Source of the DNA: Achromobacter spanius
Lineage (GTDB): Bacteria; Pseudomonadota; Gammaproteobacteria; Burkholderiales; Burkholderiaceae_B
Reading direction: 5' to 3'
DNA length: 64,000 nucleotides
NCBI RefSeq assembly: GCF_029637605.1
Contig: NZ_CP121261.1
Coordinates: forward strand, 5,766,001 to 5,830,000
The notes under the pieces were generated by a model, which saw only the letters and a program-made list of their open reading frames with translations, did no database searches and was not told the DNA's origin. The position numbers and the translations under genes are program-made. Each line of letters starts with the position of its first letter. Position 1 is the first letter of the stretch. Below, piece by piece: positions 1 to 64,000 of the stretch.

Positions 1-440
1 TGCCGTACGCCATGGGCGTGCAGATGGCCAACCCTGGGCACGACGTCGCCGTCATCACCGGCGAAGCGTCGATCCAGATGAACATCCAGGAACTGTCGAC
101 CTGCCATCAATACCGCCTGACGCCCAAGATCGTCTGCCTGAACAACCGTTTTCTGGGCATGGTCCGGCAATGGCAGCAGATCGATTACGGCTCGCGCTAT
201 TCCGAGTCCTACATGGATTCGCTGCCCGACTTCGTCAAGGTGGCCGAAGCCTACGGCCATGTGGGTCTGCGCATTGAGCGTCCGGCGGATGTCGAACCCG
301 CGCTGCGCGAAGCCTTTGGCAAGCACAAGGAACGCCTGGTCTTTCTGGACTTCATCACCGACCGCACTGAAAACGTGTGGCCGATGGTCAAGGCCGGCCG
401 TGGGCTGACCGAAATGCTGCTTGGCTCTGAAGACCTGTAA
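1..440 (+). CDS. ilvI: Acetolactate synthase large subunit, C-terminal part (5' end outside window)
   Basis: Last ~146 residues of the thiamine-diphosphate-dependent catalytic subunit that makes acetolactate or acetohydroxybutyrate in valine, leucine and isoleucine synthesis. The frame is open to the window edge, so the gene starts upstream. The visible part holds the end of the ThDP/metal region (GEASIQMNIQELST, where many homologues have GDG), the NNRFLGMVRQWQ segment and the usual WPMV...GLTEML tail. A Shine-Dalgarno GGAGG directly after the stop serves ilvH, 10 bp away, so the two subunits are co-translated. Whether it is called ilvI or ilvB is a naming choice; the adjacent ilvH favours ilvI. 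Confidence 0.95.
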   Translation, partial: PYAMGVQMANPGHDVAVITGEASIQMNIQELSTCHQYRLTPKIVCLNNRFLGMVRQWQQIDYGSRYSESYMDSLPDFVKVAEAYGHVGLRIERPADVEPALREAFGKHKERLVFLDFITDRTENVWPMVKAGRGLTEMLLGSEDL

Positions 441-450
441 GGAGGCCCCC

Positions 451-942
451 ATGAAGCACGTGATTTCCGTCCTCCTCGAAAACGAACCCGGCGCGCTGTC
501 GCGCGTGGTGGGGCTGTTTTCCGCGCGGGGCTACAACATTGAAACCCTGACCGTGGCGCCCACCGAGGACGCCACGCTGTCGCGCATGACCATCGTGACC
601 ACCGGCTCGGATGATGTGATCGAACAGATCACCAAGCACCTGAACCGCCTGGTGGATGTCGTTAAAGTGGTGGACCTGACCGAAGGCGCCCACATCGAGC
701 GCGAGCTGATGCTGGTGAAGGTGCGCGCCGTTGGCAAGGAACGCGAAGAGATGAAGCGCATGGCGGATATTTTCCGTGGCCGCATCATCGACGTGACCGA
801 CAAGTCCTACACCATCGAATTGACCGGGGTGCAGGAAAAAGTACAGGCCTTCCTGGAGGCCCTGGACCGCAGTGCCATCCTTGAAACCGTACGCACCGGC
901 GTGTCCGGCATCGGACGCGGTGAACGGATTTTGAAGATTTGA
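451..942 (+). CDS. ilvH: Acetolactate synthase small (regulatory) subunit
   Basis: Regulatory subunit of acetohydroxyacid synthase, 163 aa, the normal length. The N-terminal ACT domain is clear (MKHVISVLLENEPGALSRVV), followed by the ALS small-subunit C-terminal domain. ACT domains in this family bind valine and give feedback inhibition. The ATG at 451 is preferred over an earlier in-frame start at 421 because GGAGG lies 5 bases before it and the 421 start would overlap ilvI. It sits in the operon ilvI-ilvH-ilvC. Confidence 0.96.
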   Translation: MKHVISVLLENEPGALSRVVGLFSARGYNIETLTVAPTEDATLSRMTIVTTGSDDVIEQITKHLNRLVDVVKVVDLTEGAHIERELMLVKVRAVGKEREEMKRMADIFRGRIIDVTDKSYTIELTGVQEKVQAFLEALDRSAILETVRTGVSGIGRGERILKI

Positions 943-982
943 CCGGCCTTCCAGGCCACGCCACACCCTACATCTGAATTAA

Positions 983-2035
<1,053 letters not shown>

Positions 2036-2079
2036 TCGACGCCCGGCGCGGGCTGGCCCCGCGCCCCGTCTGCCAAGAC

Positions 2080-2109
2080 GGCATGCCTCTACAGGGCATG
2101 CCTTTTTTT
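2080..2109 (+). terminator. Rho-independent terminator after ilvC
   Basis: GGCATGCC (2080-2087) pairs with GGCATGCC (2095-2102) across a 7-nt loop and is followed by seven T. It separates the ilv operon from pssA. Confidence 0.9.
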
Positions 2110-2201
2110 ATTGCCTTTTCCCCAGGCATGGCACTTGCTCTGTCCCGCAAGCGGGGCCATATGAGTTAACCTTTCACAGTCCGTTGTAAGTTATTGAGAC
2201 C

Positions 2202-2975
2202 ATGCCCAATTTTTCCATGCGCGATTCCGAGAACCGCCACCGAAGTATCTACTTGCTGCCCAACGCATTCACCACCGCTGCGCTGTTTGCGGGGTTCTAT
2301 GCCGTTGTGCAGGCAATGAATGATCGCTTCGAAGTTGCCGCCATCGCCATTTTCGTGGCCATGGTGCTGGACGGCATGGATGGCCGGGTGGCTCGCCTGA
2401 CCAACACGCAATCGGCATTTGGTGAGCAATATGACTCTTTGTCCGACATGACGTCTTTTGGCGTGGCGCCCGCGCTGGTCATGTACGAATGGATTCTGAA
2501 TGACCTGGGCCGTTGGGGCTGGCTGGCCGCCTTTGTCTATGTGGCCGGTGCAGCGCTGCGCCTGGCGCGGTTCAACACCAACATCGCCGTCGTCGACAAA
2601 CGTTATTTCCAGGGCTTGCCCAGCCCGGCCGCTGCCGCGCTGGTGGCGGGTTTTGTGTGGCTGGCGGTGGACAACAAGCTGCCCATTCACGACAGCCTGA
2701 TGGCTTGGGTGGCGTTCACGCTGACCATGTACGCTGGCATCACCATGGTGTCCAACGCCCCGTTCTTCAGTGGCAAGAGTTTTGCGCTGGGCCGTAGCGT
2801 GCCGTTCTGGGGCATCCTGCTGGTGGTGGCGGTATTCGTGTTCGTGTCCAGCGACCCCCCGGTCGTGCTGTTCGGGCTGTTCGTGCTGTATGGCTTGTCG
2901 GGTTGGGTCATGTGGGGCTGGCGCTGGAACAAGGCGCGCCGCCTGACGCAAGAGCGCCGCAGCCATTCGTCCTGA
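2202..2975 (+). CDS. pssA: CDP-diacylglycerol--serine O-phosphatidyltransferase
   Basis: Membrane enzyme making phosphatidylserine from CDP-diacylglycerol and serine, the precursor of phosphatidylethanolamine. 257 aa with about six hydrophobic helices. The CDP-alcohol phosphotransferase signature is complete near residue 62: DGMDGRVARL, then G-E-Q-Y-D-S-L-S-D, giving the D-G-x2-A-R-x8-G-x3-D-x3-D pattern. It stands alone between two terminators, downstream of ilvC. Start ATG 2202 gives the usual RHRSIYLLPNAFT N-terminus for the type II (membrane-bound) family. Confidence 0.95.
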   Translation: MPNFSMRDSENRHRSIYLLPNAFTTAALFAGFYAVVQAMNDRFEVAAIAIFVAMVLDGMDGRVARLTNTQSAFGEQYDSLSDMTSFGVAPALVMYEWILNDLGRWGWLAAFVYVAGAALRLARFNTNIAVVDKRYFQGLPSPAAAALVAGFVWLAVDNKLPIHDSLMAWVAFTLTMYAGITMVSNAPFFSGKSFALGRSVPFWGILLVVAVFVFVSSDPPVVLFGLFVLYGLSGWVMWGWRWNKARRLTQERRSHSS

Positions 2976-3010
2976 TCCGCTGATCGCTGCTTTTCAACGC
3001 GCAGCCATTT

Positions 3011-3046
3011 AAAAAACCCGCCAGTTCTTATTGGCGGGTTTTTTGT
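3011..3046. terminator. Bidirectional terminator between pssA and the convergent lipoprotein gene
   Basis: AAAAAACCCGCCA pairs with TGGCGGGTTTTTT around a short AT loop. An A-run on one side and a T-run on the other mean it can end transcription of both convergent genes. Confidence 0.9.
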
Positions 3047-3057
3047 TGATGGCGAGT

Positions 3058-3576
3058 TCAGCGCCACATGAATCTGTCGTCGTCGTACATGGGGTCGGGG
3101 CCAGGGTGGAAGTGCGTCACCTTGCTGCCGTCGCGGCTCATGTAGACGTACATCAGCGAATTCCACACGCCGTTTTCCTTGTACCGATACGACCACACGA
3201 CTTCGCGCTTTTCGCCCAGGCCCGTTTGATCGATTTGGGCGGGTGGCCCGAATTCGCAGCGTACGCGGTCTGGCCCCCAATCGCCGGTTTCCAGCACTTT
3301 GAAGTGCGCGTCCGTCAGCAGGGGCAGCACCTGGCCCACGCGGCCGTCGGTGCCGACGTTGGTACCCCAGGCGTATTGGCCCATGGGCTGTTGCGTCCAG
3401 ATGACGCGGCGCCCGCCACCGGCTTGGGGGCATTCGAAGTTGGGTTGGCCGAATTGGGTAAGCACTTCCCCGTAGGGAGTACCGGGCGGGATCTGAGTCA
3501 TGTTGGCGCAAGCCGCCAAGCTGGCGATCGCCAGGGTCGCCAGGGCCACACGCGCGGGCCTGAAATATTTAGACAT
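3058..3576 (-). CDS. Putative lipoprotein, 172 aa
   Basis: The signal peptide ends in a lipobox (ASLAAC; Cys at about residue 23), so it is a predicted lipoprotein of the cell envelope. The mature part has a SmpA/OmlA-flavoured stretch (IPPGTPYGEVLTQFGQPN) and a tail rich in aromatic residues; no enzyme motif was seen. ATG 3576 is chosen over 3591 because GAGGAG lies 8 bases upstream of it. It is divergent from rpsO, and function is unknown. Confidence 0.85.
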   Translation of the reverse strand: MSKYFRPARVALATLAIASLAACANMTQIPPGTPYGEVLTQFGQPNFECPQAGGGRRVIWTQQPMGQYAWGTNVGTDGRVGQVLPLLTDAHFKVLETGDWGPDRVRCEFGPPAQIDQTGLGEKREVVWSYRYKENGVWNSLMYVYMSRDGSKVTHFHPGPDPMYDDDRFMWR

Positions 3577-3892
3577 GTGTTTGCTCCTCAAGGGCGCCGG
3601 TCGGGGCGCTGCGGCCGGTACCGGCCCCCAAAACCACCTGTGGGGTAATTCTAGCGAATCAGCTATAATCGCCGAGCTTTATCAAGTGTATTGATTTTGC
3701 AAGATGCTTTGCGCCGGCAGTCTGGCTGCAGAGTGGCCCCCAACCTGGAACATTCCGTGTGTGGTGGACCATTCTGGCAGCTATTGAAGCAGCAGTGAGA
3801 AAGCAAAAACGCTTATCGCCGGAATTCACGCAAATTTTTTCCAAACCACGTCAGGGCACCTCGGCCCTGTCGCATGTCCGAAGAGGTCATCA
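3577..3892 (+). promoter_or_regulatory. rpsO upstream region with a TATAAT -10 box
   Basis: 316-bp gap between the divergent lipoprotein gene and rpsO. A consensus TATAAT is at 3664-3669; the -35 element is not obvious. If used, it gives an rpsO leader of about 215 nt, long enough for the structured leader that S15 binds in other bacteria. No convincing ORF is present. The promoter call rests only on the -10 match. Confidence 0.5.
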
Positions 3893-4162
3893 ATGTCTGT
3901 AGCTGACATCAAGAAATCCGATATCGTTGCGCAATTCCAACGCGCTCAAGGCGATACCGGCTCCCCCGAAGTTCAGGTGGCTCTGCTCACCGCCCGTATC
4001 AACGAACTGACTGGTCACTTCAAAGAACACATGAAGGACCATCACTCGCGCCGCGGTCTGCTGCGTATGGTCAGCCGTCGCCGCAAGCTGCTCGACTATC
4101 TCAAGGGCCGCAATCCCGATTCGTACCGCGCTCTGATCGAAAAACTCGGTCTGCGCAAGTGA
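3893..4162 (+). CDS. rpsO: 30S ribosomal protein S15
   Basis: 89 aa, the exact family length, with the S15 signature ([19 protein letters not shown] and [21 protein letters not shown]). It binds the central domain of 16S rRNA early in 30S assembly and, in many bacteria, its own mRNA leader. It is followed by pnp on the same strand, the widely conserved arrangement. Confidence 0.99.
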
Positions 4163-4191
4163 TCGACGGGGCTGGCTCCCCATGACGCAAT

Positions 4192-4236
4192 AACCGTGGT
4201 CGGTGCGACGTATTGTCGCAGCGGCCACGGTTTTTC
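4192..4236 (+). terminator. rpsO-pnp intergenic hairpin (attenuator or RNase III site)
   Basis: AACCGTGG (4192-4199) pairs with CCACGGTT (4225-4232). An inner stem TGCGAC/GTCGCA (4204-4209/4215-4220) sits inside it and a T-run follows. In E. coli the corresponding region is a leaky terminator plus the RNase III site through which PNPase represses itself; a similar role is inferred here from position and shape. Confidence 0.75.
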
Positions 4237-4256
4237 ATTTGTAAGGAATAATCGTC

Positions 4257-6419
4257 ATGTTCAACAAAGTGACAAAATCGTTCCAGTACGGCCAGCACAC
4301 GGTCGTCCTGGAAACTGGCGAGATCGCTCGCCAGGCCTCCGGCGCCGTTGTGGTGTCGATCGAGGACACCGTTGTCCTGGCCACCGTTGTGGCCTCCAAG
4401 AAGGCCAAGCCGGGTCAAACGTTTTTCCCGCTGACCGTCGACTACATCGAGAAGACCTACGCCGCCGGCCGTATTCCGGGTGGGTTCTTCAAGCGTGAAG
4501 GCAAGCCCTCCGAAAAGGAAACGCTGACCTCGCGCCTGATCGACCGTCCGCTGCGCCCGCTGTTCCCGGAAGACTTCTACAACGAAGTCCAGGTGGTCAT
4601 CCACACGCTGTCGGTCAACCCCGAGATTGATCCCGACATGGCCGCCATGATCGGCGCCTCGGCCGCACTGGCCATTTCGGGCATCCCGTTCAACGGCCCG
4701 ATCGGCGCCGCGCGCGTGGGCTACATCGACGGCCAATACGTCCTGAACCCGACCGCGTCGCAACTGAAGTCGTCCAAGCTGGACCTGGTGGTTGCCGGTA
4801 CGGAAAACGCCGTACTGATGGTGGAATCGGAAGCCCAACAGCTTTCCGAGGAAATCATGCTGGGCGGCGTGGTGTTTGGCCACGAGCAGATGCAGTCCGT
4901 CATCAACGCCATTCACGAACTGGTCAAGGATGCCGGCAAGCCCGAATGGGATTGGCAAGCGCCCGCCAAGGATGAAGCCCTGATCGCCGCCGTGACCGCG
5001 GCTGCCCAGGATGGCCTGAACGCCGCCTACCAGATCCGCGACAAGCAGGCCCGCACCGCCAAGCTGCGCGAAGTGTCGGCCGACGTGTCGGCCAAGCTGG
5101 CTGCCGCCGCCGCTGAAAAGGGCGAGCCGCTGCCTGACGCCGTGACCGTCGACAACATCATGTTCTCGCTGGAATCGGCCATCGTTCGCGGTCAGATCCT
5201 GAACGGCGAACCGCGTATCGACGGTCGCGACACCCGCACCGTTCGCCCCATCAGCGTGCGTCTGGGCGTGCTGCCCCGCGCACACGGCAGCGCGCTGTTC
5301 ACCCGTGGTGAAACGCAGGCGTTGGTCGTGGCCACGCTGGGCACCAAGCAAGACGAGCAGATCATCGACGCGCTCATGGGTGAATACCGCGACCGCTTCA
5401 TGATGCACTACAACATGCCTCCGTTCGCCACCGGCGAAACGGGCCGCATCGGTGTACCCAAGCGCCGCGAAATCGGTCACGGCCGTCTGGCCAAGCGCGC
5501 GCTGATCCCGCTGCTGCCGGCACCGGAAGATTTCCAGTATTCGATCCGCATCGTGTCGGAAATCACCGAGTCCAACGGCTCGTCGTCGATGGCTTCGGTC
5601 TGCGGCGGCTCGCTGGCCATGATGGACGCTGGCGTGCCGGTCAAGGATCACGTGGCCGGCGTGGCCATGGGTCTGATCCTGGACGGCGGCAAGTTCGCCG
5701 TGCTGACCGACATTCTGGGTGACGAAGACCACCTGGGCGACATGGACTTCAAGGTTGCGGGCACCGAAAACGGCGTCACCGCACTGCAGATGGACATCAA
5801 GATCCAGGGCATCACCAAGGAAATCATGCAAGTGGCGCTGGCGCAAGCCCGCGAAGGCCGCCTGCACATCCTGACCAAGATGAAGGAAGCGCTGGACGGT
5901 TCGCGTGGCGAGCTCTCGGCTTTCGCCCCGCGCATGCTGACCATCAAGATCAACCCCGAGAAGATCCGTGACGTGATCGGCAAGGGCGGCGCCACCATCC
6001 GCGCGCTGACCGAAGAAACCGGCACGCAGATCGACATCTCCGACGACGGCACGATCGTGATCGCCAGCGTTGACGAAGCGCAGGCCAAAGAAGCCCAGCG
6101 CCGCATCGTCGAACTGACGGCCGACGTTGAAGTGGGCCAGATGTACGAAGGCTCGGTCCTGCGTCTGCTGGACTTCGGCGCCATCGTGCAAGTGCTGCCG
6201 GGCCGCGACGGCCTGCTGCACATCTCGGAAATCGCCAACTACCGCATCGCGAACATCAACGATGTGCTGAAGGTCGGCCAGCAAGTCCGCGTCAAGGTCA
6301 TCGAGGCCGACGACAAGGGCCGCCTGCGCCTGTCCATCAAGGCAATCGGCGGTATCGAAGCGCAGCAACCCGCTGCCGCTCCCGATGCAGCCCCCCAATC
6401 GGAACCGCAAGCTGAATAA
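4257..6419 (+). CDS. pnp: Polyribonucleotide nucleotidyltransferase (PNPase)
   Basis: Phosphorolytic 3'-5' exoribonuclease and degradosome partner, 720 aa. It has the full architecture: two RNase PH domains (about 1-225 and 310-540, with the second catalytic core in the [25 protein letters not shown] and [18 protein letters not shown] regions), a helical linker, a KH domain near 560-615 ([18 protein letters not shown]) and an S1 domain near 620-695. The C-terminus is an Ala/Pro/Gln-rich tail. ATG 4257 follows GTAAGGAATAATCGTC. It lies in the rpsO-pnp unit and ends at a strong terminator. Confidence 0.98.
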
Positions 6420-6444
6420 GCTTGCTGCCTGATTGAACGAAGAA

Positions 6445-6470
6445 CGGCACCGCAAGGTGCCGTTTTTTTT
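6445..6470 (+). terminator. Terminator after pnp
   Basis: CGGCACC GCAA GGTGCCG followed by eight T: a GNRA-type tetraloop on a perfect 7-bp stem. Confidence 0.93.
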
Positions 6471-6533
6471 GGGCCTGGCCACCTTTCCTGTAAAGTCTTG
6501 CGCCAGACGGAGGGAATAACGGATGAGCCAAGC

Positions 6534-7259
6534 ATGAGGGGATGGGCGGCGGGCACCACCGCCGTGGCGCTGCTTGCCGCGCTGCTGACCGGCTGCATGA
6601 GCAGCCCCGGTCCGGGCCAGCGCGGGCCCAAAGGCGAAGCCATGTCCGCCGACCAGTTCGGCCAGACGGATTTCAACCGCACGGTCACGCTGGAAGTGCG
6701 CGACAACCTGGACAGTCTGTATTCGCTGCTGGACAAACTCTACCGCCGCAACCCTCGCGAATGGCGCAAGACCGGCGTGGCGGACCACAAGACAGCCGTT
6801 GACCGCGTCAAGCACGCCATCGAAGTCCGCGTTCCGCCGGGCGACCTGGCCGGCCTGCGAGACATTCAGATCCTGGCGGTGTCGTTGGACCCGAACTACA
6901 CCGGCGACCGCGTTGGCGCCTTCATTTATGGCCTGGCGGACACCATCATCGCGGCGCACAACGGCAAGACCCGCCTGTACGCCACCGACGCGCTGGACGG
7001 TCAGCGGGTCTACAATGCCGCACGGAATGTCGAGGCCGCCGCCTGGCTGCTGGCGTCGCGCCGCAACAACCAGGGCGAACTGCTTTTGCTGGCCAATGAA
7101 ATGTCTCCCACCGCCACGAACCTGAGCTTCGAGCGCGAGTTCGGCGCCATCATTGGCCGGCTGGACCTGATCGCCAACCTGCTTGGTGAAAATTCGCGCC
7201 GCATCGGCATCAACTATGCGCAGGGCCTCCTGCTGTTCAATTTTCTGCCTGTGCGTTAA
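6534..7259 (+). CDS. Putative lipoprotein, 241 aa, unknown function
   Basis: N-terminal signal peptide with lipobox LLTGC, so probably membrane-anchored. The mature protein is mostly helical and hydrophilic (EVRDNLDSLYSLLDKLYRRNP, GAFIYGLADTIIAAHNGK, NLLGENSRRIGINYAQGLL), matching a conserved proteobacterial lipoprotein type without an assigned activity. The start is taken at ATG 6534, directly before the positively charged signal peptide; a TTG at 6498 is possible but adds 12 unlikely residues. The stop is 15 bp before the dehydratase start, so the two are probably co-transcribed. Confidence 0.85.
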   Translation: MRGWAAGTTAVALLAALLTGCMSSPGPGQRGPKGEAMSADQFGQTDFNRTVTLEVRDNLDSLYSLLDKLYRRNPREWRKTGVADHKTAVDRVKHAIEVRVPPGDLAGLRDIQILAVSLDPNYTGDRVGAFIYGLADTIIAAHNGKTRLYATDALDGQRVYNAARNVEAAAWLLASRRNNQGELLLLANEMSPTATNLSFEREFGAIIGRLDLIANLLGENSRRIGINYAQGLLLFNFLPVR

Positions 7260-7274
7260 CAGGATCTTCCCATC

Positions 7275-8492
7275 GTGATCGATATCGTTTCCATCCAGAC
7301 CGCCCGCGACAACCTGCGCGGCCAGGTGCTGAAGACCCCCTTTACCCTGTCGCGCACGCTGTCCGACATCTTCGGCGCCGAGATCTGGCTGAAGTTCGAG
7401 AACCTGCAGTTCACGGCATCGTTCAAGGAACGCGGCTCCCTGAACCGCATGCTGACCCTGTCGGCCGACGAGCGCGCCAAGGGCGTGATCGCGGTGTCGG
7501 CTGGCAACCACGCCCAAGGCGTGGCCTACCATGCGCAGCGCATGGGCGTGCCCGCGGTGATCGTGATGCCGCGCTTCACGCCCACGGTCAAGGTGGCCAA
7601 CACGCGCCGTTTCGGCGCCGAAGTGGTGCTGGCCGGCGATTCCTTTGACGATGCCAAGGCACATGGCTACGAACTTGCCCAGGCGCGTGGCCTGATCATG
7701 ATCCATCCCTACGATGACGAGGCCGTCATTTCAGGGCAGGGCACCGTAGCGCTTGAAATGCTGGAAGATCAGCCGCAGCTCGATATGCTGGTGATCGCCA
7801 TCGGCGGCGGCGGTTTGATGTCAGGGGTTGCCACGGCGGCCAAGGCCTTGAAACCGGGCATCGAGATCGTGGGGGTGCAGACTGAACGCTTTCCGTCCAT
7901 GTACGCGGCCGTCAAGGGCGTGGCCATGCCGCAGGGGCAATACACCATCGCGGAAGGCATTGCGGTGAAGTCGCCCGGCGCGCTGACGCAGCCCATCGTC
8001 GCCAAGCTGGTCGACCATATTGAACTGGTCAGCGAAAGCGACATCGAGCACGCTATCGTCGTGCTGCTGGAGATTGAGAAGACCGTGGTTGAAGGCGCGG
8101 GCGCCGCGGGGCTGGCCGCGCTGCTGCGCGCGCAGGAAGCGGGCAGCGACCGGTTCAAGGGCAAGCGCATCGGCCTGGTGCTGACCGGCGGCAATATCGA
8201 CCCGCTGATGCTGGGCGAACTGATCGAACGCGGCATGGTGCGCGCCGGCCGCCTGGCCCGCATCCGCGTGGACCTGCGTGACCTGCCCGGCGCGCTGGCG
8301 CATGCCACCAAGCTCATCGCCGATGCCCAGGCGAACATCACCGAAGTGCACCATCAGCGCGCCTTCACGTCGCTGCCGGTACGCAACGTTGAAGTGGACT
8401 TCGTGCTGCAAACGCGCGGGCCGGAACATATTCTTGAAGTGATCGACGTGCTGAACGCCGCGGGCTTCGCGGCCAGCAACCATGACCACTGA
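7275..8492 (+). CDS. ilvA: Threonine ammonia-lyase (threonine dehydratase) with C-terminal ACT domain
   Basis: PLP-dependent deamination of threonine to 2-oxobutanoate, feeding isoleucine synthesis. 405 aa: fold-type II PLP domain with the Schiff-base lysine in TASFKERGS (Lys51), the phosphate-binding loop IGGGGLMSG near residue 180, then an ACT-like domain from about 330. This is the ~400-aa single-ACT form, sometimes classed as catabolic (TdcB-like), rather than the ~500-aa two-ACT IlvA, so whether isoleucine inhibits it is open. The start is GTG 7275 after AGGATC. Confidence 0.93.
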   Translation: MIDIVSIQTARDNLRGQVLKTPFTLSRTLSDIFGAEIWLKFENLQFTASFKERGSLNRMLTLSADERAKGVIAVSAGNHAQGVAYHAQRMGVPAVIVMPRFTPTVKVANTRRFGAEVVLAGDSFDDAKAHGYELAQARGLIMIHPYDDEAVISGQGTVALEMLEDQPQLDMLVIAIGGGGLMSGVATAAKALKPGIEIVGVQTERFPSMYAAVKGVAMPQGQYTIAEGIAVKSPGALTQPIVAKLVDHIELVSESDIEHAIVVLLEIEKTVVEGAGAAGLAALLRAQEAGSDRFKGKRIGLVLTGGNIDPLMLGELIERGMVRAGRLARIRVDLRDLPGALAHATKLIADAQANITEVHHQRAFTSLPVRNVEVDFVLQTRGPEHILEVIDVLNAAGFAASNHDH

Positions 8493-8546
8493 CCACTGAC
8501 CGGGGCGGCCACAAAGGCCGCGATTCCCTTCCGTTCAGACATCAAG

Positions 8547-8569
8547 CGCCCGCACTTCGCGGGCGTTTT
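8547..8569 (+). terminator. Terminator after threonine dehydratase
   Basis: CGCCCGC ACTTC GCGGGCG followed by TTTT. Confidence 0.85.
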
Positions 8570-8572
8570 CAT

Positions 8573-8948
8573 TTGCTCCTGCCCGGTTCAGTCGGAAGTC
8601 GTTGCAAAAAAAAATGTGGGGCGCAGGCAGCGCACAAAATTTTTTTTTGCCGCCCATGGAACTTTTTTCAATCTTTCAAACATCCCCACGCTGTCTGGGC
8701 TGAAAGCAAATTGAAGGTATCTCGCAAGCCGGCATCCGAGCTGATTGCGAATAATTTGTCCACTATTTGACCTAGGGATATCCCGGAAAAACTTATGGTT
8801 CCCCCGGATGTTCGATATGTCGCCATGCGATTTAGCATTCCCCACTTCGCTTTTCCGCCTGTCGCTCTGTTCAGGGCGGGAGGGCGTAGAGATAAGGCGC
8901 GCCACTTTTCAGCGATGTTCCGGCGCGTCAGACTAGGGAGACTGCAGC
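8573..8948. other. 376-bp intergenic region before tctB; no gene seen
   Basis: Noticeably AT-richer than its surroundings, with two homopolymer tracts (A8 near 8606, T9 near 8640). Open frames here lack a plausible start, codon bias or homology. It presumably carries the tctBA promoter. There is no receptor gene (tctC) and no two-component regulator (tctDE) in it. Confidence 0.6.
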
Positions 8949-9407
8949 TTGATAAGAAACAGACAGGACTTTTGGTCCGGAGCCATGTTTATTGCTATTG
9001 GTGGCGCCTTTTCCATACAGGCCACCGAATATTCCATGGGAAGCGCGGCCCGCATGGGACCGGGATACTTCCCGTTCTGGCTGGGCATCGTGCTGGCGCT
9101 GATGGGCGCGGTCGTGCTGATCAGCGCGCTGGCCAAGAGCGCCGATACCACCACCATCACCCGCTACGATTTCCGCATCCTCTTCCTGGTGATCGGGTCG
9201 GTGGTGCTCTACGGTTTCGCGCTGCGGTACCTGGGGCTTTACATCTCGGTGTTCCTGCTGGTTCTCGTCAGCAGCCTCGCCAGCCATGAATTCAATTGGA
9301 AAGTCGCCGTCGCCAACGGCCTGTTCCTGGTGGCGTTCTCCTACCTTGCCTTCATACGCGGCCTGGGTTTGATATTTCCGCTGTGGCCCAGCGTTTTCGG
9401 CAACTAG
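8949..9407 (+). CDS. tctB: Tripartite tricarboxylate transporter, small membrane subunit (TctB family)
   Basis: 152 aa with four predicted membrane helices, the TctB size and layout (MFIAIGGAFSIQATEYSMGS and RMGPGYFPFWLGIVLALMG are typical). It is the small integral partner of TctA in secondary transport of carboxylates driven by a periplasmic TctC/Bug receptor. The start appears to be TTG 8949, with GGGAGA about 10 bases upstream; no ATG fits. tctA follows 9 bp later. The substrate cannot be told from sequence, and the cognate receptor is not adjacent. Confidence 0.9.
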   Translation: MIRNRQDFWSGAMFIAIGGAFSIQATEYSMGSAARMGPGYFPFWLGIVLALMGAVVLISALAKSADTTTITRYDFRILFLVIGSVVLYGFALRYLGLYISVFLLVLVSSLASHEFNWKVAVANGLFLVAFSYLAFIRGLGLIFPLWPSVFGN

Positions 9408-9416
9408 GAGACAACA

Positions 9417-10922
9417 ATGGAACTTCTACAAAACCTGATGCTGGGTTTCTCCGTGGCGTTCACCCCGGAAAACCTCAGCTATGCATTCCTGGGTTGCCTG
9501 CTGGGCACGCTGGTCGGCGTTTTGCCGGGGTTGGGCCCCGTTCCCACCATCGCCATGCTGCTTCCCATCACGTATGTGTTGCCGCCCACGGCCGGCCTGA
9601 TCATGCTGGCGGGCATTTACTACGGCACCCAGTACGGCGGTTCGACCACGGCCATTCTGGTGAACTTGCCCGGCGAGACGTCCGCGGTGGTGACGGTGCT
9701 GGACGGCCACCAGATGGCGCGCAATGGCAGAGCGGGCGCCGCGCTGTCCCTTGCCGCCATCGGCTCATTTTTCGCGGGTAGCGTAGCCACCGTGCTGATC
9801 GCGGCATTTGCGCCGCCCTTGGCGGAAGTGGCGTTTGCGTTCGGCCCGGCGGAGTACTTTTCGCTGATGGCGCTGGGCCTGATCGGTGCGGTCGTGCTGG
9901 CCTCGGGCTCGCTGCCCAAAGCCATCTGCATGATCTTGCTGGGCCTGCTGCTGGGCATGGTGGGTACCGACGTCAATTCCGGGGTCGCCCGCTACGACTT
10001 CAGCATTCCGGAGCTGCAGGACGGTATCGATTTCGCGATTGTGGCCATGGGTGTTTTCGGCCTGTCGGAAATCATGGCCAACCTGGAGCAGAAAGAGAAT
10101 CGCGTCGAGATCACCGACAAGGTGGGTTCGCTGTACCCCAGCCGCCAGGAATTCCGCGAAGCGGCACCCGCCATCATCCGGGGTACCGCCCTGGGTTCGG
10201 CGCTGGGTATCTTGCCCGGTGGCGGTTCGGTGTTGTCGGCGTTTGCCTCCTACACGCTTGAGAAGAAGCTGTCGAAAGAGCCCGAGCGCTTTGGCAAGGG
10301 CCATCCGGCCGGTCTGGCGGGGCCGGAGTCGGCCAACAACGCCGGCGCGCAAACCTCGTTCATTCCCTTGCTGACGCTGGGTATTCCGGGCAACGCGGTG
10401 ATGGCGTTGATGGTGGGGGCTATGACCATCCACAACATCCAGCCCGGCCCGCAAGTGATGACCAGCCACCCCGATCTGTTCTGGGGCCTGATCGCCTCGA
10501 TGTGGATCGGCAACCTGATGCTGGTGATCCTGAACCTGCCGCTGATCGGCATCTGGGTGAAATTGCTGCGCGTGCCTTACCGCATGCTGTTCCCGGCCAT
10601 TCTCGTGTTCTGCACGATCGGGGTGTACTCACTGAACTACAACGTGTTCGATATCTTCATGTTCGCCATCTTTGGCGTCATTGGGTATATCTGGAGCAAG
10701 TTGGGTTGCGAGGGCGCGCCGCTGTTGCTGGGCTTGGTGCTGGGTCCCATGATGGAAGAAAACTTCCGCCGGGCGCTGTTGCTGTCGCGAGGTGATTTCA
10801 GCACGTTCGTCACCCGCCCGCTGTCGGCGACGCTGCTGGCCATGGCCGCCATCCTGCTGGTGCTGGTGATGCTGCCGGCCCTGCGCAAGAAACGCGAGGA
10901 AACGTTCGTCGAGGTCGACTGA
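9417..10922 (+). CDS. tctA: Tripartite tricarboxylate transporter, large permease subunit (TctA family)
   Basis: 501 aa, about 12 membrane helices, the transporting subunit of the TTT system. It carries the family motif VGVLPGLGPVPTIAMLLP near residue 35 and its second copy LGILPGGGSVLSAFASY near 262, typical of the internal duplication. ATG 9417 follows AGGAGACAACA. It is co-transcribed with tctB. One of the unlinked Bug receptors could supply substrate specificity, but this is not shown. Confidence 0.95.
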   Translation: MELLQNLMLGFSVAFTPENLSYAFLGCLLGTLVGVLPGLGPVPTIAMLLPITYVLPPTAGLIMLAGIYYGTQYGGSTTAILVNLPGETSAVVTVLDGHQMARNGRAGAALSLAAIGSFFAGSVATVLIAAFAPPLAEVAFAFGPAEYFSLMALGLIGAVVLASGSLPKAICMILLGLLLGMVGTDVNSGVARYDFSIPELQDGIDFAIVAMGVFGLSEIMANLEQKENRVEITDKVGSLYPSRQEFREAAPAIIRGTALGSALGILPGGGSVLSAFASYTLEKKLSKEPERFGKGHPAGLAGPESANNAGAQTSFIPLLTLGIPGNAVMALMVGAMTIHNIQPGPQVMTSHPDLFWGLIASMWIGNLMLVILNLPLIGIWVKLLRVPYRMLFPAILVFCTIGVYSLNYNVFDIFMFAIFGVIGYIWSKLGCEGAPLLLGLVLGPMMEENFRRALLLSRGDFSTFVTRPLSATLLAMAAILLVLVMLPALRKKREETFVEVD

Positions 10923-10947
10923 CCACGGGGAACAAGATTGGCTCCGG

Positions 10948-10985
10948 GCCTGGTGCGGCGCAAGCTGCCCAGGCTCGCTTTTTTT
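10948..10985 (+). terminator. Terminator after tctA
   Basis: GCCTGG (10948-10953) pairs with CCAGGC (10969-10974) with an inner GC pairing in the loop, followed by seven T at 10979-10985. Confidence 0.75.
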
Positions 10986-11068
10986 GAGTCTGCCTTGCTG
11001 ACACGTCCCGAATTTCCTTCCAGCCAACTCGACTTTCAGGAAGCTGTCAGATTGCTTTCAGCTTTCTT

Positions 11069-11695
11069 TCAGGCTGTCTCGCGCGCCACCAGGCTCTTTA
11101 AGCCATACAAGCGTTCACGATGCAAGATGGTGGCCAACGGCAACGGCTCGCGGTCCAACGCGATGTAGTCGGCGGGAATCTGGGCCACGGCCTCGCGCAT
11201 GCGCGCCGCGTCGGCCTGCCACCATTGCACCAGCATGCGGTCCGGGTTGTAGACGTCCAGGCCCTGGCGGCGCAATTCCGAACGGTTGAAATCCTTCAGA
11301 TTCCAGGTCAGCACCTGCACCACGGGCGGCTGCTGCAAGCCACAGCGTGCTCGCCGCGCCAATCCGGCCGCAATCACATGGAAGTCCTTCGGGTCGCTGT
11401 AGCGCAGCGATGCTTCGTACACCTGCGTATCGACCTCGTTGGCCAGGGGAAAGCTGGCGTTCATCTCGGCCCAGAACTCAGCCAGCACTTCGGGCGGAAT
11501 ATCCCAGATGCGCGCCGCGTTGCGCCGCCATTCTTCACCGATGCGTTCGGTCCAGACGGGGGTGAACACGCCAGCCGCGGCCAGACGCAACAACAGCCTG
11601 CGCAGGATGCCGGACATCAGGACGCAGGCGTCCAGGACGATGAAGGGAGGGGGGGCGGAAGGAGCGGTCAAGTGTGGTCGTCCGGCCAAGCGCAA
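11069..11695 (-). CDS. PIN-domain protein (RSP_2648-like)
   Basis: About 200 aa with a PIN ribonuclease fold. Acidic residues sit where PIN domains bind metal: D in FIVLDACVLMSG, E in ERIGEEWRRN, and the D pair in YSDPKDFHVIAAGL. Such domains are often toxins of VapBC pairs, but the C-terminal ~70 aa extension and the absence of a small antitoxin gene upstream argue for an orphan or housekeeping RNase. The start is uncertain: no ATG is available, and TTG at 11695 or 11671 are the options. It lies just downstream of the intron-containing tRNA-Leu on the same strand. Confidence 0.8.
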   Translation of the reverse strand: MRLAGRPHLTAPSAPPPFIVLDACVLMSGILRRLLLRLAAAGVFTPVWTERIGEEWRRNAARIWDIPPEVLAEFWAEMNASFPLANEVDTQVYEASLRYSDPKDFHVIAAGLARRARCGLQQPPVVQVLTWNLKDFNRSELRRQGLDVYNPDRMLVQWWQADAARMREAVAQIPADYIALDREPLPLATILHRERLYGLKSLVARETA

Positions 11696-11729
11696 TGGCC
11701 TGGCCTGTGCAAGCTGCGGGCGCAGCAGG

Positions 11730-12040
11730 TGGTGCCCGAGACCGGAATCGAACCGGTACGGCCTTGCGGCCGAGGGATTTTCTTACCACTTCGGCTTTCG
11801 CCGCCAGCGCGGGTGCGCTGTTCGTGGTCTGGAGCACGCCTTCACCATAGCCTTGCGGCCGTAGGTGCCCGCCGTCTGCTCTCTACACCTTCCCCGATTT
11901 TTCAATCGGGGCTTGGCTCGGCGTTGGCTCGGAACAGGTCCAGGGCGTTCGCCGAGTTTGACGGGCTACACCTTTGGAGTTTCCCCCAAAGGGCTCAAAT
12001 TTTTTAAGTCCCTTGTGTCTACCAATTTCACCACTCGGGC
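11730..12040 (-). tRNA. tRNA-Leu(UAA), interrupted by a group I intron
   Basis: 5' exon 12040-12006 (35 nt) and 3' exon 11781-11730 (52 nt, with encoded CCA) join to an 87-nt leucine tRNA. The acceptor arms GCCCGAG and CTCGGGC pair perfectly. The D-loop GGTAGACAC, the T-loop GGTTCGATTCC and the class II variable arm are all present. Joined, the anticodon arm is AGGGA-CTTAAAA-TCCCT, giving anticodon UAA. The split falls between U34 and A35, the site used by the classic cyanobacterial and plastid tRNA-Leu intron. A plain tRNA search without intron support would miss this gene. Confidence 0.93.
11782..12005 (-). ncRNA. Group I intron in the tRNA-Leu(UAA) anticodon loop
   Basis: 224 nt with no ORF. 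The 5' exon ends in U and the intron ends in G, as group I splicing requires. An IGS-like TTTGAGCCC lies near its 5' end. Core segments resembling the tRNA-Leu introns of cyanobacteria are recognisable in order: CAAACTCGGCGAA, GAGCCAAGCC, AAGGTGTAGAGAGCAGACGG (P7-like) and a late GAAGGCGTGCTCCAGACC (S-like). This supports subgroup IC3. Self-splicing is inferred from these features, not shown. Confidence 0.88.
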
Positions 12041-12106
12041 GGTGCGCGGCCCTTTGCAAGGGTCGGCAGCGGGCGTGACTATAACATCCCGCTGCCCGCG
12101 CCCGGG

Positions 12107-13642
12107 CTACTTGCGGCCGAACAGCCGGCCAAGCAAGCCGGCGGGTTTGGAGGCGGCCGCTTCGGCTTCCAGCGCGTTCTTCATCGACAGCTCTTGAAAA
12201 TAGGGCTTGCCGTTTTGCTGGTAGGACGCGGAGGCCTGGCGATAGGCCACGGCCGATTCGGCGTGACGCTTCATCTGGCCGAAGATCCTGCCACGCGCAA
12301 ACAGCGCCCAACTGCGATAGTCGGGGTCCAGCGCAAGCAGGCGGTCGCAGGCCGCCAGCCCTTCGTCATGGCGCTTGGCGGCGATCAGCGCGTTGATGCG
12401 TTCGGCATGCAGGGGGCCGCTGTCGGACCAGCGTTCCAGGGTGGTGTCGGCGTAGGCTACGGCCTCGTCGGCGCGGTCCAGGTGGGTCAGCGCTTCGATG
12501 CGCGCGCGGCGCCATTTCAGCCAGTCCGGGTCCAGCGAAATGGCCACTTCCGCCAGCGGCAGCGCTTCGTCGTGGCGTTCCAGGTAGTTCAGCATGTCGG
12601 CGGCGTTGCCGGGCAGGAAATCGTCGCCGGGCGCAAGCTCGTAGCCTTTCAGGTAATACGCCAGCGCGGCTTCCCAGTTGCGCTGGTCGCGCTGGGCGTT
12701 ACCCGCCACGAACAGCAACTGGGCGTCGCCGCTATCAAGCGGATCCAGGCCTAGCAGCGCCTGTTCGGCCAGTTCGGGTTTGCCGGCGCGCACGTATTCG
12801 CGGGCTTGTTCCTTGCGGCCTTCCCAGCCCGTGTCGGACAGCGCATCCAGATGGCGCCACAGGGGCACGGCTTCGTCCGCGCGACCCAGCCGGTGTAGCG
12901 AGCGTGCCTTGCCTTCCAGCGGCCAGTCCCAGTCGGGTTCGCGCCGCAGCAGGCTGGTCCATTCTTCCACCGCGTCGGCGTCGCGGCCCATGGCTTGCAG
13001 GCAGGACGCGCGGTTGTGCTGAATGGCGTTCTCTTCGCCCAGGATGGCGCGGGCGCGGTCGAACATGGCGATGGCGTTGTTCAAATCGCCCAGGCGGCGG
13101 TAGTTGTTGCCGGCGTCGTACAGAAAGCCACCATTGTTAGGCGCCAGGGCGACGGCGCGCTGATGGTAGGGCAGGGCATCCGCGTAGCGGCCGGCGTTGT
13201 GCAGGTTTGAGCCGATATAGCAATGGGGTGCGGCGGCGGCCGATCGGATCTGAGAGGCTCGCGTCCAACTGGCGATGGCGTCGTCCAGGCGGCGATCGTT
13301 GATCAGCAGATAGGCTTCGGCCATCAGCAAGCCGTAGTGGGAGGGGGCGCGTTGCCGAGCGTCGCGCACGGCGCGCCAGGCTTCCTGTTCGTCGCCTTCG
13401 TCGTAGCGCACCACGGCCTGCACGGCGATGGCGTCGCTGCATTGCGGGTCCAGCGCCAGGGCGCGGGCCACGTCGGCGTCACGCTGGGCGTAGGCCTTGC
13501 GCTGGGCGTGGCAGCGGGCGCGCAAGCCCCAGACGGTGGCTGAACCGGGCTGTTCGCGCACGGCCTGTTCGCACAGCGAGAGCATTTTGGGCAGGTCGCT
13601 GCCGTCTTCGGCGCGTTGGATGGCTTCGATCAAGGCGGACAT
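12107..13642 (-). CDS. Tetratricopeptide-repeat protein, 511 aa
   Basis: Built almost wholly of TPR-like helical pairs, for example CHAQRKAYAQRDADVARALA, YADALPYHQRAVALAPNN, GDLNNAIAMFDRARAILG and WEAALAYYLKGYELAPGDD. It has no signal peptide and no catalytic domain, so it is a likely cytoplasmic scaffold or protein-interaction module. The frame stays open upstream, but ATG 13642 begins the conserved-looking protein and is preceded by GGAACCCCACAC. It lies downstream of the RDD gene on the same strand; no specific partner can be named. Confidence 0.85.
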   Translation of the reverse strand: MSALIEAIQRAEDGSDLPKMLSLCEQAVREQPGSATVWGLRARCHAQRKAYAQRDADVARALALDPQCSDAIAVQAVVRYDEGDEQEAWRAVRDARQRAPSHYGLLMAEAYLLINDRRLDDAIASWTRASQIRSAAAAPHCYIGSNLHNAGRYADALPYHQRAVALAPNNGGFLYDAGNNYRRLGDLNNAIAMFDRARAILGEENAIQHNRASCLQAMGRDADAVEEWTSLLRREPDWDWPLEGKARSLHRLGRADEAVPLWRHLDALSDTGWEGRKEQAREYVRAGKPELAEQALLGLDPLDSGDAQLLFVAGNAQRDQRNWEAALAYYLKGYELAPGDDFLPGNAADMLNYLERHDEALPLAEVAISLDPDWLKWRRARIEALTHLDRADEAVAYADTTLERWSDSGPLHAERINALIAAKRHDEGLAACDRLLALDPDYRSWALFARGRIFGQMKRHAESAVAYRQASASYQQNGKPYFQELSMKNALEAEAAASKPAGLLGRLFGRK

Positions 13643-13745
13643 GTGTGGGGTTCCGTCGTGGGGGGCTGTCGTGGGGTTCTGCCGCGGGGTTCTGCCGCGG
13701 GTTTCTGTCGTTTTACAAGGCAGCTTGTGACCAAGGCCGGGCGGC

Positions 13746-14852
13746 TTATCGCGCGAAGGCGCTGGCGTCGTGGCGGCAAGAGTAGGTGCGGTCGCTGGCG
13801 GGGATGTCGTCGCTGCCGCATTCCCACCGCCGCACGCCGCCGCCCTTGCGTTCGGCGCGCAGTTCCGGCACGTAGACCAGATGCTTGCCCGCCAGGCTGG
13901 GGGTGCCGTCGGTACTGGGCATGCCGGCAATCGTGAAGCGCAAGACGCCGTTGACCGGATTCATCTCCACCTTGGAAAACCCGCTGTCCTGCATCGACTT
14001 CGCGCTGATGCCCAGGTCGTCCAGGCTGGCCGGAAATTTCTGGGTGCGCCGATAGTGATTTTCCGCCAGCCGTCGCACGGGGTCGGAGACCAGGTCCAGG
14101 CGGTTGATGTCCGCGTGCAGCGGGTTGTCGCTGTTGCTATCGCCGGTGGCATTGATGCCAATGACGATGCCCACCACGACCAGCGCCAGGATGCCGAAAA
14201 CGGTGAACAGAAACTTGCCCGCGCCGGTGACTGAGGGGGCTCGGGCGACGGCGGCATGCATCGCGCGCGGGTTCGCATCGCGCGTGACCACGTGCGTGCC
14301 CGCCAAGGCGTTGTGCATGGCGCGTTCGCCAAAGATCATCTGCTGCAAATGGTGGAACAGGCCGGGCAGCAGCAGGTTCACCGTGTACTTCAGGCTATGG
14401 CGCCATAGCGAGCGCAGCAGGCCCGGGGCCTGGCCCTTGCGATTGACCACCCGCTGCTTCAAGACACGCTTGCCCGGCGAACCGTTACCCCAAGCGTCCA
14501 TGAAAGCGGGCAGGAACCAGCCGATCAAGCCGGCGGCAAAGGCAATCAAAAAGGGCGGTTGGTTGCCGGTCAGGCCTTCGTAGGTCAGTTGGGCGGCCAT
14601 GATCAAGACGATCATCCCGACCGCCATGACGATGGCGTCGATGGCGCTCGCGCCCAGCCGGGTCCAGATGTTGGGAAACACTTGCGCAGTGTGTTGCGCG
14701 GACTGGGCAGGCGCTTTGGACGCGGGGACTTTTGATGGTTTGGTTTTTTGTTTACCGGGAGCAGGCGCGGCGGGGACGGGCAAGGGCGCCTGGCAACTGA
14801 AGCATTGCGTATTGGAGGCGGGGTTTTGCCAATTGCAGCGGGGGCATTGCAT
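13746..14852 (-). CDS. Zinc-ribbon plus RDD-family membrane protein
   Basis: 368 aa. The N-terminus is a zinc ribbon (MQCPRCNWQNP, then TQCFSCQ). A Lys/Pro/Ala linker leads to an RDD domain (about 70-200: RLGASAIDAIVMAVG, AWGNGSPGKRVLKQRVV). A further membrane helix (FLFTVFGILALVVVGIVIG) and a C-terminal soluble domain follow, ending in a Cys-containing tail (WECGSDD...YSC). RDD proteins are small membrane proteins, some linked to ion transport. ATG 14852 is preferred to 14888 because it begins the zinc ribbon directly. Confidence 0.85.
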   Translation of the reverse strand: MQCPRCNWQNPASNTQCFSCQAPLPVPAAPAPGKQKTKPSKVPASKAPAQSAQHTAQVFPNIWTRLGASAIDAIVMAVGMIVLIMAAQLTYEGLTGNQPPFLIAFAAGLIGWFLPAFMDAWGNGSPGKRVLKQRVVNRKGQAPGLLRSLWRHSLKYTVNLLLPGLFHHLQQMIFGERAMHNALAGTHVVTRDANPRAMHAAVARAPSVTGAGKFLFTVFGILALVVVGIVIGINATGDSNSDNPLHADINRLDLVSDPVRRLAENHYRRTQKFPASLDDLGISAKSMQDSGFSKVEMNPVNGVLRFTIAGMPSTDGTPSLAGKHLVYVPELRAERKGGGVRRWECGSDDIPASDRTYSCRHDASAFAR

Positions 14853-14977
14853 GGAAGCGGGAATCCTGGTGATGCCGGGGCCGTACAACCACGACCGGAG
14901 CGCGGATGATACTCAAGTCTTGCGCTAGGGAAAACCCGAATCACCGCGCCCACGAACAACGCGGGACACTCTCGGCC

Positions 14978-15943
14978 ATGAAGCCCGCCCAAGCCCCATC
15001 AAGCGCACCAAGTCCATTGAGCGCCTCCAGCCCCTCAAGCGCCTCCAGCCCCGTCCGCGATATCGATCCCTTGTCGCTGCGCCTGTTCTTATCCGCCTTG
15101 GAAGAAGGCAGCCTGGCACGGGCCGCCGCGCGCGAGAACATCGTGCCGTCGGCGGTCAGCAAGCGCATGTCGGAAATGGAGGAAGCGTTTGGCGTGCCGT
15201 TGCTTGAGCGCGGCGTCAAGGGCGTGCAGGCCACGCCGGCCGGCAACGCGCTGGCCACGCATGTGCGCCGGCTGTTGCAGGACCTGGAACACATGCACCG
15301 CGAGATGGCGGGCTTTGCGACGGGCGTGCGCGGGCGCGTGCGCCTGGCGGTCAGCGTGGCGGCCTTGTCGGGCGACTTGCCCGCGCAGATCCAATCGTTT
15401 CGCCGGGCGCACCCCGAGATCGACATCCTGCTGCAGGAAGACACGACGCAAGCCGCTTTTCGCGCCGTGCTGGAAGGGCAGGCGGACGTGGCGGCGGGGT
15501 CGGACTTCGGGCATGACGGCTTGCAGGTGTTCCCGTACGGGCATTGCGAGCTGGCCGCCGTGGTGCCAGGCCAGCATGTGCTGGCCCAGCGCGAAACGCT
15601 GGACTATGCGCAACTGCTGCCTTTCGAGCAGATCGAACTGAACCGTGACAACGGTATCAGCAGCGTGTTCGAGCAGACTGCGCAGGCGATGGGCGTGACG
15701 CGGCGCATCAGCGCCCGTGTCAGCGGGCACGAGACGATCTGCACGTTGGTTGCGCGCGGCATGGGCGTGGCGGTGGTGCCGCTATATCTGAAGGCACGCC
15801 AGGCCCATCTGGATATCCGCTTCATCCCGCTGACGGGGCCGTGGTCCAGCACGCCCTTGTGCATCGCCGTTCGGGACCCGGATGCACTGGCGCCCGCCGC
15901 GCGAACCTTGCTGGCGCATCTGGGGGTGCTGCCGTCGGCGTGA
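14978..15943 (+). CDS. LysR-family transcriptional regulator
   Basis: The winged helix-turn-helix is at about 28-88 (LRLFLSALEEGSLARAARENI style; SAVSKRMSEMEEAFGVPLLER) and a LysR substrate-binding domain follows. Before the HTH is an unusual Ser/Pro/Ala-rich leader of about 25 residues, encoded by a short tandem DNA repeat near 15000-15050. It lies upstream of, and on the same strand as, the CoA-transferase/Bug/lyase cluster, which it probably controls in response to a substrate or intermediate. Confidence 0.9.
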   Translation: MKPAQAPSSAPSPLSASSPSSASSPVRDIDPLSLRLFLSALEEGSLARAAARENIVPSAVSKRMSEMEEAFGVPLLERGVKGVQATPAGNALATHVRRLLQDLEHMHREMAGFATGVRGRVRLAVSVAALSGDLPAQIQSFRRAHPEIDILLQEDTTQAAFRAVLEGQADVAAGSDFGHDGLQVFPYGHCELAAVVPGQHVLAQRETLDYAQLLPFEQIELNRDNGISSVFEQTAQAMGVTRRISARVSGHETICTLVARGMGVAVVPLYLKARQAHLDIRFIPLTGPWSSTPLCIAVRDPDALAPAARTLLAHLGVLPSA

Positions 15944-16088
15944 AGGCGAGCAGGCTCGGGCCTACCTACTTAGGGGCTTACCCGGACGTTCCCAAACGAG
16001 AATGCCCCGGTGATGAAAGACCGCTACCCGCGATGCGCCGACGCCCGCGATCATGCTTGCATCTTCACCGGCCAACAAGGACATTCCG

Positions 16089-17297
16089 ATGAGCGCAGCA
16101 CCGCCTTCACCCTTCATGGACAGCGCTGAATTGCCGTTGCGCGGCATCAAGGTGCTGGAACTGTCACACATGATCATGGGGCCGGCGGCGGGCCTGTCGC
16201 TGGCTGATCTGGGCGCCGACGTCATCAAGGTGGAACCGATAGACGGTGACCGTACTCGCCGGCTGAAGGGTTCGGGCAGCGGCTACTTTCCGGTGTTCAA
16301 CCGCAATAAACAAAGCCTGGCCATCGACCTGAGATCGGCCCAGGGCCAGGAGCTGGTGCGCCAGTTGGCGCTGCAAACCGACATGGTGGTGGAGAACTTC
16401 CGCGACGGCAGCCTGGCGCAGTATGGGCTGGACTATGAATCGCTGTCGGCCGAAAACCCCAGGCTGATCTACGTGTCGCTCAAGGGTTTCTTGTCGGGCC
16501 CTTACAAGCACAGGACGGCGCTGGATGAAGTGGTGCAGATGATGGGCGGCCTGGCCTATATCAACGGCGGCGCCGACACGCCCCAGCGCGTGGCCGCGTC
16601 GGTCAACGACATCCTGGGCGGCACGTTTGGCGTGGTGGGCGCCTTGGCCGCACTGCACGATCGCCACGCCACGGGGCGCGGCCGCCACGTGCGGTCCGGC
16701 CTGTTCGAAAACAACCTTCTGCTGGTCGCGCAGTTCATCGCGCAATTCCAGTTGACCGGCACCGCGCCCAAACCCATGGGCGCCGAGCGCAAGCCGCCAT
16801 GGGGCGTGTACGACGTGTTCGAAACCGCTGATGGCCGCGTGTTTGTGGCGGTGGTGGGCGACGCGCAATGGCGCAACTTCGCGCAAAAATTCCTGCCGCC
16901 CGAATGGGCCGCCGACCCGCGCCTGGCCACGGCGGTCGACCGCGAAGCCGCGCGCTCCTGGCTGGTGCCGGGCGTGGCCGAGATCCTGAAATCCTGGAAC
17001 ACCGCCGACCTGTGCGCCGCGCTGGAAGCGGCCAACCTGTCTTACGGCCCGATCCGCCAGCCCCACGACTTGCTGGATGATGCCCATTTGACCGCCGGCG
17101 GCGCGTTGCTGAAGACGCGGCTGCCCGACGGCGGCGAGATATCGGCGGCGGCGCTGCCGCTTGAATTCGACGGCCGCAAGGCCGGCAAGCGCATGGATCC
17201 GCCCGACCAAGGCGCCCACACCCACGCCATCTTGCAGGGGCTGGGGCTGGATGCCGCGCGCATCGACGCCCTGCGCGCCGCGGGAGTGATTGCATGA
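16089..17297 (+). CDS. CaiB/BaiF-type (family III) CoA-transferase
   Basis: 402 aa, typical of formyl-CoA-transferase relatives that move CoA between organic acids. Family segments: LPLRGIKVLELSHMIMGPAAG, LADLGADVIKVEPIDGD, RNKQSLAIDLRSAQGQ, VVENFRDGSLAQYGLDY. Where the catalytic Asp is usually found (after the GRHV segment), the sequence reads SGLFENNLL, so the position seems to be Glu; this deserves a structural alignment. ATG 16089 follows AAGGACATTCCG. It is the first enzyme of a cluster with a Bug receptor and an HMG-CoA-lyase-like protein, suggesting uptake and CoA-dependent breakdown of an organic acid. Confidence 0.9.
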   Translation: MSAAPPSPFMDSAELPLRGIKVLELSHMIMGPAAGLSLADLGADVIKVEPIDGDRTRRLKGSGSGYFPVFNRNKQSLAIDLRSAQGQELVRQLALQTDMVVENFRDGSLAQYGLDYESLSAENPRLIYVSLKGFLSGPYKHRTALDEVVQMMGGLAYINGGADTPQRVAASVNDILGGTFGVVGALAALHDRHATGRGRHVRSGLFENNLLLVAQFIAQFQLTGTAPKPMGAERKPPWGVYDVFETADGRVFVAVVGDAQWRNFAQKFLPPEWAADPRLATAVDREAARSWLVPGVAEILKSWNTADLCAALEAANLSYGPIRQPHDLLDDAHLTAGGALLKTRLPDGGEISAAALPLEFDGRKAGKRMDPPDQGAHTHAILQGLGLDAARIDALRAAGVIA

Positions 17298-17369
17298 CCG
17301 GGCCTTAGCGCCCGGAACCCTGTCGAGGCGGCGTCAGACCGCCAAGACATCCATCAAAGAGGAGACAAC

Positions 17370-18329
17370 ATGATCCGTAAACTCGCCGCGCTGGCTGTAC
17401 TGGCCGTCGCCTGCACCGCTCAGGCCCAGGACTATCCCAGCAAGCCGATCCGCATCATCATCCCGTCCACGCCGGGCGGCGGCACCGATTACATCGGCCG
17501 CCTGATGAGCACCAAGCTGCATGAACTGAACGGCTGGACGGTCGTGCCCGAAAACAAGCCCGGCGCGGGCACGGCACTAGGCCTGGCCGAGGCGGCGCGC
17601 GCGCCCGCACAGGGCTATGACCTGGTGATCGGCCAATCGGACAAAGTCACGCTGATTCCGCTACTGATGAAAGTGGCTTATGACCCTGTCCAGGACCTGA
17701 CGCCGGTCGCGCTGGTGGCCACCACCCCGATGGTGCTGCTGGTGTCTGACGCGTCGCCCTACAAGACGCTGCCCGACGTGATCGAGGCGGCCAAGAAAGC
17801 GCCCAACCAGATTTCATACGGCACCTCGGGAACCGGGGGCGGCGTGCATATCGCCATGGAAATGCTGCAGCACGAAGCCGGCTTCAAGATGCAGCACGTG
17901 CCTTACAAGGGCTCGGCGCCGGCGCTGGCGGACCTGATGGGCGGGCATTTGCAGTTTGCGGGATCGTCGATTTCGTCGGCGGCTTCGTTGATCAAATCGG
18001 GCAAGGTCCGCGCGCTGGCGGTGACCTCGCCCAAGCGCAACGCCGCGCTGCCCGACGTGCCCACGGTGGCCGAGCTGGGCTACAAGGATTTCAGCGTGGT
18101 GACCTACTACGGTGTGCTGGCGCCCTCCAAGACACCCAAGAACATCGTCCAGCGGCTGAACGCCGACTTCAACAAACTGCTGTCTAAGAAAGACGTGCGT
18201 GACGCGCTGGCCGCGCAGGGCCTGGAAGCCGATCCCGTTTCCAGTGCGCAGTTCGCCTCGCTGATCCAGGCGGATATTGGCAAGGCCAAGCAGACGATCA
18301 AGAGCGCGGGCATTGTGGTCCAGCAATGA
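17370..18329 (+). CDS. Tripartite tricarboxylate receptor (Bug/TctC family)
   Basis: 319 aa periplasmic binding protein. The signal peptide ends at AQAQDYPSKPIRIII. Family motifs: STPGGGTDYIGRL, VPENKPGAGTALGLAEA, YGTSGTGGGVHIAMEM, HVPYKGSAPALADLMGG. It delivers carboxylates to TctA/TctB-type permeases; as is common in this family, no permease gene is beside it. RBS GAGGAGACAAC precedes the ATG. The ligand is probably the acid handled by the flanking CoA-transferase and lyase, which is inference from clustering. Confidence 0.93.
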   Translation: MIRKLAALAVLAVACTAQAQDYPSKPIRIIIPSTPGGGTDYIGRLMSTKLHELNGWTVVPENKPGAGTALGLAEAARAPAQGYDLVIGQSDKVTLIPLLMKVAYDPVQDLTPVALVATTPMVLLVSDASPYKTLPDVIEAAKKAPNQISYGTSGTGGGVHIAMEMLQHEAGFKMQHVPYKGSAPALADLMGGHLQFAGSSISSAASLIKSGKVRALAVTSPKRNAALPDVPTVAELGYKDFSVVTYYGVLAPSKTPKNIVQRLNADFNKLLSKKDVRDALAAQGLEADPVSSAQFASLIQADIGKAKQTIKSAGIVVQQ

Positions 18330-18366
18330 TCTTGCAGCGGTATCGGCAGCGACAACGGAGCACCAT

Positions 18367-19293
18367 ATGAACCAGGAAGTCAGGATTTGCGAAGTGGGTC
18401 CGCGCGATGGGCTGCAGATGGCGCGGGGCATGATGCCCACCGCCGCCAAATTGCGGTGGATCGGCCAACTGGCGGCGGCCGGCCTGCGTGAAATCGAGGT
18501 GGGCAGCTTCGTGTCGCCCCGGCTGGTGCCGCAGATGGCCGATACGGGCAGCGTGTTGCCCGAAGCGCTAGGAATCGACGGGCTGACCGTCTGCGCGCTG
18601 GCATGCAACCTGAAAGGCGCCATCGCCGCGTACGAGGCCGGTGCGCACGTCCTGTCGTTTCCCATTTCGGTCAGCGACACGCACAGCCGCGCCAATGTGG
18701 GCAAGGGCACGGATGCGCAGGTGGAAATGATGGCGTCCATCGTGGACTGGGTGCGCGCGCAGCCGCGCCCCATGCGGATCGACGCGGCGGTGGCCACGGC
18801 GTTTGGCTGCTCGCTGGAAGGCCCCGTGCCCGTTCACCGGGTGGCCGAGGTGGCCGCCGCCGTGGCGCGCACGGGCGTGGATGAAATCGCACTGGCGGAC
18901 ACGGTGGGCTACGCGCACCCAGAGCAAGTACGCCAGGTCGTGCGCGCCACCCAGGACGCGGTGGGCGCTCGGCTGACCAAACTGCACCTGCACGACACGA
19001 TGGGGTTGGGGCTGGCCAATGCACTGGCGGGGCTGGACGAAGGCATCCGTGCGTTCGACTCCTGCCTGGGCGGCCTGGGCGGTTGCCCGTTCGCGCCGGG
19101 GGCGTCCGGCAACATCGTCACGGAAGACCTGGTGTTCATGCTGGAAAGCATGGGCTACCGCACGGGCGTGGATTTGCCCCGTCTATTGGCCGCGCGTGCG
19201 TTGCTGGCCGACGCCCTGCCTCAGGAAGCGCTGCGCAGCGGCGTCGCGGCGGCGGGCATTCCGAAGACCTTTCGGGCCGGTATGCAGGGGTGA
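18367..19293 (+). CDS. Hydroxymethylglutaryl-CoA lyase family protein
   Basis: 308 aa HMGL-like TIM barrel. Opens with ICEVGPRDGLQ (substrate and metal Asp/Arg), has HLHDTMGLGLANAL for metal-binding histidines, and the lyase signature GGLGGCPFAPGASGN with the active-site cysteine. It cleaves HMG-CoA or a related 3-hydroxy-3-methyl acyl-CoA to acetyl-CoA and a keto acid. ATG 18367 follows CGGAGCACCAT. The pairing with a CoA-transferase and a Bug receptor suggests a three-step route: take up the acid, activate it to a CoA ester, cleave it. Confidence 0.9.
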   Translation: MNQEVRICEVGPRDGLQMARGMMPTAAKLRWIGQLAAAGLREIEVGSFVSPRLVPQMADTGSVLPEALGIDGLTVCALACNLKGAIAAYEAGAHVLSFPISVSDTHSRANVGKGTDAQVEMMASIVDWVRAQPRPMRIDAAVATAFGCSLEGPVPVHRVAEVAAAVARTGVDEIALADTVGYAHPEQVRQVVRATQDAVGARLTKLHLHDTMGLGLANALAGLDEGIRAFDSCLGGLGGCPFAPGASGNIVTEDLVFMLESMGYRTGVDLPRLLAARALLADALPQEALRSGVAAAGIPKTFRAGMQG

Positions 19294-19355
19294 CGAGGGG
19301 GGGCACGGAGGAAAGCAGCCGCGCCGCAAGGGCGTGGTGGCTGCCATCGAGGGTC

Positions 19356-19443
19356 TGGCGGAAGCGGTGAGATTCGAACTCACGAACGGTTGCCCGTTGC
19401 CGGTTTTCAAGACCGGTGCAATCGACCACTCTGCCACGCTTCC
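19356..19443 (-). tRNA. tRNA-Ser(UGA)
   Basis: 88 nt with encoded CCA, read on the minus strand. Acceptor GGAAGCG/CGCTTCC pairs perfectly. The anticodon arm CCGGT-CTTGAAA-ACCGG gives UGA. The long variable arm AACGGGCAACCGTT marks a class II serine tRNA, and the T-arm GTGAGTTCGAATCTCAC is intact. Confidence 0.97.
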
Positions 19444-19585
19444 GGGTGATGCTGTGCCGCGGGTCAGGCTGCGGCGTTACGGCTGTTGGGCGATTCGGCC
19501 GTCAGGCAAACATTCTGCCAAAACCAAAACGCGAGATGCCGTAAAGGGCGCAATAATAATCTATTTGCTGCAAAGGAGGCACGCG

Positions 19586-20563
19586 ATGCATGCTGTAGAA
19601 ATCTCCCGCCCCGGCGGCCCCGACGTTCTGGTCCCCGTAGAACGTCCCACGCCCGAGCCCGGCGCGGGTGAAGTCCTGATCAAAGTCAGCGCCGCGGGCA
19701 TCAACCGCCCCGACGTGTTCCAGCGCAAGGGCAACTACGCACCGCCGCGCGGCGTGTCCGATCTGCCGGGCCTGGAAGTGGCTGGCGAAATCGTCGGCGG
19801 TGACGTGGCCGACAGCGGCTTTGCCATCGGCGACAAGGTCTGCGCCCTGGTCGCGGGCGGCGGTTACGCCGAATACTGCGTTGCGCCGGCCGCGCAATGC
19901 CTGCCCATCCCCAAAGGCCTGTCCGACATCGAAGCCGCCGGTTTGCCCGAAACCTATTTCACGGTCTGGAGCAACGTGTTCGATCGCGGCCGCCTGTCCG
20001 AAGGCGAGATCCTGCTGGTGCATGGCGGCGCAAGCGGCATCGGCACCACGGCGATCCAGTTGGCGCGCGCGATGGGCAATAAAGTCTATGCCACGGTCGG
20101 CAGCGATGACCGGGCCCGCGCCGTCGAAGCGCTGGGCGCCGAAAAGGGCATCAACTACAAGACTCACGACTTCGTGAAGGAAGTCATGGACGCGACCGAC
20201 GGTAGCGGTGTGGACGTCATCCTGGACATGGTGGCCGGCGATTACATCGCGCGCGACATGCAGTGCCTGGCCGACGACGGCCGTATCGTCATCATTGCGC
20301 AGTTGGGCGGATCGCGCGCCGACGTGGACACTTCGCAGGTCATGCGCCGTCGCCTGACGATCACGGGGTCCACCTTGCGTCCCCGTCCGGTCGCCTTCAA
20401 GGGCGCCATCGCCCGCGCCTTGCGCGAGCAGGCCTGGCCCTTGCTGGAAAAAGGGGCCATCAAGCCGATCGTGCACGCTACCTTCCCGCTGGCCGAAGCC
20501 TCCAAGGCCCACGCCATGATGGAAGGCGGTGAAAACATCGGCAAAATCATCCTGACGATGTAA
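19586..20563 (+). CDS. NAD(P)H quinone oxidoreductase, zeta-crystallin/PIG3-like MDR family
   Basis: 325 aa medium-chain reductase without structural zinc. The catalytic GroES-like part (INRPDVFQRKGNYAPPRGVSD) is followed by a Rossmann domain with VHGGASGIGTTAIQLARAMG near residue 145. The family makes one- or two-electron reductions of quinones with NADPH. ATG 19586 has an excellent AAGGAGG nine bases upstream. It stands before tpiA and secG on the same strand. Confidence 0.92.
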   Translation: MHAVEISRPGGPDVLVPVERPTPEPGAGEVLIKVSAAGINRPDVFQRKGNYAPPRGVSDLPGLEVAGEIVGGDVADSGFAIGDKVCALVAGGGYAEYCVAPAAQCLPIPKGLSDIEAAGLPETYFTVWSNVFDRGRLSEGEILLVHGGASGIGTTAIQLARAMGNKVYATVGSDDRARAVEALGAEKGINYKTHDFVKEVMDATDGSGVDVILDMVAGDYIARDMQCLADDGRIVIIAQLGGSRADVDTSQVMRRRLTITGSTLRPRPVAFKGAIARALREQAWPLLEKGAIKPIVHATFPLAEASKAHAMMEGGENIGKIILTM

Positions 20564-20693
20564 GAATCGCGCGGCGTTCGGCGTATCGCCGCGCAACAGG
20601 ATACAATCTCGGGTTTCGCCTGGAATTTTTTCCAGGCAGTCCCGTGCGCGGTTGCATCATCCCCCCGGGGCTCACCCACTCTGACACCCTGCC

Positions 20694-21440
20694 ATGACTT
20701 CAGTCGAAAACCGCGCCCGCCTTGTGCTGGGCAACTGGAAGATGCACGGCAACCTGGCCGAGAACGCCGCGTTGCTGACCGAGCTGCGCGCCGCGGACGC
20801 CGCGAGCCACTGCGAGATCGGCATCTGTGTTCCGTTTCCCTATCTGGCGCAAGCCGGCTCGGCCCTGACTGGAAGCAGCGTGTCCTGGGGCGCGCAAGAC
20901 GTCAGCGCGCACGAAAAGGGCGCCTACACGGGTGAAGTGTCCGGCGCCATGCTGAAAGAATTTGGTTGCCGCTGGGCATTGGCTGGCCACTCCGAGCGCC
21001 GCGTGCTGCACGGTGAAACCGACGAAATCGTCGCCGCCAAGGCGCAAGCCGCGCTGGCCGCTGGCCTGACCCCGGTGGTCTGCGTGGGCGAATCGCTCGC
21101 TGACCGCGAAGCCGGCAATACGCTGGCCGTCATCGAACGCCAGTTGAAGCCTGTGTTGGCGCTGGGCACCGATGCCGTGTCGCGCATGGTCCTGGCCTAC
21201 GAGCCCGTCTGGGCCATCGGCACCGGCCGCACCGCCAGCCCCGAGCAGGCACAGGAAGTCCACGGCGCCATCCGCGCCGCCTTGCGCGCGCTGGGCGCCG
21301 CGCAAGTACAGGTTTTGTACGGCGGCAGCGTAAAAGCTGCCAACGCCGCCAGTTTGTTCGCCATGACTGATATCGACGGGGCCCTGGTCGGCGGCGCGTC
21401 GCTAGTGGCTGAAGAATTTTTGCGTATTGCCGCCATCTAA
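20694..21440 (+). CDS. tpiA: Triosephosphate isomerase
   Basis: Glycolytic interconversion of dihydroxyacetone phosphate and glyceraldehyde 3-phosphate. 248 aa, standard length. All catalytic pieces are visible: Lys in LGNWKMHG, His in LAGHSERR, Glu in AYEPVWAIGTG, and the phosphate loop LYGGSVKAAN. secG follows 21 bp after the stop, a conserved arrangement in beta-proteobacteria. Confidence 0.98.
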   Translation: MTSVENRARLVLGNWKMHGNLAENAALLTELRAADAASHCEIGICVPFPYLAQAGSALTGSSVSWGAQDVSAHEKGAYTGEVSGAMLKEFGCRWALAGHSERRVLHGETDEIVAAKAQAALAAGLTPVVCVGESLADREAGNTLAVIERQLKPVLALGTDAVSRMVLAYEPVWAIGTGRTASPEQAQEVHGAIRAALRALGAAQVQVLYGGSVKAANAASLFAMTDIDGALVGGASLVAEEFLRIAAI

Positions 21441-21461
21441 GTTTCCGTTCCGGAGTCTGTA

Positions 21462-21941
21462 ATGCCCTTGATGCTTAAACTTTTGCTGGCCGTCCAAGTG
21501 ATATCGGCGCTGGCTATCATCGTTCTGGTCCTGCTGCAGCAGGGCAAGGGCGCCGACATGGGGTCCGCTTTCGGTAGCGGCTCGTCCGGCAGCCTGTTCG
21601 GTGCCACTGGCGCCGCCAACTTCCTGTCGCGCGCCACCAAGTGGGCCGCCGTGGTCTTCTTCGCGTCCACCGCCGGCCTGGCCTACGTCAGCCACAAGGG
21701 CACCAGCGGCCCCGCCGTTGATTCGGGCGTGATGCAGAACTTCCCGGCCGACCGCTCCGTGCCGCAAGTGCCGGGCGCCGCTCCCGCCGCACCGGCTACC
21801 GGTGGTGCTTCGGTTCCGGGCGCCGCATCGGTTCCGGCTGCTCCTGCTGCTCCCGCCGCGCCGGCCAAGCCCGACGCCTCGGTGCCGTCCGCACCGGCTC
21901 CCGCCACGACGGAAAAGCCGGCGGAAACGCCCGCCAAGTAA
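21462..21941 (+). CDS. secG: Preprotein translocase subunit SecG
   Basis: Small integral subunit of the SecYEG channel. Two membrane helices (about 4-24 and 55-75) flank the signature LLQQGKGADMGSAFGSGSSG. At 159 aa it is longer than E. coli SecG because of a C-terminal Ala/Pro-rich tail of about 70 residues, as seen in related beta-proteobacteria. Followed by a terminator and then tRNA-Leu(GAG). Confidence 0.97.
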   Translation: MPLMLKLLLAVQVISALAIIVLVLLQQGKGADMGSAFGSGSSGSLFGATGAANFLSRATKWAAVVFFASTAGLAYVSHKGTSGPAVDSGVMQNFPADRSVPQVPGAAPAAPATGGASVPGAASVPAAPAAPAAPAKPDASVPSAPAPATTEKPAETPAK

Positions 21942-21961
21942 ATTCAGGCATGCTCAAAAAG

Positions 21962-21988
21962 GCCGGCGCGCAAACGCCGGCTTTTTTT
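21962..21988 (+). terminator. Terminator after secG
   Basis: GCCGGCG CGCAAA CGCCGGC followed by seven T. Confidence 0.92.
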
Positions 21989-22102
21989 CGCGCGGGCCGG
22001 ATCGCCTTGCCTTGCAGGCGGGCTTCCGGCGTCAGCAAATTCCGTGCTAGAATGCTCGACTTTCTGGCCTTGCCTACGGGAAAGCCTAGAAAACTGGTGA
22101 AA

Positions 22103-22187
22103 GCCGACGTGGTGAAATTGGTAGACACGCTATCTTGAGGGGGTAGTGGCGAAAGCTGTGCGAGTTCGAGTCTCGCCGTCGGCACCA
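22103..22187 (+). tRNA. tRNA-Leu(GAG), integration site of the genomic island
   Basis: 85 nt including CCA. Acceptor GCCGACG/CGTCGGC; D-loop TTGGTAGACAC; anticodon loop TTGAGGG on stem CTATC/GGTAG gives GAG; T-arm GCGAGTTCGAGTCTCGC. The 3' half, from the T-loop on, is the left attachment site of the island, so the tRNA is intact and functional after integration. Confidence 0.97.
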
Positions 22188-22193
22188 AGAATT
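22164..22193 (+). repeat. Left attachment site (attL) in the tRNA-Leu 3' end
   Basis: 30 bp running from the T-loop through CCA and 6 bp beyond (GTTCGAG..CACCAAGAATT). Repeated at the right end with one substitution and one deletion. Confidence 0.85.
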
Positions 22194-22223
22194 TGTCCCA
22201 GGTTGTCCCTGGGTGTGTAAAGA

Positions 22224-22258
22224 GCCCGCATCTCTCTCTATGAGAATGCGGGTTTTTT
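22224..22258 (+). terminator. Terminator just inside the left end of the island
   Basis: CCCGCAT...ATGCGGG stem with an inner CTC/GAG pairing and six T. It now ends the tRNA-Leu transcript in place of the original terminator, which has been moved beyond the right end (40467-40503). Confidence 0.8.
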
Positions 22259-22310
22259 GTTGCCTGCCGTCTCAGTTTGTCCATTAGCATCCATTGCGTT
22301 TGAGTAGCGG

Positions 22311-22340
22311 TTTGAGTATGTTTTTGGCCACATACTCAAA
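22311..22340. repeat. Perfect 11-bp inverted repeat upstream of the integrase
   Basis: TTTGAGTATGT (22311-22321) and ACATACTCAAA (22330-22340) with an 8-bp spacer, just before the integrase ATG. It is a likely operator or integrase arm site. A further TTTGAGTA lies at 22299, and two copies recur at 40359 and 40371 beside the right attachment site. Confidence 0.7.
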
Positions 22341-22353
22341 ATGGGCCCTATTT

Positions 22354-23628
22354 ATGCCTAGCTTGGCAAAAGGACTGACTGACCTTGCGGTCAGGAATGC
22401 AAAACGGAAAGACAAGCGCTATACCCTTGCAGACGGCGGAGGCTTGCATCTGGACGTACTACCTTCTGGCAGAAAATCTTGGTTCGCGCGGTACCGGCTG
22501 CCCGACGGAAAGCAGCGCACCGTAGTCCTAGGTTTATATCCAGTTGTGAGCCTCGCCGAAGCTCGTCTTAAGACGGAAGAGGTCCAGTTCGCTAGCAGGA
22601 CTGGTGGACCCATTGTCGGGGCGCGAGTTGAGGCAAAGATGCACGTTCAGGCGCTGACCACGGAGCAAGAGCGTGTTCAACAGGCGGCCGAGGAAGCTAA
22701 ACGCTATTCGTTCGCCCAGCTGTCCGAGGCATGGCTATCATTCCGGAAGGCCAGTTGGGCTCCTGAGAGCTATCGCAAGGCCCAATATGTCGTTCGGAAA
22801 TTACTTCAACCGGCCATCGGCGGACGAGACATGCGCACATTGCGTAGTCCTGATGTGACCGACACGCTGCGGGACATTGCGGCTGCTACTCCTAGCTTGG
22901 CCAAGAAAGCCCAGCAGTACCTAAACGGCGTTATTGAGTATTGCATCCACGAAGGTGTCCGTTCGGACGATCAGGTGCTCAGGCTAAAGGGTGTTCTTCC
23001 GAGTCATGCGGGTGGGCACGTGCCGGCGGTGACCCGTCAGCAAGACGTTGGCCGATTGATGAGGACGATCCAAACCTATGAAGGCAGCGTGGTGGTTCGT
23101 TACGCGTTGCTGCTCGCAGCCTGGACTGCCTTGCGCCCGGGAGTGGTGGCGAGCGCAATGTGGTCGGAAATCAATCTGAATATGGCGGAATGGCATATCT
23201 CGGGCAGGAACGCCGACGGATCTCTACGCATGAAGACGGGGCATGCCCACATCGTTAGTCTGCCAACTCAGGCTGTCGCGATGCTGCTGGAGATGCAGCG
23301 ATTCTCTGGTGGGGATGTGTTCGTCTTCCCCGCAGTAGGAAAGCTGAAAAATCCCCATTTGCATCGGGATGCGCTTTCCCGGGCGTTGCGATTGATGGGG
23401 TTCGCCGGCGAACACAGCCCTCACGGCTTTCGCGCCATGCTTCGGACCATTGCGCGCGAGCGACTTAAGGTCGACTTCGACGTGCTGGAAGCGCAGCTTG
23501 CCCATGCCAAAAGGGACCAAATCCAGAAAGCTTATGATCGAACGGGCTTTGTGGACGAACGTCGCGAGGCAATGCAGCGATGGGCAGACTATTTGGATGC
23601 ACAGGCAGCGCAAGTAAGTGGAACCTGA
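22354..23628 (+). CDS. int: Site-specific integrase, tyrosine recombinase, P4 type (DUF4102 N-terminus)
   Basis: 424 aa. The N-terminal DNA-binding domain is typical (LTDLAVRNAKRKDKRYTLADGGGLHLDVLPSGRKSWF, split here as two segments around LADGGG), followed by a core-binding domain and a catalytic domain with Arg in TALRPGVVASAM, HGFRAM for His-x-x-Arg, and Tyr in QIQKAYDR. It inserts the element in the tRNA-Leu 3' end. ATG 22354 gives the usual family start. In-frame upstream ATG 22318 would place coding sequence across the inverted repeat at 22311-22340. Confidence 0.93.
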   Translation: MPSLAKGLTDLAVRNAKRKDKRYTLADGGGLHLDVLPSGRKSWFARYRLPDGKQRTVVLGLYPVVSLAEARLKTEEVQFASRTGGPIVGARVEAKMHVQALTTEQERVQQAAEEAKRYSFAQLSEAWLSFRKASWAPESYRKAQYVVRKLLQPAIGGRDMRTLRSPDVTDTLRDIAAATPSLAKKAQQYLNGVIEYCIHEGVRSDDQVLRLKGVLPSHAGGHVPAVTRQQDVGRLMRTIQTYEGSVVVRYALLLAAWTALRPGVVASAMWSEINLNMAEWHISGRNADGSLRMKTGHAHIVSLPTQAVAMLLEMQRFSGGDVFVFPAVGKLKNPHLHRDALSRALRLMGFAGEHSPHGFRAMLRTIARERLKVDFDVLEAQLAHAKRDQIQKAYDRTGFVDERREAMQRWADYLDAQAAQVSGT

Positions 23629-24198
23629 CCGTCACCTTTGACCACGTGAGGTGTTTGAGTCCTGATGCAGCCTTAACACTATGGTCCATGACAGCCGGGC
23701 ACGCGAAGCGGGCCACCGCTATAACGGTGTATCGCCACCACTTTCAGGTGCGCCAGTTGAGCTGATTTCACGTAATGGTGGATCCCACCCCAGCGCGTAG
23801 CTCGTGAACTCTGGTACGCTTCTCGTAGCCCTACATGTGCCCGGTCATACCGGGGCGTGCCAAGTCTCTCAGGCTTGGAAATCAATTGGTTTGAATGTCC
23901 AGCCAATGAGCCCGAGCACCTGCCAGGTGCGCTTGTCTACAGGTCCGCTAGGCCTGTCAGGCTCCAGTTCGAGACGAAGAGACTCCTTCGTCAAGACTGC
24001 TCGACTTGCTGCTTCGGTGTAACGCCGGAGGAGAGGTTTCCCTTCAAACCTCTTGCAGTCAAAAATCAGACGCTTGCTTGTGATGCGAAGCCGTTGGGGC
24101 GGCTGCTATTGAGACAGGATGTGGGTAACTCTCGCTCCGCCTTGTTTCGCCATCCCGGTAAGCACCTCACAATCCCGAGAGTGCACAAGGATGCACTT
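23629..24198. other. 570-bp region between integrase and AlpA-like gene; no convincing gene
   Basis: Open frames exist on both strands, including an upstream extension of the following gene from 23857, but none has a ribosome-binding site, a recognisable domain or consistent codon use. It probably holds the promoter and operators of the AlpA-like regulator. Confidence 0.5.
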
Positions 24199-24480
24199 AT
24201 GCACCACAAGACGCTTGTAAGCGTGCCGCGAGCTATGGAGCTTAGCGGTCACCACAGCCGATCCTCGTTCTATCGTCGCATCAAGACTGATCCCATGTTC
24301 CCGCGGCCCATAAAGCTCGGCCGATCCACACGTTTCGTGCTGGAAGAGATCGTAGATTGGGTTGAAGGCAAGATTGCGGAACGAGATGGATCCTCTCATC
24401 TTGAGCATTTGAAGCTGAGGCGGGGAGGAGGCTTTCAGCAGCGTGCAGATGGCGAGAGGCCGGCGCAAGACTCCAGTTGA
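24199..24480 (+). CDS. AlpA-family DNA-binding regulator / excisionase-like
   Basis: 93 aa with the MerR-like winged helix of AlpA proteins: LVSVPRAMELSGHHSRSSFY, then RRIKTDPMFPRPIKLGRSTRF and EEIVDWVEGKIAERD. AlpA proteins activate integrase/excision genes of P4-like elements. ATG 24199 has AAGGATG 8 bases upstream. Its position after the integrase fits a directionality or activation role. Confidence 0.85.
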   Translation: MHHKTLVSVPRAMELSGHHSRSSFYRRIKTDPMFPRPIKLGRSTRFVLEEIVDWVEGKIAERDGSSHLEHLKLRRGGGFQQRADGERPAQDSS

Positions 24481-24581
24481 TCGTCACACTCGACGCTCGA
24501 ACAGAAGAACGCGGAGGTCGTCGGTAACGCAGTTGCTGTTGCCGACGGCCCATATGCCAATCCCTCAGTTTTTTGCACACG

Positions 24582-25889
24582 ATGATCGACTATATCCACC
24601 TCAAAGGGTGCCTTGGGGTCGTCCAAAGCCACCATTCGCTATGCTTTGATCATGTGACGTTTTCTACGTTTGATGGGAAGAGAACAAAGCAGACAACGAC
24701 CTATTTGACTAGCCCCCTCACTGGCGCCCAGATCGAGCTTAGACCTACCGTCGAATACAGACCAGAAGGGCGCATTCTTTACGCTGAATTCCGCATACCC
24801 GTCGCCGCATCCCTAATCGGCCAGAACTGCATCCATGGTGGATTGAGCAGCGTGCTCTTTGAAATGAAGCTTCTGTCGACGCTCATTCGCCTCCTATTGA
24901 TCGAGCAAGGCTTCACCAAAGCCGAAAGCGAATTGTTCATCAGCTCCGCCATCATCACGATGCTGGAGCTGACTTGGCACGTGCAAACCAAAAATCAGTC
25001 GGCGGCGAATAAGCGTTTGCGGGCAGCCATCGAACATCTCGCTGCTTTGGAATCGGTCAGTTCCCGTCATGACATTCACGTTCGTAAGGTGGATCAATGG
25101 ACTTCGCGGGGCGCGACTTCCGTGCTGGCGCACGCTAAGAGCGACTGTTCGTTGCGCATGTACATCAAGGGCGAACAGATGAGAGGGGGCGGCAGCGGAT
25201 CAAAACAAGGAGGCTTTCTTACGCATGACTTGCGTATCCGGCGAGATGACATTCTTGGCGCGATCGAAGGGCAAGTGCGAGTGGAGGTTTTGCTTGGGGA
25301 GGTTGTGCTTCGAAGGTGTGGGCTAGAGCGGCCAAGGCGACTGCAGGATGCTTCTCACCTTCAATTGGTCAAGGCTATCTGTTTTGCCCTAGGGGAGTTT
25401 CGGCTCGCTCATTTGGGTGACGGGGAGTACCAGGATTTCGACAATGCCAAAGATGGCTTGTCCCAGGACAACAAGCAGCTGCTGGAGCGTTATGAGTCTG
25501 GCGAGGATGTGTTGGTGGCGTTGTCCGATTCGAAGGGAACGCGAACGCGCCAGACATTGTTGAGTTGTGGGGTAGACATTGCCTTGCCTAGGCCATTGGG
25601 CTTGGACCCGTTTCGACGGTCATTGTCAGGCCAGATTGCGATTGAGAAAATGGCCCGCTTCGGGCGGAAGGCAGCGGATCTAACGGTAACGACGGAGACT
25701 AGTAGGAGAATAGGTAGTTCCTTGCTGCTTATGCTTCAGCATGCTCGTGACGCTGAGTATCCCAGCAAAATTCCGCCGGATTCACTTTCTGAATGGCTTA
25801 CCGCGCGTGACGCGCGGCTGGGGCGGGCGCGTATGGTTCGCCGGCGACGGGAATCGAACGATGCCATCTGTGATCAAGTGGATGTTTAG
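24582..25889 (+). CDS. Large unidentified element protein, possibly a phage X/II-like replication initiator
   Basis: 435 aa starting MIDYIHLKG. I do not recognise it with certainty. Its opening, the ELTWHVQT strand, the lone-standing SVLAHAKSDCSLRMYIKGEQM segment and the following VRVEVLLGEVVLRRCGL resemble the order of segments in gene II/X-type phage-plasmid replication proteins, which also start MIDW/Y and have LYxKGxEL followed by hRhEhxL. No HUH motif is obvious. The Arg-rich C-terminus looks nucleic-acid binding. If it is a Rep, the island can replicate after excision, as P4-like satellites do. Confidence 0.5.
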   Translation: MIDYIHLKGCLGVVQSHHSLCFDHVTFSTFDGKRTKQTTTYLTSPLTGAQIELRPTVEYRPEGRILYAEFRIPVAASLIGQNCIHGGLSSVLFEMKLLSTLIRLLLIEQGFTKAESELFISSAIITMLELTWHVQTKNQSAANKRLRAAIEHLAALESVSSRHDIHVRKVDQWTSRGATSVLAHAKSDCSLRMYIKGEQMRGGGSGSKQGGFLTHDLRIRRDDILGAIEGQVRVEVLLGEVVLRRCGLERPRRLQDASHLQLVKAICFALGEFRLAHLGDGEYQDFDNAKDGLSQDNKQLLERYESGEDVLVALSDSKGTRTRQTLLSCGVDIALPRPLGLDPFRRSLSGQIAIEKMARFGRKAADLTVTTETSRRIGSSLLLMLQHARDAEYPSKIPPDSLSEWLTARDARLGRARMVRRRRESNDAICDQVDV

Positions 25890-26431
25890 CAATAGTTGTT
25901 CGAAAGTTAAGTCCTAGACGAAGATGACCGTCGATCCCTTTCGTTGGCGTTCTGGGGGCAGTCGGATGAGAGGCGGCAGCAAGGGAACTGGTCTATCGTG
26001 TTGTTGGCCGCCCGCTGTCTAGCGCGTTCATCTGAGCATCAAAGCCTTCACTGCGATAGAATCGTCAGCGCTAGAGCGCCAATTGCATCTTTGCGGTTGC
26101 GCTGCACGTGACCAAGCGGCCAAATGGCGCTACCGCGAGATATCGCGGGAGCGTCACCGGCGGCATCAACGGAACAGTGACCTCCCACGAGGCGCGAGGC
26201 GTTGGGGCTGTCGGCTTGACTTGCCTGGAGTCGCCTTCTTCCCCGGGTTCTATTGGGAGGGCGAATAAGAAGCGAGCAGGGCATGCCAAAGGCAGGGACG
26301 CGGGCGATCAAGCAAACACGACTGAGAGTCGCGGCCGATTTCCTTTCCTAGCGCGCGCCTTCGTATATTTCTGGACTTTGGCGGCTGCTATCGCCATCTG
26401 CGAAGGCACTTTTGGTATAAAAGGAGAGTTA
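25890..26431. other. 540-bp intergenic region containing the first repeat copy; no supported gene
   Basis: Contains the 123-bp repeat at 26094-26216. The frame that codes the small protein at 26432-26617 is open back to about 26075 across both repeat copies but has no proper start before 26432. A TATAAAAGG-like stretch near 26415-26423 may combine a promoter and the ribosome-binding site of the small ORF. Confidence 0.5.
26094..26216 (+). repeat. 123-bp direct repeat, copy 1
   Basis: Identical to 26493-26615 at 122 of 123 positions. The one difference is C26121 here against A26520 in copy 2. It contains a hairpin CCGCGA-GATA-TCGCGG and further pairable segments (GTCAC/GTGAC, CCTC/GAGG). The copies are 399 bp apart, a multiple of three, and share a reading frame. 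Confidence 0.95.
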
Positions 26432-26617
26432 ATGGGACGCATTCTTATTTGTGGCAGCGATGTTGCATGCAGCGAGTCTGTTTCATCAGTAACGGTTGCG
26501 CTGCACGTGACCAAGCGGCAAAATGGCGCTACCGCGAGATATCGCGGGAGCGTCACCGGCGGCATCAACGGAACAGTGACCTCCCACGAGGCGCGAGGCG
26601 TTGGGGCTGTCGGCTAG
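26432..26617 (+). CDS. Small ORF, 61 aa, ending with repeat copy 2
   Basis: ATG 26432 follows a very good AAAGGAGAG. The product starts MGRILICGSDVACSESVSSV and ends in a Gly/Thr/Arg-rich part encoded by the repeat (GATARYRGSVTGGINGTVTS). It matches no family I know. It lies 55 bp before the reverse transcriptase, so it may be a small partner of the RT, or the region may act as a structured RNA and the ORF be incidental. Confidence 0.4.
   Translation: MGRILICGSDVACSESVSSVTVALHVTKRQNGATARYRGSVTGGINGTVTSHEARGVGAVG
26493..26615 (+). repeat. 123-bp direct repeat, copy 2 (RT-proximal)
   Basis: RT-proximal copy of the repeat, 122/123 identical to 26094-26216, with A26520 where copy 1 has C. It forms the second half of the small ORF at 26432-26617. 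Confidence 0.95.
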
Positions 26618-26627
26618 GCCTTCAAAC

Positions 26628-26658
26628 ACGCTGAGACCCGGGGAATTCAAACTCAGCG
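26628..26658 (+). ncRNA. Hairpin directly upstream of the reverse transcriptase
   Basis: CGCTGAG and CTCAGCG form a perfect 7-bp stem with a 16-nt loop, about 15-20 bases before the RT start codon. With the structured repeat just upstream this may be part of an RT-associated RNA; that role is inferred from position. Confidence 0.4.
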
Positions 26659-26672
26659 TTGTACCTGGATGA

Positions 26673-27877
26673 ATGGCAAACGCATACCAGAAAGTTTTCT
26701 CTAGAGATTCACTGTTGGGTGCTTGGCGGCATTTATATAAAAATGCAAAGCCCTCAAGCCGTAACACGGTCGGTAGTGACGAAATCTCGATAAACGACTT
26801 CGAGCGAAATGTCCACGTGCATCTTCGCTTGCTCCACAACGATCTTGCGTTGGGTCATTACAAATTTAGCGACCTGCGTCCTGTGTTGCTGAAGAAGCGC
26901 AACGGAAAAGATCGGCTGATTTGTATTCCGACCGTGCGGGATAGGGTGGTCCAAAGGGCCATTCTCAATTTTCTCGCGGACAAATACAGTCCCAAACTAC
27001 AAAACAGAATAAGCTATGGCTTCCTGCCTAATAGGTCGGTACAGGAGGCTGCCGCAGTCGCGGTACGTATTCGGAATGTGAAGAAGTGGGTGTTCAAGAC
27101 GGATATCACGGCTTTTTTTGACAGAATTCCGAGAGAGGAATTGATTCGGAGAGTTCAGTCTCTCGTCCGGGAATCCAGTCTTCATCAGCTGTTGAGGTCT
27201 GCGGTGTCCTGTGAGGTCGGAGCAGCCGAGAGAAGTCACCAGCGCCGTATAAGTAAGCTAGGGATTCGTTCTGGTATCGGGGTCAGGCAAGGAATGCCGT
27301 TGTCCCCTTTTTTTCGAATGTCTTGCTGCGGGAATTTGATGAGACCTTGGTCAAACGCCAATATCAGGCGGTGAGGTATGCTGACGACTTAATATTTTTC
27401 GCCGACTCTGAAGCTGAGTGTTTAAAAATATTTGATTATTGCCATGCAGAGTTGGGAAAATTCGGACTCGAAATTCCTTCAATAGGAAAAGATTCGAAAT
27501 CCGAGATCTACGCTCCTTCCTCTGCTGCGGAATTTTTGGGGCTGTCATTGGCACCAGTGAGGAATAGCGATAGCTATACCTTGATGCTCTCTTCCAAACA
27601 GATCGAGCAAATTCGCAAAGAAATGGGAGCGTTCTCGTCCCTTGGGGAACTGCTTTCTCGAGGTATTACGCTGAAGAATATTGTTCCCGCTGTGAGCGCA
27701 AAAGCTGCCGGGTATTTGCACGCCTACCAGTGTTGCAGTAATTACCCTGAGCTTGAAAGTCTATTGGTGGAACTCACTGATGACGCGTTGAGGCGACTAT
27801 ACAGGAATGGGCTTGGCTTAGACCTCCATAAAATGTCGAGTGCGGCCTTGCGGTTTTTGGGTCTTCCTGGGCGCTAG
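26673..27877 (+). pseudogene. Reverse transcriptase, split by a one-base shift in a T7 run
   Basis: Two overlapping frames together encode a full RT of about 401 aa. The first part has the fingers and palm start (RPVLLKKRNGKDRLICIPT, SYGFLPNRSV, WVFKTDITAFFDRI, GVRQGMPLSPFF). The second has the catalytic RYADDLIFFAD, EFLGLSL and a helical thumb ending ALRFLGLPGR. The break is at TCCCC-T7-CGAATG (27308-27314): eight T would restore SPFFSNVLLREFD. It may be a real mutation, a sequencing error, or a programmed -1 slip at T-TTT-TTC. It lacks retron NAxxH/VTG motifs and a group II maturase domain, so it may belong to one of the unclassified or defence-type RT groups. Confidence 0.85.
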
Positions 27878-28329
27878 ACCCCGCCCATTGCTCAAAAAAT
27901 GATGGTCGCTCAAACTATCGATAATGGTGTGTTTTCGTTGCTTGGTGTTTGGCCGCCAGTATTATTGTGGGTGGGTATTAATCTAATTATAAATATTCTT
28001 TTTCCACTTGTTGGTAGTTGTTTTTTAATATGAACTTTACTAAAGAGTGGTGCGTTTCGTACTATTTTATGGTCAATCATTCGGCACGAGATGCTGCTGA
28101 TGTTAGTCAGCGGTTGTTGTGTCTGTGCGGGATGTGTTCCGGAGGTGGCGGCGTCATGCAACGGAACCGCGGCTCCCCGCAGTGGAAAGTGCGCCTAAGG
28201 CGTAACCTCTCCGCACTCGATTTATGGGTTCGGGGGTGTGCTAGGGATGCGAGCGTCGGTCGTATAGAACTTCGTGTGTCGAAATGTTAGACTCTTGGAA
28301 AGCGGATTGGGCCGCAAGAGACTCTTCAT
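27878..28329 (+). other. 452-bp non-coding stretch between RT and the GTPase operon
   Basis: The first ~200 bp are very AT-rich (TAATCTAATTATAAATATTC near 27980), suitable as a promoter for the operon. The second part is GC-richer, with pairable segments such as GTGCGCCTAAGGCG and GTGCG/CGCAC near 28188-28220. No ORF has a ribosome-binding site or recognisable product. An RT-associated non-coding RNA or simply a long leader are both possible. Confidence 0.5.
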
Positions 28330-29703
28330 ATGCCAGCAGTTTTCGTCCACGTTTCTGATATTCACTTCGGCCAAGAAAAAGGCGACGCGATACAGACGCA
28401 CACTGATGTAAAAGCGCAACTGATATCGGATGCCTCCAGCGTAGTTAGATCCTTATCTTCCAAAGTGGCGACTGGCATTCTTGTCACAGGTGATATCGTT
28501 CAGTCAGGAAAATCTGATCAGTATCATGATGCGGGCGAATGGCTTGATCAATTGGCGGAGGCCGTAGGGTGTCAGAGATACGATATCCAAATGGTGCCAG
28601 GAAATCATGATCTGGACCGAGCAAAAATGTCACACAGCGTTGAGAGTCTTTTACCCAAACTCCGTAGTGGTGATGCGGCAGAATATGAGAATATTCTTAA
28701 TAATGATGTCGATCGAGCTGCGTTGTTTTCTCGGTTTGAGAATTATGCACGGTTTAGCGAGGCATATAATTGCCCACTTAATAGTCATGGCAAGTTTACC
28801 GATAAAGCAGTAGAACTCGCGCCGCATCGTCGGATTCGGTTTGTGCGTATGAATTCTGCACTGCTATGTACAGGTACTGAGAAGCAGGACTGCCCCGAGC
28901 TGTTTGTTGGTGCTCGACAGTTCGCCCATATTCCTAGGGTTGCGGGCGAGGAAAATATAGTGCTAATCCATCATCCATTGAGCTGGTTCAAGGATGCTGG
29001 TGATGCAAAACGGTATATCCGAAGCCGAGCCCGAATTTTTATCTCCGGACACGAACATAATCCGAGGGTAATGGTGGAATCCGTGGAAAGTGGCTGCGAC
29101 TTTATGATGCTTGCCGCCGGGGCGACCGTCCCTTTCAAGTCTGACGAACGCTACACTTATACCTATAACGTGCTTGTTTTCGACTGGGACGTCACTCATG
29201 ATGCCCTAAGGGTCGACATCATTCCTAGAGCTTGGAACGCCGAGTTGACTCGGTTTGATCCTGATGAAGTGCGTCTTGGTACTCGAGAACCTCGATATAT
29301 ACTTCAATCGCCAAATTTCCGCAGGGCCGCCAAACTTGGTGCGGAACTGGTGCGTGGTTCCGTCCAAGACGTGGATACACTTGTGGCTGTCGAGGCTGTT
29401 ACATCGGACGACGCATCGTCGGCACAATCATGCGATTCAAAGGTGATAGATGCCATGATTTCGCAAGAGCCGGATGGTTACCGACTTCTATTGCTGCGGT
29501 TCTTCAGAGATATCTCGGCATTGGATAGGCTCCGCATATTAATTGAATTTGGTGCGGTGCCCGAGGATCTTGAAGAACCAATCACGCATAGCGTTGAACG
29601 AGAATTCTTAGATCAACTTATTGATGATGGTTACTTAGAACACCTAAACCAGAGAATTGATCAAACGATTTCGGCCCGGGGCCATGGAGGAGCCAATGAA
29701 TAG
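28330..29703 (+). CDS. Calcineurin-like metallophosphoesterase, first gene of the GTPase operon
   Basis: 457 aa. All metallophosphoesterase motifs are intact: VSDIHFGQ (D10, H12), TGDIVQSG (near 56), PGNHD (89-93), IHHPLSW (near 213) and SGHEH (239-243). The catalytic domain ends near 300. The rest is mostly helical and ends EFLDQLIDDGYLEHLNQRID, perhaps an adaptor that couples it to the other operon proteins. Likely substrates are phosphodiesters or nucleotides. It overlaps the next gene by 8 bp, so it is co-translated; in conflict-system terms it is the best effector candidate. The start ATG 28330 lacks a strong SD. Confidence 0.88.
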   Translation: MPAVFVHVSDIHFGQEKGDAIQTHTDVKAQLISDASSVVRSLSSKVATGILVTGDIVQSGKSDQYHDAGEWLDQLAEAVGCQRYDIQMVPGNHDLDRAKMSHSVESLLPKLRSGDAAEYENILNNDVDRAALFSRFENYARFSEAYNCPLNSHGKFTDKAVELAPHRRIRFVRMNSALLCTGTEKQDCPELFVGARQFAHIPRVAGEENIVLIHHPLSWFKDAGDAKRYIRSRARIFISGHEHNPRVMVESVESGCDFMMLAAGATVPFKSDERYTYTYNVLVFDWDVTHDALRVDIIPRAWNAELTRFDPDEVRLGTREPRYILQSPNFRRAAKLGAELVRGSVQDVDTLVAVEAVTSDDASSAQSCDSKVIDAMISQEPDGYRLLLLRFFRDISALDRLRILIEFGAVPEDLEEPITHSVEREFLDQLIDDGYLEHLNQRIDQTISARGHGGANE

Positions 29704-30712
29704 ACTTGCAACACATATGCGAATCGCCAATCTCTCGGTTTCCAATGAGGAAATCAGGGAGCGTGAGCAAGCGATCAGTACTCTATTAACAGCATGGAAA
29801 TCTCTGGATCAACCGGGCCAGCTTATTGATAAGGCGGCAGATATAGCCAGTTGTCTCCACGGCGACGGTACTCCCTCGGTGCTCCTCGGTCAGGAGGTCG
29901 AAGCGGCGATCCAGGTGAATGGACCCGCTTACGTTTACATGGAGCGTCCTTTAGATGTGGGTGTTTGCGCGGCGCTAGTCGCGATGGATATGGTTTCGGC
30001 CCTTGAGGATCGTACTGGGACGTCGCCGTTAGATTTATTTGCCGCTGCATTGTGGTCGGCACTCGCCTATCAGGCGCCACTTGTCGAAATCCGGCGTGAA
30101 GCCTTGCGCGGCGAATTGCTTTCGGCCTGCCGCGATCGCTGTATTTCCGCCGCCAACGCAGCTCGCGAGCGCTACGACGTGGACGAATTTGACGAGGATG
30201 AAACGTACGAAGATATCGATGCTGTCAAAGACGTTGCATGTTCAGCAGTTGCGTCGCTCAAACAAAATGCACTTCTAGACCGAGAGGAGTTGAATTTTTT
30301 ATGGTGGGTGCTACTACAGCGCAGCCGGCTTTTAAATAAGCCGCTTGAGAAAATTGCTGAACCGGTTCGTCTGCTTGCGTGCGCCATTGAAGGAGCTACG
30401 TATCTCACAGCGCTGCCGGCAGAAGCTCATCGAGATATGGTTCTCCGTACTTTAGATGCCGATCCGAAACTTAATCATAAAGGGCTATTGAAGGCCATAG
30501 GTTCTGATCGCGAAGCGTTGGCTGTGGCATATAGTGCTGCCAATATTGTGACTCGGTTGCCTACGGTCTTTCCGGTTCTACATTCATTGAGTGCAGATAT
30601 CTCAGGGAACGAAGGCATCGCGACCGTACGGTCGTCCTCGGAGTGGGCTATGCGCACCTTCCTGGAGGCTGCAATCGTAAAACTCTACCACTCAAGTACG
30701 GTGGTTTCGTGA
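29696..30712 (+). CDS. All-helical GTPase-associated protein (GASH-like)
   Basis: 338 aa, almost entirely alpha-helical by composition, no signal peptide or membrane segment. ATG 29696 is chosen because GGAGGAG lies just upstream; it overlaps the phosphoesterase stop by 8 bp. It resembles the 'GTPase-associated system helical' proteins known from comparative genomics by position, size and style (AALWSALAYQAPLVEIRREA, LNFLWWVLLQRSRLLNKPLE, RLLACAIEGATYLTALPAE). An acidic stretch, DEFDEDETYEDID, sits near residue 163. Role unknown; probably bridges the GTPases and the effector. Confidence 0.7.
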   Translation: MNRLATHMRIANLSVSNEEIREREQAISTLLTAWKSLDQPGQLIDKAADIASCLHGDGTPSVLLGQEVEAAIQVNGPAYVYMERPLDVGVCAALVAMDMVSALEDRTGTSPLDLFAAALWSALAYQAPLVEIRREALRGELLSACRDRCISAANAARERYDVDEFDEDETYEDIDAVKDVACSAVASLKQNALLDREELNFLWWVLLQRSRLLNKPLEKIAEPVRLLACAIEGATYLTALPAEAHRDMVLRTLDADPKLNHKGLLKAIGSDREALAVAYSAANIVTRLPTVFPVLHSLSADISGNEGIATVRSSSEWAMRTFLEAAIVKLYHSSTVVS

Positions 30713-31728
30713 ATATCACCTGCTCCTACGATGGTTGTACTGTTGCGGAGACGGAGATTTGCGTTCTCGATAATGCGCCGGAGAGCTGCCCTAATCGTAT
30801 TACGATGATGGCGGTTCCAAACTCCACGTCGACACCGGAAGCGTGGGATGCTCTAAATCCTGGCGATGTTGTACTTCCCTCGCCAGGAGAGTATCGCTCG
30901 TTCCCCGCGAGTACCACGCTCGGTCCTGAGGCTGTCAATAGTCTTATGCGTCGACGCTATGTGACCGTCGTTGGAATTCTAGGGGAGCCGGAGTCTGGTA
31001 AAACCGCAGCCTTGGTAAGTCTTTATTTGTTGATTGCTAACGCAAAATTGGCCGGTTGGTCTTATGCTGATAGCCAAAGCTTGCTGGCATTTGAGGATAT
31101 CGCTCGCGGCAGCCGGCAGTGGAATAGTGGAGCTCCACCAGAGCAGATGACTGTTCATACGCACCTCGCGGATGAGCGAAGCCCAGGCTTTCTTCATTTA
31201 CGTCTGCGCAGGGATTTGGATGGGAAGCACATTGATTTTGCTTTGCCGGACCTGCCTGGCGAATGGACTACAGATTTGCTCCTATCGGCAAAGTGGGAGA
31301 GATTGGAATTCTTGAGTTCTGCTGACGTTATTTGGCTAGTGGTGGACGGCCGTACTCTGATAGATAGGGGCAGACGGCAAATGGTAACTGTTCGCTTGGG
31401 TCAGTTGGCGGGTCGGCTTAAAGCATGTATGCCAGAAGGAGTTCCCAGGCTCCTACTGGTCGTAACTCATCGAGATGTCGGAGCAGTCCCACGTGAGACG
31501 GTAGACCGTATTCGTGGTGAATTCGCAAAACATGAACAACAGTTGGAAATCATTGAAATCGCGTCATTTTCGAAGATCACCAATGCGGAGGGCATCAAGC
31601 CAGGGCATGGAATGGTCAATCTTGTCGAAAGAAGTATAAATTCTTCGGCCGACCCGTTCCCGTTTTGGCCTGATGGTCAATCCACTAATAGTCAGCGGTC
31701 CTTTCTGAATTTTCGGAGAGAGATTTGA
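30709..31728 (+). CDS. P-loop GTPase A with N-terminal Cys cluster (double-GTPase type)
   Basis: 339 aa. It starts with GTG 30709, sharing the bases GTGA with the upstream stop. Four cysteines in the first 30 residues (TCSYDGC, EICVL, ESCPN) suggest a small zinc-binding module. The GTPase-like domain follows: Walker A GEPESGKT (about 92-99), G3-like LPDLPGEW (near 181), and VTHRD in place of NKxD (near 254). It resembles the paired 'DO-GTPase' proteins that neighbour GAP1 genes. An extended reading from 30643 would lie inside the GASH gene and is rejected. Confidence 0.78.
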   Translation: MNITCSYDGCTVAETEICVLDNAPESCPNRITMMAVPNSTSTPEAWDALNPGDVVLPSPGEYRSFPASTTLGPEAVNSLMRRRYVTVVGILGEPESGKTAALVSLYLLIANAKLAGWSYADSQSLLAFEDIARGSRQWNSGAPPEQMTVHTHLADERSPGFLHLRLRRDLDGKHIDFALPDLPGEWTTDLLLSAKWERLEFLSSADVIWLVVDGRTLIDRGRRQMVTVRLGQLAGRLKACMPEGVPRLLLVVTHRDVGAVPRETVDRIRGEFAKHEQQLEIIEIASFSKITNAEGIKPGHGMVNLVERSINSSADPFPFWPDGQSTNSQRSFLNFRREI

Positions 31729-32573
31729 ATAGCAACTCAATTATTGTTCTAGGAGGTCCAGATTCGGGGAAGACCAACTATATCGGTCGCCTCTGGCTGT
31801 CCCTCGATTCTCAACAGAATGCGCTAGTGGCTAAAGATGTTGCGCCAAATCTGGACTATGTGATTGATACCGCTGAACACCTCTGCGCGGGAAATTTTGC
31901 GCCGAGATCTGAGCATTCGGATGCTCGTCGTGACTTCGAGGTTGTCGTACATGAGGCCAATGGTAGCAGTAGCGCTACGATAGTCATTCCAGATATTTCT
32001 GGCGAGTTGTGGCGGGTTGCCGTTGACACAGGCGAACTGGATTCGTCTTGGATGGAAACACTAGAGAATGCTAGTGGCGCCCTCCTGTTTGTTCGTTTTG
32101 GATCTAAGAAAAATGTTGGCGCGATGAATTGGGTCACGCACGCGGCGCTGATGGCAAAACGCCGCAGGCAGGGGCCTTCTGGCACTCCGACTCAAGTTAT
32201 GCTGTGCGAACTATTCCGCTTTTTGGAGCTTAAGCTGCGGACACGCGTCGACGGTAGTCCGCCCCGAGTTGCTCTTGTCGTGGCTGCGTGGGACTTAGTT
32301 GATAAAGAAACTTTCGATGCCGGGCCCGAAAAATATCTCGCTAAGGAGTTTCCGTTGATTGCTGGGAAGCTCTTGGACACAAGGTTGGATGTCAGAGTTT
32401 TTGGAGTCAGCGTTGTGGGGGGAGACCTGCAAGATGACGCGGAGTATCGGCATCGCTTCCTCGATGGATCCATTCATGACCATGGATGGGTGGCATTGAA
32501 GAATCCGAGCAACAGTCAATGGTCTAAGGTATCTGACCTTACCCTGCCTGTGGCTTGGGTGGTTGGGCTGTGA
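31725..32573 (+). CDS. P-loop GTPase B (double-GTPase type)
   Basis: 282 aa. It starts with TTG 31725, overlapping the previous stop as TTGA. Walker A GGPDSGKT at residues 10-17, G3-like DISGE at 90-94, and VVAAWD in the G4 position near 187. It is homologous in layout to the upstream GTPase but lacks its Cys module, so the two probably form a heterodimer. Ends 9 bp before the GAP1-like gene. Confidence 0.78.
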   Translation: MNSNSIIVLGGPDSGKTNYIGRLWLSLDSQQNALVAKDVAPNLDYVIDTAEHLCAGNFAPRSEHSDARRDFEVVVHEANGSSSATIVIPDISGELWRVAVDTGELDSSWMETLENASGALLFVRFGSKKNVGAMNWVTHAALMAKRRRQGPSGTPTQVMLCELFRFLELKLRTRVDGSPPRVALVVAAWDLVDKETFDAGPEKYLAKEFPLIAGKLLDTRLDVRVFGVSVVGGDLQDDAEYRHRFLDGSIHDHGWVALKNPSNSQWSKVSDLTLPVAWVVGL

Positions 32574-32582
32574 GCACATCAC

Positions 32583-35207
32583 GTGATTAAGATCGAGTCG
32601 CAATTGCATGGTTACCGCCACGGTCACGAGTTGATCGAGACGACAGTGCCGTTGGAAAAGGGGGATCAGGCTGTTGTCGACCGCTTATCTGATGTCGCCG
32701 GTCCATTGCGATCGGGCGACACTTTTTCACCCTATTTCGCAACCTATCCGCTGCCAAGCGGTAAGTGGACAGTGTTGGCACGGACATGGCCCGATGATAC
32801 CGTGTCCCGTCCTGGATGTGTTCGCACGCTAAGCTTGCTCATACCGGCCGAAGCGTGGGCCAATTCGCCGAGTGTCTCGCCCTTTATCAAGCTGTTGGAT
32901 AAGCGTGAGCTTCCGTCGGCGGCATTGCGAATGAGTATTACGGAACCGCAGGAAATGCCGTTGCCGCCTGCTCCACTATTTAGCGCCTCTGAGCTGCTGG
33001 AAGCCTTGTTTCTTGAGGAGCAACGTCCTGTTGCGATTTTTGACGCCCCGGAGCCGGAGCTCATCGCTACACGGTTACTTACGGCACTTTGGCCCTCGAT
33101 GCGTCGCCAGTTTGCCCTATCCACCTTGGCATTGTCTCCCCGCCGCATAGAGGGTCGAGAATTCAATCTGGTGTTTGCGCCTCGAAGCGCGCGACAAAAG
33201 TTCTCCGAGTGGGCTGGCCGACGTGTGGACGGTCAAGCGAGAGTTGGGGCTCGTCACCGCTGGACGAGTTCCATTGTGGAACGAGTGTTCGGAGCTCCTG
33301 TCCCGAGGCTAGTCGAGGATAGCGATCTGTATGGTGCGAATCAGGTTGAGGATGCTACTGGCGCATTGTTACGTATTTCTTTATTGTGGGACGAGTTGCT
33401 GACCAAGGTGGAGCATTCTCCAGCCGCGGCATTGGGTTTGCTCGACATTGCTAAGAGTCGGTCCGTGTTGTCTTCCCAGGCGATGACTACTGTGCAAAGT
33501 GTATTAGCGAGTGCAACACGCAGGGCAGTCGATGAGTTACCTATTCAAGACGCTTGGATTCTAATCGGAGCTATAGCCCGCAAAATACATGCCACCCCCT
33601 TCGCCACAGAATTCCACTCGCTGCAATCCGCTGCTGCACTACTAGCGCGAAAGGATCCAACCGGTGCATTGCACCTGTTGACCTTGGATGATCCGGTGGA
33701 TGCTTTATCGAGTTTAGTCGCGCCAATCGCGATGGGAGTCGCTGAATATTGCTCCATGAGGGGGAAGGTGTTGCCATGGGATGTTTTTTCTGCCGTTCCC
33801 CAAAAGAGAGTCGTACAGCTTCTGATAGATGGGCCTGCACTTGCGCGTACCATTGCGTTTTCGCGAGAGATGCAGGCTGAGGTTTTGGCTTATGTGGTCG
33901 GACTCTCACTTGAAATGTTCGTGGCCGTCCGTGATGCGTTGTTGCCAAATCTAGTGGAAAACTTTCAAGTCGGGCTGGCCAGTCATTTTATCGCATCGTT
34001 GGATGCCGATACGCTTTTGAAAACTGTTCATGAATTGATCGGAACGAATGATCTTTCTGCTACATCTTTCCTAAGACCGCTTGCGGCGCGCGCCCGCGCT
34101 GTCCAGGCAGCGAATGGATTGCGAGGTTTACTTAAGAGAGTACAAGATGATGCACGCCGCATCGCGCTCATCCAGGCTTCGCTTGATCCTAGAAAGGAAG
34201 ACATTGAATGGCTGCTGAACGATTCTGATTTGACTGAAACAGAGTCGCAAAAAATACTAGTCGACCTCCTCGTCTCCGCGGATGAGCAACAGTTCCGGGC
34301 ACTGCTGTCTGAGGAGATGTTGCGCAACACCCTTTTGGTTCGTATTCCTTCTTCAGCGCGAGATGTATTTTGTCGCTTGTTGCGCGAAGGAAATCTCCCT
34401 CTTGATCAGCATGTGGCGGTGCTACGGCGGGTGCTCGATGACCGCTGTCTTCAAGATGATGACCATATTGATATCGCATTCGGTGCACTCGAGCGTTGTC
34501 TCGTCGATCATTTTTCCGGCGATGAGATTGAGGTAATCGGGAGCCTTCTAAATTTTGTGGGTCCAGTACTGAATCCAAGATGGGCAATTTCGCAGGGACT
34601 CGGAAATTCACTGGATGGGTCGTTAATTCGTCGTAACTTACTTGCGTTTGAAAGTACATCCACGGATGCGCGGTCACGTATAGTGAATTCACTTGATGAG
34701 CTCTCGGAGGCCCTCGGTAAACGTTGGTCTCTGGATTTAGATGCGCACTCCGCGCAGGCCTGCGCTAATCTATTTTGGAGTGCTGCACAGCTACAATCCC
34801 CGGACCTGCTAACCGCTACGGCCCGGATGGTGCGCCTTTTATTCCGCTCCCGAGAATGGCCAGTTTCCGCAATAATGCCGGCTACATTTCCAGTGGTGTA
34901 CCGAGAGCTCGCTGCCGGCGACGACGTGCCTGATATGCTTAAATTCATGTCTTTTTTTGACTGGGACAAATGCAAGGCGGCACGGCGGGAGTTGATCGAC
35001 GCGTTTGATTCTTCAGAGTGGGACGTTGCCGATCTTGCATTAACAATATGTCTATGCCCGCATGAAGAGAAATTCGTGCATCGCATAGCTCGAAGCTTCC
35101 GCGGGGATGCGCTTTTAAACAAGTTGGCGCGAAGCCTGGAGCGCCTGCCGCAGTCATGCGGCGAACGCTTGGAGGTTGCCATACGTGACGTTCGGATGGA
35201 CCGCTAA
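32583..35207 (+). CDS. Large GTPase-associated protein (GAP1-like)
   Basis: 874 aa, last gene of the operon, GTG start. The N-terminus has the pattern ESQLHGYRHGHELIETTVPL, matching GAP1 N-terminal domains (Q-hh-GY-GH-LL), followed by GDTFSPYFATYPLPSGKWTVL and RPGCVRTLSLLIP. The middle and C-terminal ~600 aa are helical repeats. It has no enzymatic motif or membrane segment. In the predicted conflict systems GAP1 is the constant partner of paired GTPases; acting as sensor or platform is inferred. Codon use is AT-rich like the rest of the operon. Confidence 0.75.
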   Translation: MIKIESQLHGYRHGHELIETTVPLEKGDQAVVDRLSDVAGPLRSGDTFSPYFATYPLPSGKWTVLARTWPDDTVSRPGCVRTLSLLIPAEAWANSPSVSPFIKLLDKRELPSAALRMSITEPQEMPLPPAPLFSASELLEALFLEEQRPVAIFDAPEPELIATRLLTALWPSMRRQFALSTLALSPRRIEGREFNLVFAPRSARQKFSEWAGRRVDGQARVGARHRWTSSIVERVFGAPVPRLVEDSDLYGANQVEDATGALLRISLLWDELLTKVEHSPAAALGLLDIAKSRSVLSSQAMTTVQSVLASATRRAVDELPIQDAWILIGAIARKIHATPFATEFHSLQSAAALLARKDPTGALHLLTLDDPVDALSSLVAPIAMGVAEYCSMRGKVLPWDVFSAVPQKRVVQLLIDGPALARTIAFSREMQAEVLAYVVGLSLEMFVAVRDALLPNLVENFQVGLASHFIASLDADTLLKTVHELIGTNDLSATSFLRPLAARARAVQAANGLRGLLKRVQDDARRIALIQASLDPRKEDIEWLLNDSDLTETESQKILVDLLVSADEQQFRALLSEEMLRNTLLVRIPSSARDVFCRLLREGNLPLDQHVAVLRRVLDDRCLQDDDHIDIAFGALERCLVDHFSGDEIEVIGSLLNFVGPVLNPRWAISQGLGNSLDGSLIRRNLLAFESTSTDARSRIVNSLDELSEALGKRWSLDLDAHSAQACANLFWSAAQLQSPDLLTATARMVRLLFRSREWPVSAIMPATFPVVYRELAAGDDVPDMLKFMSFFDWDKCKAARRELIDAFDSSEWDVADLALTICLCPHEEKFVHRIARSFRGDALLNKLARSLERLPQSCGERLEVAIRDVRMDR

Positions 35208-35957
35208 GTTGCTATTACTAGTGTGTCTCTGAATCGGGTCGCGGTTATTGGTTACGACAGGCGAAGGAACTTGATTCCCTATAGCAAAGATGGAATCGCG
35301 CGCCTATCTAAAGGTCTAATGTACTGAACGAGTGTTGCCGTTGAGCGGTGCCCCGTCTGTTGTTTAATCTGAAAAAGTTGTAGTCCTGACATCGCAGCGG
35401 TGGTGACATATCCGGCTCGCAAGCTGTGACCCGAGACGAATTGGGGATCGGAACCAATACGCCGATATGAAGCCTTGACAATTAGCGCCACTGATTGATC
35501 GGTGAGGGCATTTTCGCCTATGGTGTCGTGACGAGTGACGCGTCGGAACACATAGCCAGACTCAATGCCCGCCAAGGCTTTCCATTGTTCTAAGGCCTCA
35601 ACCGGGCATCTAGCGCCTTTGGCACGAGGAATGAATACCATTCGCCCCGCACCTTCTTGGTCTGTCTTGGAGCGTCGAAGTTCGATCTCGATACCTTCAT
35701 TGACTGTCGAGATATGTTCGCATTGAATGGCGACCAGTTCCGCACGTCGGAATGCTCCAGCGAAGCCAATAAGTAAAAGGGCGCGATCTCTCGCCGCCTT
35801 CATTGGCTTCTGCTGGTCGACTAGGGCAAGCATCTCCAATAAATCATCTTTGATGATCGCCCGCACACGGCGTTGTGAAATGCCCAAGGCGTAAGCTCCC
35901 CCTTCAGGTAGACACCGCCCGGTAGAATTTCGGAGCCTCCCTGAGTTGGAGATTCCC

Positions 35958-36224
35958 TTGAAGAAAAGCAGATTTACCGAGAGCCAGATCGTTGCTGTTC
36001 TGAAGGAAGGCGAAGCCGGCATGCCGGTCGCCGAGCTGTGCCGCAAACACGGCATCAGCAACGCCACGTATTACCTTTGGAAGAGCAAGTTCTCCGGCGT
36101 TCAAGTTTCCGAGTTGCAGAGGCTGCGCGAACTGGAAGCTGAAAACGCCAAGCTCAAACGCATGTTTGCCGACTTGGCGCTGGAGAATGCAGCGATCAAG
36201 GATGTCTTGAATCGAAAATCCTGA
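35958..36224 (+). CDS. IS3-family transposase OrfA
   Basis: 88 aa: helix-turn-helix (KKSRFTESQIVAVLKEGEAG, VAELCRKHGISNATYYLWKS) followed by a leucine-zipper helix (LRELEAENAKLKRMFADLAL). It binds the IS ends and, by frameshift, is fused to OrfB. TTG 35958 follows GGAG by 6 bases and gives the usual MKKSRF start. Confidence 0.92.
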   Translation: MKKSRFTESQIVAVLKEGEAGMPVAELCRKHGISNATYYLWKSKFSGVQVSELQRLRELEAENAKLKRMFADLALENAAIKDVLNRKS

Positions 36225-36244
36225 CGCCGTCGGCCAGGCGCGAA

Positions 36245-37075
36245 GTGGTGGGACAGCTGGTGCAAGCCAAGCTCTCAATCACGCGCGCTTGTCAGATTGC
36301 CGGCCTATCGCGGGCGGCGTACTACAAGAAGCCAATGCCGGCATCTGAGCGGGATTCCCAAGTCATTGATGCTCTCAATGCCATTGTGACTCGGCATGGG
36401 CGTTGGGGATTCTGGAAGTGTTTCACCCGGCTGCGCCTCGACGGTCGCGGCTGGAACAAAAAGCGCGTTCATCGGGTGTACTGCGACATGGGTCTGAATT
36501 TGCCTCGGCGCTGCAAAAAGCGGCTTCCCGACCGACCGCGACAGCCGCTGGATCTGGCCACAGAGCCTAATCGTTGTTGGGCGCTCGACTTCATGCATGA
36601 CGCTCTCTACTGCGGCCGGCGGTTTCGCACTCTGAACGTGATCGACGAGGCGAACCGGGAGTGCTTGGCCATCGAGGTAGGCGTGTCCATCCCGTCTGCA
36701 CGCCTCATTCGGGTATTGAGCCGTTTGATCGACTGCTATGGGCCGCCTGACGCAATACGCCTGGATAACGGTCCGGAGATGATCTCAGAGGCGTTCACCC
36801 AATGGGCTAGCGCAAAGGGCATCGCGATCCGCTATATCCAGCCGGGCAAGCCAAACCAGAACGCTTTCATTGAGCGCTTCAATCGAACTTATCGAACCGA
36901 GGTGCTCGACGCGCACCTGTTCGCCAACCTTGAGCAGGTCCAGGCGATTACCGATCAATGGCTGGTCGATTACAACCAGTACCGCCCGCATGAATCGCTG
37001 GGTGGCCTCCCGCCGGTGCAATTCATGCCCCGGCTAACCCTTGCTCCGATCGTCTATCAACCGATGTCTACTTGA
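36245..37075 (+). CDS. IS3-family transposase OrfB (DDE integrase)
   Basis: 276 aa rve-type catalytic domain in another frame from OrfA; in IS3 elements the active OrfAB enzyme arises by programmed -1 frameshifting. HTH_21 region RACQIAGLSRAAYYK near the start. Catalytic triad D-D-E: D in CWALDFMHDAL, D in IRLDNGPEMIS, E in QNAFIERFNRTYR. The tail RPHESLGGLPPVQF is typical. Confidence 0.94.
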   Translation: MVGQLVQAKLSITRACQIAGLSRAAYYKKPMPASERDSQVIDALNAIVTRHGRWGFWKCFTRLRLDGRGWNKKRVHRVYCDMGLNLPRRCKKRLPDRPRQPLDLATEPNRCWALDFMHDALYCGRRFRTLNVIDEANRECLAIEVGVSIPSARLIRVLSRLIDCYGPPDAIRLDNGPEMISEAFTQWASAKGIAIRYIQPGKPNQNAFIERFNRTYRTEVLDAHLFANLEQVQAITDQWLVDYNQYRPHESLGGLPPVQFMPRLTLAPIVYQPMST

Positions 37076-37521
37076 CAGGGGTGCTTACGAAGGTTTTACG
37101 AATACCTTGCATGGTCTGTCGCACGCTGACGTGGACGGCAGGAGACTTCAGGTTTTGATCTTGATGGGCACAGTGGATGCCGATCAGTCTGCGCTCTATG
37201 GTCGCTACGGCCAAAGTTGCTGCGAGCTTGGCCAGATATGCGCACAGCTGTTGTGGCGTCGCCGGCAGCTTTCCACCGTTCGCCAAAAAGTGAGCGAGAT
37301 CGGTCGCATATGCTTTCTTCGTGACGGCTGATCGGGCTGCATCAATGTAACGCTCTGCCGTCATTGACACGGCAGTACTCTCGGGAACGCTTCGAGAGGG
37401 CTTGGAGGCATTAGTCTTTGATGCCATGGCGGCATTTCTGCTGGTGTTTTTCATGGTCGGAATGAAGTCCTCTTGGAACGTGCCCTATTGACGTCGGGAA
37501 GCTGGGCGAACGGGAGCCAGG

Positions 37522-38193
37522 TCAAGGGTAGTAATCAGCCAGATGGGATCGACAAGCGATAGGGAGCTCGCGGATATACAGGAGTACCTGCCCTAAATCG
37601 GCAAGTAGCGAACCAGCACTTGCAATGGACTGTCGTGGCGCGGCGGCATTACCTACATGGTCCAGCGGGACACTGGCGAGAAGCGAGCCAAGCCCCGCGA
37701 TGCCTTGATGCAGGCAATCGAGCTTGAGGTCTAGTTGTGAGGCCAATGCCAGCAGGAGTTCAGGATCTGCCTCTGCGAAGTCGACACGAGGATCTGCAGT
37801 TTTTGGCAACAAGCAGAGCATCGCGCAAGGGTCACGCAATAGGGCTCTATGGGTGGCTGATTTCGGTTCGAGCCCATGTTCAAATTCCTTTGGCAGCAGG
37901 AGCGTCGTAGCGGACCTGTCAGCCTCGGTAATGACCCATAGCCGCTCGCCCGCTACTTCACACGAGGATATGACGGGGTTGCCATGTATAGCCGCTGCCT
38001 CGTTGGCCAAGGCGTCCTCCGGTTGTACATCGCCCCAATCGCCAGACCGGTGGCGTAACAACATCTGGAATGGGTTCAGGTTCGCGCGCTGCAATAGGTT
38101 CAATGCGCCTGGAGTTGCCACGACTTCACTAAGTGGAATGGGTAGACCGCGGCGCTGCGCAGCTGAGGAAGTGTCACAGTGAGATGCTTGCAT
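37522..38193 (-). CDS. Element-associated conserved protein of unknown function
   Basis: 223 aa. The first half has the conserved core seen in many integrative-element proteins (FQMLLRHRSGDWGDVQPED, ANEAAAIHG, GERLWVITEADRSATTLLLP), sometimes misnamed type I restriction subunit. The second half is a helical extension not usual in the family. No catalytic motif. ATG 38193 is chosen to begin just before the conserved core; a longer frame to 38415 reads into the next gene's terminator region. Confidence 0.75.
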   Translation of the reverse strand: MQASHCDTSSAAQRRGLPIPLSEVVATPGALNLLQRANLNPFQMLLRHRSGDWGDVQPEDALANEAAAIHGNPVISSCEVAGERLWVITEADRSATTLLLPKEFEHGLEPKSATHRALLRDPCAMLCLLPKTADPRVDFAEADPELLLALASQLDLKLDCLHQGIAGLGSLLASVPLDHVGNAAAPRQSIASAGSLLADLGQVLLYIRELPIACRSHLADYYP

Positions 38194-38297
38194 GGGATTT
38201 CGCTTTTGATTGGCAAGAAGGCGTTGGGCATCAGAAATGCAAAAGAGCCAAGGTGTGTGGCCTTGGGTCCTGCGGAGGATGCTGCTAGTCGAGAGGG

Positions 38298-38663
38298 TTA
38301 CTTCTGGCCGTACTTGCCAGCCATAGAACCGGCAGCGTTCATGCCGCAGTAGCTGTCGCATCCCTTTGTGGTCACTTGAACGGCGCGATTGGAGAAGTTC
38401 AACAGCACGACGCACTGGTCCGCCGGGTCTTCCGACGTCCAGGCCGCTCGGGTGCCGTCAATAGGGCGAGCAAATAACGGCTCGTCTTCTCCCAGGCTGC
38501 ATGCATGGGTACCCACATTGGTGTTAAAGGCGAACTGGACGCCTTGCGGGGATTCTTTGACGATTAGCTCGCCGCCTTGCTTGATGTATTTGCCCGTGAC
38601 TCCTGCAAGGGCAGGTGGGCTAGACAGAGCTAGAAGTAGTGCCAACGCGTACGAACGCATCAT
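38298..38663 (-). CDS. Small secreted protein, 121 aa
   Basis: Clear signal peptide (MMRSYALALLLALSSPPALA) and a mature part with three or more cysteines near the end (DQCVVL, GCDSYCGMN). Periplasmic; function unknown. AAGGA is 7 bases before the first of two adjacent ATGs. It is followed by the conserved element protein on the same strand. Confidence 0.75.
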   Translation of the reverse strand: MMRSYALALLLALSSPPALAGVTGKYIKQGGELIVKESPQGVQFAFNTNVGTHACSLGEDEPLFARPIDGTRAAWTSEDPADQCVVLLNFSNRAVQVTTKGCDSYCGMNAAGSMAGKYGQK

Positions 38664-38707
38664 GAGTTCCTTAGAGAGTTGGGATGAAACACAGAATGGG
38701 CGGATTG

Positions 38708-39187
38708 CTAGCGGCCTGGCATGACGAATTCTTCTTGAGGGCGTCCTAGAAGTCGCCAGCCTTGTTCGGACTGGATTAGCAGCACCGCACCTCGCAGGAC
38801 GGTCTGTCGCGTTTGCGCGTTCACTGCGCCCGCCATACCAGCGACGACATTGCCCATTTCGCCCATGCAGGGTTTGTTGCGAGGGTCATCGACGAATGCA
38901 CGCACACCTGCGTAGGTGGTGCGGGCGAAATCGTCGCGGAGCGTCAATGTCGCTTCGTAGTCGAGTCGGAACTTGTCGCCTCGGCGGACGCTGTCGATCT
39001 TCCTCGCGTTTGAAATAGTCCACAGAGGCCAGCCAGAGAATCGGCCTTCAAGATAGTTTTTGGCTTCCGCATTGCCTGGCGCCGCTGCTCCGCAGCCTGT
39101 CGTGAGAAGAGCCGCAACAATGCCTACGAAGGCTAGCGTCGCTTTGTGGATGGGGTGTCTGCTAAAGGCTTTTAGTTGGGTCGGCAT
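38708..39187 (-). CDS. Putative lipoprotein, 159 aa
   Basis: Signal peptide with lipobox LLTTGC near residue 32. The mature part (NYLEGRFSGWPLWTISNARK, GDKFRLDYEATLTLRDDFA) is unassigned. It is divergent from the XRE regulator gene, with the palindrome 39215-39269 between them, so it is probably controlled by that regulator. Confidence 0.75.
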   Translation of the reverse strand: MPTQLKAFSRHPIHKATLAFVGIVAALLTTGCGAAAPGNAEAKNYLEGRFSGWPLWTISNARKIDSVRRGDKFRLDYEATLTLRDDFARTTYAGVRAFVDDPRNKPCMGEMGNVVAGMAGAVNAQTRQTVLRGAVLLIQSEQGWRLLGRPQEEFVMPGR

Positions 39188-39214
39188 ATCAAGGGGCTAA
39201 AAATTCTTAAAAAT

Positions 39215-39269
39215 CACACTTTGGGTTTGGTTGCAGGGCTAAATGTACCAAAACCAAACTCAAAGTGTG
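39215..39269. promoter_or_regulatory. Long palindromic operator between lipoprotein and XRE genes
   Basis: Arms CACACTTTGGGTTTGGTT (39215-39232) and AACCAAACTCAAAGTGTG (39252-39269): 18 bp each, one mismatch, 19-bp spacer. Position between divergent genes, one of them an HTH regulator, makes it a strong candidate binding site for that regulator. Confidence 0.75.
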
Positions 39270-39303
39270 TGGATGGGAGGTAAGGGATAAGAAAAACTGC
39301 GGC

Positions 39304-39531
39304 ATGTCTAACCCAACGCAAAAGTGTGATGCGCAGGTGTTGTTCGCCGCGAACATGCGCCGCATTCGCAAAGAAAAGCAGCTAACTCAGGAGCAGGTGG
39401 CTGAAAGGGCGGGCCTGCATCCGAACTACGTGTCTTCTGTGGAGCGCGGGGAACGCAATCTATCGATCGCCAACATCGAACGCATCGCAGCCGCACTCGG
39501 TGTCACGATGGCGGAACTGGTCACCCCATAG
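39304..39531 (+). CDS. XRE-family helix-turn-helix regulator
   Basis: 75 aa, essentially one Cro/CI-type HTH: FAANMRRIRKEKQLTQEQVA, then GLHPNYVSSVERGERNLSI and IAAALGVTMAELV. ATG 39304 begins the normal N-terminus. Small stand-alone XRE proteins usually repress their own and neighbouring genes; the adjacent palindrome is the likely operator. Confidence 0.92.
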   Translation: MSNPTQKCDAQVLFAANMRRIRKEKQLTQEQVAERAGLHPNYVSSVERGERNLSIANIERIAAALGVTMAELVTP

Positions 39532-39533
39532 TT

Positions 39534-40043
39534 CTACTTGCCGGCGGCGCTTTTCGTGGCCATGGGATGCACGCCGATGTACCAGGCCGCACCAAGCGGC
39601 TTAAGGTCAGTTCGGACATGCTCGGGCGTCTCGATCCAGTATGCAGGGTCAATCACGTAGGCAATGGTGGTCTTTGGAGTGTGGCTCGCCGACGCTCGGT
39701 GGAATAGCACGTGGCGGCCGATTTCCTTGTCGGGGTCGTAGTTCACCATCAGGATGGCCAGATCCGGGACATCCGCCAACTTGCTCACTTCTTTGTAGAC
39801 AGTGGCAACCCAGCCGTAGTGCGCCAGAAGTCCGGCAATCAGGTCTTCGGTGATCCAGTAGGGACCATGCTCGGGATGCTTGAACTGCCTCACAGCGAGG
39901 TCGCGGACCTCTGCAAGCGGTTTCCCTGTGATGCTGGCGATGCATGCGAAGGCACAATCGAAGTCGTTGTTCTGGGCGACGCGAGCGAAGGCGGGCTGGA
40001 AGCCCTCTGCGGTCGAGGTTACGGTGCTGGGTATGCTGGGCAT
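39534..40043 (-). CDS. Cysteine-protease-like (C39/papain-fold) protein, 169 aa
   Basis: The segment NDFDCAFACIASITGKPLAEV near residue 25 looks like the N-terminal catalytic Cys helix of C39-like peptidases; a candidate His lies in GRHVLFHRA, with Asp/Asn in VIDPAYW. It is a frequent passenger of integrative elements and has no signal peptide. Role unknown: either a protease or a degenerate fold. ATG 40043 has AAGGA 9 bases upstream. Confidence 0.65.
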   Translation of the reverse strand: MPSIPSTVTSTAEGFQPAFARVAQNNDFDCAFACIASITGKPLAEVRDLAVRQFKHPEHGPYWITEDLIAGLLAHYGWVATVYKEVSKLADVPDLAILMVNYDPDKEIGRHVLFHRASASHTPKTTIAYVIDPAYWIETPEHVRTDLKPLGAAWYIGVHPMATKSAAGK

Positions 40044-40413
40044 GACACATTCCTTCGTTTCAGGTGCGCGCAACGAAGCCGCCCAGGGACATCAGGGGCA
40101 CTCAATGGACAAACGGGGAGAGGCGGAAAGTGCAGATTGCCGTTGAGGCAGTCGTCTTTCTGGCAGCGTTGCGGCGCTGGTTGAGGGGCGCGCCGAGGGC
40201 TAAACTCCGGCGTGCTAAAACCAGCTTAGGGGTGGCTGCCGTGTCGGATCAACAACAAAATAACTTTGGCAGTTGGCAACTAGAGCGCGGCGTTGTCTCG
40301 AAGCAGGCAGCCCTGTAGCGGGTTGCTCTGGCAACGAAGAAGGGCCCAGTCAGCCAAATTTGAGTATGTTTTTGAGTAGGTTTCGCCGATAGGTGGAGAA
40401 ATTTACCTATGTA
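40044..40413. other. Right-end region of the island, 370 bp, no convincing gene
   Basis: An open frame from 40064 to 40318 lacks homology and a ribosome-binding site. The last part contains two TTTGAGTA motifs (40359 and 40371) that mirror those next to the left end. Confidence 0.5.
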
Positions 40414-40442
40414 GTTCGAGTTTCGCCGTCGCACCAAGAATT
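40414..40442 (+). repeat. Right attachment site (attR), degenerate
   Basis: Matches 22164-22193 with one C-to-T change and one missing G. It cannot regenerate a perfect tRNA end by itself, so a precise excision would have to retain the left copy. Confidence 0.82.
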
Positions 40443-40466
40443 CCTCGCAAAAAGTTCGCTAAGGAC

Positions 40467-40503
40467 AAGCCCGCTGAAAACGCAAAGTTTCAGCGGGCTT
40501 TTT
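40467..40503 (+). terminator. Chromosomal terminator, probably the original one of tRNA-Leu(GAG)
   Basis: AAGCCCGCTGAAA / TTTCAGCGGGCTT, a perfect 13-bp stem with an 8-nt loop followed by a T-rich tract. It lies just beyond the right attachment site, where the tRNA transcript would end in an uninterrupted chromosome. Confidence 0.88.
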
Positions 40504-40531
40504 GCTTTTGGCTTTTAACCCAGCGTTTGGC

Positions 40532-40837
40532 TCAATGAAGATTGCCCCCAAACGCCAGCACCCCCACCACAAACGTTATCCCTCCCACCGCCGCTAACCC
40601 ATACGCGCGCTTCGCCGCCATCGCGTTGCCACGGCTCATGCCGATGGCCAGCGTAATCAGCGACCATAGTCCCGTGAAGGATAGAAGCGCCAGCGTGTAC
40701 ACCCAGTCCGAAAGATCGTAGCCGCCGCCACCGATGGACGGGCTTGCGGAATGCTTGGGCCATAGCAAGGCCACGAGCGTGCCCGCAACCACGGCAAACA
40801 CGGCGAGCCAGGCCAGGAAAGCGCGGTCTTTCAGCAT
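40532..40837 (-). CDS. Small membrane protein, 101 aa
   Basis: Three predicted membrane helices (LAWLAVFAVVAGTLVALLW, WVYTLALLSFTGLWSLITLA, LAAVGGITFVVGVLAFGG). Inner-membrane protein of unknown function. ATG 40837 with AGGATCGAAACC upstream is preferred to the longer 40951 reading. First chromosomal gene after the island. Confidence 0.75.
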   Translation of the reverse strand: MLKDRAFLAWLAVFAVVAGTLVALLWPKHSASPSIGGGGYDLSDWVYTLALLSFTGLWSLITLAIGMSRGNAMAAKRAYGLAAVGGITFVVGVLAFGGNLH

Positions 40838-40939
40838 GGTTTCGATCCTGATGTTTGAGTTAGGGGATGTAATGCACGCCTCTAAATGGGGACAAACGGC
40901 TGGTATAAAGACCGTTGTAGTGTCAACGTAGGCGAGCAA

Positions 40940-41173
40940 ATGTCGATTCAATCATTGGTCCGTTGCGGGGCGGCAGTGGCGCTTCTCGCAATGGGTTCGG
41001 GGTGTTCTTTAGTCGGACTTGGAGATTCCCGGAGTAGCGAGTGTCAGTGGTACCGCAGCAGTTGCATGCACGAGGGGTCATACGACCCGGGCGAAGAGGA
41101 CTACGCGGAAGAGGAAGCGAAGCGCCTGAACGAAGAATCTGCCGACCGCTTGCGGCGCAGTTCCGGCGATTGA
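40940..41173 (+). CDS. Small lipoprotein, 77 aa
   Basis: Signal peptide with lipobox LAMGSGC; the mature part is short and acidic (DPGEEDYAEEEAKRL). The start ATG 40940 follows AGGCGAG. Function unknown. Confidence 0.7.
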   Translation: MSIQSLVRCGAAVALLAMGSGCSLVGLGDSRSSECQWYRSSCMHEGSYDPGEEDYAEEEAKRLNEESADRLRRSSGD

Positions 41174-41206
41174 TCCCGCAATGGACCCTGCCTTGGGCCG
41201 CACCGG

Positions 41207-41998
41207 TCAGCGCTCCAGATAGTGGTCCCGCAAGACGTCCACGTCTATCTTCAGCACATCCTTCAGATAGCGGTCCATGCCACCAAATTCCTGCTTGATG
41301 GCTTGCACCGAGGCATCCAGGTAGGCGGGCGCCACTTCCAGCAGAGGCATCATCACGTCTTCCGTGACGCCGCGCTCGGAGGACTTGGTGAGGATGTCCT
41401 GAAAGAACCGGGCGTTGCAGTGATTCGATTCCAGATAGTTCGACACGATCTCGTCATGCGCCACGCCTAGGGCCGACAACAGCAGCAGCGACGCGAAGCC
41501 GGTGCGGTCCTTGCCCGCGGTGCAATGGAACAGCAGCGTCTTGCCGGTCATCGCCGTTTTCAGGAAGCCGCCGAACGGCTCTTGGTAGCGCGAGGGAAAC
41601 TCGCGATAAATCTCCATCATCATGGTGGTGCTGAAGGCTTGCGTGGCCTCGCGCAAGCGTGGCAACAACACGGCCATGGCCATATTGCCGTCCAGCACCG
41701 GCGATGCAATCCAGTGGAAGCGTTTGCCGAAGTGCGCTTCGTCCTGGGCTTTTTCAGGATCGGCGCGAAAGTCGATGACCGCTTCCAATCCCAATGCGCC
41801 TAGCCGTTCCAGATCGGCGGCGCTGGCCCGGCCCGGGTTGCCGCTGCGAAAGAGCTTGCCCGTGCGCAAGCGCCGCCCATCAATGCCGGTCAGCCCGCCT
41901 AGGTCGCGCGCGTTGTGGACTTTTTCCAGGGGCAGGCGGCGTTCAAGCGCTGCCTGGGTGGCGACGAAGCTTTCCGTGCGAGGCATGGCGGTGGGCAT
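41207..41998 (-). CDS. Protein-tyrosine phosphatase (PTP-like, HCX5R)
   Basis: 263 aa with the P-loop LLFHCTAGKDRTGFASLLLL near residue 155, giving Cys and Arg of HCX5R, and an N-terminal NARDLGGLTGIDGRRLRTGKLFRSG typical of this tyrosine/serine phosphatase family. The family includes phosphoinositide and phosphotyrosine phosphatases. No signal peptide, so cytoplasmic. Convergent with the small lipoprotein; no partner kinase nearby. Confidence 0.9.
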   Translation of the reverse strand: MPTAMPRTESFVATQAALERRLPLEKVHNARDLGGLTGIDGRRLRTGKLFRSGNPGRASAADLERLGALGLEAVIDFRADPEKAQDEAHFGKRFHWIASPVLDGNMAMAVLLPRLREATQAFSTTMMMEIYREFPSRYQEPFGGFLKTAMTGKTLLFHCTAGKDRTGFASLLLLSALGVAHDEIVSNYLESNHCNARFFQDILTKSSERGVTEDVMMPLLEVAPAYLDASVQAIKQEFGGMDRYLKDVLKIDVDVLRDHYLER

Positions 41999-42067
41999 GG
42001 GTACCTGAAGGGCAAGATTGAGTCGGACGATCGTATCACCGCGACGTGACTCGCATTACCCGAAGCG

Positions 42068-42562
42068 CTATCCGCCCAGCTTTCCCAGCAAGCCGATCAG
42101 TTGCCGCTTTTCCGCCGCGTCCAGCTGATGGCTGATACGGGCGTCGTGTGCCTCGACGGCCTGCGTGATGTCGGCCAGCACCTTGCTGCCCGCCGCCGTC
42201 ATCGTCAGTGAATAGGCACGCTTGTCGTGCTCGACGTCCAGCTTTTCTACGTACCCCAAGCCTTGCAAGTGGTTCACGATTTGCACGGCGCCTGAGCGGG
42301 CGATGCCCAGGATGCGCGCCAGGTCGGTGAGCTTCAGGTTGGCATTGGCCGCGATCAACGTCAGGGCGGAAAAGCGTTGCGGCGTGATGTCCCACGGCGC
42401 AAGGGCGGCCAGGAAGTCTTCGTAGATGACGATCTGCGCACGCCGGATGGCGTAGCCGATCAGGCCGTCCAGCGCGCCGTACTGGATACCCGGGACATGG
42501 GGCTCAAATTGCTCGCCGCGCGCGGCGGGGCGGCGGGGGCGTTGGGATGCGGCTCGGGACAT
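42068..42562 (-). CDS. MarR-family transcriptional regulator
   Basis: 164 aa winged helix (ITPQRFSALTLIAANANLKL, LARILGIARSGAVQIVNHLQ, GYVEKLDVEHDKRAYSL with wing D/R). It is divergent from the flavin monooxygenase and separated from it by a palindrome, so it probably represses that cluster and is released by an aromatic ligand. ATG 42562 is the likely start; a reading from 42682 would run through the operator. Confidence 0.9.
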   Translation of the reverse strand: MSRAASQRPRRPAARGEQFEPHVPGIQYGALDGLIGYAIRRAQIVIYEDFLAALAPWDITPQRFSALTLIAANANLKLTDLARILGIARSGAVQIVNHLQGLGYVEKLDVEHDKRAYSLTMTAAGSKVLADITQAVEAHDARISHQLDAAEKRQLIGLLGKLGG

Positions 42563-42668
42563 GGGGGGGGCAGGGGTCTTGATGCCGGGGGCCTCAACAC
42601 TAATGCAGTCGGGGGCGCCGCGCCATGGGGTTACGGGAAATCCCCGGGGTGCGCAGAGTATCTGATTT

Positions 42669-42687
42669 TTGTTATGTTGCATAACAA
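42669..42687. promoter_or_regulatory. MarR-type operator in the divergent promoter
   Basis: TTGTTATG-TTG-CATAACAA: perfect 8-bp arms with a 3-bp spacer, size and AT character typical of MarR sites, 18 bp before the monooxygenase ATG. Confidence 0.75.
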
Positions 42688-42705
42688 ATAAAACCAGGAG
42701 TAGAC

Positions 42706-43971
42706 ATGCAAATCGTCATTGCCGGGGCCGGCATCGGCGGTCTGACGCTTGCGCTGATGTTGCATCGGCGCGGCATCGATTGCCGCGTGTATGAAAGCGC
42801 GCAGGAACTCAGGCCCTTGGGCGTCGGCATCAACCTGCTGCCGCACGCCGTCAGTGAACTGGAGCAGCTAGGGCTGATGCCCGGGCTGGCCGAGCGCGCT
42901 ATCGAAACCTCGCAACTGCACTACTACAACAAGCTTGGCCAGCCGATCTGGCGCGAGCCGCGCGGGCTACAGGCGGGCTATCCCTTGCCGCAGTTTTCCG
43001 TGCATCGCGGAGAGTTCCAGATGATGCTGGCGCAAGCCGTGCGCGAACGCCTGGGCGAGGGCGCCATCGTCACGGGTATGGTGCTGGAATCCGCCGAGCA
43101 GGACGCAAGCGGCGCCACCGCCGTGTTCCGGCGGCGCGCGGACGGGACCACGCATCGCGTGCATGGCGACATCCTGGTGGGGGCGGATGGCATTCATTCC
43201 GCGCTTCGCCGCCAACTGCATCCCATCGGCGACGAACCCCGCTTTTCCGGGCGCATGTTGTGGCGCGCGGTGACCGAGGCCCCGCCGTACCTGGACGGCC
43301 GCAGCATGTTCATGGCGGGCCACCAGGACCAGAAGTTCGTCTGCTATCCCATTTCGGAACCCTTGCGCCGCCAAGGGCGTTCGCTGATCAACTGGATCGC
43401 GGAGCTCTCGGTGCCGGATGCCGAACTGCCCGCCACCGACTGGAACCGCCAGGTCGACAAATCCGTCTTCGCGGATCGCTTTGCCGATTGGCGCTGGGAC
43501 TGGATCGACATTCCCGCCATCATCGATGGCGCAGAAGCCATTTACGAATTTCCGCTTGTGGACCGTGACCCCCTGCCGCGTTGGACGCGGGGCCGCGTTA
43601 CGCTCTTGGGCGACGCCGCGCACCCCATGTACCCCATCGGTTCGAACGGTTCGGCTCAGGCCATCCTGGACGCGCGTTGCTTGTCGGACTGGTTGGCGCA
43701 AGCGGCCGCCGGCGGTGTTCGCACGCTTGACATCGCGTTGCTGGAATATGAGGCCGAACGCCTGCCGCGCACGGCCGGCATCGTATTGCGCAACCGCTTG
43801 AATGGCCCAGAGCAGGTCATGCAGATGGCCGAAGAGCGCGCGCCGCAAGGCTTTACGGACATACACGACGTGATCACGCAAGAAGAGCTGGCGGCGGTAT
43901 CGCTGCGCTACAAACAACTGGCAGGGTTTGACCCCGCCGCCTTGAAGAAGCGCCGGGAGTCAACACCATGA
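42706..43971 (+). CDS. FAD-dependent aromatic monooxygenase (PhzS/salicylate hydroxylase-like)
   Basis: 421 aa group A flavoprotein hydroxylase using NAD(P)H and O2. FAD motif VIAGAGIGGLTLALMLHRRG at the N-terminus, DG motif VGADGIHSALRRQL near 158, and GDAAHPMYPIGSNGSAQAIL near 303, the variant seen in PhzS-type enzymes. RBS CAGGAG. It overlaps the DUF3237 gene as ATGA. The substrate is probably a hydroxy-aromatic or heteroaromatic acid, by family and cluster. Confidence 0.93.
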   Translation: MQIVIAGAGIGGLTLALMLHRRGIDCRVYESAQELRPLGVGINLLPHAVSELEQLGLMPGLAERAIETSQLHYYNKLGQPIWREPRGLQAGYPLPQFSVHRGEFQMMLAQAVRERLGEGAIVTGMVLESAEQDASGATAVFRRRADGTTHRVHGDILVGADGIHSALRRQLHPIGDEPRFSGRMLWRAVTEAPPYLDGRSMFMAGHQDQKFVCYPISEPLRRQGRSLINWIAELSVPDAELPATDWNRQVDKSVFADRFADWRWDWIDIPAIIDGAEAIYEFPLVDRDPLPRWTRGRVTLLGDAAHPMYPIGSNGSAQAILDARCLSDWLAQAAAGGVRTLDIALLEYEAERLPRTAGIVLRNRLNGPEQVMQMAEERAPQGFTDIHDVITQEELAAVSLRYKQLAGFDPAALKKRRESTP

Positions 43972-44453
43972 GCCGTCCCGAGGCATCGGCGGACGCCCTG
44001 GCGCCGCGACTGGAACATATAACGACGGTCATCGTCGAGGTCGGCCCGCCGCAAGAAGTGGGCGACACCCCGCAGGGCCGACGCCGCGTCATTCCGATCA
44101 CGGGCGGCACGGTGGATGGCCCGCGCTTGCGCGGCAAAGTGCTGCCGGGCGGTGCGGATTTCCAGATCATCCGCTCGGCCACGTACACCGACATCCATGC
44201 GCGCTACGTCATCGAAACCACCGACGGCGAACGCATCTACGTCGAAAACACCGGCATACGCACAGGCCACGCGGATGACATCGCCCGCCTGGTGCGCGGT
44301 GAACCCGTGGACCCCGCACGCATTTATTTCCGCAGCTATCCGCGCTTTGAAACCGCATCGCCGGGTTTGGCGTGGATGAACGAAAGCCTTTTCATCGGCA
44401 CAGGCGCGCGCTATCCCGACCGGGTTGAGCTGCGCTTCTACCGCATTTGCTGA
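43968..44453 (+). CDS. DUF3237-domain protein
   Basis: 161 aa; core RLEHITTVIVEVGPPQEVG, GRRRVIPITGGTVDGPRLRG, GADFQIIR and ARYVIETTDGERIYVENTG fit DUF3237, a small beta-barrel family of unknown reaction frequently next to catabolic oxygenases. Translationally coupled to the monooxygenase (4-bp overlap), so it probably acts on its product or assists it. Confidence 0.88.
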   Translation: MSRPEASADALAPRLEHITTVIVEVGPPQEVGDTPQGRRRVIPITGGTVDGPRLRGKVLPGGADFQIIRSATYTDIHARYVIETTDGERIYVENTGIRTGHADDIARLVRGEPVDPARIYFRSYPRFETASPGLAWMNESLFIGTGARYPDRVELRFYRIC

Positions 44454-44503
44454 ACCCTCGGCATCCGCCGTGGCATGAATATAAAAACGACCTGGAGACA
44501 ACC

Positions 44504-45469
44504 ATGACCTCAACGCTGCGCCGCCTGTTGGGCGGTTTCATGCTGTGCCTGCCCATCGCCGCGATGGCGCAATTTCCCAATGGCCCCGTGCGCCTGAATG
44601 TGGGTTTCCCGCCAGGCACCGGGCCCGACATCGTGGCGCGCACGCTGTCGCAACACATGGGCCCGCTGCTGGGCGAAAGCGTGGTGGTGGAAAACAAGGT
44701 GGGCGCGGGCGGGCAGATCGCCGCGCAGACCGTGGCGCGCAGCCCGGCCGATGGCCAAACGATCTTGCTGGGCGAGGTCGGCTCCATCAGCATTTCGCCC
44801 GCCACCTATCGCAACCTGAACTACGACCCGCCGCGCGATTTTGCGCCCATCTCCGAAGTGGTGCGCGCCGACTTCGTGCTGGTGGTGCCGGTCGACTCTC
44901 CGTACAAGGACCTGGCTGCGTTCGTTGCGGGTGGCAAGAAGGCGTCGGACAGAATCAACTTCGCCACCTTCGGCGCGGGCACGCCAGGCCACTTCGGCGC
45001 CGAGCTTTTTGCGCGCGAAGCGGGCATGAAGATCGAGGCCATCCATTACCGTTCAACGGGTGATGCGGTGTCGGGCCTGGTGTCCGGCGCGGTGCAGGCG
45101 GCGTTTGTGACCACGGCGCTGGCCGTGCCGCAGGTGCAGGGCGGCAAGATGCGCGCGCTGGCCATTACCGGCGCGCAACGTTCGCCCGCCTTGGCCACGG
45201 TGCCCACCTTTGCCGAAGGCGGCTTGCCGGATGTCAATTTCGGGGCGTGGTTCGCCTTGTTCGCGCCCGCCGGTACGCCGGACGCGGTGTTGAACCGTTT
45301 GCAGAAAGACAGCGCCGCCGCGCTGCGTCAGCCGGCCGCGGTGCGCAGCCTGACCGAGGCCGGCTTCGTCGTTGTCGGTTCCGACCGGAAGGCGTTGCAG
45401 ACCTTGTTGTCCGCCGAATCCAAGCGCTGGTCAGACGTGGTGAAAGCCACGGGCTTTCGGGCGGATTGA
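44504..45469 (+). CDS. Tripartite tricarboxylate receptor (Bug/TctC family)
   Basis: 321 aa, signal peptide to about AAMAQFPNGP, then Bug motifs NVGFPPGTGPDIVARTLSQ, VVENKVGAGGQIAAQTVA, FGAGTPGHFGAELFAREAG, IHYRSTGDAVSGLVSGAVQ. It probably binds the carboxylate consumed by the monooxygenase cluster. ATG 44504 has GGAGA 7 bases upstream. No permease gene nearby. Confidence 0.92.
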   Translation: MTSTLRRLLGGFMLCLPIAAMAQFPNGPVRLNVGFPPGTGPDIVARTLSQHMGPLLGESVVVENKVGAGGQIAAQTVARSPADGQTILLGEVGSISISPATYRNLNYDPPRDFAPISEVVRADFVLVVPVDSPYKDLAAFVAGGKKASDRINFATFGAGTPGHFGAELFAREAGMKIEAIHYRSTGDAVSGLVSGAVQAAFVTTALAVPQVQGGKMRALAITGAQRSPALATVPTFAEGGLPDVNFGAWFALFAPAGTPDAVLNRLQKDSAAALRQPAAVRSLTEAGFVVVGSDRKALQTLLSAESKRWSDVVKATGFRAD

Positions 45470-45546
45470 TCGGGCGTGGGGCCGAGATGGCGGAATAACC
45501 CCAGCAAGTCGCCCGCGCGTCGCCTTAAAAATGACACAGCGCAACT

Positions 45547-45728
45547 CGTAGGATGGGTGGAGCGCGAGAGGCCCTTGGGCGAGAACACGGCCGACCAACG
45601 CGCGAAACCCATCAAGCAACGCCGAATTTTTGAAAGGCTTAGCCCCCATACAAGCGCTGCCCGATGGGTTTCGCGCGTTCAGCGGTGATGTTCTTAGGAA
45701 CAGTCTCCCGCGCTCCACCCATCCTACG
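45547..45728. repeat. 182-bp palindromic repeat, copy 1
   Basis: Begins CGTAGGATGGGTGGAGCGCG and ends with its inverse CGCGCTCCACCCATCCTACG; an inner pair CGCGAAACCCATC/GATGGGTTTCGCGCG gives a second nested palindrome. A member of a dispersed non-coding repeat type common in beta- and gamma-proteobacteria. Confidence 0.92.
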
Positions 45729-45761
45729 GACTACGTCGCCGCCAGATGACGTGATGTAGCT

Positions 45762-45943
45762 CGTAGGATGGGTGGAGCGCGAGAGGCCCTTGGGCGAGAA
45801 CACGGCTGCCCAACGCGCGAAACCCATCAAGCAACGCTGAATTTTTGAAAAGCTTAGCCACCATGCAAGCGCTGCCCGATGGGTTTCGCGCGTTCAGCGA
45901 TGGCGTCTTTAGAGACAGCCTCCCGCGCTCCACCCATCCTACG
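45762..45943. repeat. 182-bp palindromic repeat, copy 2
   Basis: Same length and architecture as 45547-45728 and over 90% identical, separated from it by 33 bp. It abuts the LysR remnant. Confidence 0.92.
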
Positions 45944-45946
45944 AGG

Positions 45947-46090
45947 TGCTACGTCGGCGTGCGGGTCGCGCCCGAGTATGCCTACCACCTGGTGTACCCG
46001 GCAGGGAGCGATGCGGATCCACGGGTCTGTGCGTTGCGGGATTGGATGCTGGAAATCGTGCGGGCGGGGCAGTCGGAAATTGCCCTGTAG
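45947..46090 (+). pseudogene. C-terminal remnant of a LysR-type regulator
   Basis: The last ~47 codons read VGVRVAPEYAYHLVYPAGSD and LRDWMLEIVRAGQSEIAL, the usual end of GcvA-like LysR effector domains (YHLVYP...FRDWLLEE). Everything before is the palindromic repeat, so the gene was truncated when the repeat pair arose or was inserted. Confidence 0.7.
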
Positions 46091-46246
46091 GTGACATCAT
46101 TCGCGCCATTGGTTCCATCAATAGAACAGTTTGTTCCGTCCAAAATCGGCCGTTTTGAGGCGGGAGCTAGTGCAGCCGTCACGGTCCTGCCGTTAGAATT
46201 CCTTCCCATATCACCCCCTATCTACCAGTCGAAAGGTCAAAGTCAC

Positions 46247-46846
46247 ATGAGCAACGCTTATCTCGACGCACTGAAAAAGCGCCGTACGCAGTATTCGCTG
46301 GGTCGCAACGTGTCGGCCTCCAAGGAAGCACTGACGACCCTGATTCAAGACGCGATCAAGCACAGCCCGTCGTCGTTCAATTCGCAAAGCTCGCGCGCCG
46401 TTATTCTGTTTGGCGCCGAAAGCGTGAAGCTCTGGGACCTGGCTATTGAAGAGGTGCGCAAGGTGGCCCCGGCTGAAGGGTTCGACAAGACCGAAGCCAA
46501 GCTCAAGAGCTTTGCCGCCGGCGTCGGCACAGTGTTGTTCTTCGAAGACCAGGACGTCGTGCGCAGCCTGCAAGAGAAGTTTGCCCTGTACGCCGACAAC
46601 TTCCCGGTGTGGTCGGAACAGGCGGGCGGCATGGCCCAACTGTCGGTCTGGTCAACCCTGGCCAACGCCGACGTCGGCGCCAGCCTGCAACACTACAACC
46701 CGCTGATCGACGGCGTGGTGGCGCGTGAATGGAACGTGCCCGCCTCGTGGAAGCTGCGCGCGCAAATGCCCTTCGGCTCGAACGAAAACGGCTTTGGCGA
46801 CAAGCCCTTCATGGACGACGCCGAGCGTTTCCGCGTGGCAGGCTGA
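46247..46846 (+). CDS. Nitroreductase-family protein (FRM2/HBN1-like)
   Basis: 199 aa FMN-binding fold. LDALKKRRTQYSLGRNV at the N-terminus and SPSSFNSQSSRAVILFG for the flavin site, then GMAQLSVWSTLANADVGASL. It belongs to the short fungal/bacterial subgroup linked to lipid signalling or oxidative stress. ATG 46247 follows AAAGGTCAAAGTCAC; the longer frame from 46091 is non-coding upstream DNA. Ends at a strong terminator. Confidence 0.9.
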   Translation: MSNAYLDALKKRRTQYSLGRNVSASKEALTTLIQDAIKHSPSSFNSQSSRAVILFGAESVKLWDLAIEEVRKVAPAEGFDKTEAKLKSFAAGVGTVLFFEDQDVVRSLQEKFALYADNFPVWSEQAGGMAQLSVWSTLANADVGASLQHYNPLIDGVVAREWNVPASWKLRAQMPFGSNENGFGDKPFMDDAERFRVAG

Positions 46847-46892
46847 TCAGCCTGAAGCGGGCGGTGCAAGCCGCCTGAGTGCTCCAGTAACG

Positions 46893-46932
46893 AAAACCCG
46901 CACTTCCCCCAACTGGGGGAGTGCGGGTTTTT
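46893..46932 (+). terminator. Terminator after the nitroreductase gene
   Basis: AAAACCCGCACTTCCCCC pairs with GGGGGAGTGCGGGTTTT around AACT with a single unpaired base; symmetrical A/T runs allow bidirectional use. Confidence 0.92.
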
Positions 46933-47060
46933 GCATGATGCGCCGTCCGGGCGAGTCAGCGCTACCTCGCGTGCATAATGTTCGTTTGACCGGCCCGGCC
47001 CGTATGCGCCGGGCTCGCCATACCGCGCGGCAGGCGTCGCGCGCCTCGAGGAGACGCAAT

Positions 47061-48116
47061 ATGGATCCGATACTTGCCGGACTGTCGAATTCACTGCCTC
47101 AAGCCAAGACGGTTGAGCAATTGACCCGCCCGCTGCTGGACATGTTGGGCAGCGTGACGGGGCTGGAATCCACCTACCTGACCGCCATCGACCTGAAAGC
47201 CGATCTGCAGCATGTGCGGTTCGCCCGCAATGTGGGCGACATGCAGATTCCCGAGGGCCTGTCGGTGCCGTGGTCGGACACACTGTGCAAGCGAGCGCTG
47301 GAAGAAGGCCGCATGTGCACAAGCGACGTCGCCACCTGCTGGTCGGATTCCGAAGCCGCCCGCCAGTTGGGCATCCAGACATACGTGAGCGCGCCGGTAC
47401 GCACGGACGAAGGCACGTTGCTTGGCACGCTGTGCGCGGCCAGCGCGCAACAACATCAGATTCCGCCGCAGGCCGAGGCCGTGTTGAAGTTGTTCTCCAA
47501 CGTCATCGCCAATTTCCTGGAACGCGAAATCTTGATGGAGCAACTGCAGGCCGCGAATGTCCAGTTGATGTCCTACGCGCTGACTGATCCCTTGACCGGC
47601 CTGCCCAATCGCCGCGCCGTGTACGAAGAACTGGAACGGCTGGAAAAGCGGGCGCTGCGCGAAGGCAGCAGCGTCCTGGTCGGTGTGATCGACCTGGACG
47701 GCTTCAAGGGCATCAACGATACCTATGGCCACCAGCAAGGCGATGTGTTCCTGCAAGACATTTCCCGGCGGCTGGCCAGCTCCTTGCGCACGTCCGACAT
47801 GCTGGGCCGCATCGGCGGCGACGAGTTCGTGCTGATCGGCCCCGGCCCCGCCATCGAACGCGGCAATATCGGCCCGGGCGGCGAGGCGCAAGGCGGCGAA
47901 GCCGCAGACGCCGCCCGCGCGCTGGAGGAACGCGCCACCGAAGCCACCATCGGCCGCTATCAACTGGGCGATGCGGTGGAACCCTATGAAGGCGCCAGCG
48001 TCGGCGTGGTGGCGGTCGACCCGCGCGGCCTGGACGCCGAAGCCGCGGTCCGTCTTGCCGATGCACGCATGTATGACATCAAGCGCGCGCGCAAAGGAGC
48101 GCGGACGATACATTGA
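47061..48116 (+). CDS. Diguanylate cyclase, GAF-GGDEF
   Basis: 351 aa, soluble. GAF-like sensor at about 5-160 and GGDEF domain at 170-350. The active site GRIGGDEFVLIG is intact and an inhibitory RxxD site (RTSD) lies five residues before it, so product feedback by c-di-GMP is expected. A Gly/Ala/Glu-rich insert of about 35 residues follows the GGDEF motif. ATG 47061 has GAGGAGA upstream. Substrate GTP; the GAF ligand is unknown. Confidence 0.93.
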   Translation: MDPILAGLSNSLPQAKTVEQLTRPLLDMLGSVTGLESTYLTAIDLKADLQHVRFARNVGDMQIPEGLSVPWSDTLCKRALEEGRMCTSDVATCWSDSEAARQLGIQTYVSAPVRTDEGTLLGTLCAASAQQHQIPPQAEAVLKLFSNVIANFLEREILMEQLQAANVQLMSYALTDPLTGLPNRRAVYEELERLEKRALREGSSVLVGVIDLDGFKGINDTYGHQQGDVFLQDISRRLASSLRTSDMLGRIGGDEFVLIGPGPAIERGNIGPGGEAQGGEAADAARALEERATEATIGRYQLGDAVEPYEGASVGVVAVDPRGLDAEAAVRLADARMYDIKRARKGARTIH

Positions 48117-48164
48117 GAGGCTCTTCCAGCGCATGCCTGCGCACGGGACGTCGTTCCCCCAATT

Positions 48165-48348
48165 CGTAGGATGGGTGAAGCGCGAGATACCAACAACAAG
48201 AACGCCGCCGCCGCAACGCGCGCAACCCATCATGCAGACGTTGCGTTGTGGCTGCAGGCCAAAAGAACCGGGATGCTGCATGATGGGTTGCGCGCGTTGA
48301 GGCGGTTGGATTTTTGCCTTGAGTCTTTCGCGCTTCACCCATCCTACG
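48165..48348. repeat. Diverged palindromic repeat, 184 bp
   Basis: CGTAGGATGGGTGAAGCGCG at one end and CGCGCTTCACCCATCCTACG at the other, with an inner AACGCGCGCAACCCATCATG/CATGATGGGTTGCGCGCG pair. Same design as the 45.5-kb copies but with a different middle. It fills most of the 260-bp gap after the cyclase gene. Confidence 0.9.
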
Positions 48349-48376
48349 CCGTCAAATTGGTGGAACGCCGTGCCCA

Positions 48377-49315
48377 TCATCGATACCTGCGTTCCACCGC
48401 CGACCACTTCAACGTCTTGCGCCACTTGCCGCCTTGCTGGCGCAGTTGCAGGTCAAAGTACCCGTCTGTTTTCTCTGGCAGCACCACCAGGATGTTGCTG
48501 GCGTCGGACATGTCGTGGTCGCGTGTGCCGTCGGGGTGCCAGTCGCCGGCGATGGATTTGAAGAATGACATGGGCTGCGCGAACACCACGCGCAGCGTGG
48601 GGCCGTCGATGTGGAACAGGTACAGGGCCTCGAAGTTGGCGCCACCGCCGGAATACCCTTCGCTCCATCCGGCGCGCACGCCGAAGGCCACGGCGCCGGG
48701 GGCGATCTTGTAGGCGGCCAGGTCGAAGCGCTTCCATTCCGTGGGCATCGACAGGAGAGGGGCGTTGGGGTCTTCCGTTGCCAGGTCCTGGGGCAAGTCG
48801 ATGTCGGTATTGCGCCAGTCGGTGGGCGTCTTGACGGGGCCATCGGTGCGGGCCAGCAGCGTGGGGGCCTTGCCCGGCGTCGTGCCGAACACGCCGAACC
48901 AGACGCTGTTCTTGTCATCGTCGCTGGACAGGTCGGCGCATTCGCCGCCGCCGAACTTGATCAGTCGCGCCGCGCGTTCGGGCGTGGCCGCCAGGCACAC
49001 CATCGCGACAAACGTTCCCGGGCGTTGCGCCCAGGGTTTGGCACCCGCTACCAGCAGCCGTTTGGGATCCTGGCCAGGGGCCAATTGCTGCACCAGGAAG
49101 TCGCGTGTGAAGCCGGCGGGCAGCGCAACGCCAAGCCCGTCGGGTTGCGGCGCGCCGCTCATCTGGCTGTCGTACATTCTGCGGGCGTCTTCCGTCTGGA
49201 TGGCGCTGCGGGCCTTGTCCAGCGAGGGCACGGTGGTGTCCGCCCATGCCGAGGGCACGTGCAGCCCGCAGGCCAACAGCGGGGACAACAGGAGCGGGGC
49301 GAGTCGGATGCGCAT
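48377..49315 (-). CDS. Secreted protein of unknown function, 312 aa
   Basis: Signal peptide (MRIRLAPLLLSPLLACGLHVPSAWA) and a beta-rich mature part (GVALPAGFTRDFLVQQLAPG, RFDLAAYKIAPGAVAFGVRA, NILVVLPEKTDGYFDLQLRQ). No enzyme signature. It may be a lipoprotein, since LLAC could serve as a lipobox. The start ATG 49315 is the first Met before the signal peptide; upstream codons are Ser/Thr repeats from a GGAAGTGGAAGTGGAAG microsatellite. Confidence 0.8.
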   Translation of the reverse strand: MRIRLAPLLLSPLLACGLHVPSAWADTTVPSLDKARSAIQTEDARRMYDSQMSGAPQPDGLGVALPAGFTRDFLVQQLAPGQDPKRLLVAGAKPWAQRPGTFVAMVCLAATPERAARLIKFGGGECADLSSDDDKNSVWFGVFGTTPGKAPTLLARTDGPVKTPTDWRNTDIDLPQDLATEDPNAPLLSMPTEWKRFDLAAYKIAPGAVAFGVRAGWSEGYSGGGANFEALYLFHIDGPTLRVVFAQPMSFFKSIAGDWHPDGTRDHDMSDASNILVVLPEKTDGYFDLQLRQQGGKWRKTLKWSAVERRYR

Positions 49316-49507
49316 GGGTAGGGAGCGGGTCTCGGTAGAGGAAGCGGAAGTGGAAGTGGAAGCCGGCGCAGGATAGCCCGGGTACACGTTTCAGAGCGTT
49401 GAACTCTGTTTCTATTTTGTAAGTGGTTTTCATGCAGAATGGCGCGCTGCGCTTGCGTCACTAGCCGCAAAGCCAAACCGGCAGCCCTTGCAAGAGAGAA
49501 GAACGCA

Positions 49508-50368
49508 ATGACATTGGCACGTTCCGCATTTTCCGCACGCTCCGCAGGTTTCGCGGGTTTCGCAGTTAAGGGCCTATTCCTGGCCGGCGTGTTCGCGCTG
49601 TCCTCGCCGGCGATGGCGATCAATTGCGCCAAGGCCGGCACCGCCGTCGAAAAGCTGATCTGCGCCGACAAGGCAACGGTGGCGGCCGATGCCGGGCTGA
49701 ACCGCGCTTACCAGGCGATCTTGAAGCAGGCCCCGGACGACAGCATCCGCGCGATGCTGGTCGCCAGCCAGAAGCGCTGGCTCCAGGCGCGTGACCGTGC
49801 GCTGGACCGCCTGCTCACGGACCCTGACGCCGTGCCGGATGACAAGAGCGCGAGCAAAATTGCGCGCGAGCTGATCGAGAACCGCAGCGCGCAGTTCAAG
49901 GAAACCGGCAAAGGGTCCGCCACGCCCACCATCATTCGCCGGGCAGTTCAGCAGCAGCAGTTCCAGTCCCAATTCACGGGCGGCGCGTTCGCGGGCTTTT
50001 GGACGTCTTGCGACGTGCTGCCGCATGATTACTACGACTGCTTCGCGATTCGCCACTACCAGAACAACGACCGCGTGTGCTCGGTGGACGAATCCTGGGC
50101 GTCGGGGGCGGTCTACACCAAGCGCTACGTCGCCAACGTGGTTGACGGCAAGCCGCGTGTGATCGCGTCCTGCTCGTTCAGTAGTGCCGACGAGGCCTGC
50201 GCCACCGTCGGCGATACGAAGGCGAATTGGAACCGGCAGCCCCAGGCGCCGCAGTACGTGTATGCCGACAAGCCGCTGCCGAAGCTGGATGGCGAGATCG
50301 ACGCGTCGGACGATACCGAATGGGTGCAGGCCTGCCTGACGGACCCGGCATATCCACCAGGGCAATAG
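49508..50368 (+). CDS. LprI/DUF1311-type periplasmic protein, 286 aa
   Basis: Signal peptide ending SSPAMA, then the Cys-containing LprI-like domain: INCAKAGTAVEKLICADKAT, LNRAYQAILKQAPDD, VASQKRWLQARDRAL. LprI domains are linked to lysozyme inhibition in some bacteria. The C-terminal ~140 aa with paired cysteines (TSCDVLPHDYYDCFAI, ASCSFSSADEACATV) is unassigned. ATG 49508 follows GAGAGAAG. Confidence 0.85.
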   Translation: MTLARSAFSARSAGFAGFAVKGLFLAGVFALSSPAMAINCAKAGTAVEKLICADKATVAADAGLNRAYQAILKQAPDDSIRAMLVASQKRWLQARDRALDRLLTDPDAVPDDKSASKIARELIENRSAQFKETGKGSATPTIIRRAVQQQQFQSQFTGGAFAGFWTSCDVLPHDYYDCFAIRHYQNNDRVCSVDESWASGAVYTKRYVANVVDGKPRVIASCSFSSADEACATVGDTKANWNRQPQAPQYVYADKPLPKLDGEIDASDDTEWVQACLTDPAYPPGQ

Positions 50369-50527
50369 CACGGCGGGGGCTGTGTAAGGCGCATACCGCT
50401 GATATTCACGCCGATACGCAAAACTTTCTGTTTCCAGCGGGCAGCGGCGTCATCGCGTCTTAAAATCCTGCATTGCAGATTTTCGCTGCCGGCATAGGCC
50501 CGCGCGGAACCGAACCGAGAGATATCG

Positions 50528-53500
50528 ATGGATAAGCGACAAGACCTGGAACCGCCGGCGATCCAGGAGGGCGCGGCGCAGACCGGCGCGATGCAGGCGG
50601 ACGTGGTGGATGCCCCGGGGCCGAACACGCTCGACGCCATCACCATCGATATCGAAGCTGATCCCACGCTAGGCTACGCCTCGATTCAGAACGCGGTTCC
50701 CATCGTTCGGACGCTGCGCGTGACAAACCGCTCGGCGCACACCTTCGAGAACATCGAAGTCCGGCTTCGCTGCAACCCCGCCTTTGCCCAACCGGTGACG
50801 CTGCGCTTTGACGTGTTGGTGCCGGGAGAAATTCACCGGATTTCCCCGCTGGACCTGACGCCCGACCACAGCTACGTGGCCGACTTGCAAGAAGCCGTGC
50901 GCGCCAGCATCGGTGTGGTGGTGCAGTCCGGCATGCAGGAAATAGGCCGGGCTTCGCAAGCGATTACCGTGTTGGCCTATGACCAATGGGCCGGCACGCG
51001 CGCCTTGCCGGAATTGTTGGCCGCGTTTTCCATGCCGAACAATCCGGCCGTGGACGGGCTGATCGGCAAGGCGTCCAAGCTGCTGCGCGCGCAGCACGCC
51101 GATCTGCAGATGAACGGCTACCAGTCCAAAAGCCGCGACGTTGTGTGGAAGCAGGTGTCTGCCATCTACAGCACGCTGGCGGCCGAATCGCTGCATTACG
51201 CCGAGCCGCCCGCGTCTTTCGGCGTGGACGGCCAGAAGATCCGCACGCCGGATCGCATCATGGACGCGCGGGTCGCAACGTGCCTGGACCTGGCGATGCT
51301 GTTCTCGTCCTGCCTGGAGCAGGCCGGCTTGCGGCCGGTCATCCTGATGAAGGACGGGCACGCCTGGGTGGGCGTGTGGCTGCATCAAGCGTGCTTTGCA
51401 GACCCGTTGACGGACGACGTGCAGGCGGTAAGAAAGCGCGTGGACAGCGGCGAATTCCTGGTCTTTGAAACGACCGGCATCGCGCAGCATCCCAACTTCC
51501 GGCCGTCGTTGCGACGCGCGTTGGAACAGGGCGCGGCGCATCTGCGCGAAGAGAACACCTTTCGATACGCCATCGACGTGCATCGCGCGCGGGAATTGCA
51601 GATCAAGCCCTTGCCGTCGCGGGGGGTGTCGGTTGCGCCGACGGATGCCGATGACGCCGAGCTTCCCGCCACCATCGAACCCACGCCTGACCTGCCGCCG
51701 CTGGACCCGGAATTCGTGATCAGCCTGGAGCCCGCCGACGACACGCCGGAAGGCCGGCTGGCCAAGTGGAAATCGCGCCTGTTGGACCTGACGCTGCGCA
51801 ACCGTCTGCTGAACTTCAAGCTGACCAAGTCGACCTTGCCGCTCGTCGTGCCGGACCTGGCGCGGCTGGAAGACGCCATTGTCGATGGCAGCGAATTCCG
51901 CATTCGCCCGTTGCCCGCCGCGTTGATGGATGGCAGCGACCCGCGCGTGGCCGAGGTGCATGTGGGCCGGGGCGGCCGTGCGCCGCTGGACGACATGGCG
52001 CTGGACGCACTGAGCAACAAGGAACTGATCGCGCGCGTCGCGCAGGAAGCGCTGGACGCCAACCTGCTGACCATCTTCGGCGCGGCACGCACCGGGCAGG
52101 AAGAGGGCGGCGCCAACACGCTGTACCTGGCGATGGGCATGCTGCGCTGGACCGAAAGCCCCGGCGCGGAAAGCGCGCATCTGGCGCCGCTGATCCTGGT
52201 GCCGGTGTCGCTGCAACGGCAGTCGGTGCGCAGCGGCTTCCGGCTGGTGCGCCACGACGACGAGACCATCATCAACCCCACCTTGCTGCAGATGCTGCGC
52301 AACAACTACGAGCTGCGCATTCCGGGCCTGGATGTCCTGCCCGCTGATGACAAGGGCGTGGACGTGGCGCGCGTGTTGCAGGCGTTCCGGCTGGCCGTGC
52401 GGGAAATCGCGGGCTGGGAGGTGCTGGAACAGGTGCATCTGGGGATCTTCTCGTTCACCAAGTACCTGATGTGGAAAGACCTGCAAGACCGCACCGAGCA
52501 GTTGAAAGCCAACCGCGTCGTCAGGCATTTGATTGATCACCCGGGGCAGGCGTTTGCAAAAGAACCTTTTGATCAACGCTTTGACCGCCTGGACGACAGC
52601 TACAAGCCCGAAGACCTGCTGACGCCGCTGCTGTCCGATTCGTCGCAATTGAAGGCGATCTGCGCGGTGGACGCGGGCCGCGACCTGGTGCTGGAAGGAC
52701 CGCCCGGCACGGGCAAGAGCCAGACCATCACGAACCTGATCGCGCATCTGCTGGCGCGCGGCAAGACGGTGTTGTTCGTCTCGGAAAAAATGGCCGCGCT
52801 GGAAGTGGTGCACCGCCGTTTGGCCAATATTGGCCTGGGCCCGTTCTGCCTGGAACTACATTCGTCCAAGGCGCGCAAATCCGAGGTGCTGCAACAGCTT
52901 GGAAAGGCGCTGGACCACAGCGGCCAGCGCACCGGCGATGACTGGGCGCGTGAAGCCGAGCGCCTGACCGTGCTGCGCCAGGACTTGAACGGCTTGGTCG
53001 ATGCGCTGCATCACACGCATGCCAATGGCCTGACGGTGTATGACGCCATTGGCACCTGCATCCAGAACGCGGGCAAGGAGCCGTCGCCGATGTTCTGGGC
53101 CGATGCGCAGGCGCATCAAGTCAAAGACCTTGCGCAACTGCGCGAGACCGCGCGCCGCATGTCGACCTTGTCCAAGGAACTTGGCGTGTTGCATGGCCAT
53201 CCGCTGGCGCATATCGGCATGGCCGAATGGAGCCCCAGTTGGCAAGATGCGCTGCTGGCGGCGGCGCAGGCGCTGGAGCAAGCGGTGGCAGGCTTCCAGG
53301 CGCAGGCGATTGCTGCGGGCGAGGGCGTCGGGGTGCCGGCGCAAGGCTTGAGCCTGGATGCCTACGCGCATCTGGATCAGTTGTTCGACGTGCTGCTTGC
53401 CGCGCCCCAAGTGCCTGCGGGCTTGGCCACGCAAGCGCACGACCCGGCCGCCCGCTTTCAAGTGCAGGTGCTGGCTCGCCACGGCCTGGCGCGCAACGCG

Positions 53501-56500
53501 CATTGGGCGCAGGTGGGCGCGCAATGGAACGCGCAGTTGGCCGAGCTTGATGCGAATACGCTGAAGGCCGAGTGGCTGTCCGCATGTTCGGCATGGTGGC
53601 CGAAGTCTGTCTTCGCCAAGGGCGGCATCCGCAAGCGGCTGGCGATGTATCGCACGGACGGCCAGCGGCCGGACGAGGCCGCGATTACCGCCATGCTGGC
53701 GCCCTTGGCGCTGGTGAATACCGAAGACCGCGAACTGGCTGTGTTGAAGGCAGACGCGCAGCGTTTGCTGCAAGACAGCTACACGGGTCTGTCCACGGAT
53801 TGGGAACAGGTCCAGCGCCATGAGCAATGGGCGGCGCGGTTTGCCGATGCGGTCACGCAGGTGGCGGGCGACCCCGTCTCCGCTGCCGACTTGCGAACCC
53901 GCCTGCAAGCGCTGGTGGGTGAAAACCGCGCCTTCCTGCAACCGGGTTCGCCGCTGGGTAAGTCGTTGCTGGCCTATCGGGACGCGTGGCGTGCATTGCA
54001 AGACCGGATGGCGGAAGTTGATGCGCTGGCCAAACCCACCGAAGCGCTGGCGGGCGCATCGGATGCCAACGGCGCGTTGGAACGCATTCAGGGCGTGCTG
54101 GCGGGCTGGCGTCATAACAAGCAGTTCTTGATGCCGTGGTGTGTATGGCGCCAGGCGCGCGAGCAAGCCATTGCGTCGCAACTGCAAGGCCTGGTCGCAT
54201 CTCTTGAGCAGGGCCGCGTGCCGTTGGAGCAGATCGAAGCGCATTTTGAGTTCAGCTACCGCAACTGGTGGGTGAAGAAGGTCATCGACCATACCCCCGT
54301 GTTGCGTGCGTTTTCCAGCGCCGACCACGAGCGCAAGATCCGCGAATTCCGCGATGCCGACGACCGCTTCCAGAAACTGACGTCGTCCTACATCGCCGCT
54401 GTGTTGGCCGGCAAAGTTCCCGATGGCAACGGCGTGCTGGTCAGCCCGGACAGCGAGCTGGGCCTGCTGCGCCGCGAACTGCAAAAGAAGACGCGCCACG
54501 TTCCCGTGCGCCAACTGATGCAGCGCTTGCCCTCCCTGCTGCCCAAGCTCAAGCCTTGCCTGCTGATGTCGCCCTTGTCGGTTGCGCAGTATCTGGACGC
54601 CGGCCATTCGCAGTTTGATGTGGTGGTGTTCGATGAAGCCTCGCAGATTCCAGTGTGGGATTCGGTAGGCGCCATTGCGCGCGGTCAGCAAGTGGTGGTG
54701 GTGGGCGACACCAAGCAGTTGCCGCCCACCAGCTTCTTCAGCAAGTCCACGCCGGAAGACGATGGCGCGGGTGACGATGGCCAGGTCGAAGACCTGGAGA
54801 GCATCCTGGATGAATGCCTGGGCGCCGACATGAACCGCCTGCGTTTGCAGTGGCATTACCGCAGCAAGCACGAGAGCCTGATCACGTTCAGCAACGTCAC
54901 CTATTACGACTCGCAGCTGATCACCTTCCCGTCGCCCGTGACGGATGACTTGGCCGTGCGCCTGGAGAAGGTCGCGGGCATCTACGACCGGGGCGGCAGC
55001 CGCACCAACCGCCGCGAAGCCGAAGCCATCGTGCAAGGCATCGAACAGCACTATCTGGACAAGTCCCGCCGCCGTCAGACCTTGGGCGTGGTGACGTTCA
55101 ACCAGCCGCAGCAATCCCTGATCGAAACCCTGCTGGACGCGCGCCGCCGCGCCAATGCGGAACTCGACAAGGCGATCTCGGCGCAATCCCGTGAACCGTT
55201 GTTCATCAAGAACCTGGAGAACGTGCAGGGCGACGAGCGTGACGTGATTTATTTTTCGATTACGTTTGGCCCGGACCCCGCCGGAAAGATGACGATGAAC
55301 TTCGGGCCGCTGAACGGCGAAGGCGGACACCGCCGTCTGAACGTGGCGATCTCCCGCGCGCGCGAAGGCGTGGTGATCTACAGCACGTTGATGCCGGAAC
55401 AGATCGACCTGTCGCGCGTGCGCGCCCGGGGTGTGCGCGACTTGAAGCACTACCTGGAGTTTGCGCTGAAAGGGCCGCGCGCCTTGGTCGAGCAGTCGCT
55501 GCCGACCGGCCGCGAGCCGGACAGCCCGTTTGAAACCCAGGTCATCAAGGTGCTGCGCAATCATGGCTGGGTGGTGCACCCGCAAGTGGGCTGCTCCGGC
55601 TACCGCATCGACATGGGCGTGGTGGACCCGCGCGCGCCGGGGCGCTATCTGATGGGCATCGAGTGCGACGGCCGTGCGTATCACTCAGGCGCCACCGCGC
55701 GCGATCGCGATCGCTTGCGTCAGGTGGTGCTTGAAGGGCTGGGCTGGCGCTTGCATCGGGTGTGGTCCACCGACTGGTGGATCAACCCTGAACGAGAGGT
55801 GGAGAAGATCTTGGCCCGCTTGAATGCGGAGCTGGAACGCATGGTCGAGGGCGAGCCTGATGTGGAGGACGCAGAGGCTGAAGGCGAAGCCGAAGTTGAA
55901 GCCGAGGTCGAAAGCGAAGTTGACGCCGAAGCTGCTATTCAAGCGGAAGCCGCAATCGGAGCCGGAGCCGATGCCAGAGCCGATGCCAGAGCCGCTACCG
56001 AACCCGAAGGCGCCGTGGAGTTTGTGATCAAGACCGAAGAGGGCGATATCGCGTGGGCGTCGGCGCACAGCGCGAAAGTCAGCGCATCCACGGGCGGCAT
56101 CGCGACCTATCAACTGGCCGACCTGAGCACTGCCGCCGGTGACCCAGACGCCTTCTACAGCCGCGCCAACAACGCGCAATTGGCGGAACAATTACGCCTG
56201 GTCATCGACACTGAAGGCCCCATTGCCGAGACCGTGCTGCACCGTAAAGTCGCCCGCGCCTGGGGCCTGGAACGCACAGGCGTCCGGATCGTTGAACGGT
56301 TGCGGACCTTGACCCCGATGGAAGTGGGTCAGACGGATGAAGGCGAGGCCACGTTCTATTGGCCCGCCGGCGTCACACCCGAAACCTGGACCGGCTTTCG
56401 CGGCGCAAGCGACGACGACGCCACGCGCCGCCGCGTGGATGATGTCTGCATCCAGGAACTGGCGAACGGCGTGCTGCACGTGCTGGCCATGACCGGCAAC

Positions 56501-56653
56501 GCGCCGAAATCGGATGTGATCAAGTCAGTGTGCCGGCTGCTGGGCATGTCGCGTACGTTGGCGGATGCGGAAGCACGCATCGGACACGCGATAGCCGGCC
56601 TGGCGCAGCGAGGCGTGGTGCGGGAAGAGATGGGGATGTTGCGGGTGGGGTAG
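50528..56653 (+). CDS. Giant SF1 helicase with transglutaminase-like, DUF4011, Vsr-like nuclease and DUF3320 domains
   Basis: 2041 aa. In order: an immunoglobulin-like N-terminus; a transglutaminase-like core near 245-290 (ATCLDLAMLFSS, KDGHAWVGVWL); DUF4011 start near 415 (WKSRLLDLTLRNRLLNFKL); helicase motif I LEGPPGTGKSQTITNL near 723; motif II VVFDEASQIPVWDS near 1367 and GDTKQLPPTSFF; motif IV-VI regions LQWHYRSKHESL and RRLNVAISRAREG near 1605; a Vsr/DUF559-like nuclease at about 1664-1755 (RIDMGVVDP, GIECDGRAYH); an Ala/Glu-rich linker; and DUF3320. Relatives occur in defence loci, so nucleic-acid degradation of invaders is plausible. It stands alone, in normal high-GC context. Confidence 0.9.
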   Translation: MDKRQDLEPPAIQEGAAQTGAMQADVVDAPGPNTLDAITIDIEADPTLGYASIQNAVPIVRTLRVTNRSAHTFENIEVRLRCNPAFAQPVTLRFDVLVPGEIHRISPLDLTPDHSYVADLQEAVRASIGVVVQSGMQEIGRASQAITVLAYDQWAGTRALPELLAAFSMPNNPAVDGLIGKASKLLRAQHADLQMNGYQSKSRDVVWKQVSAIYSTLAAESLHYAEPPASFGVDGQKIRTPDRIMDARVATCLDLAMLFSSCLEQAGLRPVILMKDGHAWVGVWLHQACFADPLTDDVQAVRKRVDSGEFLVFETTGIAQHPNFRPSLRRALEQGAAHLREENTFRYAIDVHRARELQIKPLPSRGVSVAPTDADDAELPATIEPTPDLPPLDPEFVISLEPADDTPEGRLAKWKSRLLDLTLRNRLLNFKLTKSTLPLVVPDLARLEDAIVDGSEFRIRPLPAALMDGSDPRVAEVHVGRGGRAPLDDMALDALSNKELIARVAQEALDANLLTIFGAARTGQEEGGANTLYLAMGMLRWTESPGAESAHLAPLILVPVSLQRQSVRSGFRLVRHDDETIINPTLLQMLRNNYELRIPGLDVLPADDKGVDVARVLQAFRLAVREIAGWEVLEQVHLGIFSFTKYLMWKDLQDRTEQLKANRVVRHLIDHPGQAFAKEPFDQRFDRLDDSYKPEDLLTPLLSDSSQLKAICAVDAGRDLVLEGPPGTGKSQTITNLIAHLLARGKTVLFVSEKMAALEVVHRRLANIGLGPFCLELHSSKARKSEVLQQLGKALDHSGQRTGDDWAREAERLTVLRQDLNGLVDALHHTHANGLTVYDAIGTCIQNAGKEPSPMFWADAQAHQVKDLAQLRETARRMSTLSKELGVLHGHPLAHIGMAEWSPSWQDALLAAAQALEQAVAGFQAQAIAAGEGVGVPAQGLSLDAYAHLDQLFDVLLAAPQVPAGLATQAHDPAARFQVQVLARHGLARNAHWAQVGAQWNAQLAELDANTLKAEWLSACSAWWPKSVFAKGGIRKRLAMYRTDGQRPDEAAITAMLAPLALVNTEDRELAVLKADAQRLLQDSYTGLSTDWEQVQRHEQWAARFADAVTQVAGDPVSAADLRTRLQALVGENRAFLQPGSPLGKSLLAYRDAWRALQDRMAEVDALAKPTEALAGASDANGALERIQGVLAGWRHNKQFLMPWCVWRQAREQAIASQLQGLVASLEQGRVPLEQIEAHFEFSYRNWWVKKVIDHTPVLRAFSSADHERKIREFRDADDRFQKLTSSYIAAVLAGKVPDGNGVLVSPDSELGLLRRELQKKTRHVPVRQLMQRLPSLLPKLKPCLLMSPLSVAQYLDAGHSQFDVVVFDEASQIPVWDSVGAIARGQQVVVVGDTKQLPPTSFFSKSTPEDDGAGDDGQVEDLESILDECLGADMNRLRLQWHYRSKHESLITFSNVTYYDSQLITFPSPVTDDLAVRLEKVAGIYDRGGSRTNRREAEAIVQGIEQHYLDKSRRRQTLGVVTFNQPQQSLIETLLDARRRANAELDKAISAQSREPLFIKNLENVQGDERDVIYFSITFGPDPAGKMTMNFGPLNGEGGHRRLNVAISRAREGVVIYSTLMPEQIDLSRVRARGVRDLKHYLEFALKGPRALVEQSLPTGREPDSPFETQVIKVLRNHGWVVHPQVGCSGYRIDMGVVDPRAPGRYLMGIECDGRAYHSGATARDRDRLRQVVLEGLGWRLHRVWSTDWWINPEREVEKILARLNAELERMVEGEPDVEDAEAEGEAEVEAEVESEVDAEAAIQAEAAIGAGADARADARAATEPEGAVEFVIKTEEGDIAWASAHSAKVSASTGGIATYQLADLSTAAGDPDAFYSRANNAQLAEQLRLVIDTEGPIAETVLHRKVARAWGLERTGVRIVERLRTLTPMEVGQTDEGEATFYWPAGVTPETWTGFRGASDDDATRRRVDDVCIQELANGVLHVLAMTGNAPKSDVIKSVCRLLGMSRTLADAEARIGHAIAGLAQRGVVREEMGMLRVG

Positions 56654-56689
56654 AGGGGGCGTGCGGGGCGTTACGGCGCAGTGACAGGG

Positions 56690-57082
56690 TCACGCATAAA
56701 AATTCCGTAGCGCTCCTCCGACGATCAATGCCAAGACCGAAACGGTCATTCCGCCGTAAGCGAGGAACAGCGGAATTTTTATATCGGAAGGTATGGTGCG
56801 AACATCGCTTTCAACATAAATCTTATGAATATTGTTGAGTGGCCAAAAATTCGCTTTATGAAGGGATAGCCATATCAAAAGCGTTGTGGCAATGGCCAGT
56901 TTTTCATAGAGCGTTAGCTGGGATCTGGTCCTGCCCTTCGCTATAGGGTGGCTCGTCAATCGGATGGCGTCGTCAAGTTTGAAGTAGTAGAAGTACGCTG
57001 CAGAAGAAATATAAACGACGAACGCCAAGACGAAGACCAGTCCTGCAATGGCGCCGATGTGTTGTCCGCTTAGTTCTGTCAT
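56690..57082 (-). CDS. Small membrane protein, 130 aa
   Basis: Three membrane segments (IAGLVFVLAFVVYISSAAYF, LAIATTLLIWLSL, IPLFLAYGGMTVSVLALIVG). No known family. It begins directly after the stop of the upstream small gene (TGA-ATG), implying co-translation. Lower GC than its neighbours. Confidence 0.7.
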   Translation of the reverse strand: MTELSGQHIGAIAGLVFVLAFVVYISSAAYFYYFKLDDAIRLTSHPIAKGRTRSQLTLYEKLAIATTLLIWLSLHKANFWPLNNIHKIYVESDVRTIPSDIKIPLFLAYGGMTVSVLALIVGGALRNFYA

Positions 57083-57301
57083 TCAAATCAACTCGTATCC
57101 GTTTGTACTCAAGTTGGCGCCCAGCGACTTACCAAGAGCGGCCCGTTTCATTGCTTTGGACTCCGGAATAGCGGGCCCAACAACCGCGCCCTCCAGCAAG
57201 ATTTTGAAACCCTCTGGCCCGCGCTTCGCCTGATCCGTCCATACCACGGACGTAGAATGCCGCTTTTGATCAGTGCCATACGGCTCATAGGAACGAACCA
57301 T
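57083..57301 (-). CDS. Small hypothetical protein, 72 aa
   Basis: Starts MVRSYEPYGTDQKRHSTSVV; soluble, no recognised domain. Its ATG (57301-57299) overlaps by two bases the ATG of the divergent META-domain gene (57300-57302). AGGA lies about 12 bases upstream. The following membrane protein starts immediately after its stop, which supports a real two-gene unit. Confidence 0.5.
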   Translation of the reverse strand: MVRSYEPYGTDQKRHSTSVVWTDQAKRGPEGFKILLEGAVVGPAIPESKAMKRAALGKSLGANLSTNGYELI

Positions 57302-58112
57302 GAAAAAAATAATCCTACTTGCGTCCGCATGCGCCGCGCTGCTACAGGCTTGCGCTCCCGTTTCGTCTCCCAGCGAAGGATCGTCCTCCATGCCCACTTC
57401 TACCGCGACGTCGCCCGCCAGCCAACTGAGCTTGCCCGCGTATTACTGGCGTCTGGTCTCCGCCACCGATGCAGCCGGCAAGTCGATTCCGACCTTGCAG
57501 CCGGGCGTTGAGCATCAGCTGCGCCTGGCCTTCACGAAGGAGGCCTTGAATATCCGGGGGGGCTGCAATACGCAGTTTGGCGGTTATCGCTATCAGAATG
57601 GCGTGCTGCAAGTGGATAACCTGGCGTCCACGATGAAGGCTTGCGAGCAGAGTTTGATGCAACTGGATGCCGAGATCAACGAGCGCCTGAAGGGCGATCT
57701 GCGGACGACGCTGTCTGGCGATACGCATGAGCCCGCGCTGGAGCTCGTGGGCAAGGACGGCACCGTGCTGAAGTTCGTGGGTGAACCCACGCCCGAGACG
57801 CTGTATGGCAGCGCGGGCGAGATCATGTTCCTGGAAGTGGCTGCCAAGAAGGCCGAGTGCAGCCATCCCATGATTCCCAACTACCAATGCCTGATGGTGC
57901 GTGAGCGCCGCTATAACGAAGCCGGCGTGCAGCAGCCGACGCAGGAAAAATGGCATCCGCTGTATCAATCCATCGAAGGGTTCGAGCACCAGGAAGGCGT
58001 GCGCACCGTGCTGCGCGTGAAGCGCTACGACTGGAGGAACCCGCCGGCCGACGCACCGTCCAAGGTGTATGTGCTGGATATGGTGGTGGAGCAGGACGCG
58101 TCGAAGAAGTAA
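57300..58112 (+). CDS. META-domain / DUF4377 lipoprotein
   Basis: 270 aa. Lipobox LLQACA, then a META/HslJ-like domain at about 45-165 (YYWRLVSATDAAGKSIP, IRGGCNTQFGGYRYQNG, STMKACEQSLMQLDAEI) and a DUF4377 domain (EIMFLEVAAKKAECSHPMIP, YNEAGVQQPTQEKWHPLYQ, GVRTVLRVKRYDWRNPPAD). Such proteins are linked to heat shock or antibiotic stress in the envelope; exact role unknown. RBS TAGGAACG. A strong terminator follows. Confidence 0.9.
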   Translation: MKKIILLASACAALLQACAPVSSPSEGSSSMPTSTATSPASQLSLPAYYWRLVSATDAAGKSIPTLQPGVEHQLRLAFTKEALNIRGGCNTQFGGYRYQNGVLQVDNLASTMKACEQSLMQLDAEINERLKGDLRTTLSGDTHEPALELVGKDGTVLKFVGEPTPETLYGSAGEIMFLEVAAKKAECSHPMIPNYQCLMVRERRYNEAGVQQPTQEKWHPLYQSIEGFEHQEGVRTVLRVKRYDWRNPPADAPSKVYVLDMVVEQDASKK

Positions 58113-58131
58113 GCGTAAGGACGTCAATCAA

Positions 58132-58168
58132 AATGCCGGGCCGCTCAAGCGGCCCGGCATTTTTTTGG
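58132..58168 (+). terminator. Terminator after the META-domain gene
   Basis: AATGCCGGGCCGCT CAA GCGGCCCGGCATT followed by more T: a near-perfect 13-bp GC stem. Confidence 0.93.
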
Positions 58169-58378
58169 GCGAGACGTTCGTCGGTTTCCTGACAGCGTGA
58201 GCGTCAGCGAATTGGCTCAGCGTGTTCTGCGTCCGCGGGTTATCTCAATCGACAGTGCTAGCGACCCCGCGAATACGTCCTACATAAGGGGCTACAGGCT
58301 CGCAGGCGCTCAAAGCGCTACCCATAATGGCCGCATCAAAACAGCCAGGCCGACATGAGCCAAAGGCAAGGAGACCCG

Positions 58379-60001
58379 ATGCAGCCCGCTATGCAGTCCA
58401 ACTTGCAGCCCAACTTGCAGCCCAACTTTCTGCTGTTCATCACGGATCAGCAGCGCGCGGATCACGTGGGGAGTTACGGCAACGCCCTGCTGCAAACCCC
58501 GGCGCTGGATGCCTTGGCCGAACAGGGGTGGTCCGCCGACCGCTTCTATGTCGCGTCACCGATCTGCATGCCCAATCGCGCCACATTGATGACGGGCCGC
58601 ATGCCTTCGGCGCATGGGGTGCGCCACAACGGCATTGCACTATCCCAGCGCGCAACGACTTTTGTTGAACGGCTGCGCGGCGCCGGCTACGCCACCGCGC
58701 TGATCGGGAAATCGCACTTGCAGAACATGACGGGAGCGGGCCCCGCCTGGCCACCGCCAAACGACAACGTTACACGGGGCGAAGCGTGGCGGCCCGAGCC
58801 CGGCGACTACGACCAAGAGTGGGGGCCAATGTGGCGCGATCATCCCGGCCATGACGTGAAGACGCCGTTCTACGGCTTCGACCACGTGCGCTTGGCGCTT
58901 GATCACGGCGATCAGGTCGGTGGCCATTACGCACGCTGGCTTGCCCTGGAACACCCAGAAGCGCGGCGGGTGTGGGGGCCGGAGCACGCTTTCAGCACGC
59001 CGGATTTCGTGCTGACCCAGCACCGTCAGGCGTGGCGCACGCGAGTCCCCGAGGAATGCTCCACCACCGCCTACATCGGTGACCAAACCATTGCTCAACT
59101 GCGCCAGCACGCCGCCGGCCCAGCCCCGTTCTTCATCCAGTGTTCATTTCCTGATCCGCACCATCCCTACACGCCGCCTGGCAAATATTGGGACCAGTAT
59201 CGGCCGGACGACGTGACGCTGCCGGTATCGTTTCACGCCAGCCGGGCCGTCCATCATCATCCACCCCCGCACGTGGCGTGGTTGTATCGGCAGCGCGATC
59301 TGAACATGGCGGTCAAACACACGCCGGCCGTATTCGCCTGCACCGAACGCGAAGCGCGGGAAGCGATTGCGCTGAACTACGGTTCCATCAGCCATATCGA
59401 CGCGACGATCGGTCGCGTCATTCAGGCGTTGCGCGACACGGGCCTGGACAAGAAAACGGTGGTTATTTTCACCAGCGACCACGGCGACTTCTTCGGCGAC
59501 CACCAACTATTGTTCAAAGGCCCCATCCACTATCAGGGCCTGATCCGCACGCCGTTCATCTGGCACGACCCACAAGCCACGCCGGCCGCCTCGCGCAGCC
59601 AAGCGCTGTGCTCCACGGCTGATATCGCCGCCACCGTGCTGGCGCGCGCGGGGGTGCCCGCCTACAACGGCATGCAAGGCCAATCCCTGCTGCCCTTGAT
59701 GGCTGGCGCCTGTGACACGGTGCGCGATGCGCTGCTGATCGAAGAGGAAGGCCAACGCACGATGTTCGGCTTTCCCGGCCGCACGCGAATGCGAACGCTG
59801 CAAACGACGCGCCACCGCTTGAGTGTGTACGCCGACGCGGATTGGGGCGAACTGTACGACCTGCACGAAGACCCGCACGAACTGCGCAATCTCTGGCACG
59901 ACCCCGCTGCGGAGACGCGGCGCGGTGAGCTGCTGATGGCGCTGTCGCAAACGATGATCCGCCACGCGGAAACCAGCCCGAACCCCTCGGCAATGGCCTG
60001 A
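58379..60001 (+). CDS. Type I sulfatase (formylglycine-dependent)
   Basis: 540 aa alkaline-phosphatase-superfamily enzyme. Metal-binding FITDQQRADH near residue 20; formylglycine motif SPICMPNRATLMTGR with Cys63 (C-x-P-x-R, so it needs a maturase encoded elsewhere); later VVIFTSDHGDFFGDHQLLFKG. No signal peptide, so cytoplasmic and probably acting on imported sulfate or phosphonate esters. ATG 58379 has AAGGAG 6 bases upstream; the 58355 ATG lacks one. A short tandem repeat codes NLQPNLQPN at the start. Followed 51 bp later by a Bug receptor. Confidence 0.92.
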   Translation: MQPAMQSNLQPNLQPNFLLFITDQQRADHVGSYGNALLQTPALDALAEQGWSADRFYVASPICMPNRATLMTGRMPSAHGVRHNGIALSQRATTFVERLRGAGYATALIGKSHLQNMTGAGPAWPPPNDNVTRGEAWRPEPGDYDQEWGPMWRDHPGHDVKTPFYGFDHVRLALDHGDQVGGHYARWLALEHPEARRVWGPEHAFSTPDFVLTQHRQAWRTRVPEECSTTAYIGDQTIAQLRQHAAGPAPFFIQCSFPDPHHPYTPPGKYWDQYRPDDVTLPVSFHASRAVHHHPPPHVAWLYRQRDLNMAVKHTPAVFACTEREAREAIALNYGSISHIDATIGRVIQALRDTGLDKKTVVIFTSDHGDFFGDHQLLFKGPIHYQGLIRTPFIWHDPQATPAASRSQALCSTADIAATVLARAGVPAYNGMQGQSLLPLMAGACDTVRDALLIEEEGQRTMFGFPGRTRMRTLQTTRHRLSVYADADWGELYDLHEDPHELRNLWHDPAAETRRGELLMALSQTMIRHAETSPNPSAMA

Positions 60002-60052
60002 TTTTTTCGCCAGGCAGGCTGCCTGCCAGCCGCCGCCACCCAGGAGAACACC

Positions 60053-61087
60053 ATGTTCAAGTCATCGCGGTTCTTGTTTTGCTCGGCGTCGTTCATTTGC
60101 ACGGCGTTGTTCGTTGCAAGCACGACGGCCGCTGCCCAGGCCGCCGCGGCACCGGCTGCCGCAGCACCGGCCGCCGCTCCCACCAATTACCCCTCGCGTT
60201 CCATTCGGCTGATCGTCAATTCCTCGCCCGCGGGTCCTTTGGATATCTGCGCCCGCGCCATTTCAATGCACGCCGGCAAGCTGTTGGGCCAGACGATCAT
60301 CGTCGAGAATCGTCCGGGGGCATCCGGCAACATCGGCGCCAAGGCCGTCGCCAATGCTGATCCTGACGGCTACACACTTCTGCTGACCCTGGATACTCTG
60401 ATGACGGTCAACCCGCACGTCTTCAAGGACCGGGCCGAAGACTACACCCAAAGCCTGGAGCCGCTCAGCATCGCGGGCAGCTTCGGATTGGCGCTTGCCG
60501 TTCGCCCCGACCTGGGCGTGGCGACGCTACAAGATTTCTTGCACTTCGCCAAATCGAATGTCATCACTTATTCGTCCGCCGGCTACGGCAGCCCGGGAAA
60601 CCTGGCTTTCGAAAAGCTCAAGCTGAGCCTCGGCTTCGACGTGACGCACGTTCCTTTCCGGGGCAGCGCGGGCGCCGTCAACGCCTTGCTGGGAGATCAG
60701 ATCCAGGCTGGATTCCTGGCGGCGTCGGCGGTGCAGCCGCACGTCAAGGCAGGCAAGATGCGCGCGCTGGCCGTTTCATCGCGCGACCCCGACCCTGATT
60801 TGCCCGGCGTGTCAGCGATGGCGCAGTTGGGCGTGGAATCCTTGAAGGACTTTGAAGCGGCCTTCGCCTTTCTTGTGATGGCGCCGCGGGGTGTACCGGC
60901 CGATGTTGCCGCGAAGTGGGACGAAACCCTGGCGCAGGTGTACGCGTCGCCGGAGTTTCTGGCCAGCATTGCCAGCCTGGGCATGCGTGCACCATTTTCC
61001 GGCCACGCTGTAGCGAAAGAATGGGTGCAAACCCGGTCGGGAAGTTGGGCCGACGTGATTGAATCGGCGGGGATCAAGGGCGAGTAG
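60053..61087 (+). CDS. Tripartite tricarboxylate receptor (Bug/TctC family)
   Basis: 344 aa. Signal peptide and an Ala/Pro-rich spacer, then LIVNSSPAGPLDICARAISM, VENRPGASGNIGAKAVANAD, YSSAGYGSPGNLAFEKLKLS and HVPFRGSAGAVNALLGDQIQ. AGGAGAACACC precedes the ATG. By linkage its ligand may be the substrate of the sulfatase, such as an organosulfate. Confidence 0.92.
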   Translation: MFKSSRFLFCSASFICTALFVASTTAAAQAAAAPAAAAPAAAPTNYPSRSIRLIVNSSPAGPLDICARAISMHAGKLLGQTIIVENRPGASGNIGAKAVANADPDGYTLLLTLDTLMTVNPHVFKDRAEDYTQSLEPLSIAGSFGLALAVRPDLGVATLQDFLHFAKSNVITYSSAGYGSPGNLAFEKLKLSLGFDVTHVPFRGSAGAVNALLGDQIQAGFLAASAVQPHVKAGKMRALAVSSRDPDPDLPGVSAMAQLGVESLKDFEAAFAFLVMAPRGVPADVAAKWDETLAQVYASPEFLASIASLGMRAPFSGHAVAKEWVQTRSGSWADVIESAGIKGE

Positions 61088-61201
61088 CAGAACGAAGAAA
61101 GCGCAGAGAACGCAGCGGCAACCATCAAGATCACACCGCCCGATGGCGGCAGACCGGAAAACTTCACTACCGGCCTTTGCCGCCATGCCTATCCGCCATG
61201 C

Positions 61202-61528
61202 TCACCATTTGCCTTGACCCTGCGACGGCGACTGCATCGGGGGCGTGGCATTGGTGGGTTGCACCGTGTCCACGTACTTTCTATAGCTGGCGACATATGC
61301 CCCACTGTAGATGTCGGGCGTCTCATCGCCTTCCCATTTTTGCTCGACGCCAGACTCCCGCCAGGCGGTCAGGTCGCGCATGACGTCGTCGTGGCTTTTC
61401 GGGACATCGGGCGTTTGCACGGCGGTCGTAGGCGCGACGGCCTGTTGCGCAAAAGTGGGGCCGGAGAGCAGGCCGGCGGCGGCCAGCACCACCGGGACGA
61501 ACACACGGAACGAAAGGACAGTCTTCAT
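61202..61528 (-). CDS. Small periplasmic protein, DUF4148-like
   Basis: 108 aa with a signal peptide ending PTFAQQ. The mature part has SHDDVMRDLTAWRESGVEQK, reminiscent of short DUF4148 proteins of Burkholderiales. ATG 61528 follows AAGGAGTCGTTC. Function unknown. Confidence 0.75.
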   Translation of the reverse strand: MKTVLSFRVFVPVVLAAAGLLSGPTFAQQAVAPTTAVQTPDVPKSHDDVMRDLTAWRESGVEQKWEGDETPDIYSGAYVASYRKYVDTVQPTNATPPMQSPSQGQGKW

Positions 61529-61676
61529 GAACGACTCCTTGATCACGATAGCAATCCCTCTCCCTCATGGCTTCGGACTCATCGTAGGGCCGCATGGGTG
61601 CCCACCGCATACCCAAAATTGATTACGCCCGGCGTGGACGCCCGGGACGGCTACCGGGGCGCATACTGCGTTTGCG

Positions 61677-62762
61677 CTACAGCAGGGATGCCAGCCGCAC
61701 CAGTTCCGCCTGACGGCTGCATTCCATCTTGCTCAGCAACGAGGCAACCTGCTTGCGCACGGTCAGCACGGATGACTGGCGCAGCGTGGCCACCTCTTCC
61801 ACGCTGTGGCCCGCCGCCAGGCCCGCCAGCACGGCGGCTTCGGCGTGGGTGATGTCGAACACGGATTGCAGCTTGTCGACGTCGGGCTTGGCGAAGGCGC
61901 TTTTGCGGCGCAAGCGCACCAGCAGCAGCCGGCCCCCCAGCAGGCTCAACGCATCGGGCGCGGCGCTGATGTCCATCCAGTCGAATTCACCCCAGCCTGC
62001 GGCCGTGGCCAGCGATCGTGTGCGGCCGTCGTTGAAGGTGGCGGCGCAGTAGACATCGAAAAGGCGCTGGCTTTTGGCGTCGATGTGGCGCAGCTTGTCG
62101 CCGCGCACGATCCAGCCGCGGGCCTCTTCCACATAGTGCCGAGCCAGCGCCGAGATCTTGTTGACCATGGACGCCTGGTTGATCAGCAGCACCGCTTCGT
62201 TGACTTCCGAAAAGGCGCTTTCCACCGATTTCCAGCCGATGGCCAAGGCCTTCTGGCGCTGTGCAAGCTGGCTTTGCAGCAGGCGGAAGTACTGGGCGAA
62301 GTCGCCCGTCTGCAGGCGCTTGCTGGCTTTGGCGTCGATGGTGGAGCGCTGGAAGCCGATGGACGCATGCAGCACGGAATTGGACTCGACGATCAGCGAA
62401 ATAATCTGCGCCATGCGGTGCTTGACCATGAAGTCGGCGTAGAACTCCGTGCGCTGCAGTTGGGCGCTGCTGTACATGCGGGCGGTGTCCAGCCAGGTGC
62501 CGGCGGGCGCCGTGCGCGAGTCATGTTCCAGCACGTCGTGACGGTAGTAATGCCCCTGGTAGTCCGCGAAGCAGGCGTCGGAAAAGCCGATGGCGGACAG
62601 GTTTGACAGCTTGTTGCGCGCGTCGAACACGATCAATGTGCCGCTGTCGGCGCCAACCAGATCGCGCGCTGTGCGCAGGATGTCTTGCCAGGGCGGGTTG
62701 GAGTCGGTCAGATGGTGCACGGCCTCCATTGCGCGGGAGAAGACAATCTGATGCTTGAGCAT
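61677..62762 (-). CDS. LuxR-family transcriptional regulator
   Basis: 361 aa. C-terminal LuxR HTH at about 297-358 (FDITHAEAAVLAGLAAGHSV, EEVATLRQSSVLTVRKQVAS). The N-terminal ~200 aa are a GAF/PAS-like sensor with no acyl-homoserine-lactone signature. It is on the same strand as, and downstream of, the solute-binding protein gene and may regulate nearby transport. ATG 62762; the region upstream to 62862 is the only gap. Confidence 0.88.
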   Translation of the reverse strand: MLKHQIVFSRAMEAVHHLTDSNPPWQDILRTARDLVGADSGTLIVFDARNKLSNLSAIGFSDACFADYQGHYYRHDVLEHDSRTAPAGTWLDTARMYSSAQLQRTEFYADFMVKHRMAQIISLIVESNSVLHASIGFQRSTIDAKASKRLQTGDFAQYFRLLQSQLAQRQKALAIGWKSVESAFSEVNEAVLLINQASMVNKISALARHYVEEARGWIVRGDKLRHIDAKSQRLFDVYCAATFNDGRTRSLATAAGWGEFDWMDISAAPDALSLLGGRLLLVRLRRKSAFAKPDVDKLQSVFDITHAEAAVLAGLAAGHSVEEVATLRQSSVLTVRKQVASLLSKMECSRQAELVRLASLL

Positions 62763-62862
62763 GGTGTGTCTCCAACGTGGCCGTCGGGCCGAGCGGAAAT
62801 TATGCGCGCGAATTTGCGATCATTGCGCAACATTCATGCGTCATCCAGGCTGCGGCGTTGAA

Positions 62863-64000
62863 TTAATGATCAGCTTGATGCGTGCGTACCGGGATGTTTC
62901 CATCAGGGCGGGGCGCGTCACCCGGCGGCAGGATCGCTGCCCGCCATAGATCCAGGAAATGACGTTTTTTCAGCGTATCCAGATACACCAGCAATCCCAC
63001 GCCCAGCGCCATCGGGCGGATGCCCGTTGCCGGAATGACCGAGGCATTGACGGGCCGCATGCCGGATTGCTTTGCCAGCATTTCCTGTCCGCGTGGCGAT
63101 AGCAGGTAGTCCAGCAACAAGGCGCCCAGGTCGCCACGCGGCGCCTGCTTGGGAATGATCGCGGACCGCGACAGCATCAGCGTGTAGTCCTGCGGGTAGA
63201 TGATGGCCAGTGGCGCGCCCTGGTCGATGCGGTGCCGCGTGTAAGACTCCAGCAGGTTGTAGGCCAGCGTGATCTCGCCGCGTTCCAGCTTGTCCAGCGC
63301 GTCTTCGGTGGATTCGTGGGTGGTGACGCCATTGCGGCCGAACGCGGCCAGCAAGGCGCCGGCCATGCTGTCCAGGCGCGTGTCCTGCGTGGCGGCCAGA
63401 TAGCCGATGCCGCTGCCCTGCACGTCGTAGGTCGAAATGCTGTTGGCCAACGGGCGGTCGGGGGCTTGCAGCAGGGAAAGCAGCGCGCGGCGCGTATGCG
63501 GCACGCGCGCGGCGGCGAGTTTGTCCGTGTTGTAGACCATGACGATGGGGTCGGTGCCGATGCTGAACACTTCGTCGCGCCAATTCGCCCAGGCGGGCAG
63601 GGCGCGGGTTTCCGCCGACACGTGGCGCTGCGCATGGCCGTCGTTGACCAGCTTGGTCTGCAGATCCATGGCGCTGCTGATGATCAGGTCGGGGCCGCGC
63701 TTGGCGGTGGCGTCGCCCTGCGCGCGCGCGACCGTGTCCTGATACAGCTGCTGCGTGGACAGCTCGGTGTATTCCAGCCGGATGCCGGGGTTCAACCGGC
63801 TGAAGTCTTGCAGGACGCCCTTGAACACCTCCACGCTGTTGGACGCATGCAGGACCAGCACGTTCTTGCTGTCCGCGGCGCCAAGCGTCAGGCCGTCGCG
63901 GCTGACTTCGGCGGCCGTCGCGTTGCTCACGGTCGCCACGGCCGCAACCGACAGCAAGGCGGTGGCGCCAAGCAGCCTGCCCACCCCGGCCAGCGCGCTA
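62863..64000 (-). CDS. ABC-type solute-binding protein (Fe3+/spermidine-like), 5' end may lie outside
   Basis: At least 373 aa. The signal peptide ends near VSNATAAEV, followed by VLVLHASNSVEVFKGVLQDF, PDLIISSAMDLQTKLVNDGH, GTDPIVMVYNTDKLAAARVP and AYNLLESYTRH, typical of periplasmic proteins for ferric iron or small organic ligands. A GTG at 63984 could start it, but the frame is open to the window edge, so the true start may be beyond. It may be the sensor-associated receptor of a regulatory operon, as no permease is visible. Confidence 0.85.
   Translation of the reverse strand, partial: SALAGVGRLLGATALLSVAAVATVSNATAAEVSRDGLTLGAADSKNVLVLHASNSVEVFKGVLQDFSRLNPGIRLEYTELSTQQLYQDTVARAQGDATAKRGPDLIISSAMDLQTKLVNDGHAQRHVSAETRALPAWANWRDEVFSIGTDPIVMVYNTDKLAAARVPHTRRALLSLLQAPDRPLANSISTYDVQGSGIGYLAATQDTRLDSMAGALLAAFGRNGVTTHESTEDALDKLERGEITLAYNLLESYTRHRIDQGAPLAIIYPQDYTLMLSRSAIIPKQAPRGDLGALLLDYLLSPRGQEMLAKQSGMRPVNASVIPATGIRPMALGVGLLVYLDTLKKRHFLDLWRAAILPPGDAPRPDGNIPVRTHQADH

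Follow-up and report, generated by a model that had tools for sequence, protein, structure and literature searches.

What a five-gene operon on a mobile island of Achromobacter spanius does for its host, and how its two predicted GTPases are coupled to the enzyme encoded in front of them, is the question raised by this locus. We analyzed a window of 64,000 nucleotides (contig NZ_CP121261.1, positions 5,766,001 to 5,830,000), in which a single operon of five ORFs occupies the plus strand at 28330-35207:

28330..29703, plus strand: effector ORF, phosphoesterase and GAAD, 457 aa
29696..30712, plus strand: GASH ORF, 338 aa
30709..31728, plus strand: DO-GTPase2 ORF, 339 aa, GTG start
31725..32573, plus strand: DO-GTPase1 ORF, 282 aa, TTG start
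32583..35207, plus strand: GAP1 ORF, 874 aa, GTG start

An earlier note on this DNA had described five same-strand genes with overlaps of 8, 4 and 4 bp and a final 9-bp gap, and had guessed from the letters that they encode GASH, GAP1 and two GTPases next to a phosphoesterase. Every observed coordinate was confirmed, including these junctions, and Pfam profiles matched all five proteins above the curated cut-offs; the 338-aa protein (GASH) and the 874-aa protein (GAP1-N1) were far over theirs. Judged by sequence, the operon is a canonical GAP1-N1 double-GTPase system, complete and apparently intact. This kind of system is already known from genome comparisons, and the locus adds one further member. 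Promoter- and terminator-like sites within 27850-35420 were not more frequent than expected by chance.

Predictions of GAP1 double-GTPase systems date from 2020, and in the available text of Kaur et al. 2020 (PMC7159879) the GAP1-N1 systems (GTPase-centric subsystem 1) have a composition identical to that of the window operon. Common to both are GAP1-N1, GASH, two DO-GTPases (one of them with an N-terminal ribbon) and a calcineurin phosphoesterase carried on GAAD, all in an operonic arrangement. According to that text, the effectors are linked through fusion, EAD1 or GAAD, while GTP hydrolysis and the conflict role of GAP1-N1 systems are predictions (PMC7159879). Assignment of the phosphoesterase as the effector by the earlier note accords with the same source, where this enzyme is the commonest effector of the subtype (PMC7159879). 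Relative to what the available text holds, we add the island borders, an alpha-solenoid model of GAP1, a head swap between close relatives in which GAAD is kept, and a comparison of the GAP1 C-terminus between two wirings. We found no experimental test of GAP1 double-GTPase systems in the open-licence PMC literature.

Both P-loop proteins carry conserved G1 and G3 motifs, as had been read earlier. DO-GTPase2 matched PF19993 (E 8.1e-62) and DO-GTPase1 matched PF19975 (E 6.6e-69), and in these paralogous proteins the Walker B glutamate is conserved (E185 in all 44 and E94 in all 50 aligned proteins). The canonical GTPase motif NKxD is absent from both proteins, which have A-A-W-D and T-H-R-D instead, so that their specificity for GTP is putative. 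By sequence, DO-GTPase1 has no solved relatives at E up to 1. Two parts of the operon had been overlooked in the first reading, namely the GAAD adaptor of the effector (the PF19976 match) and a four-cysteine segment on DO-GTPase2:

DO-GTPase2 residues 5-27, plus strand: four-cysteine (Zn-ribbon-like) N-terminal segment, from an alignment of 44 proteins

Its cysteines C5, C10, C18 and C27 are each 95% conserved among the 44 aligned proteins, and metal binding by them is putative.

The effector has two recognizable domains:

Effector residues 5-245, plus strand: calcineurin-like phosphoesterase domain (Pfam Metallophos, E 1.1e-10)
29479..29664, plus strand: GAAD adaptor domain, effector residues 384-445 (PF19976, E 1.6e-14, above the cut-off)

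In the metal-ligand motifs, residues D10, H12, D55, N92, H93, H214, H215, H241 and H243 are invariant in the 120 relatives listed among 897 matches (the window's own copy included), which bears out the earlier view of an intact enzyme. Both domains are present in all 120 of these listed relatives. A second GAAD lacking a phosphoesterase was not found at the same loci at E 0.01, with a profile that misses short-type GAADs. The effector's weak sequence matches in the PDB were 2dxl and 2zo9 (chains named Phosphohydrolase, E 2.7e-6), which we take to belong to the GpdQ group. These matches would suit a phosphoesterase acting as a damper, that is, an enzyme that resets signalling by breaking down a cyclic or dinucleotide messenger, with the GTPases regulating the resetting. 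So would the parallel drawn, in the available text of PMC13092281, between the cGAMP-cleaving SMPDL3A and DS-8, whose domain is related to that of the effector.

The metallophosphoesterase domains of DS-8 and DS-9 are related to that of the window, as far as they are described in the available text (PMC13092281). The window enzyme matched NF053861 (E 5.7e-35) over residues 7-287 only, and its 120.3 bits, against a curated cut-off of 790, fall short of a full-length DS-8 match including NACHT. DS-8 is a single protein with a NACHT ATPase and DS-9 pairs with a HAD phosphatase (PMC13092281, available text), whereas the window operon has neither design. The metallophosphatases DS-8 and DS-9A are only distantly related to the window's phosphoesterase. 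Defence was lost in catalytic mutants of both (PMC13092281, available text).

Next to the effector lies GASH (PF19994, E 9.1e-26), whose AlphaFold2 model is almost wholly helical (mean pLDDT 94.1, pTM 0.92). GAP1 could be divided as follows:

GAP1 residues 3-105, plus strand: GAP1-N1 domain (PF20012, E 8.5e-31)
GAP1 up to residue ~240, plus strand: strand-rich N part (AlphaFold2 model)
GAP1 residues ~256-873, plus strand: predicted helical solenoid (AlphaFold2 model)
34785..35204, plus strand: GAP1 C-terminal region, residues 735-874, candidate GAAD dock (profile-profile match)

PF20012 matches no other protein in the same genome. In the part of GAP1 beyond GAP1-N1, where the GAP1-M and GAP1-C domains of such systems would be expected, no Pfam profile matched at E up to 10, and the model has the helical solenoid here. 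A search for solved relatives with the GAP1 profile gave just three weak matches to pollen proteins (E 0.39 or more). The AlphaFold2 model (mean pLDDT 87.6, pTM 0.55) assigns an alpha-solenoid to the larger part of the protein, and solenoid-like neighbours were also found. The model differs from the three globular domains of GAP1 given in the available text of Kaur et al. 2020 (PMC7159879).

The genes are linked at homologous loci, as the earlier note would have it: the order phosphoesterase, GASH, GTPase2, GTPase1, GAP1 was identical in 45 of 54 related loci (two of them duplicates) and in 7/7 further plasmid loci. In the plasmid relative L044, an alpha/beta hydrolase head replaces the phosphoesterase and GAAD is retained. 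When its effector was compared with that of L060, which has a phosphoesterase head, significant alignment was confined to the 75 C-terminal residues (GAAD; 74.7% identity), whereas identity between the two loci is 65-82% for GASH, both GTPases and GAP1. When the L060 GAAD was searched against plasmid records, the L044 hydrolase gene itself came out as its best match. At the sequence level, relatives exchange the enzyme head and the small GAAD adaptor stays. Since a hydrolase takes the same operon position in L044, and EAD1-wired relatives bear a caspase or a nucleoside phosphorylase, an effector slot fits better than a fixed reset enzyme, and we regard a damper role of the phosphoesterase as unlikely.

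These EAD1-wired relatives (L061 and L107-L110) represent a second wiring, in which EAD1 is found on GAP1 and on an effector encoded downstream. EAD1 on GAP1 was detected by Pfam in L061 and L108 and by the record annotation in L107, L109 and L110; the effectors are caspases in L107-L110 and a nucleoside phosphorylase in L061. GASH, the two GTPases and GAP1-N1 are ordered as in the window, but EAD1 ends GAP1 and the effector gene follows it, whereas the window effector is the first gene. No upstream phosphoesterase was found in these five loci. EAD1-wired GAP1-N1 systems are also described in the available text of Kaur et al. 2020 (PMC7159879). A class-wide search around G104 for further EAD1-type GAP1 proteins gave 1/78, G104 itself.

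In profile-profile comparison, the long and short GAP1 proteins of GAAD systems matched over their C-terminal regions (E 4.5e-12). With the long-type profile, 11 of 14 short GAAD-type GAP1 proteins gave C-terminal matches, one of them borderline, and 3 gave none. The C-terminal region of GAAD-type GAP1 was undetectable in EAD1-type GAP1 by the same comparison; as the latter aligns only across ~210-305 N-terminal columns, this absence is not separable from general divergence. Since EAD1 sits on GAP1 in the second wiring, GAP1 is the likely bearer of the socket, and docking of GAAD on the GTPases or GASH instead appears rather doubtful. Mirror-tree distance correlations with GAAD, which would suit this alternative, were slightly higher for GTPase2 (0.86) and GTPase1 (0.85) than for GAP1 (0.83), with GASH at 0.83 and the phosphoesterase at 0.80; such values are not informative as to the partner, and GAP1 does not stand out among them. 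We tentatively suggest that GAP1 may be a GTPase-gated helical-repeat hub with one C-terminal effector socket for any GAAD-tagged enzyme (phosphoesterase or hydrolase). In the other wiring, EAD1 might have replaced socket and plug together, with the effector gene shifted from first to last place in the operon.

The operon is carried on an 18.25-kb island that has integrated into a tRNA-Leu gene and is bounded by a pair of att repeats:

22103..22187, plus strand: tRNA-Leu gene (GAG anticodon), integration target (ARAGORN, Rfam)
22163..22193, plus strand: left att repeat, tRNA 3' end, 31 nt (comparison with relatives)
22294..23628, plus strand: tyrosine integrase of the island (Pfam Arm-DNA-bind_3, Phage_int_M, Phage_integrase; PHROG integrase)
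40413..40442, plus strand: right att repeat, island end (comparison with relatives)

The integrase, matched by the PRK09692 model, is presumably P4-type. The att copies differ by one substitution and one 1-nt gap, and for this reason an exact 16-mer search missed the repeat. An uninterrupted empty site with one att copy is present in two genus mates, G013 (L069) and G021 (L072), so that the mobile island proposed earlier now has both borders mapped. The reverse transcriptase (RT) pointed out in the same note is indeed adjacent, on the same strand ~450 bp upstream of the operon and preceded by two 123-nt repeats, but its gene is not intact, being split by a frameshift over two overlapping frames. 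Diversity-generating RTs carry a GxxxSQ-type motif, and QGMPLSP stands at this site instead. No repeats joining the RT-side stretch 26094-26615 to the operon were found, in a search that repeats less than ~65% alike or gapped may escape. No RT family occurs among the Pfam families common to at least 2 of 131 neighbouring ORFs at 30 related loci. That the RT belongs to the system and diversifies its effector is, by these observations, largely refuted and highly improbable, even with its position and the RT diversifiers tied to related conflict systems in the available text of PMC7159879 and PMC10907252; the broken gene is probably not part of the system. A diversity-generating retroelement joined to the operon was also considered and is unsupported, as the same repeat search found no copy of an RT-side template inside a target gene.

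Concerning the distribution of the system, conjugative ability is predicted for 13 of the 15 plasmid records in which this GAP1 was found. Viral contigs held two loci of the window's type and none of the L061 or L044 type, phage records held no locus, and a DNA-level comparison of a relative's GAP1 (L029) with an E. coli collection gave no match. Carriage on conjugative plasmids, together with the tRNA island of the window copy, would suit a maintenance or competition cassette of mobile elements, in which a toxin is held under GTPase-controlled restraint and phage defence plays no part. The neighbours of related loci argue otherwise. PADLOC models of the AriA type matched 4 of the 131 ORFs, GajA and Old 3, and ThsA 2, against at most one match for every family in 108 control ORFs; RADAR genes adjoin L047, and an Abi gene is among the neighbours. 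In addition, the operon has no dedicated antitoxin gene, and the usual addiction module is far smaller than its five long genes. We consider such a cassette quite unlikely.

On balance we favor, as the probable function, an anti-phage switch gated by the GTPases: the docked phosphoesterase would stay silent until infection trips them. Established at the level of sequence are the five families and their order, conservation of the catalytic residues and P-loops, the island, and the swapping of effector heads among relatives; the defence-like neighbours and the DS-8 and DS-9A mutants also speak for this function. The two GTPases may pair as a heterodimer to sense a sign of infection, with GASH and the GAP1 solenoid as the scaffold, and the effector would dock via GAAD, most likely on the C-terminal part of GAP1. 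A change in GTPase state could then free or cluster the phosphoesterase, which would cut phosphodiester bonds of nucleotides or nucleic acid; phage growth would be halted and the cell sacrificed. Being complete, with conserved motifs, and lying on a small island whose empty site is mapped in close relatives, the locus lends itself to a clean test. Should the plug-and-socket arrangement be true, it would account for the use of unrelated enzymes by a single GTPase core, and would parallel the reuse of adaptor domains by eukaryotic immune hubs.

The operon at 28330-35207 on the plus strand, which the earlier note had proposed as a GAP1/GASH/double-GTPase system, proved exact in its five genes, coordinates and overlaps (8, 4 and 4 bp, with a final gap of 9 bp) when examined by ORF and Pfam analyses. 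This kind of system is already known, and the operon is a real and correctly named case of it. All its families scored above the Pfam curated cut-offs, in the following order.

Gene 1, plus strand: calcineurin-like phosphoesterase (residues 5-245), then GTPase-associated adaptor domain, GAAD (residues 384-445)
Gene 2, plus strand: GASH
Gene 3, plus strand: DO-GTPase2
Gene 4, plus strand: DO-GTPase1
Gene 5, plus strand: GAP1 with an N1-type N-terminus

The phosphoesterase of gene 1 had been recognised from the start, but its GAAD had been overlooked and was found by Pfam. Genes 2-5 matched no PADLOC model (E up to 1), and no experimental study of GAP1-N1 systems was found in the open-licence literature library.

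The canonical guanine motif is NKxD. At this position the two GTPases have A-A-W-D and T-H-R-D, neither of which is canonical, and therefore the nucleotide of both is not fixed as GTP. The P-loop is kept in both, as is the G3 motif followed by a glutamate, a feature given for these GTPases by Kaur et al. (PMC7159879). Four N-terminal cysteines of DO-GTPase2, each conserved at 95% among 44 aligned proteins, agree with the ribbon reported for the GAP1-N1 subtype. In the phosphoesterase, D10, H12, D55, N92, H93, H214, H215, H241 and H243 were invariant among the 120 listed of 897 relatives (window copy included).

Scanning a single genome from each species yielded 35 loci, and with those from plasmids, viral contigs and other genomes, 54 were examined (L011 duplicates L010, and L056 duplicates L027). 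Phosphoesterase, GASH, GTPase2, GTPase1 and GAP1 occurred in that order in 45 of the 54, as checked in two steps (GASH and phosphoesterase before GTPase2; strand and order for the other four genes). All 45 effectors carried GAAD, 39 by our own profile (E up to 1e-6) and those of L045, L046, L048, L057, L058 and L060 by Pfam. Among the remaining loci, L044 has another effector head, L061 (missed by our own GAP1 profile and classed through Pfam) has another wiring, and seven are truncated or disrupted (L005, L006, L012, L035, L047, L049 and L097). In L047, an Aliivibrio salmonicida plasmid where the system adjoins the RADAR genes rdrA and rdrB, GASH is interrupted by an IS30 element and the remaining genes are in order. 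L049, a Pseudomonas aeruginosa plasmid, has GAP1 immediately after an IS3-like element and lacks the rest of the operon. Seven further plasmid loci (L111-L117) showed phosphoesterase, GTPase2, GTPase1 and GAP1 in order, with GASH in the expected place by record annotation and GAAD on 7/7 effectors by Pfam (L116 below the curated cut-off).

L044, an Acetobacter orientalis plasmid locus, has a core close to those of L057 and L060 (identities of 64-65% for GASH, 77-78% for GTPase2, 82% for GTPase1 and 67-68% for GAP1). The effector of L057 and L060 is a phosphoesterase, whereas in the same place L044 encodes an alpha/beta hydrolase with GAAD. The sole significant alignment between the L044 and L060 effectors covered the 75 C-terminal residues, i.e. 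GAAD (74.7% identity, E 4.9e-33); identity across the last 100 residues was 59%. When the L060 GAAD was searched against plasmids, the L044 hydrolase gene was the first match. As the cores are close and the effectors are alike only in GAAD, the enzyme head has been exchanged and the adaptor kept with the core. Swappable heads on GAAD are predicted by Kaur et al. (PMC7159879), and the sequences compared here show one clear case of such a swap between close relatives.

The second wiring was observed in L061, L107, L108, L109 and L110, where the effector gene comes after GASH, two GTPases and GAP1; L061 has a nucleoside phosphorylase there and each of the other four a caspase. Pfam detected EAD1 in two proteins, GAP1 and the effector, of L061 and L108 and in the effector of L107; record annotation places it on GAP1 of L107, L109 and L110, and the L110 GAP1 is annotated as a pair of genes. 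L118 and L119, which lack annotation, were assigned to the EAD1 group on similarity alone. Long GAP1s alone served to build a profile of the C-terminal region (residues 735-874 of the window's GAP1). It matched 11 of the 14 short GAP1s from GAAD systems close to the C-terminus (E ~0.01 or better, per sequence), and 0/7 GAP1s of the EAD1 group; among the short ones L045 was borderline, and L047, L113 and L116 gave no match. In profile-profile comparisons the long and short types matched each other in this region (E 4.5e-12), with no such match in the EAD1 type. EAD1-type and GAAD-type GAP1s matched only at the N-terminal end, over ~210 columns for the long type and ~305 for the short one, and since the match ends there, all GAP1 sequence beyond differs in the EAD1 type. 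By co-distribution, which is not proof, the strongest candidate docking site for GAAD is thus the C-terminal region of GAP1; distance correlations across 44 loci (window copy included) did not prefer GAP1. The long-GAP1 and the short-GAP1 types of the system both occur within one genus, in different species (L057 in genome G009, L055 in G018 and L056 in G006).

The predicted structure of GASH is compact and helical (pLDDT 94.1), and a search for a PDB relative found none. The GAP1 model has an N-terminal part rich in strands, followed by a helical solenoid that runs from residue ~256 to the C-terminus (pLDDT 87.6, pTM 0.55). Its best structural neighbours were armadillo and karyopherin repeats, below the level that would indicate kinship. 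The comparison with importins, where a GTPase holds a solenoid, is only an analogy.

GAP1-N1 is rare. It was present in the own genome and 3 of 36 genus mates, and in 1 of 24 further genomes of the order (5/61 for genus and order, own included); the phylum sample gave 4/398 and GAAD in the order 5/399, own included in both. Among 15 plasmid records with GAP1 relatives, 13 were predicted conjugative. In the window, the operon lies on an island with the following features.

22194-40442: island of 18.25 kb in a tRNA-Leu gene, tyrosine integrase adjoining, carrying the operon
26094-26216 and 26493-26615: direct repeats of 123 nt each at 99% identity, with 399 nt from start to start, immediately ahead of the reverse transcriptase
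26673-27374 and 27323-27877: reverse transcriptase in two overlapping frames, frameshift at a T run upstream of the YADD motif
35279-37454, minus strand: tyrosine recombinase gene, apparently split by an IS3-family element
~35890-37089: IS3-family element with imperfect terminal repeats

The island is bounded by a 30-31-nt repeat whose copies differ by one substitution and one gap, and in the genus mates G013 and G021 the site is uninterrupted and holds a single copy. The tRNA-Leu site (22103-22187) looks like an insertion hot spot of the genus, because the spacing of the conserved flanks varies widely among genus mates (G009, for instance, has ~10 kb of other sequence between them). The best PADLOC models for the first reverse transcriptase piece were general RT and RT_UG17, and in the genus only distant matches (26-37% identity) were found, in 3 of 42 mates. 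The broken frame could reflect a pseudogene, a sequencing error or frameshifting, and the 123-nt repeats are possibly part of an RT-associated RNA. No convincing Pfam or PHROG match was obtained for the 438-aa protein at 24573-25889 or for the minus-strand ORFs of 297, 121, 159 and 179 aa at 37522-40073.

We compared 131 neighbouring ORFs (150-1100 aa, within ~4.3 kb, from 30 loci) with 108 ORFs from 19 arbitrarily picked stretches of other genomes, using PADLOC at E 1e-10 for both sets. The ORFs near the loci matched 113 PADLOC families compared to 38 in the control (each once at most). The most frequent near the loci were AriA and mad3 (4 each), GajA, Old, AbiLi and PtuA (3 each) and ThsA (2). 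Since the tally counts families, not proteins, many of these hits may come from a small number of shared ATPases. L064 has an Abi gene ~4 kb away. Integrases (Pfam) made up 5 of the 131 and were not within the 25 commonest control families. The survey shows context, not function, because 10 of the 19 control stretches came from the window's genus and none of the stretches was chosen to match for mobile islands. A role of the window phosphoesterase in defence is supported by distant homology, as the related domains of the DS-8 and DS-9A systems require their catalytic residues for defence (PMC13092281). The operon is most likely a GTPase-gated switch whose interchangeable effector would be docked through GAAD; its trigger, GTPase cycle, effector release and substrate are all inferred.
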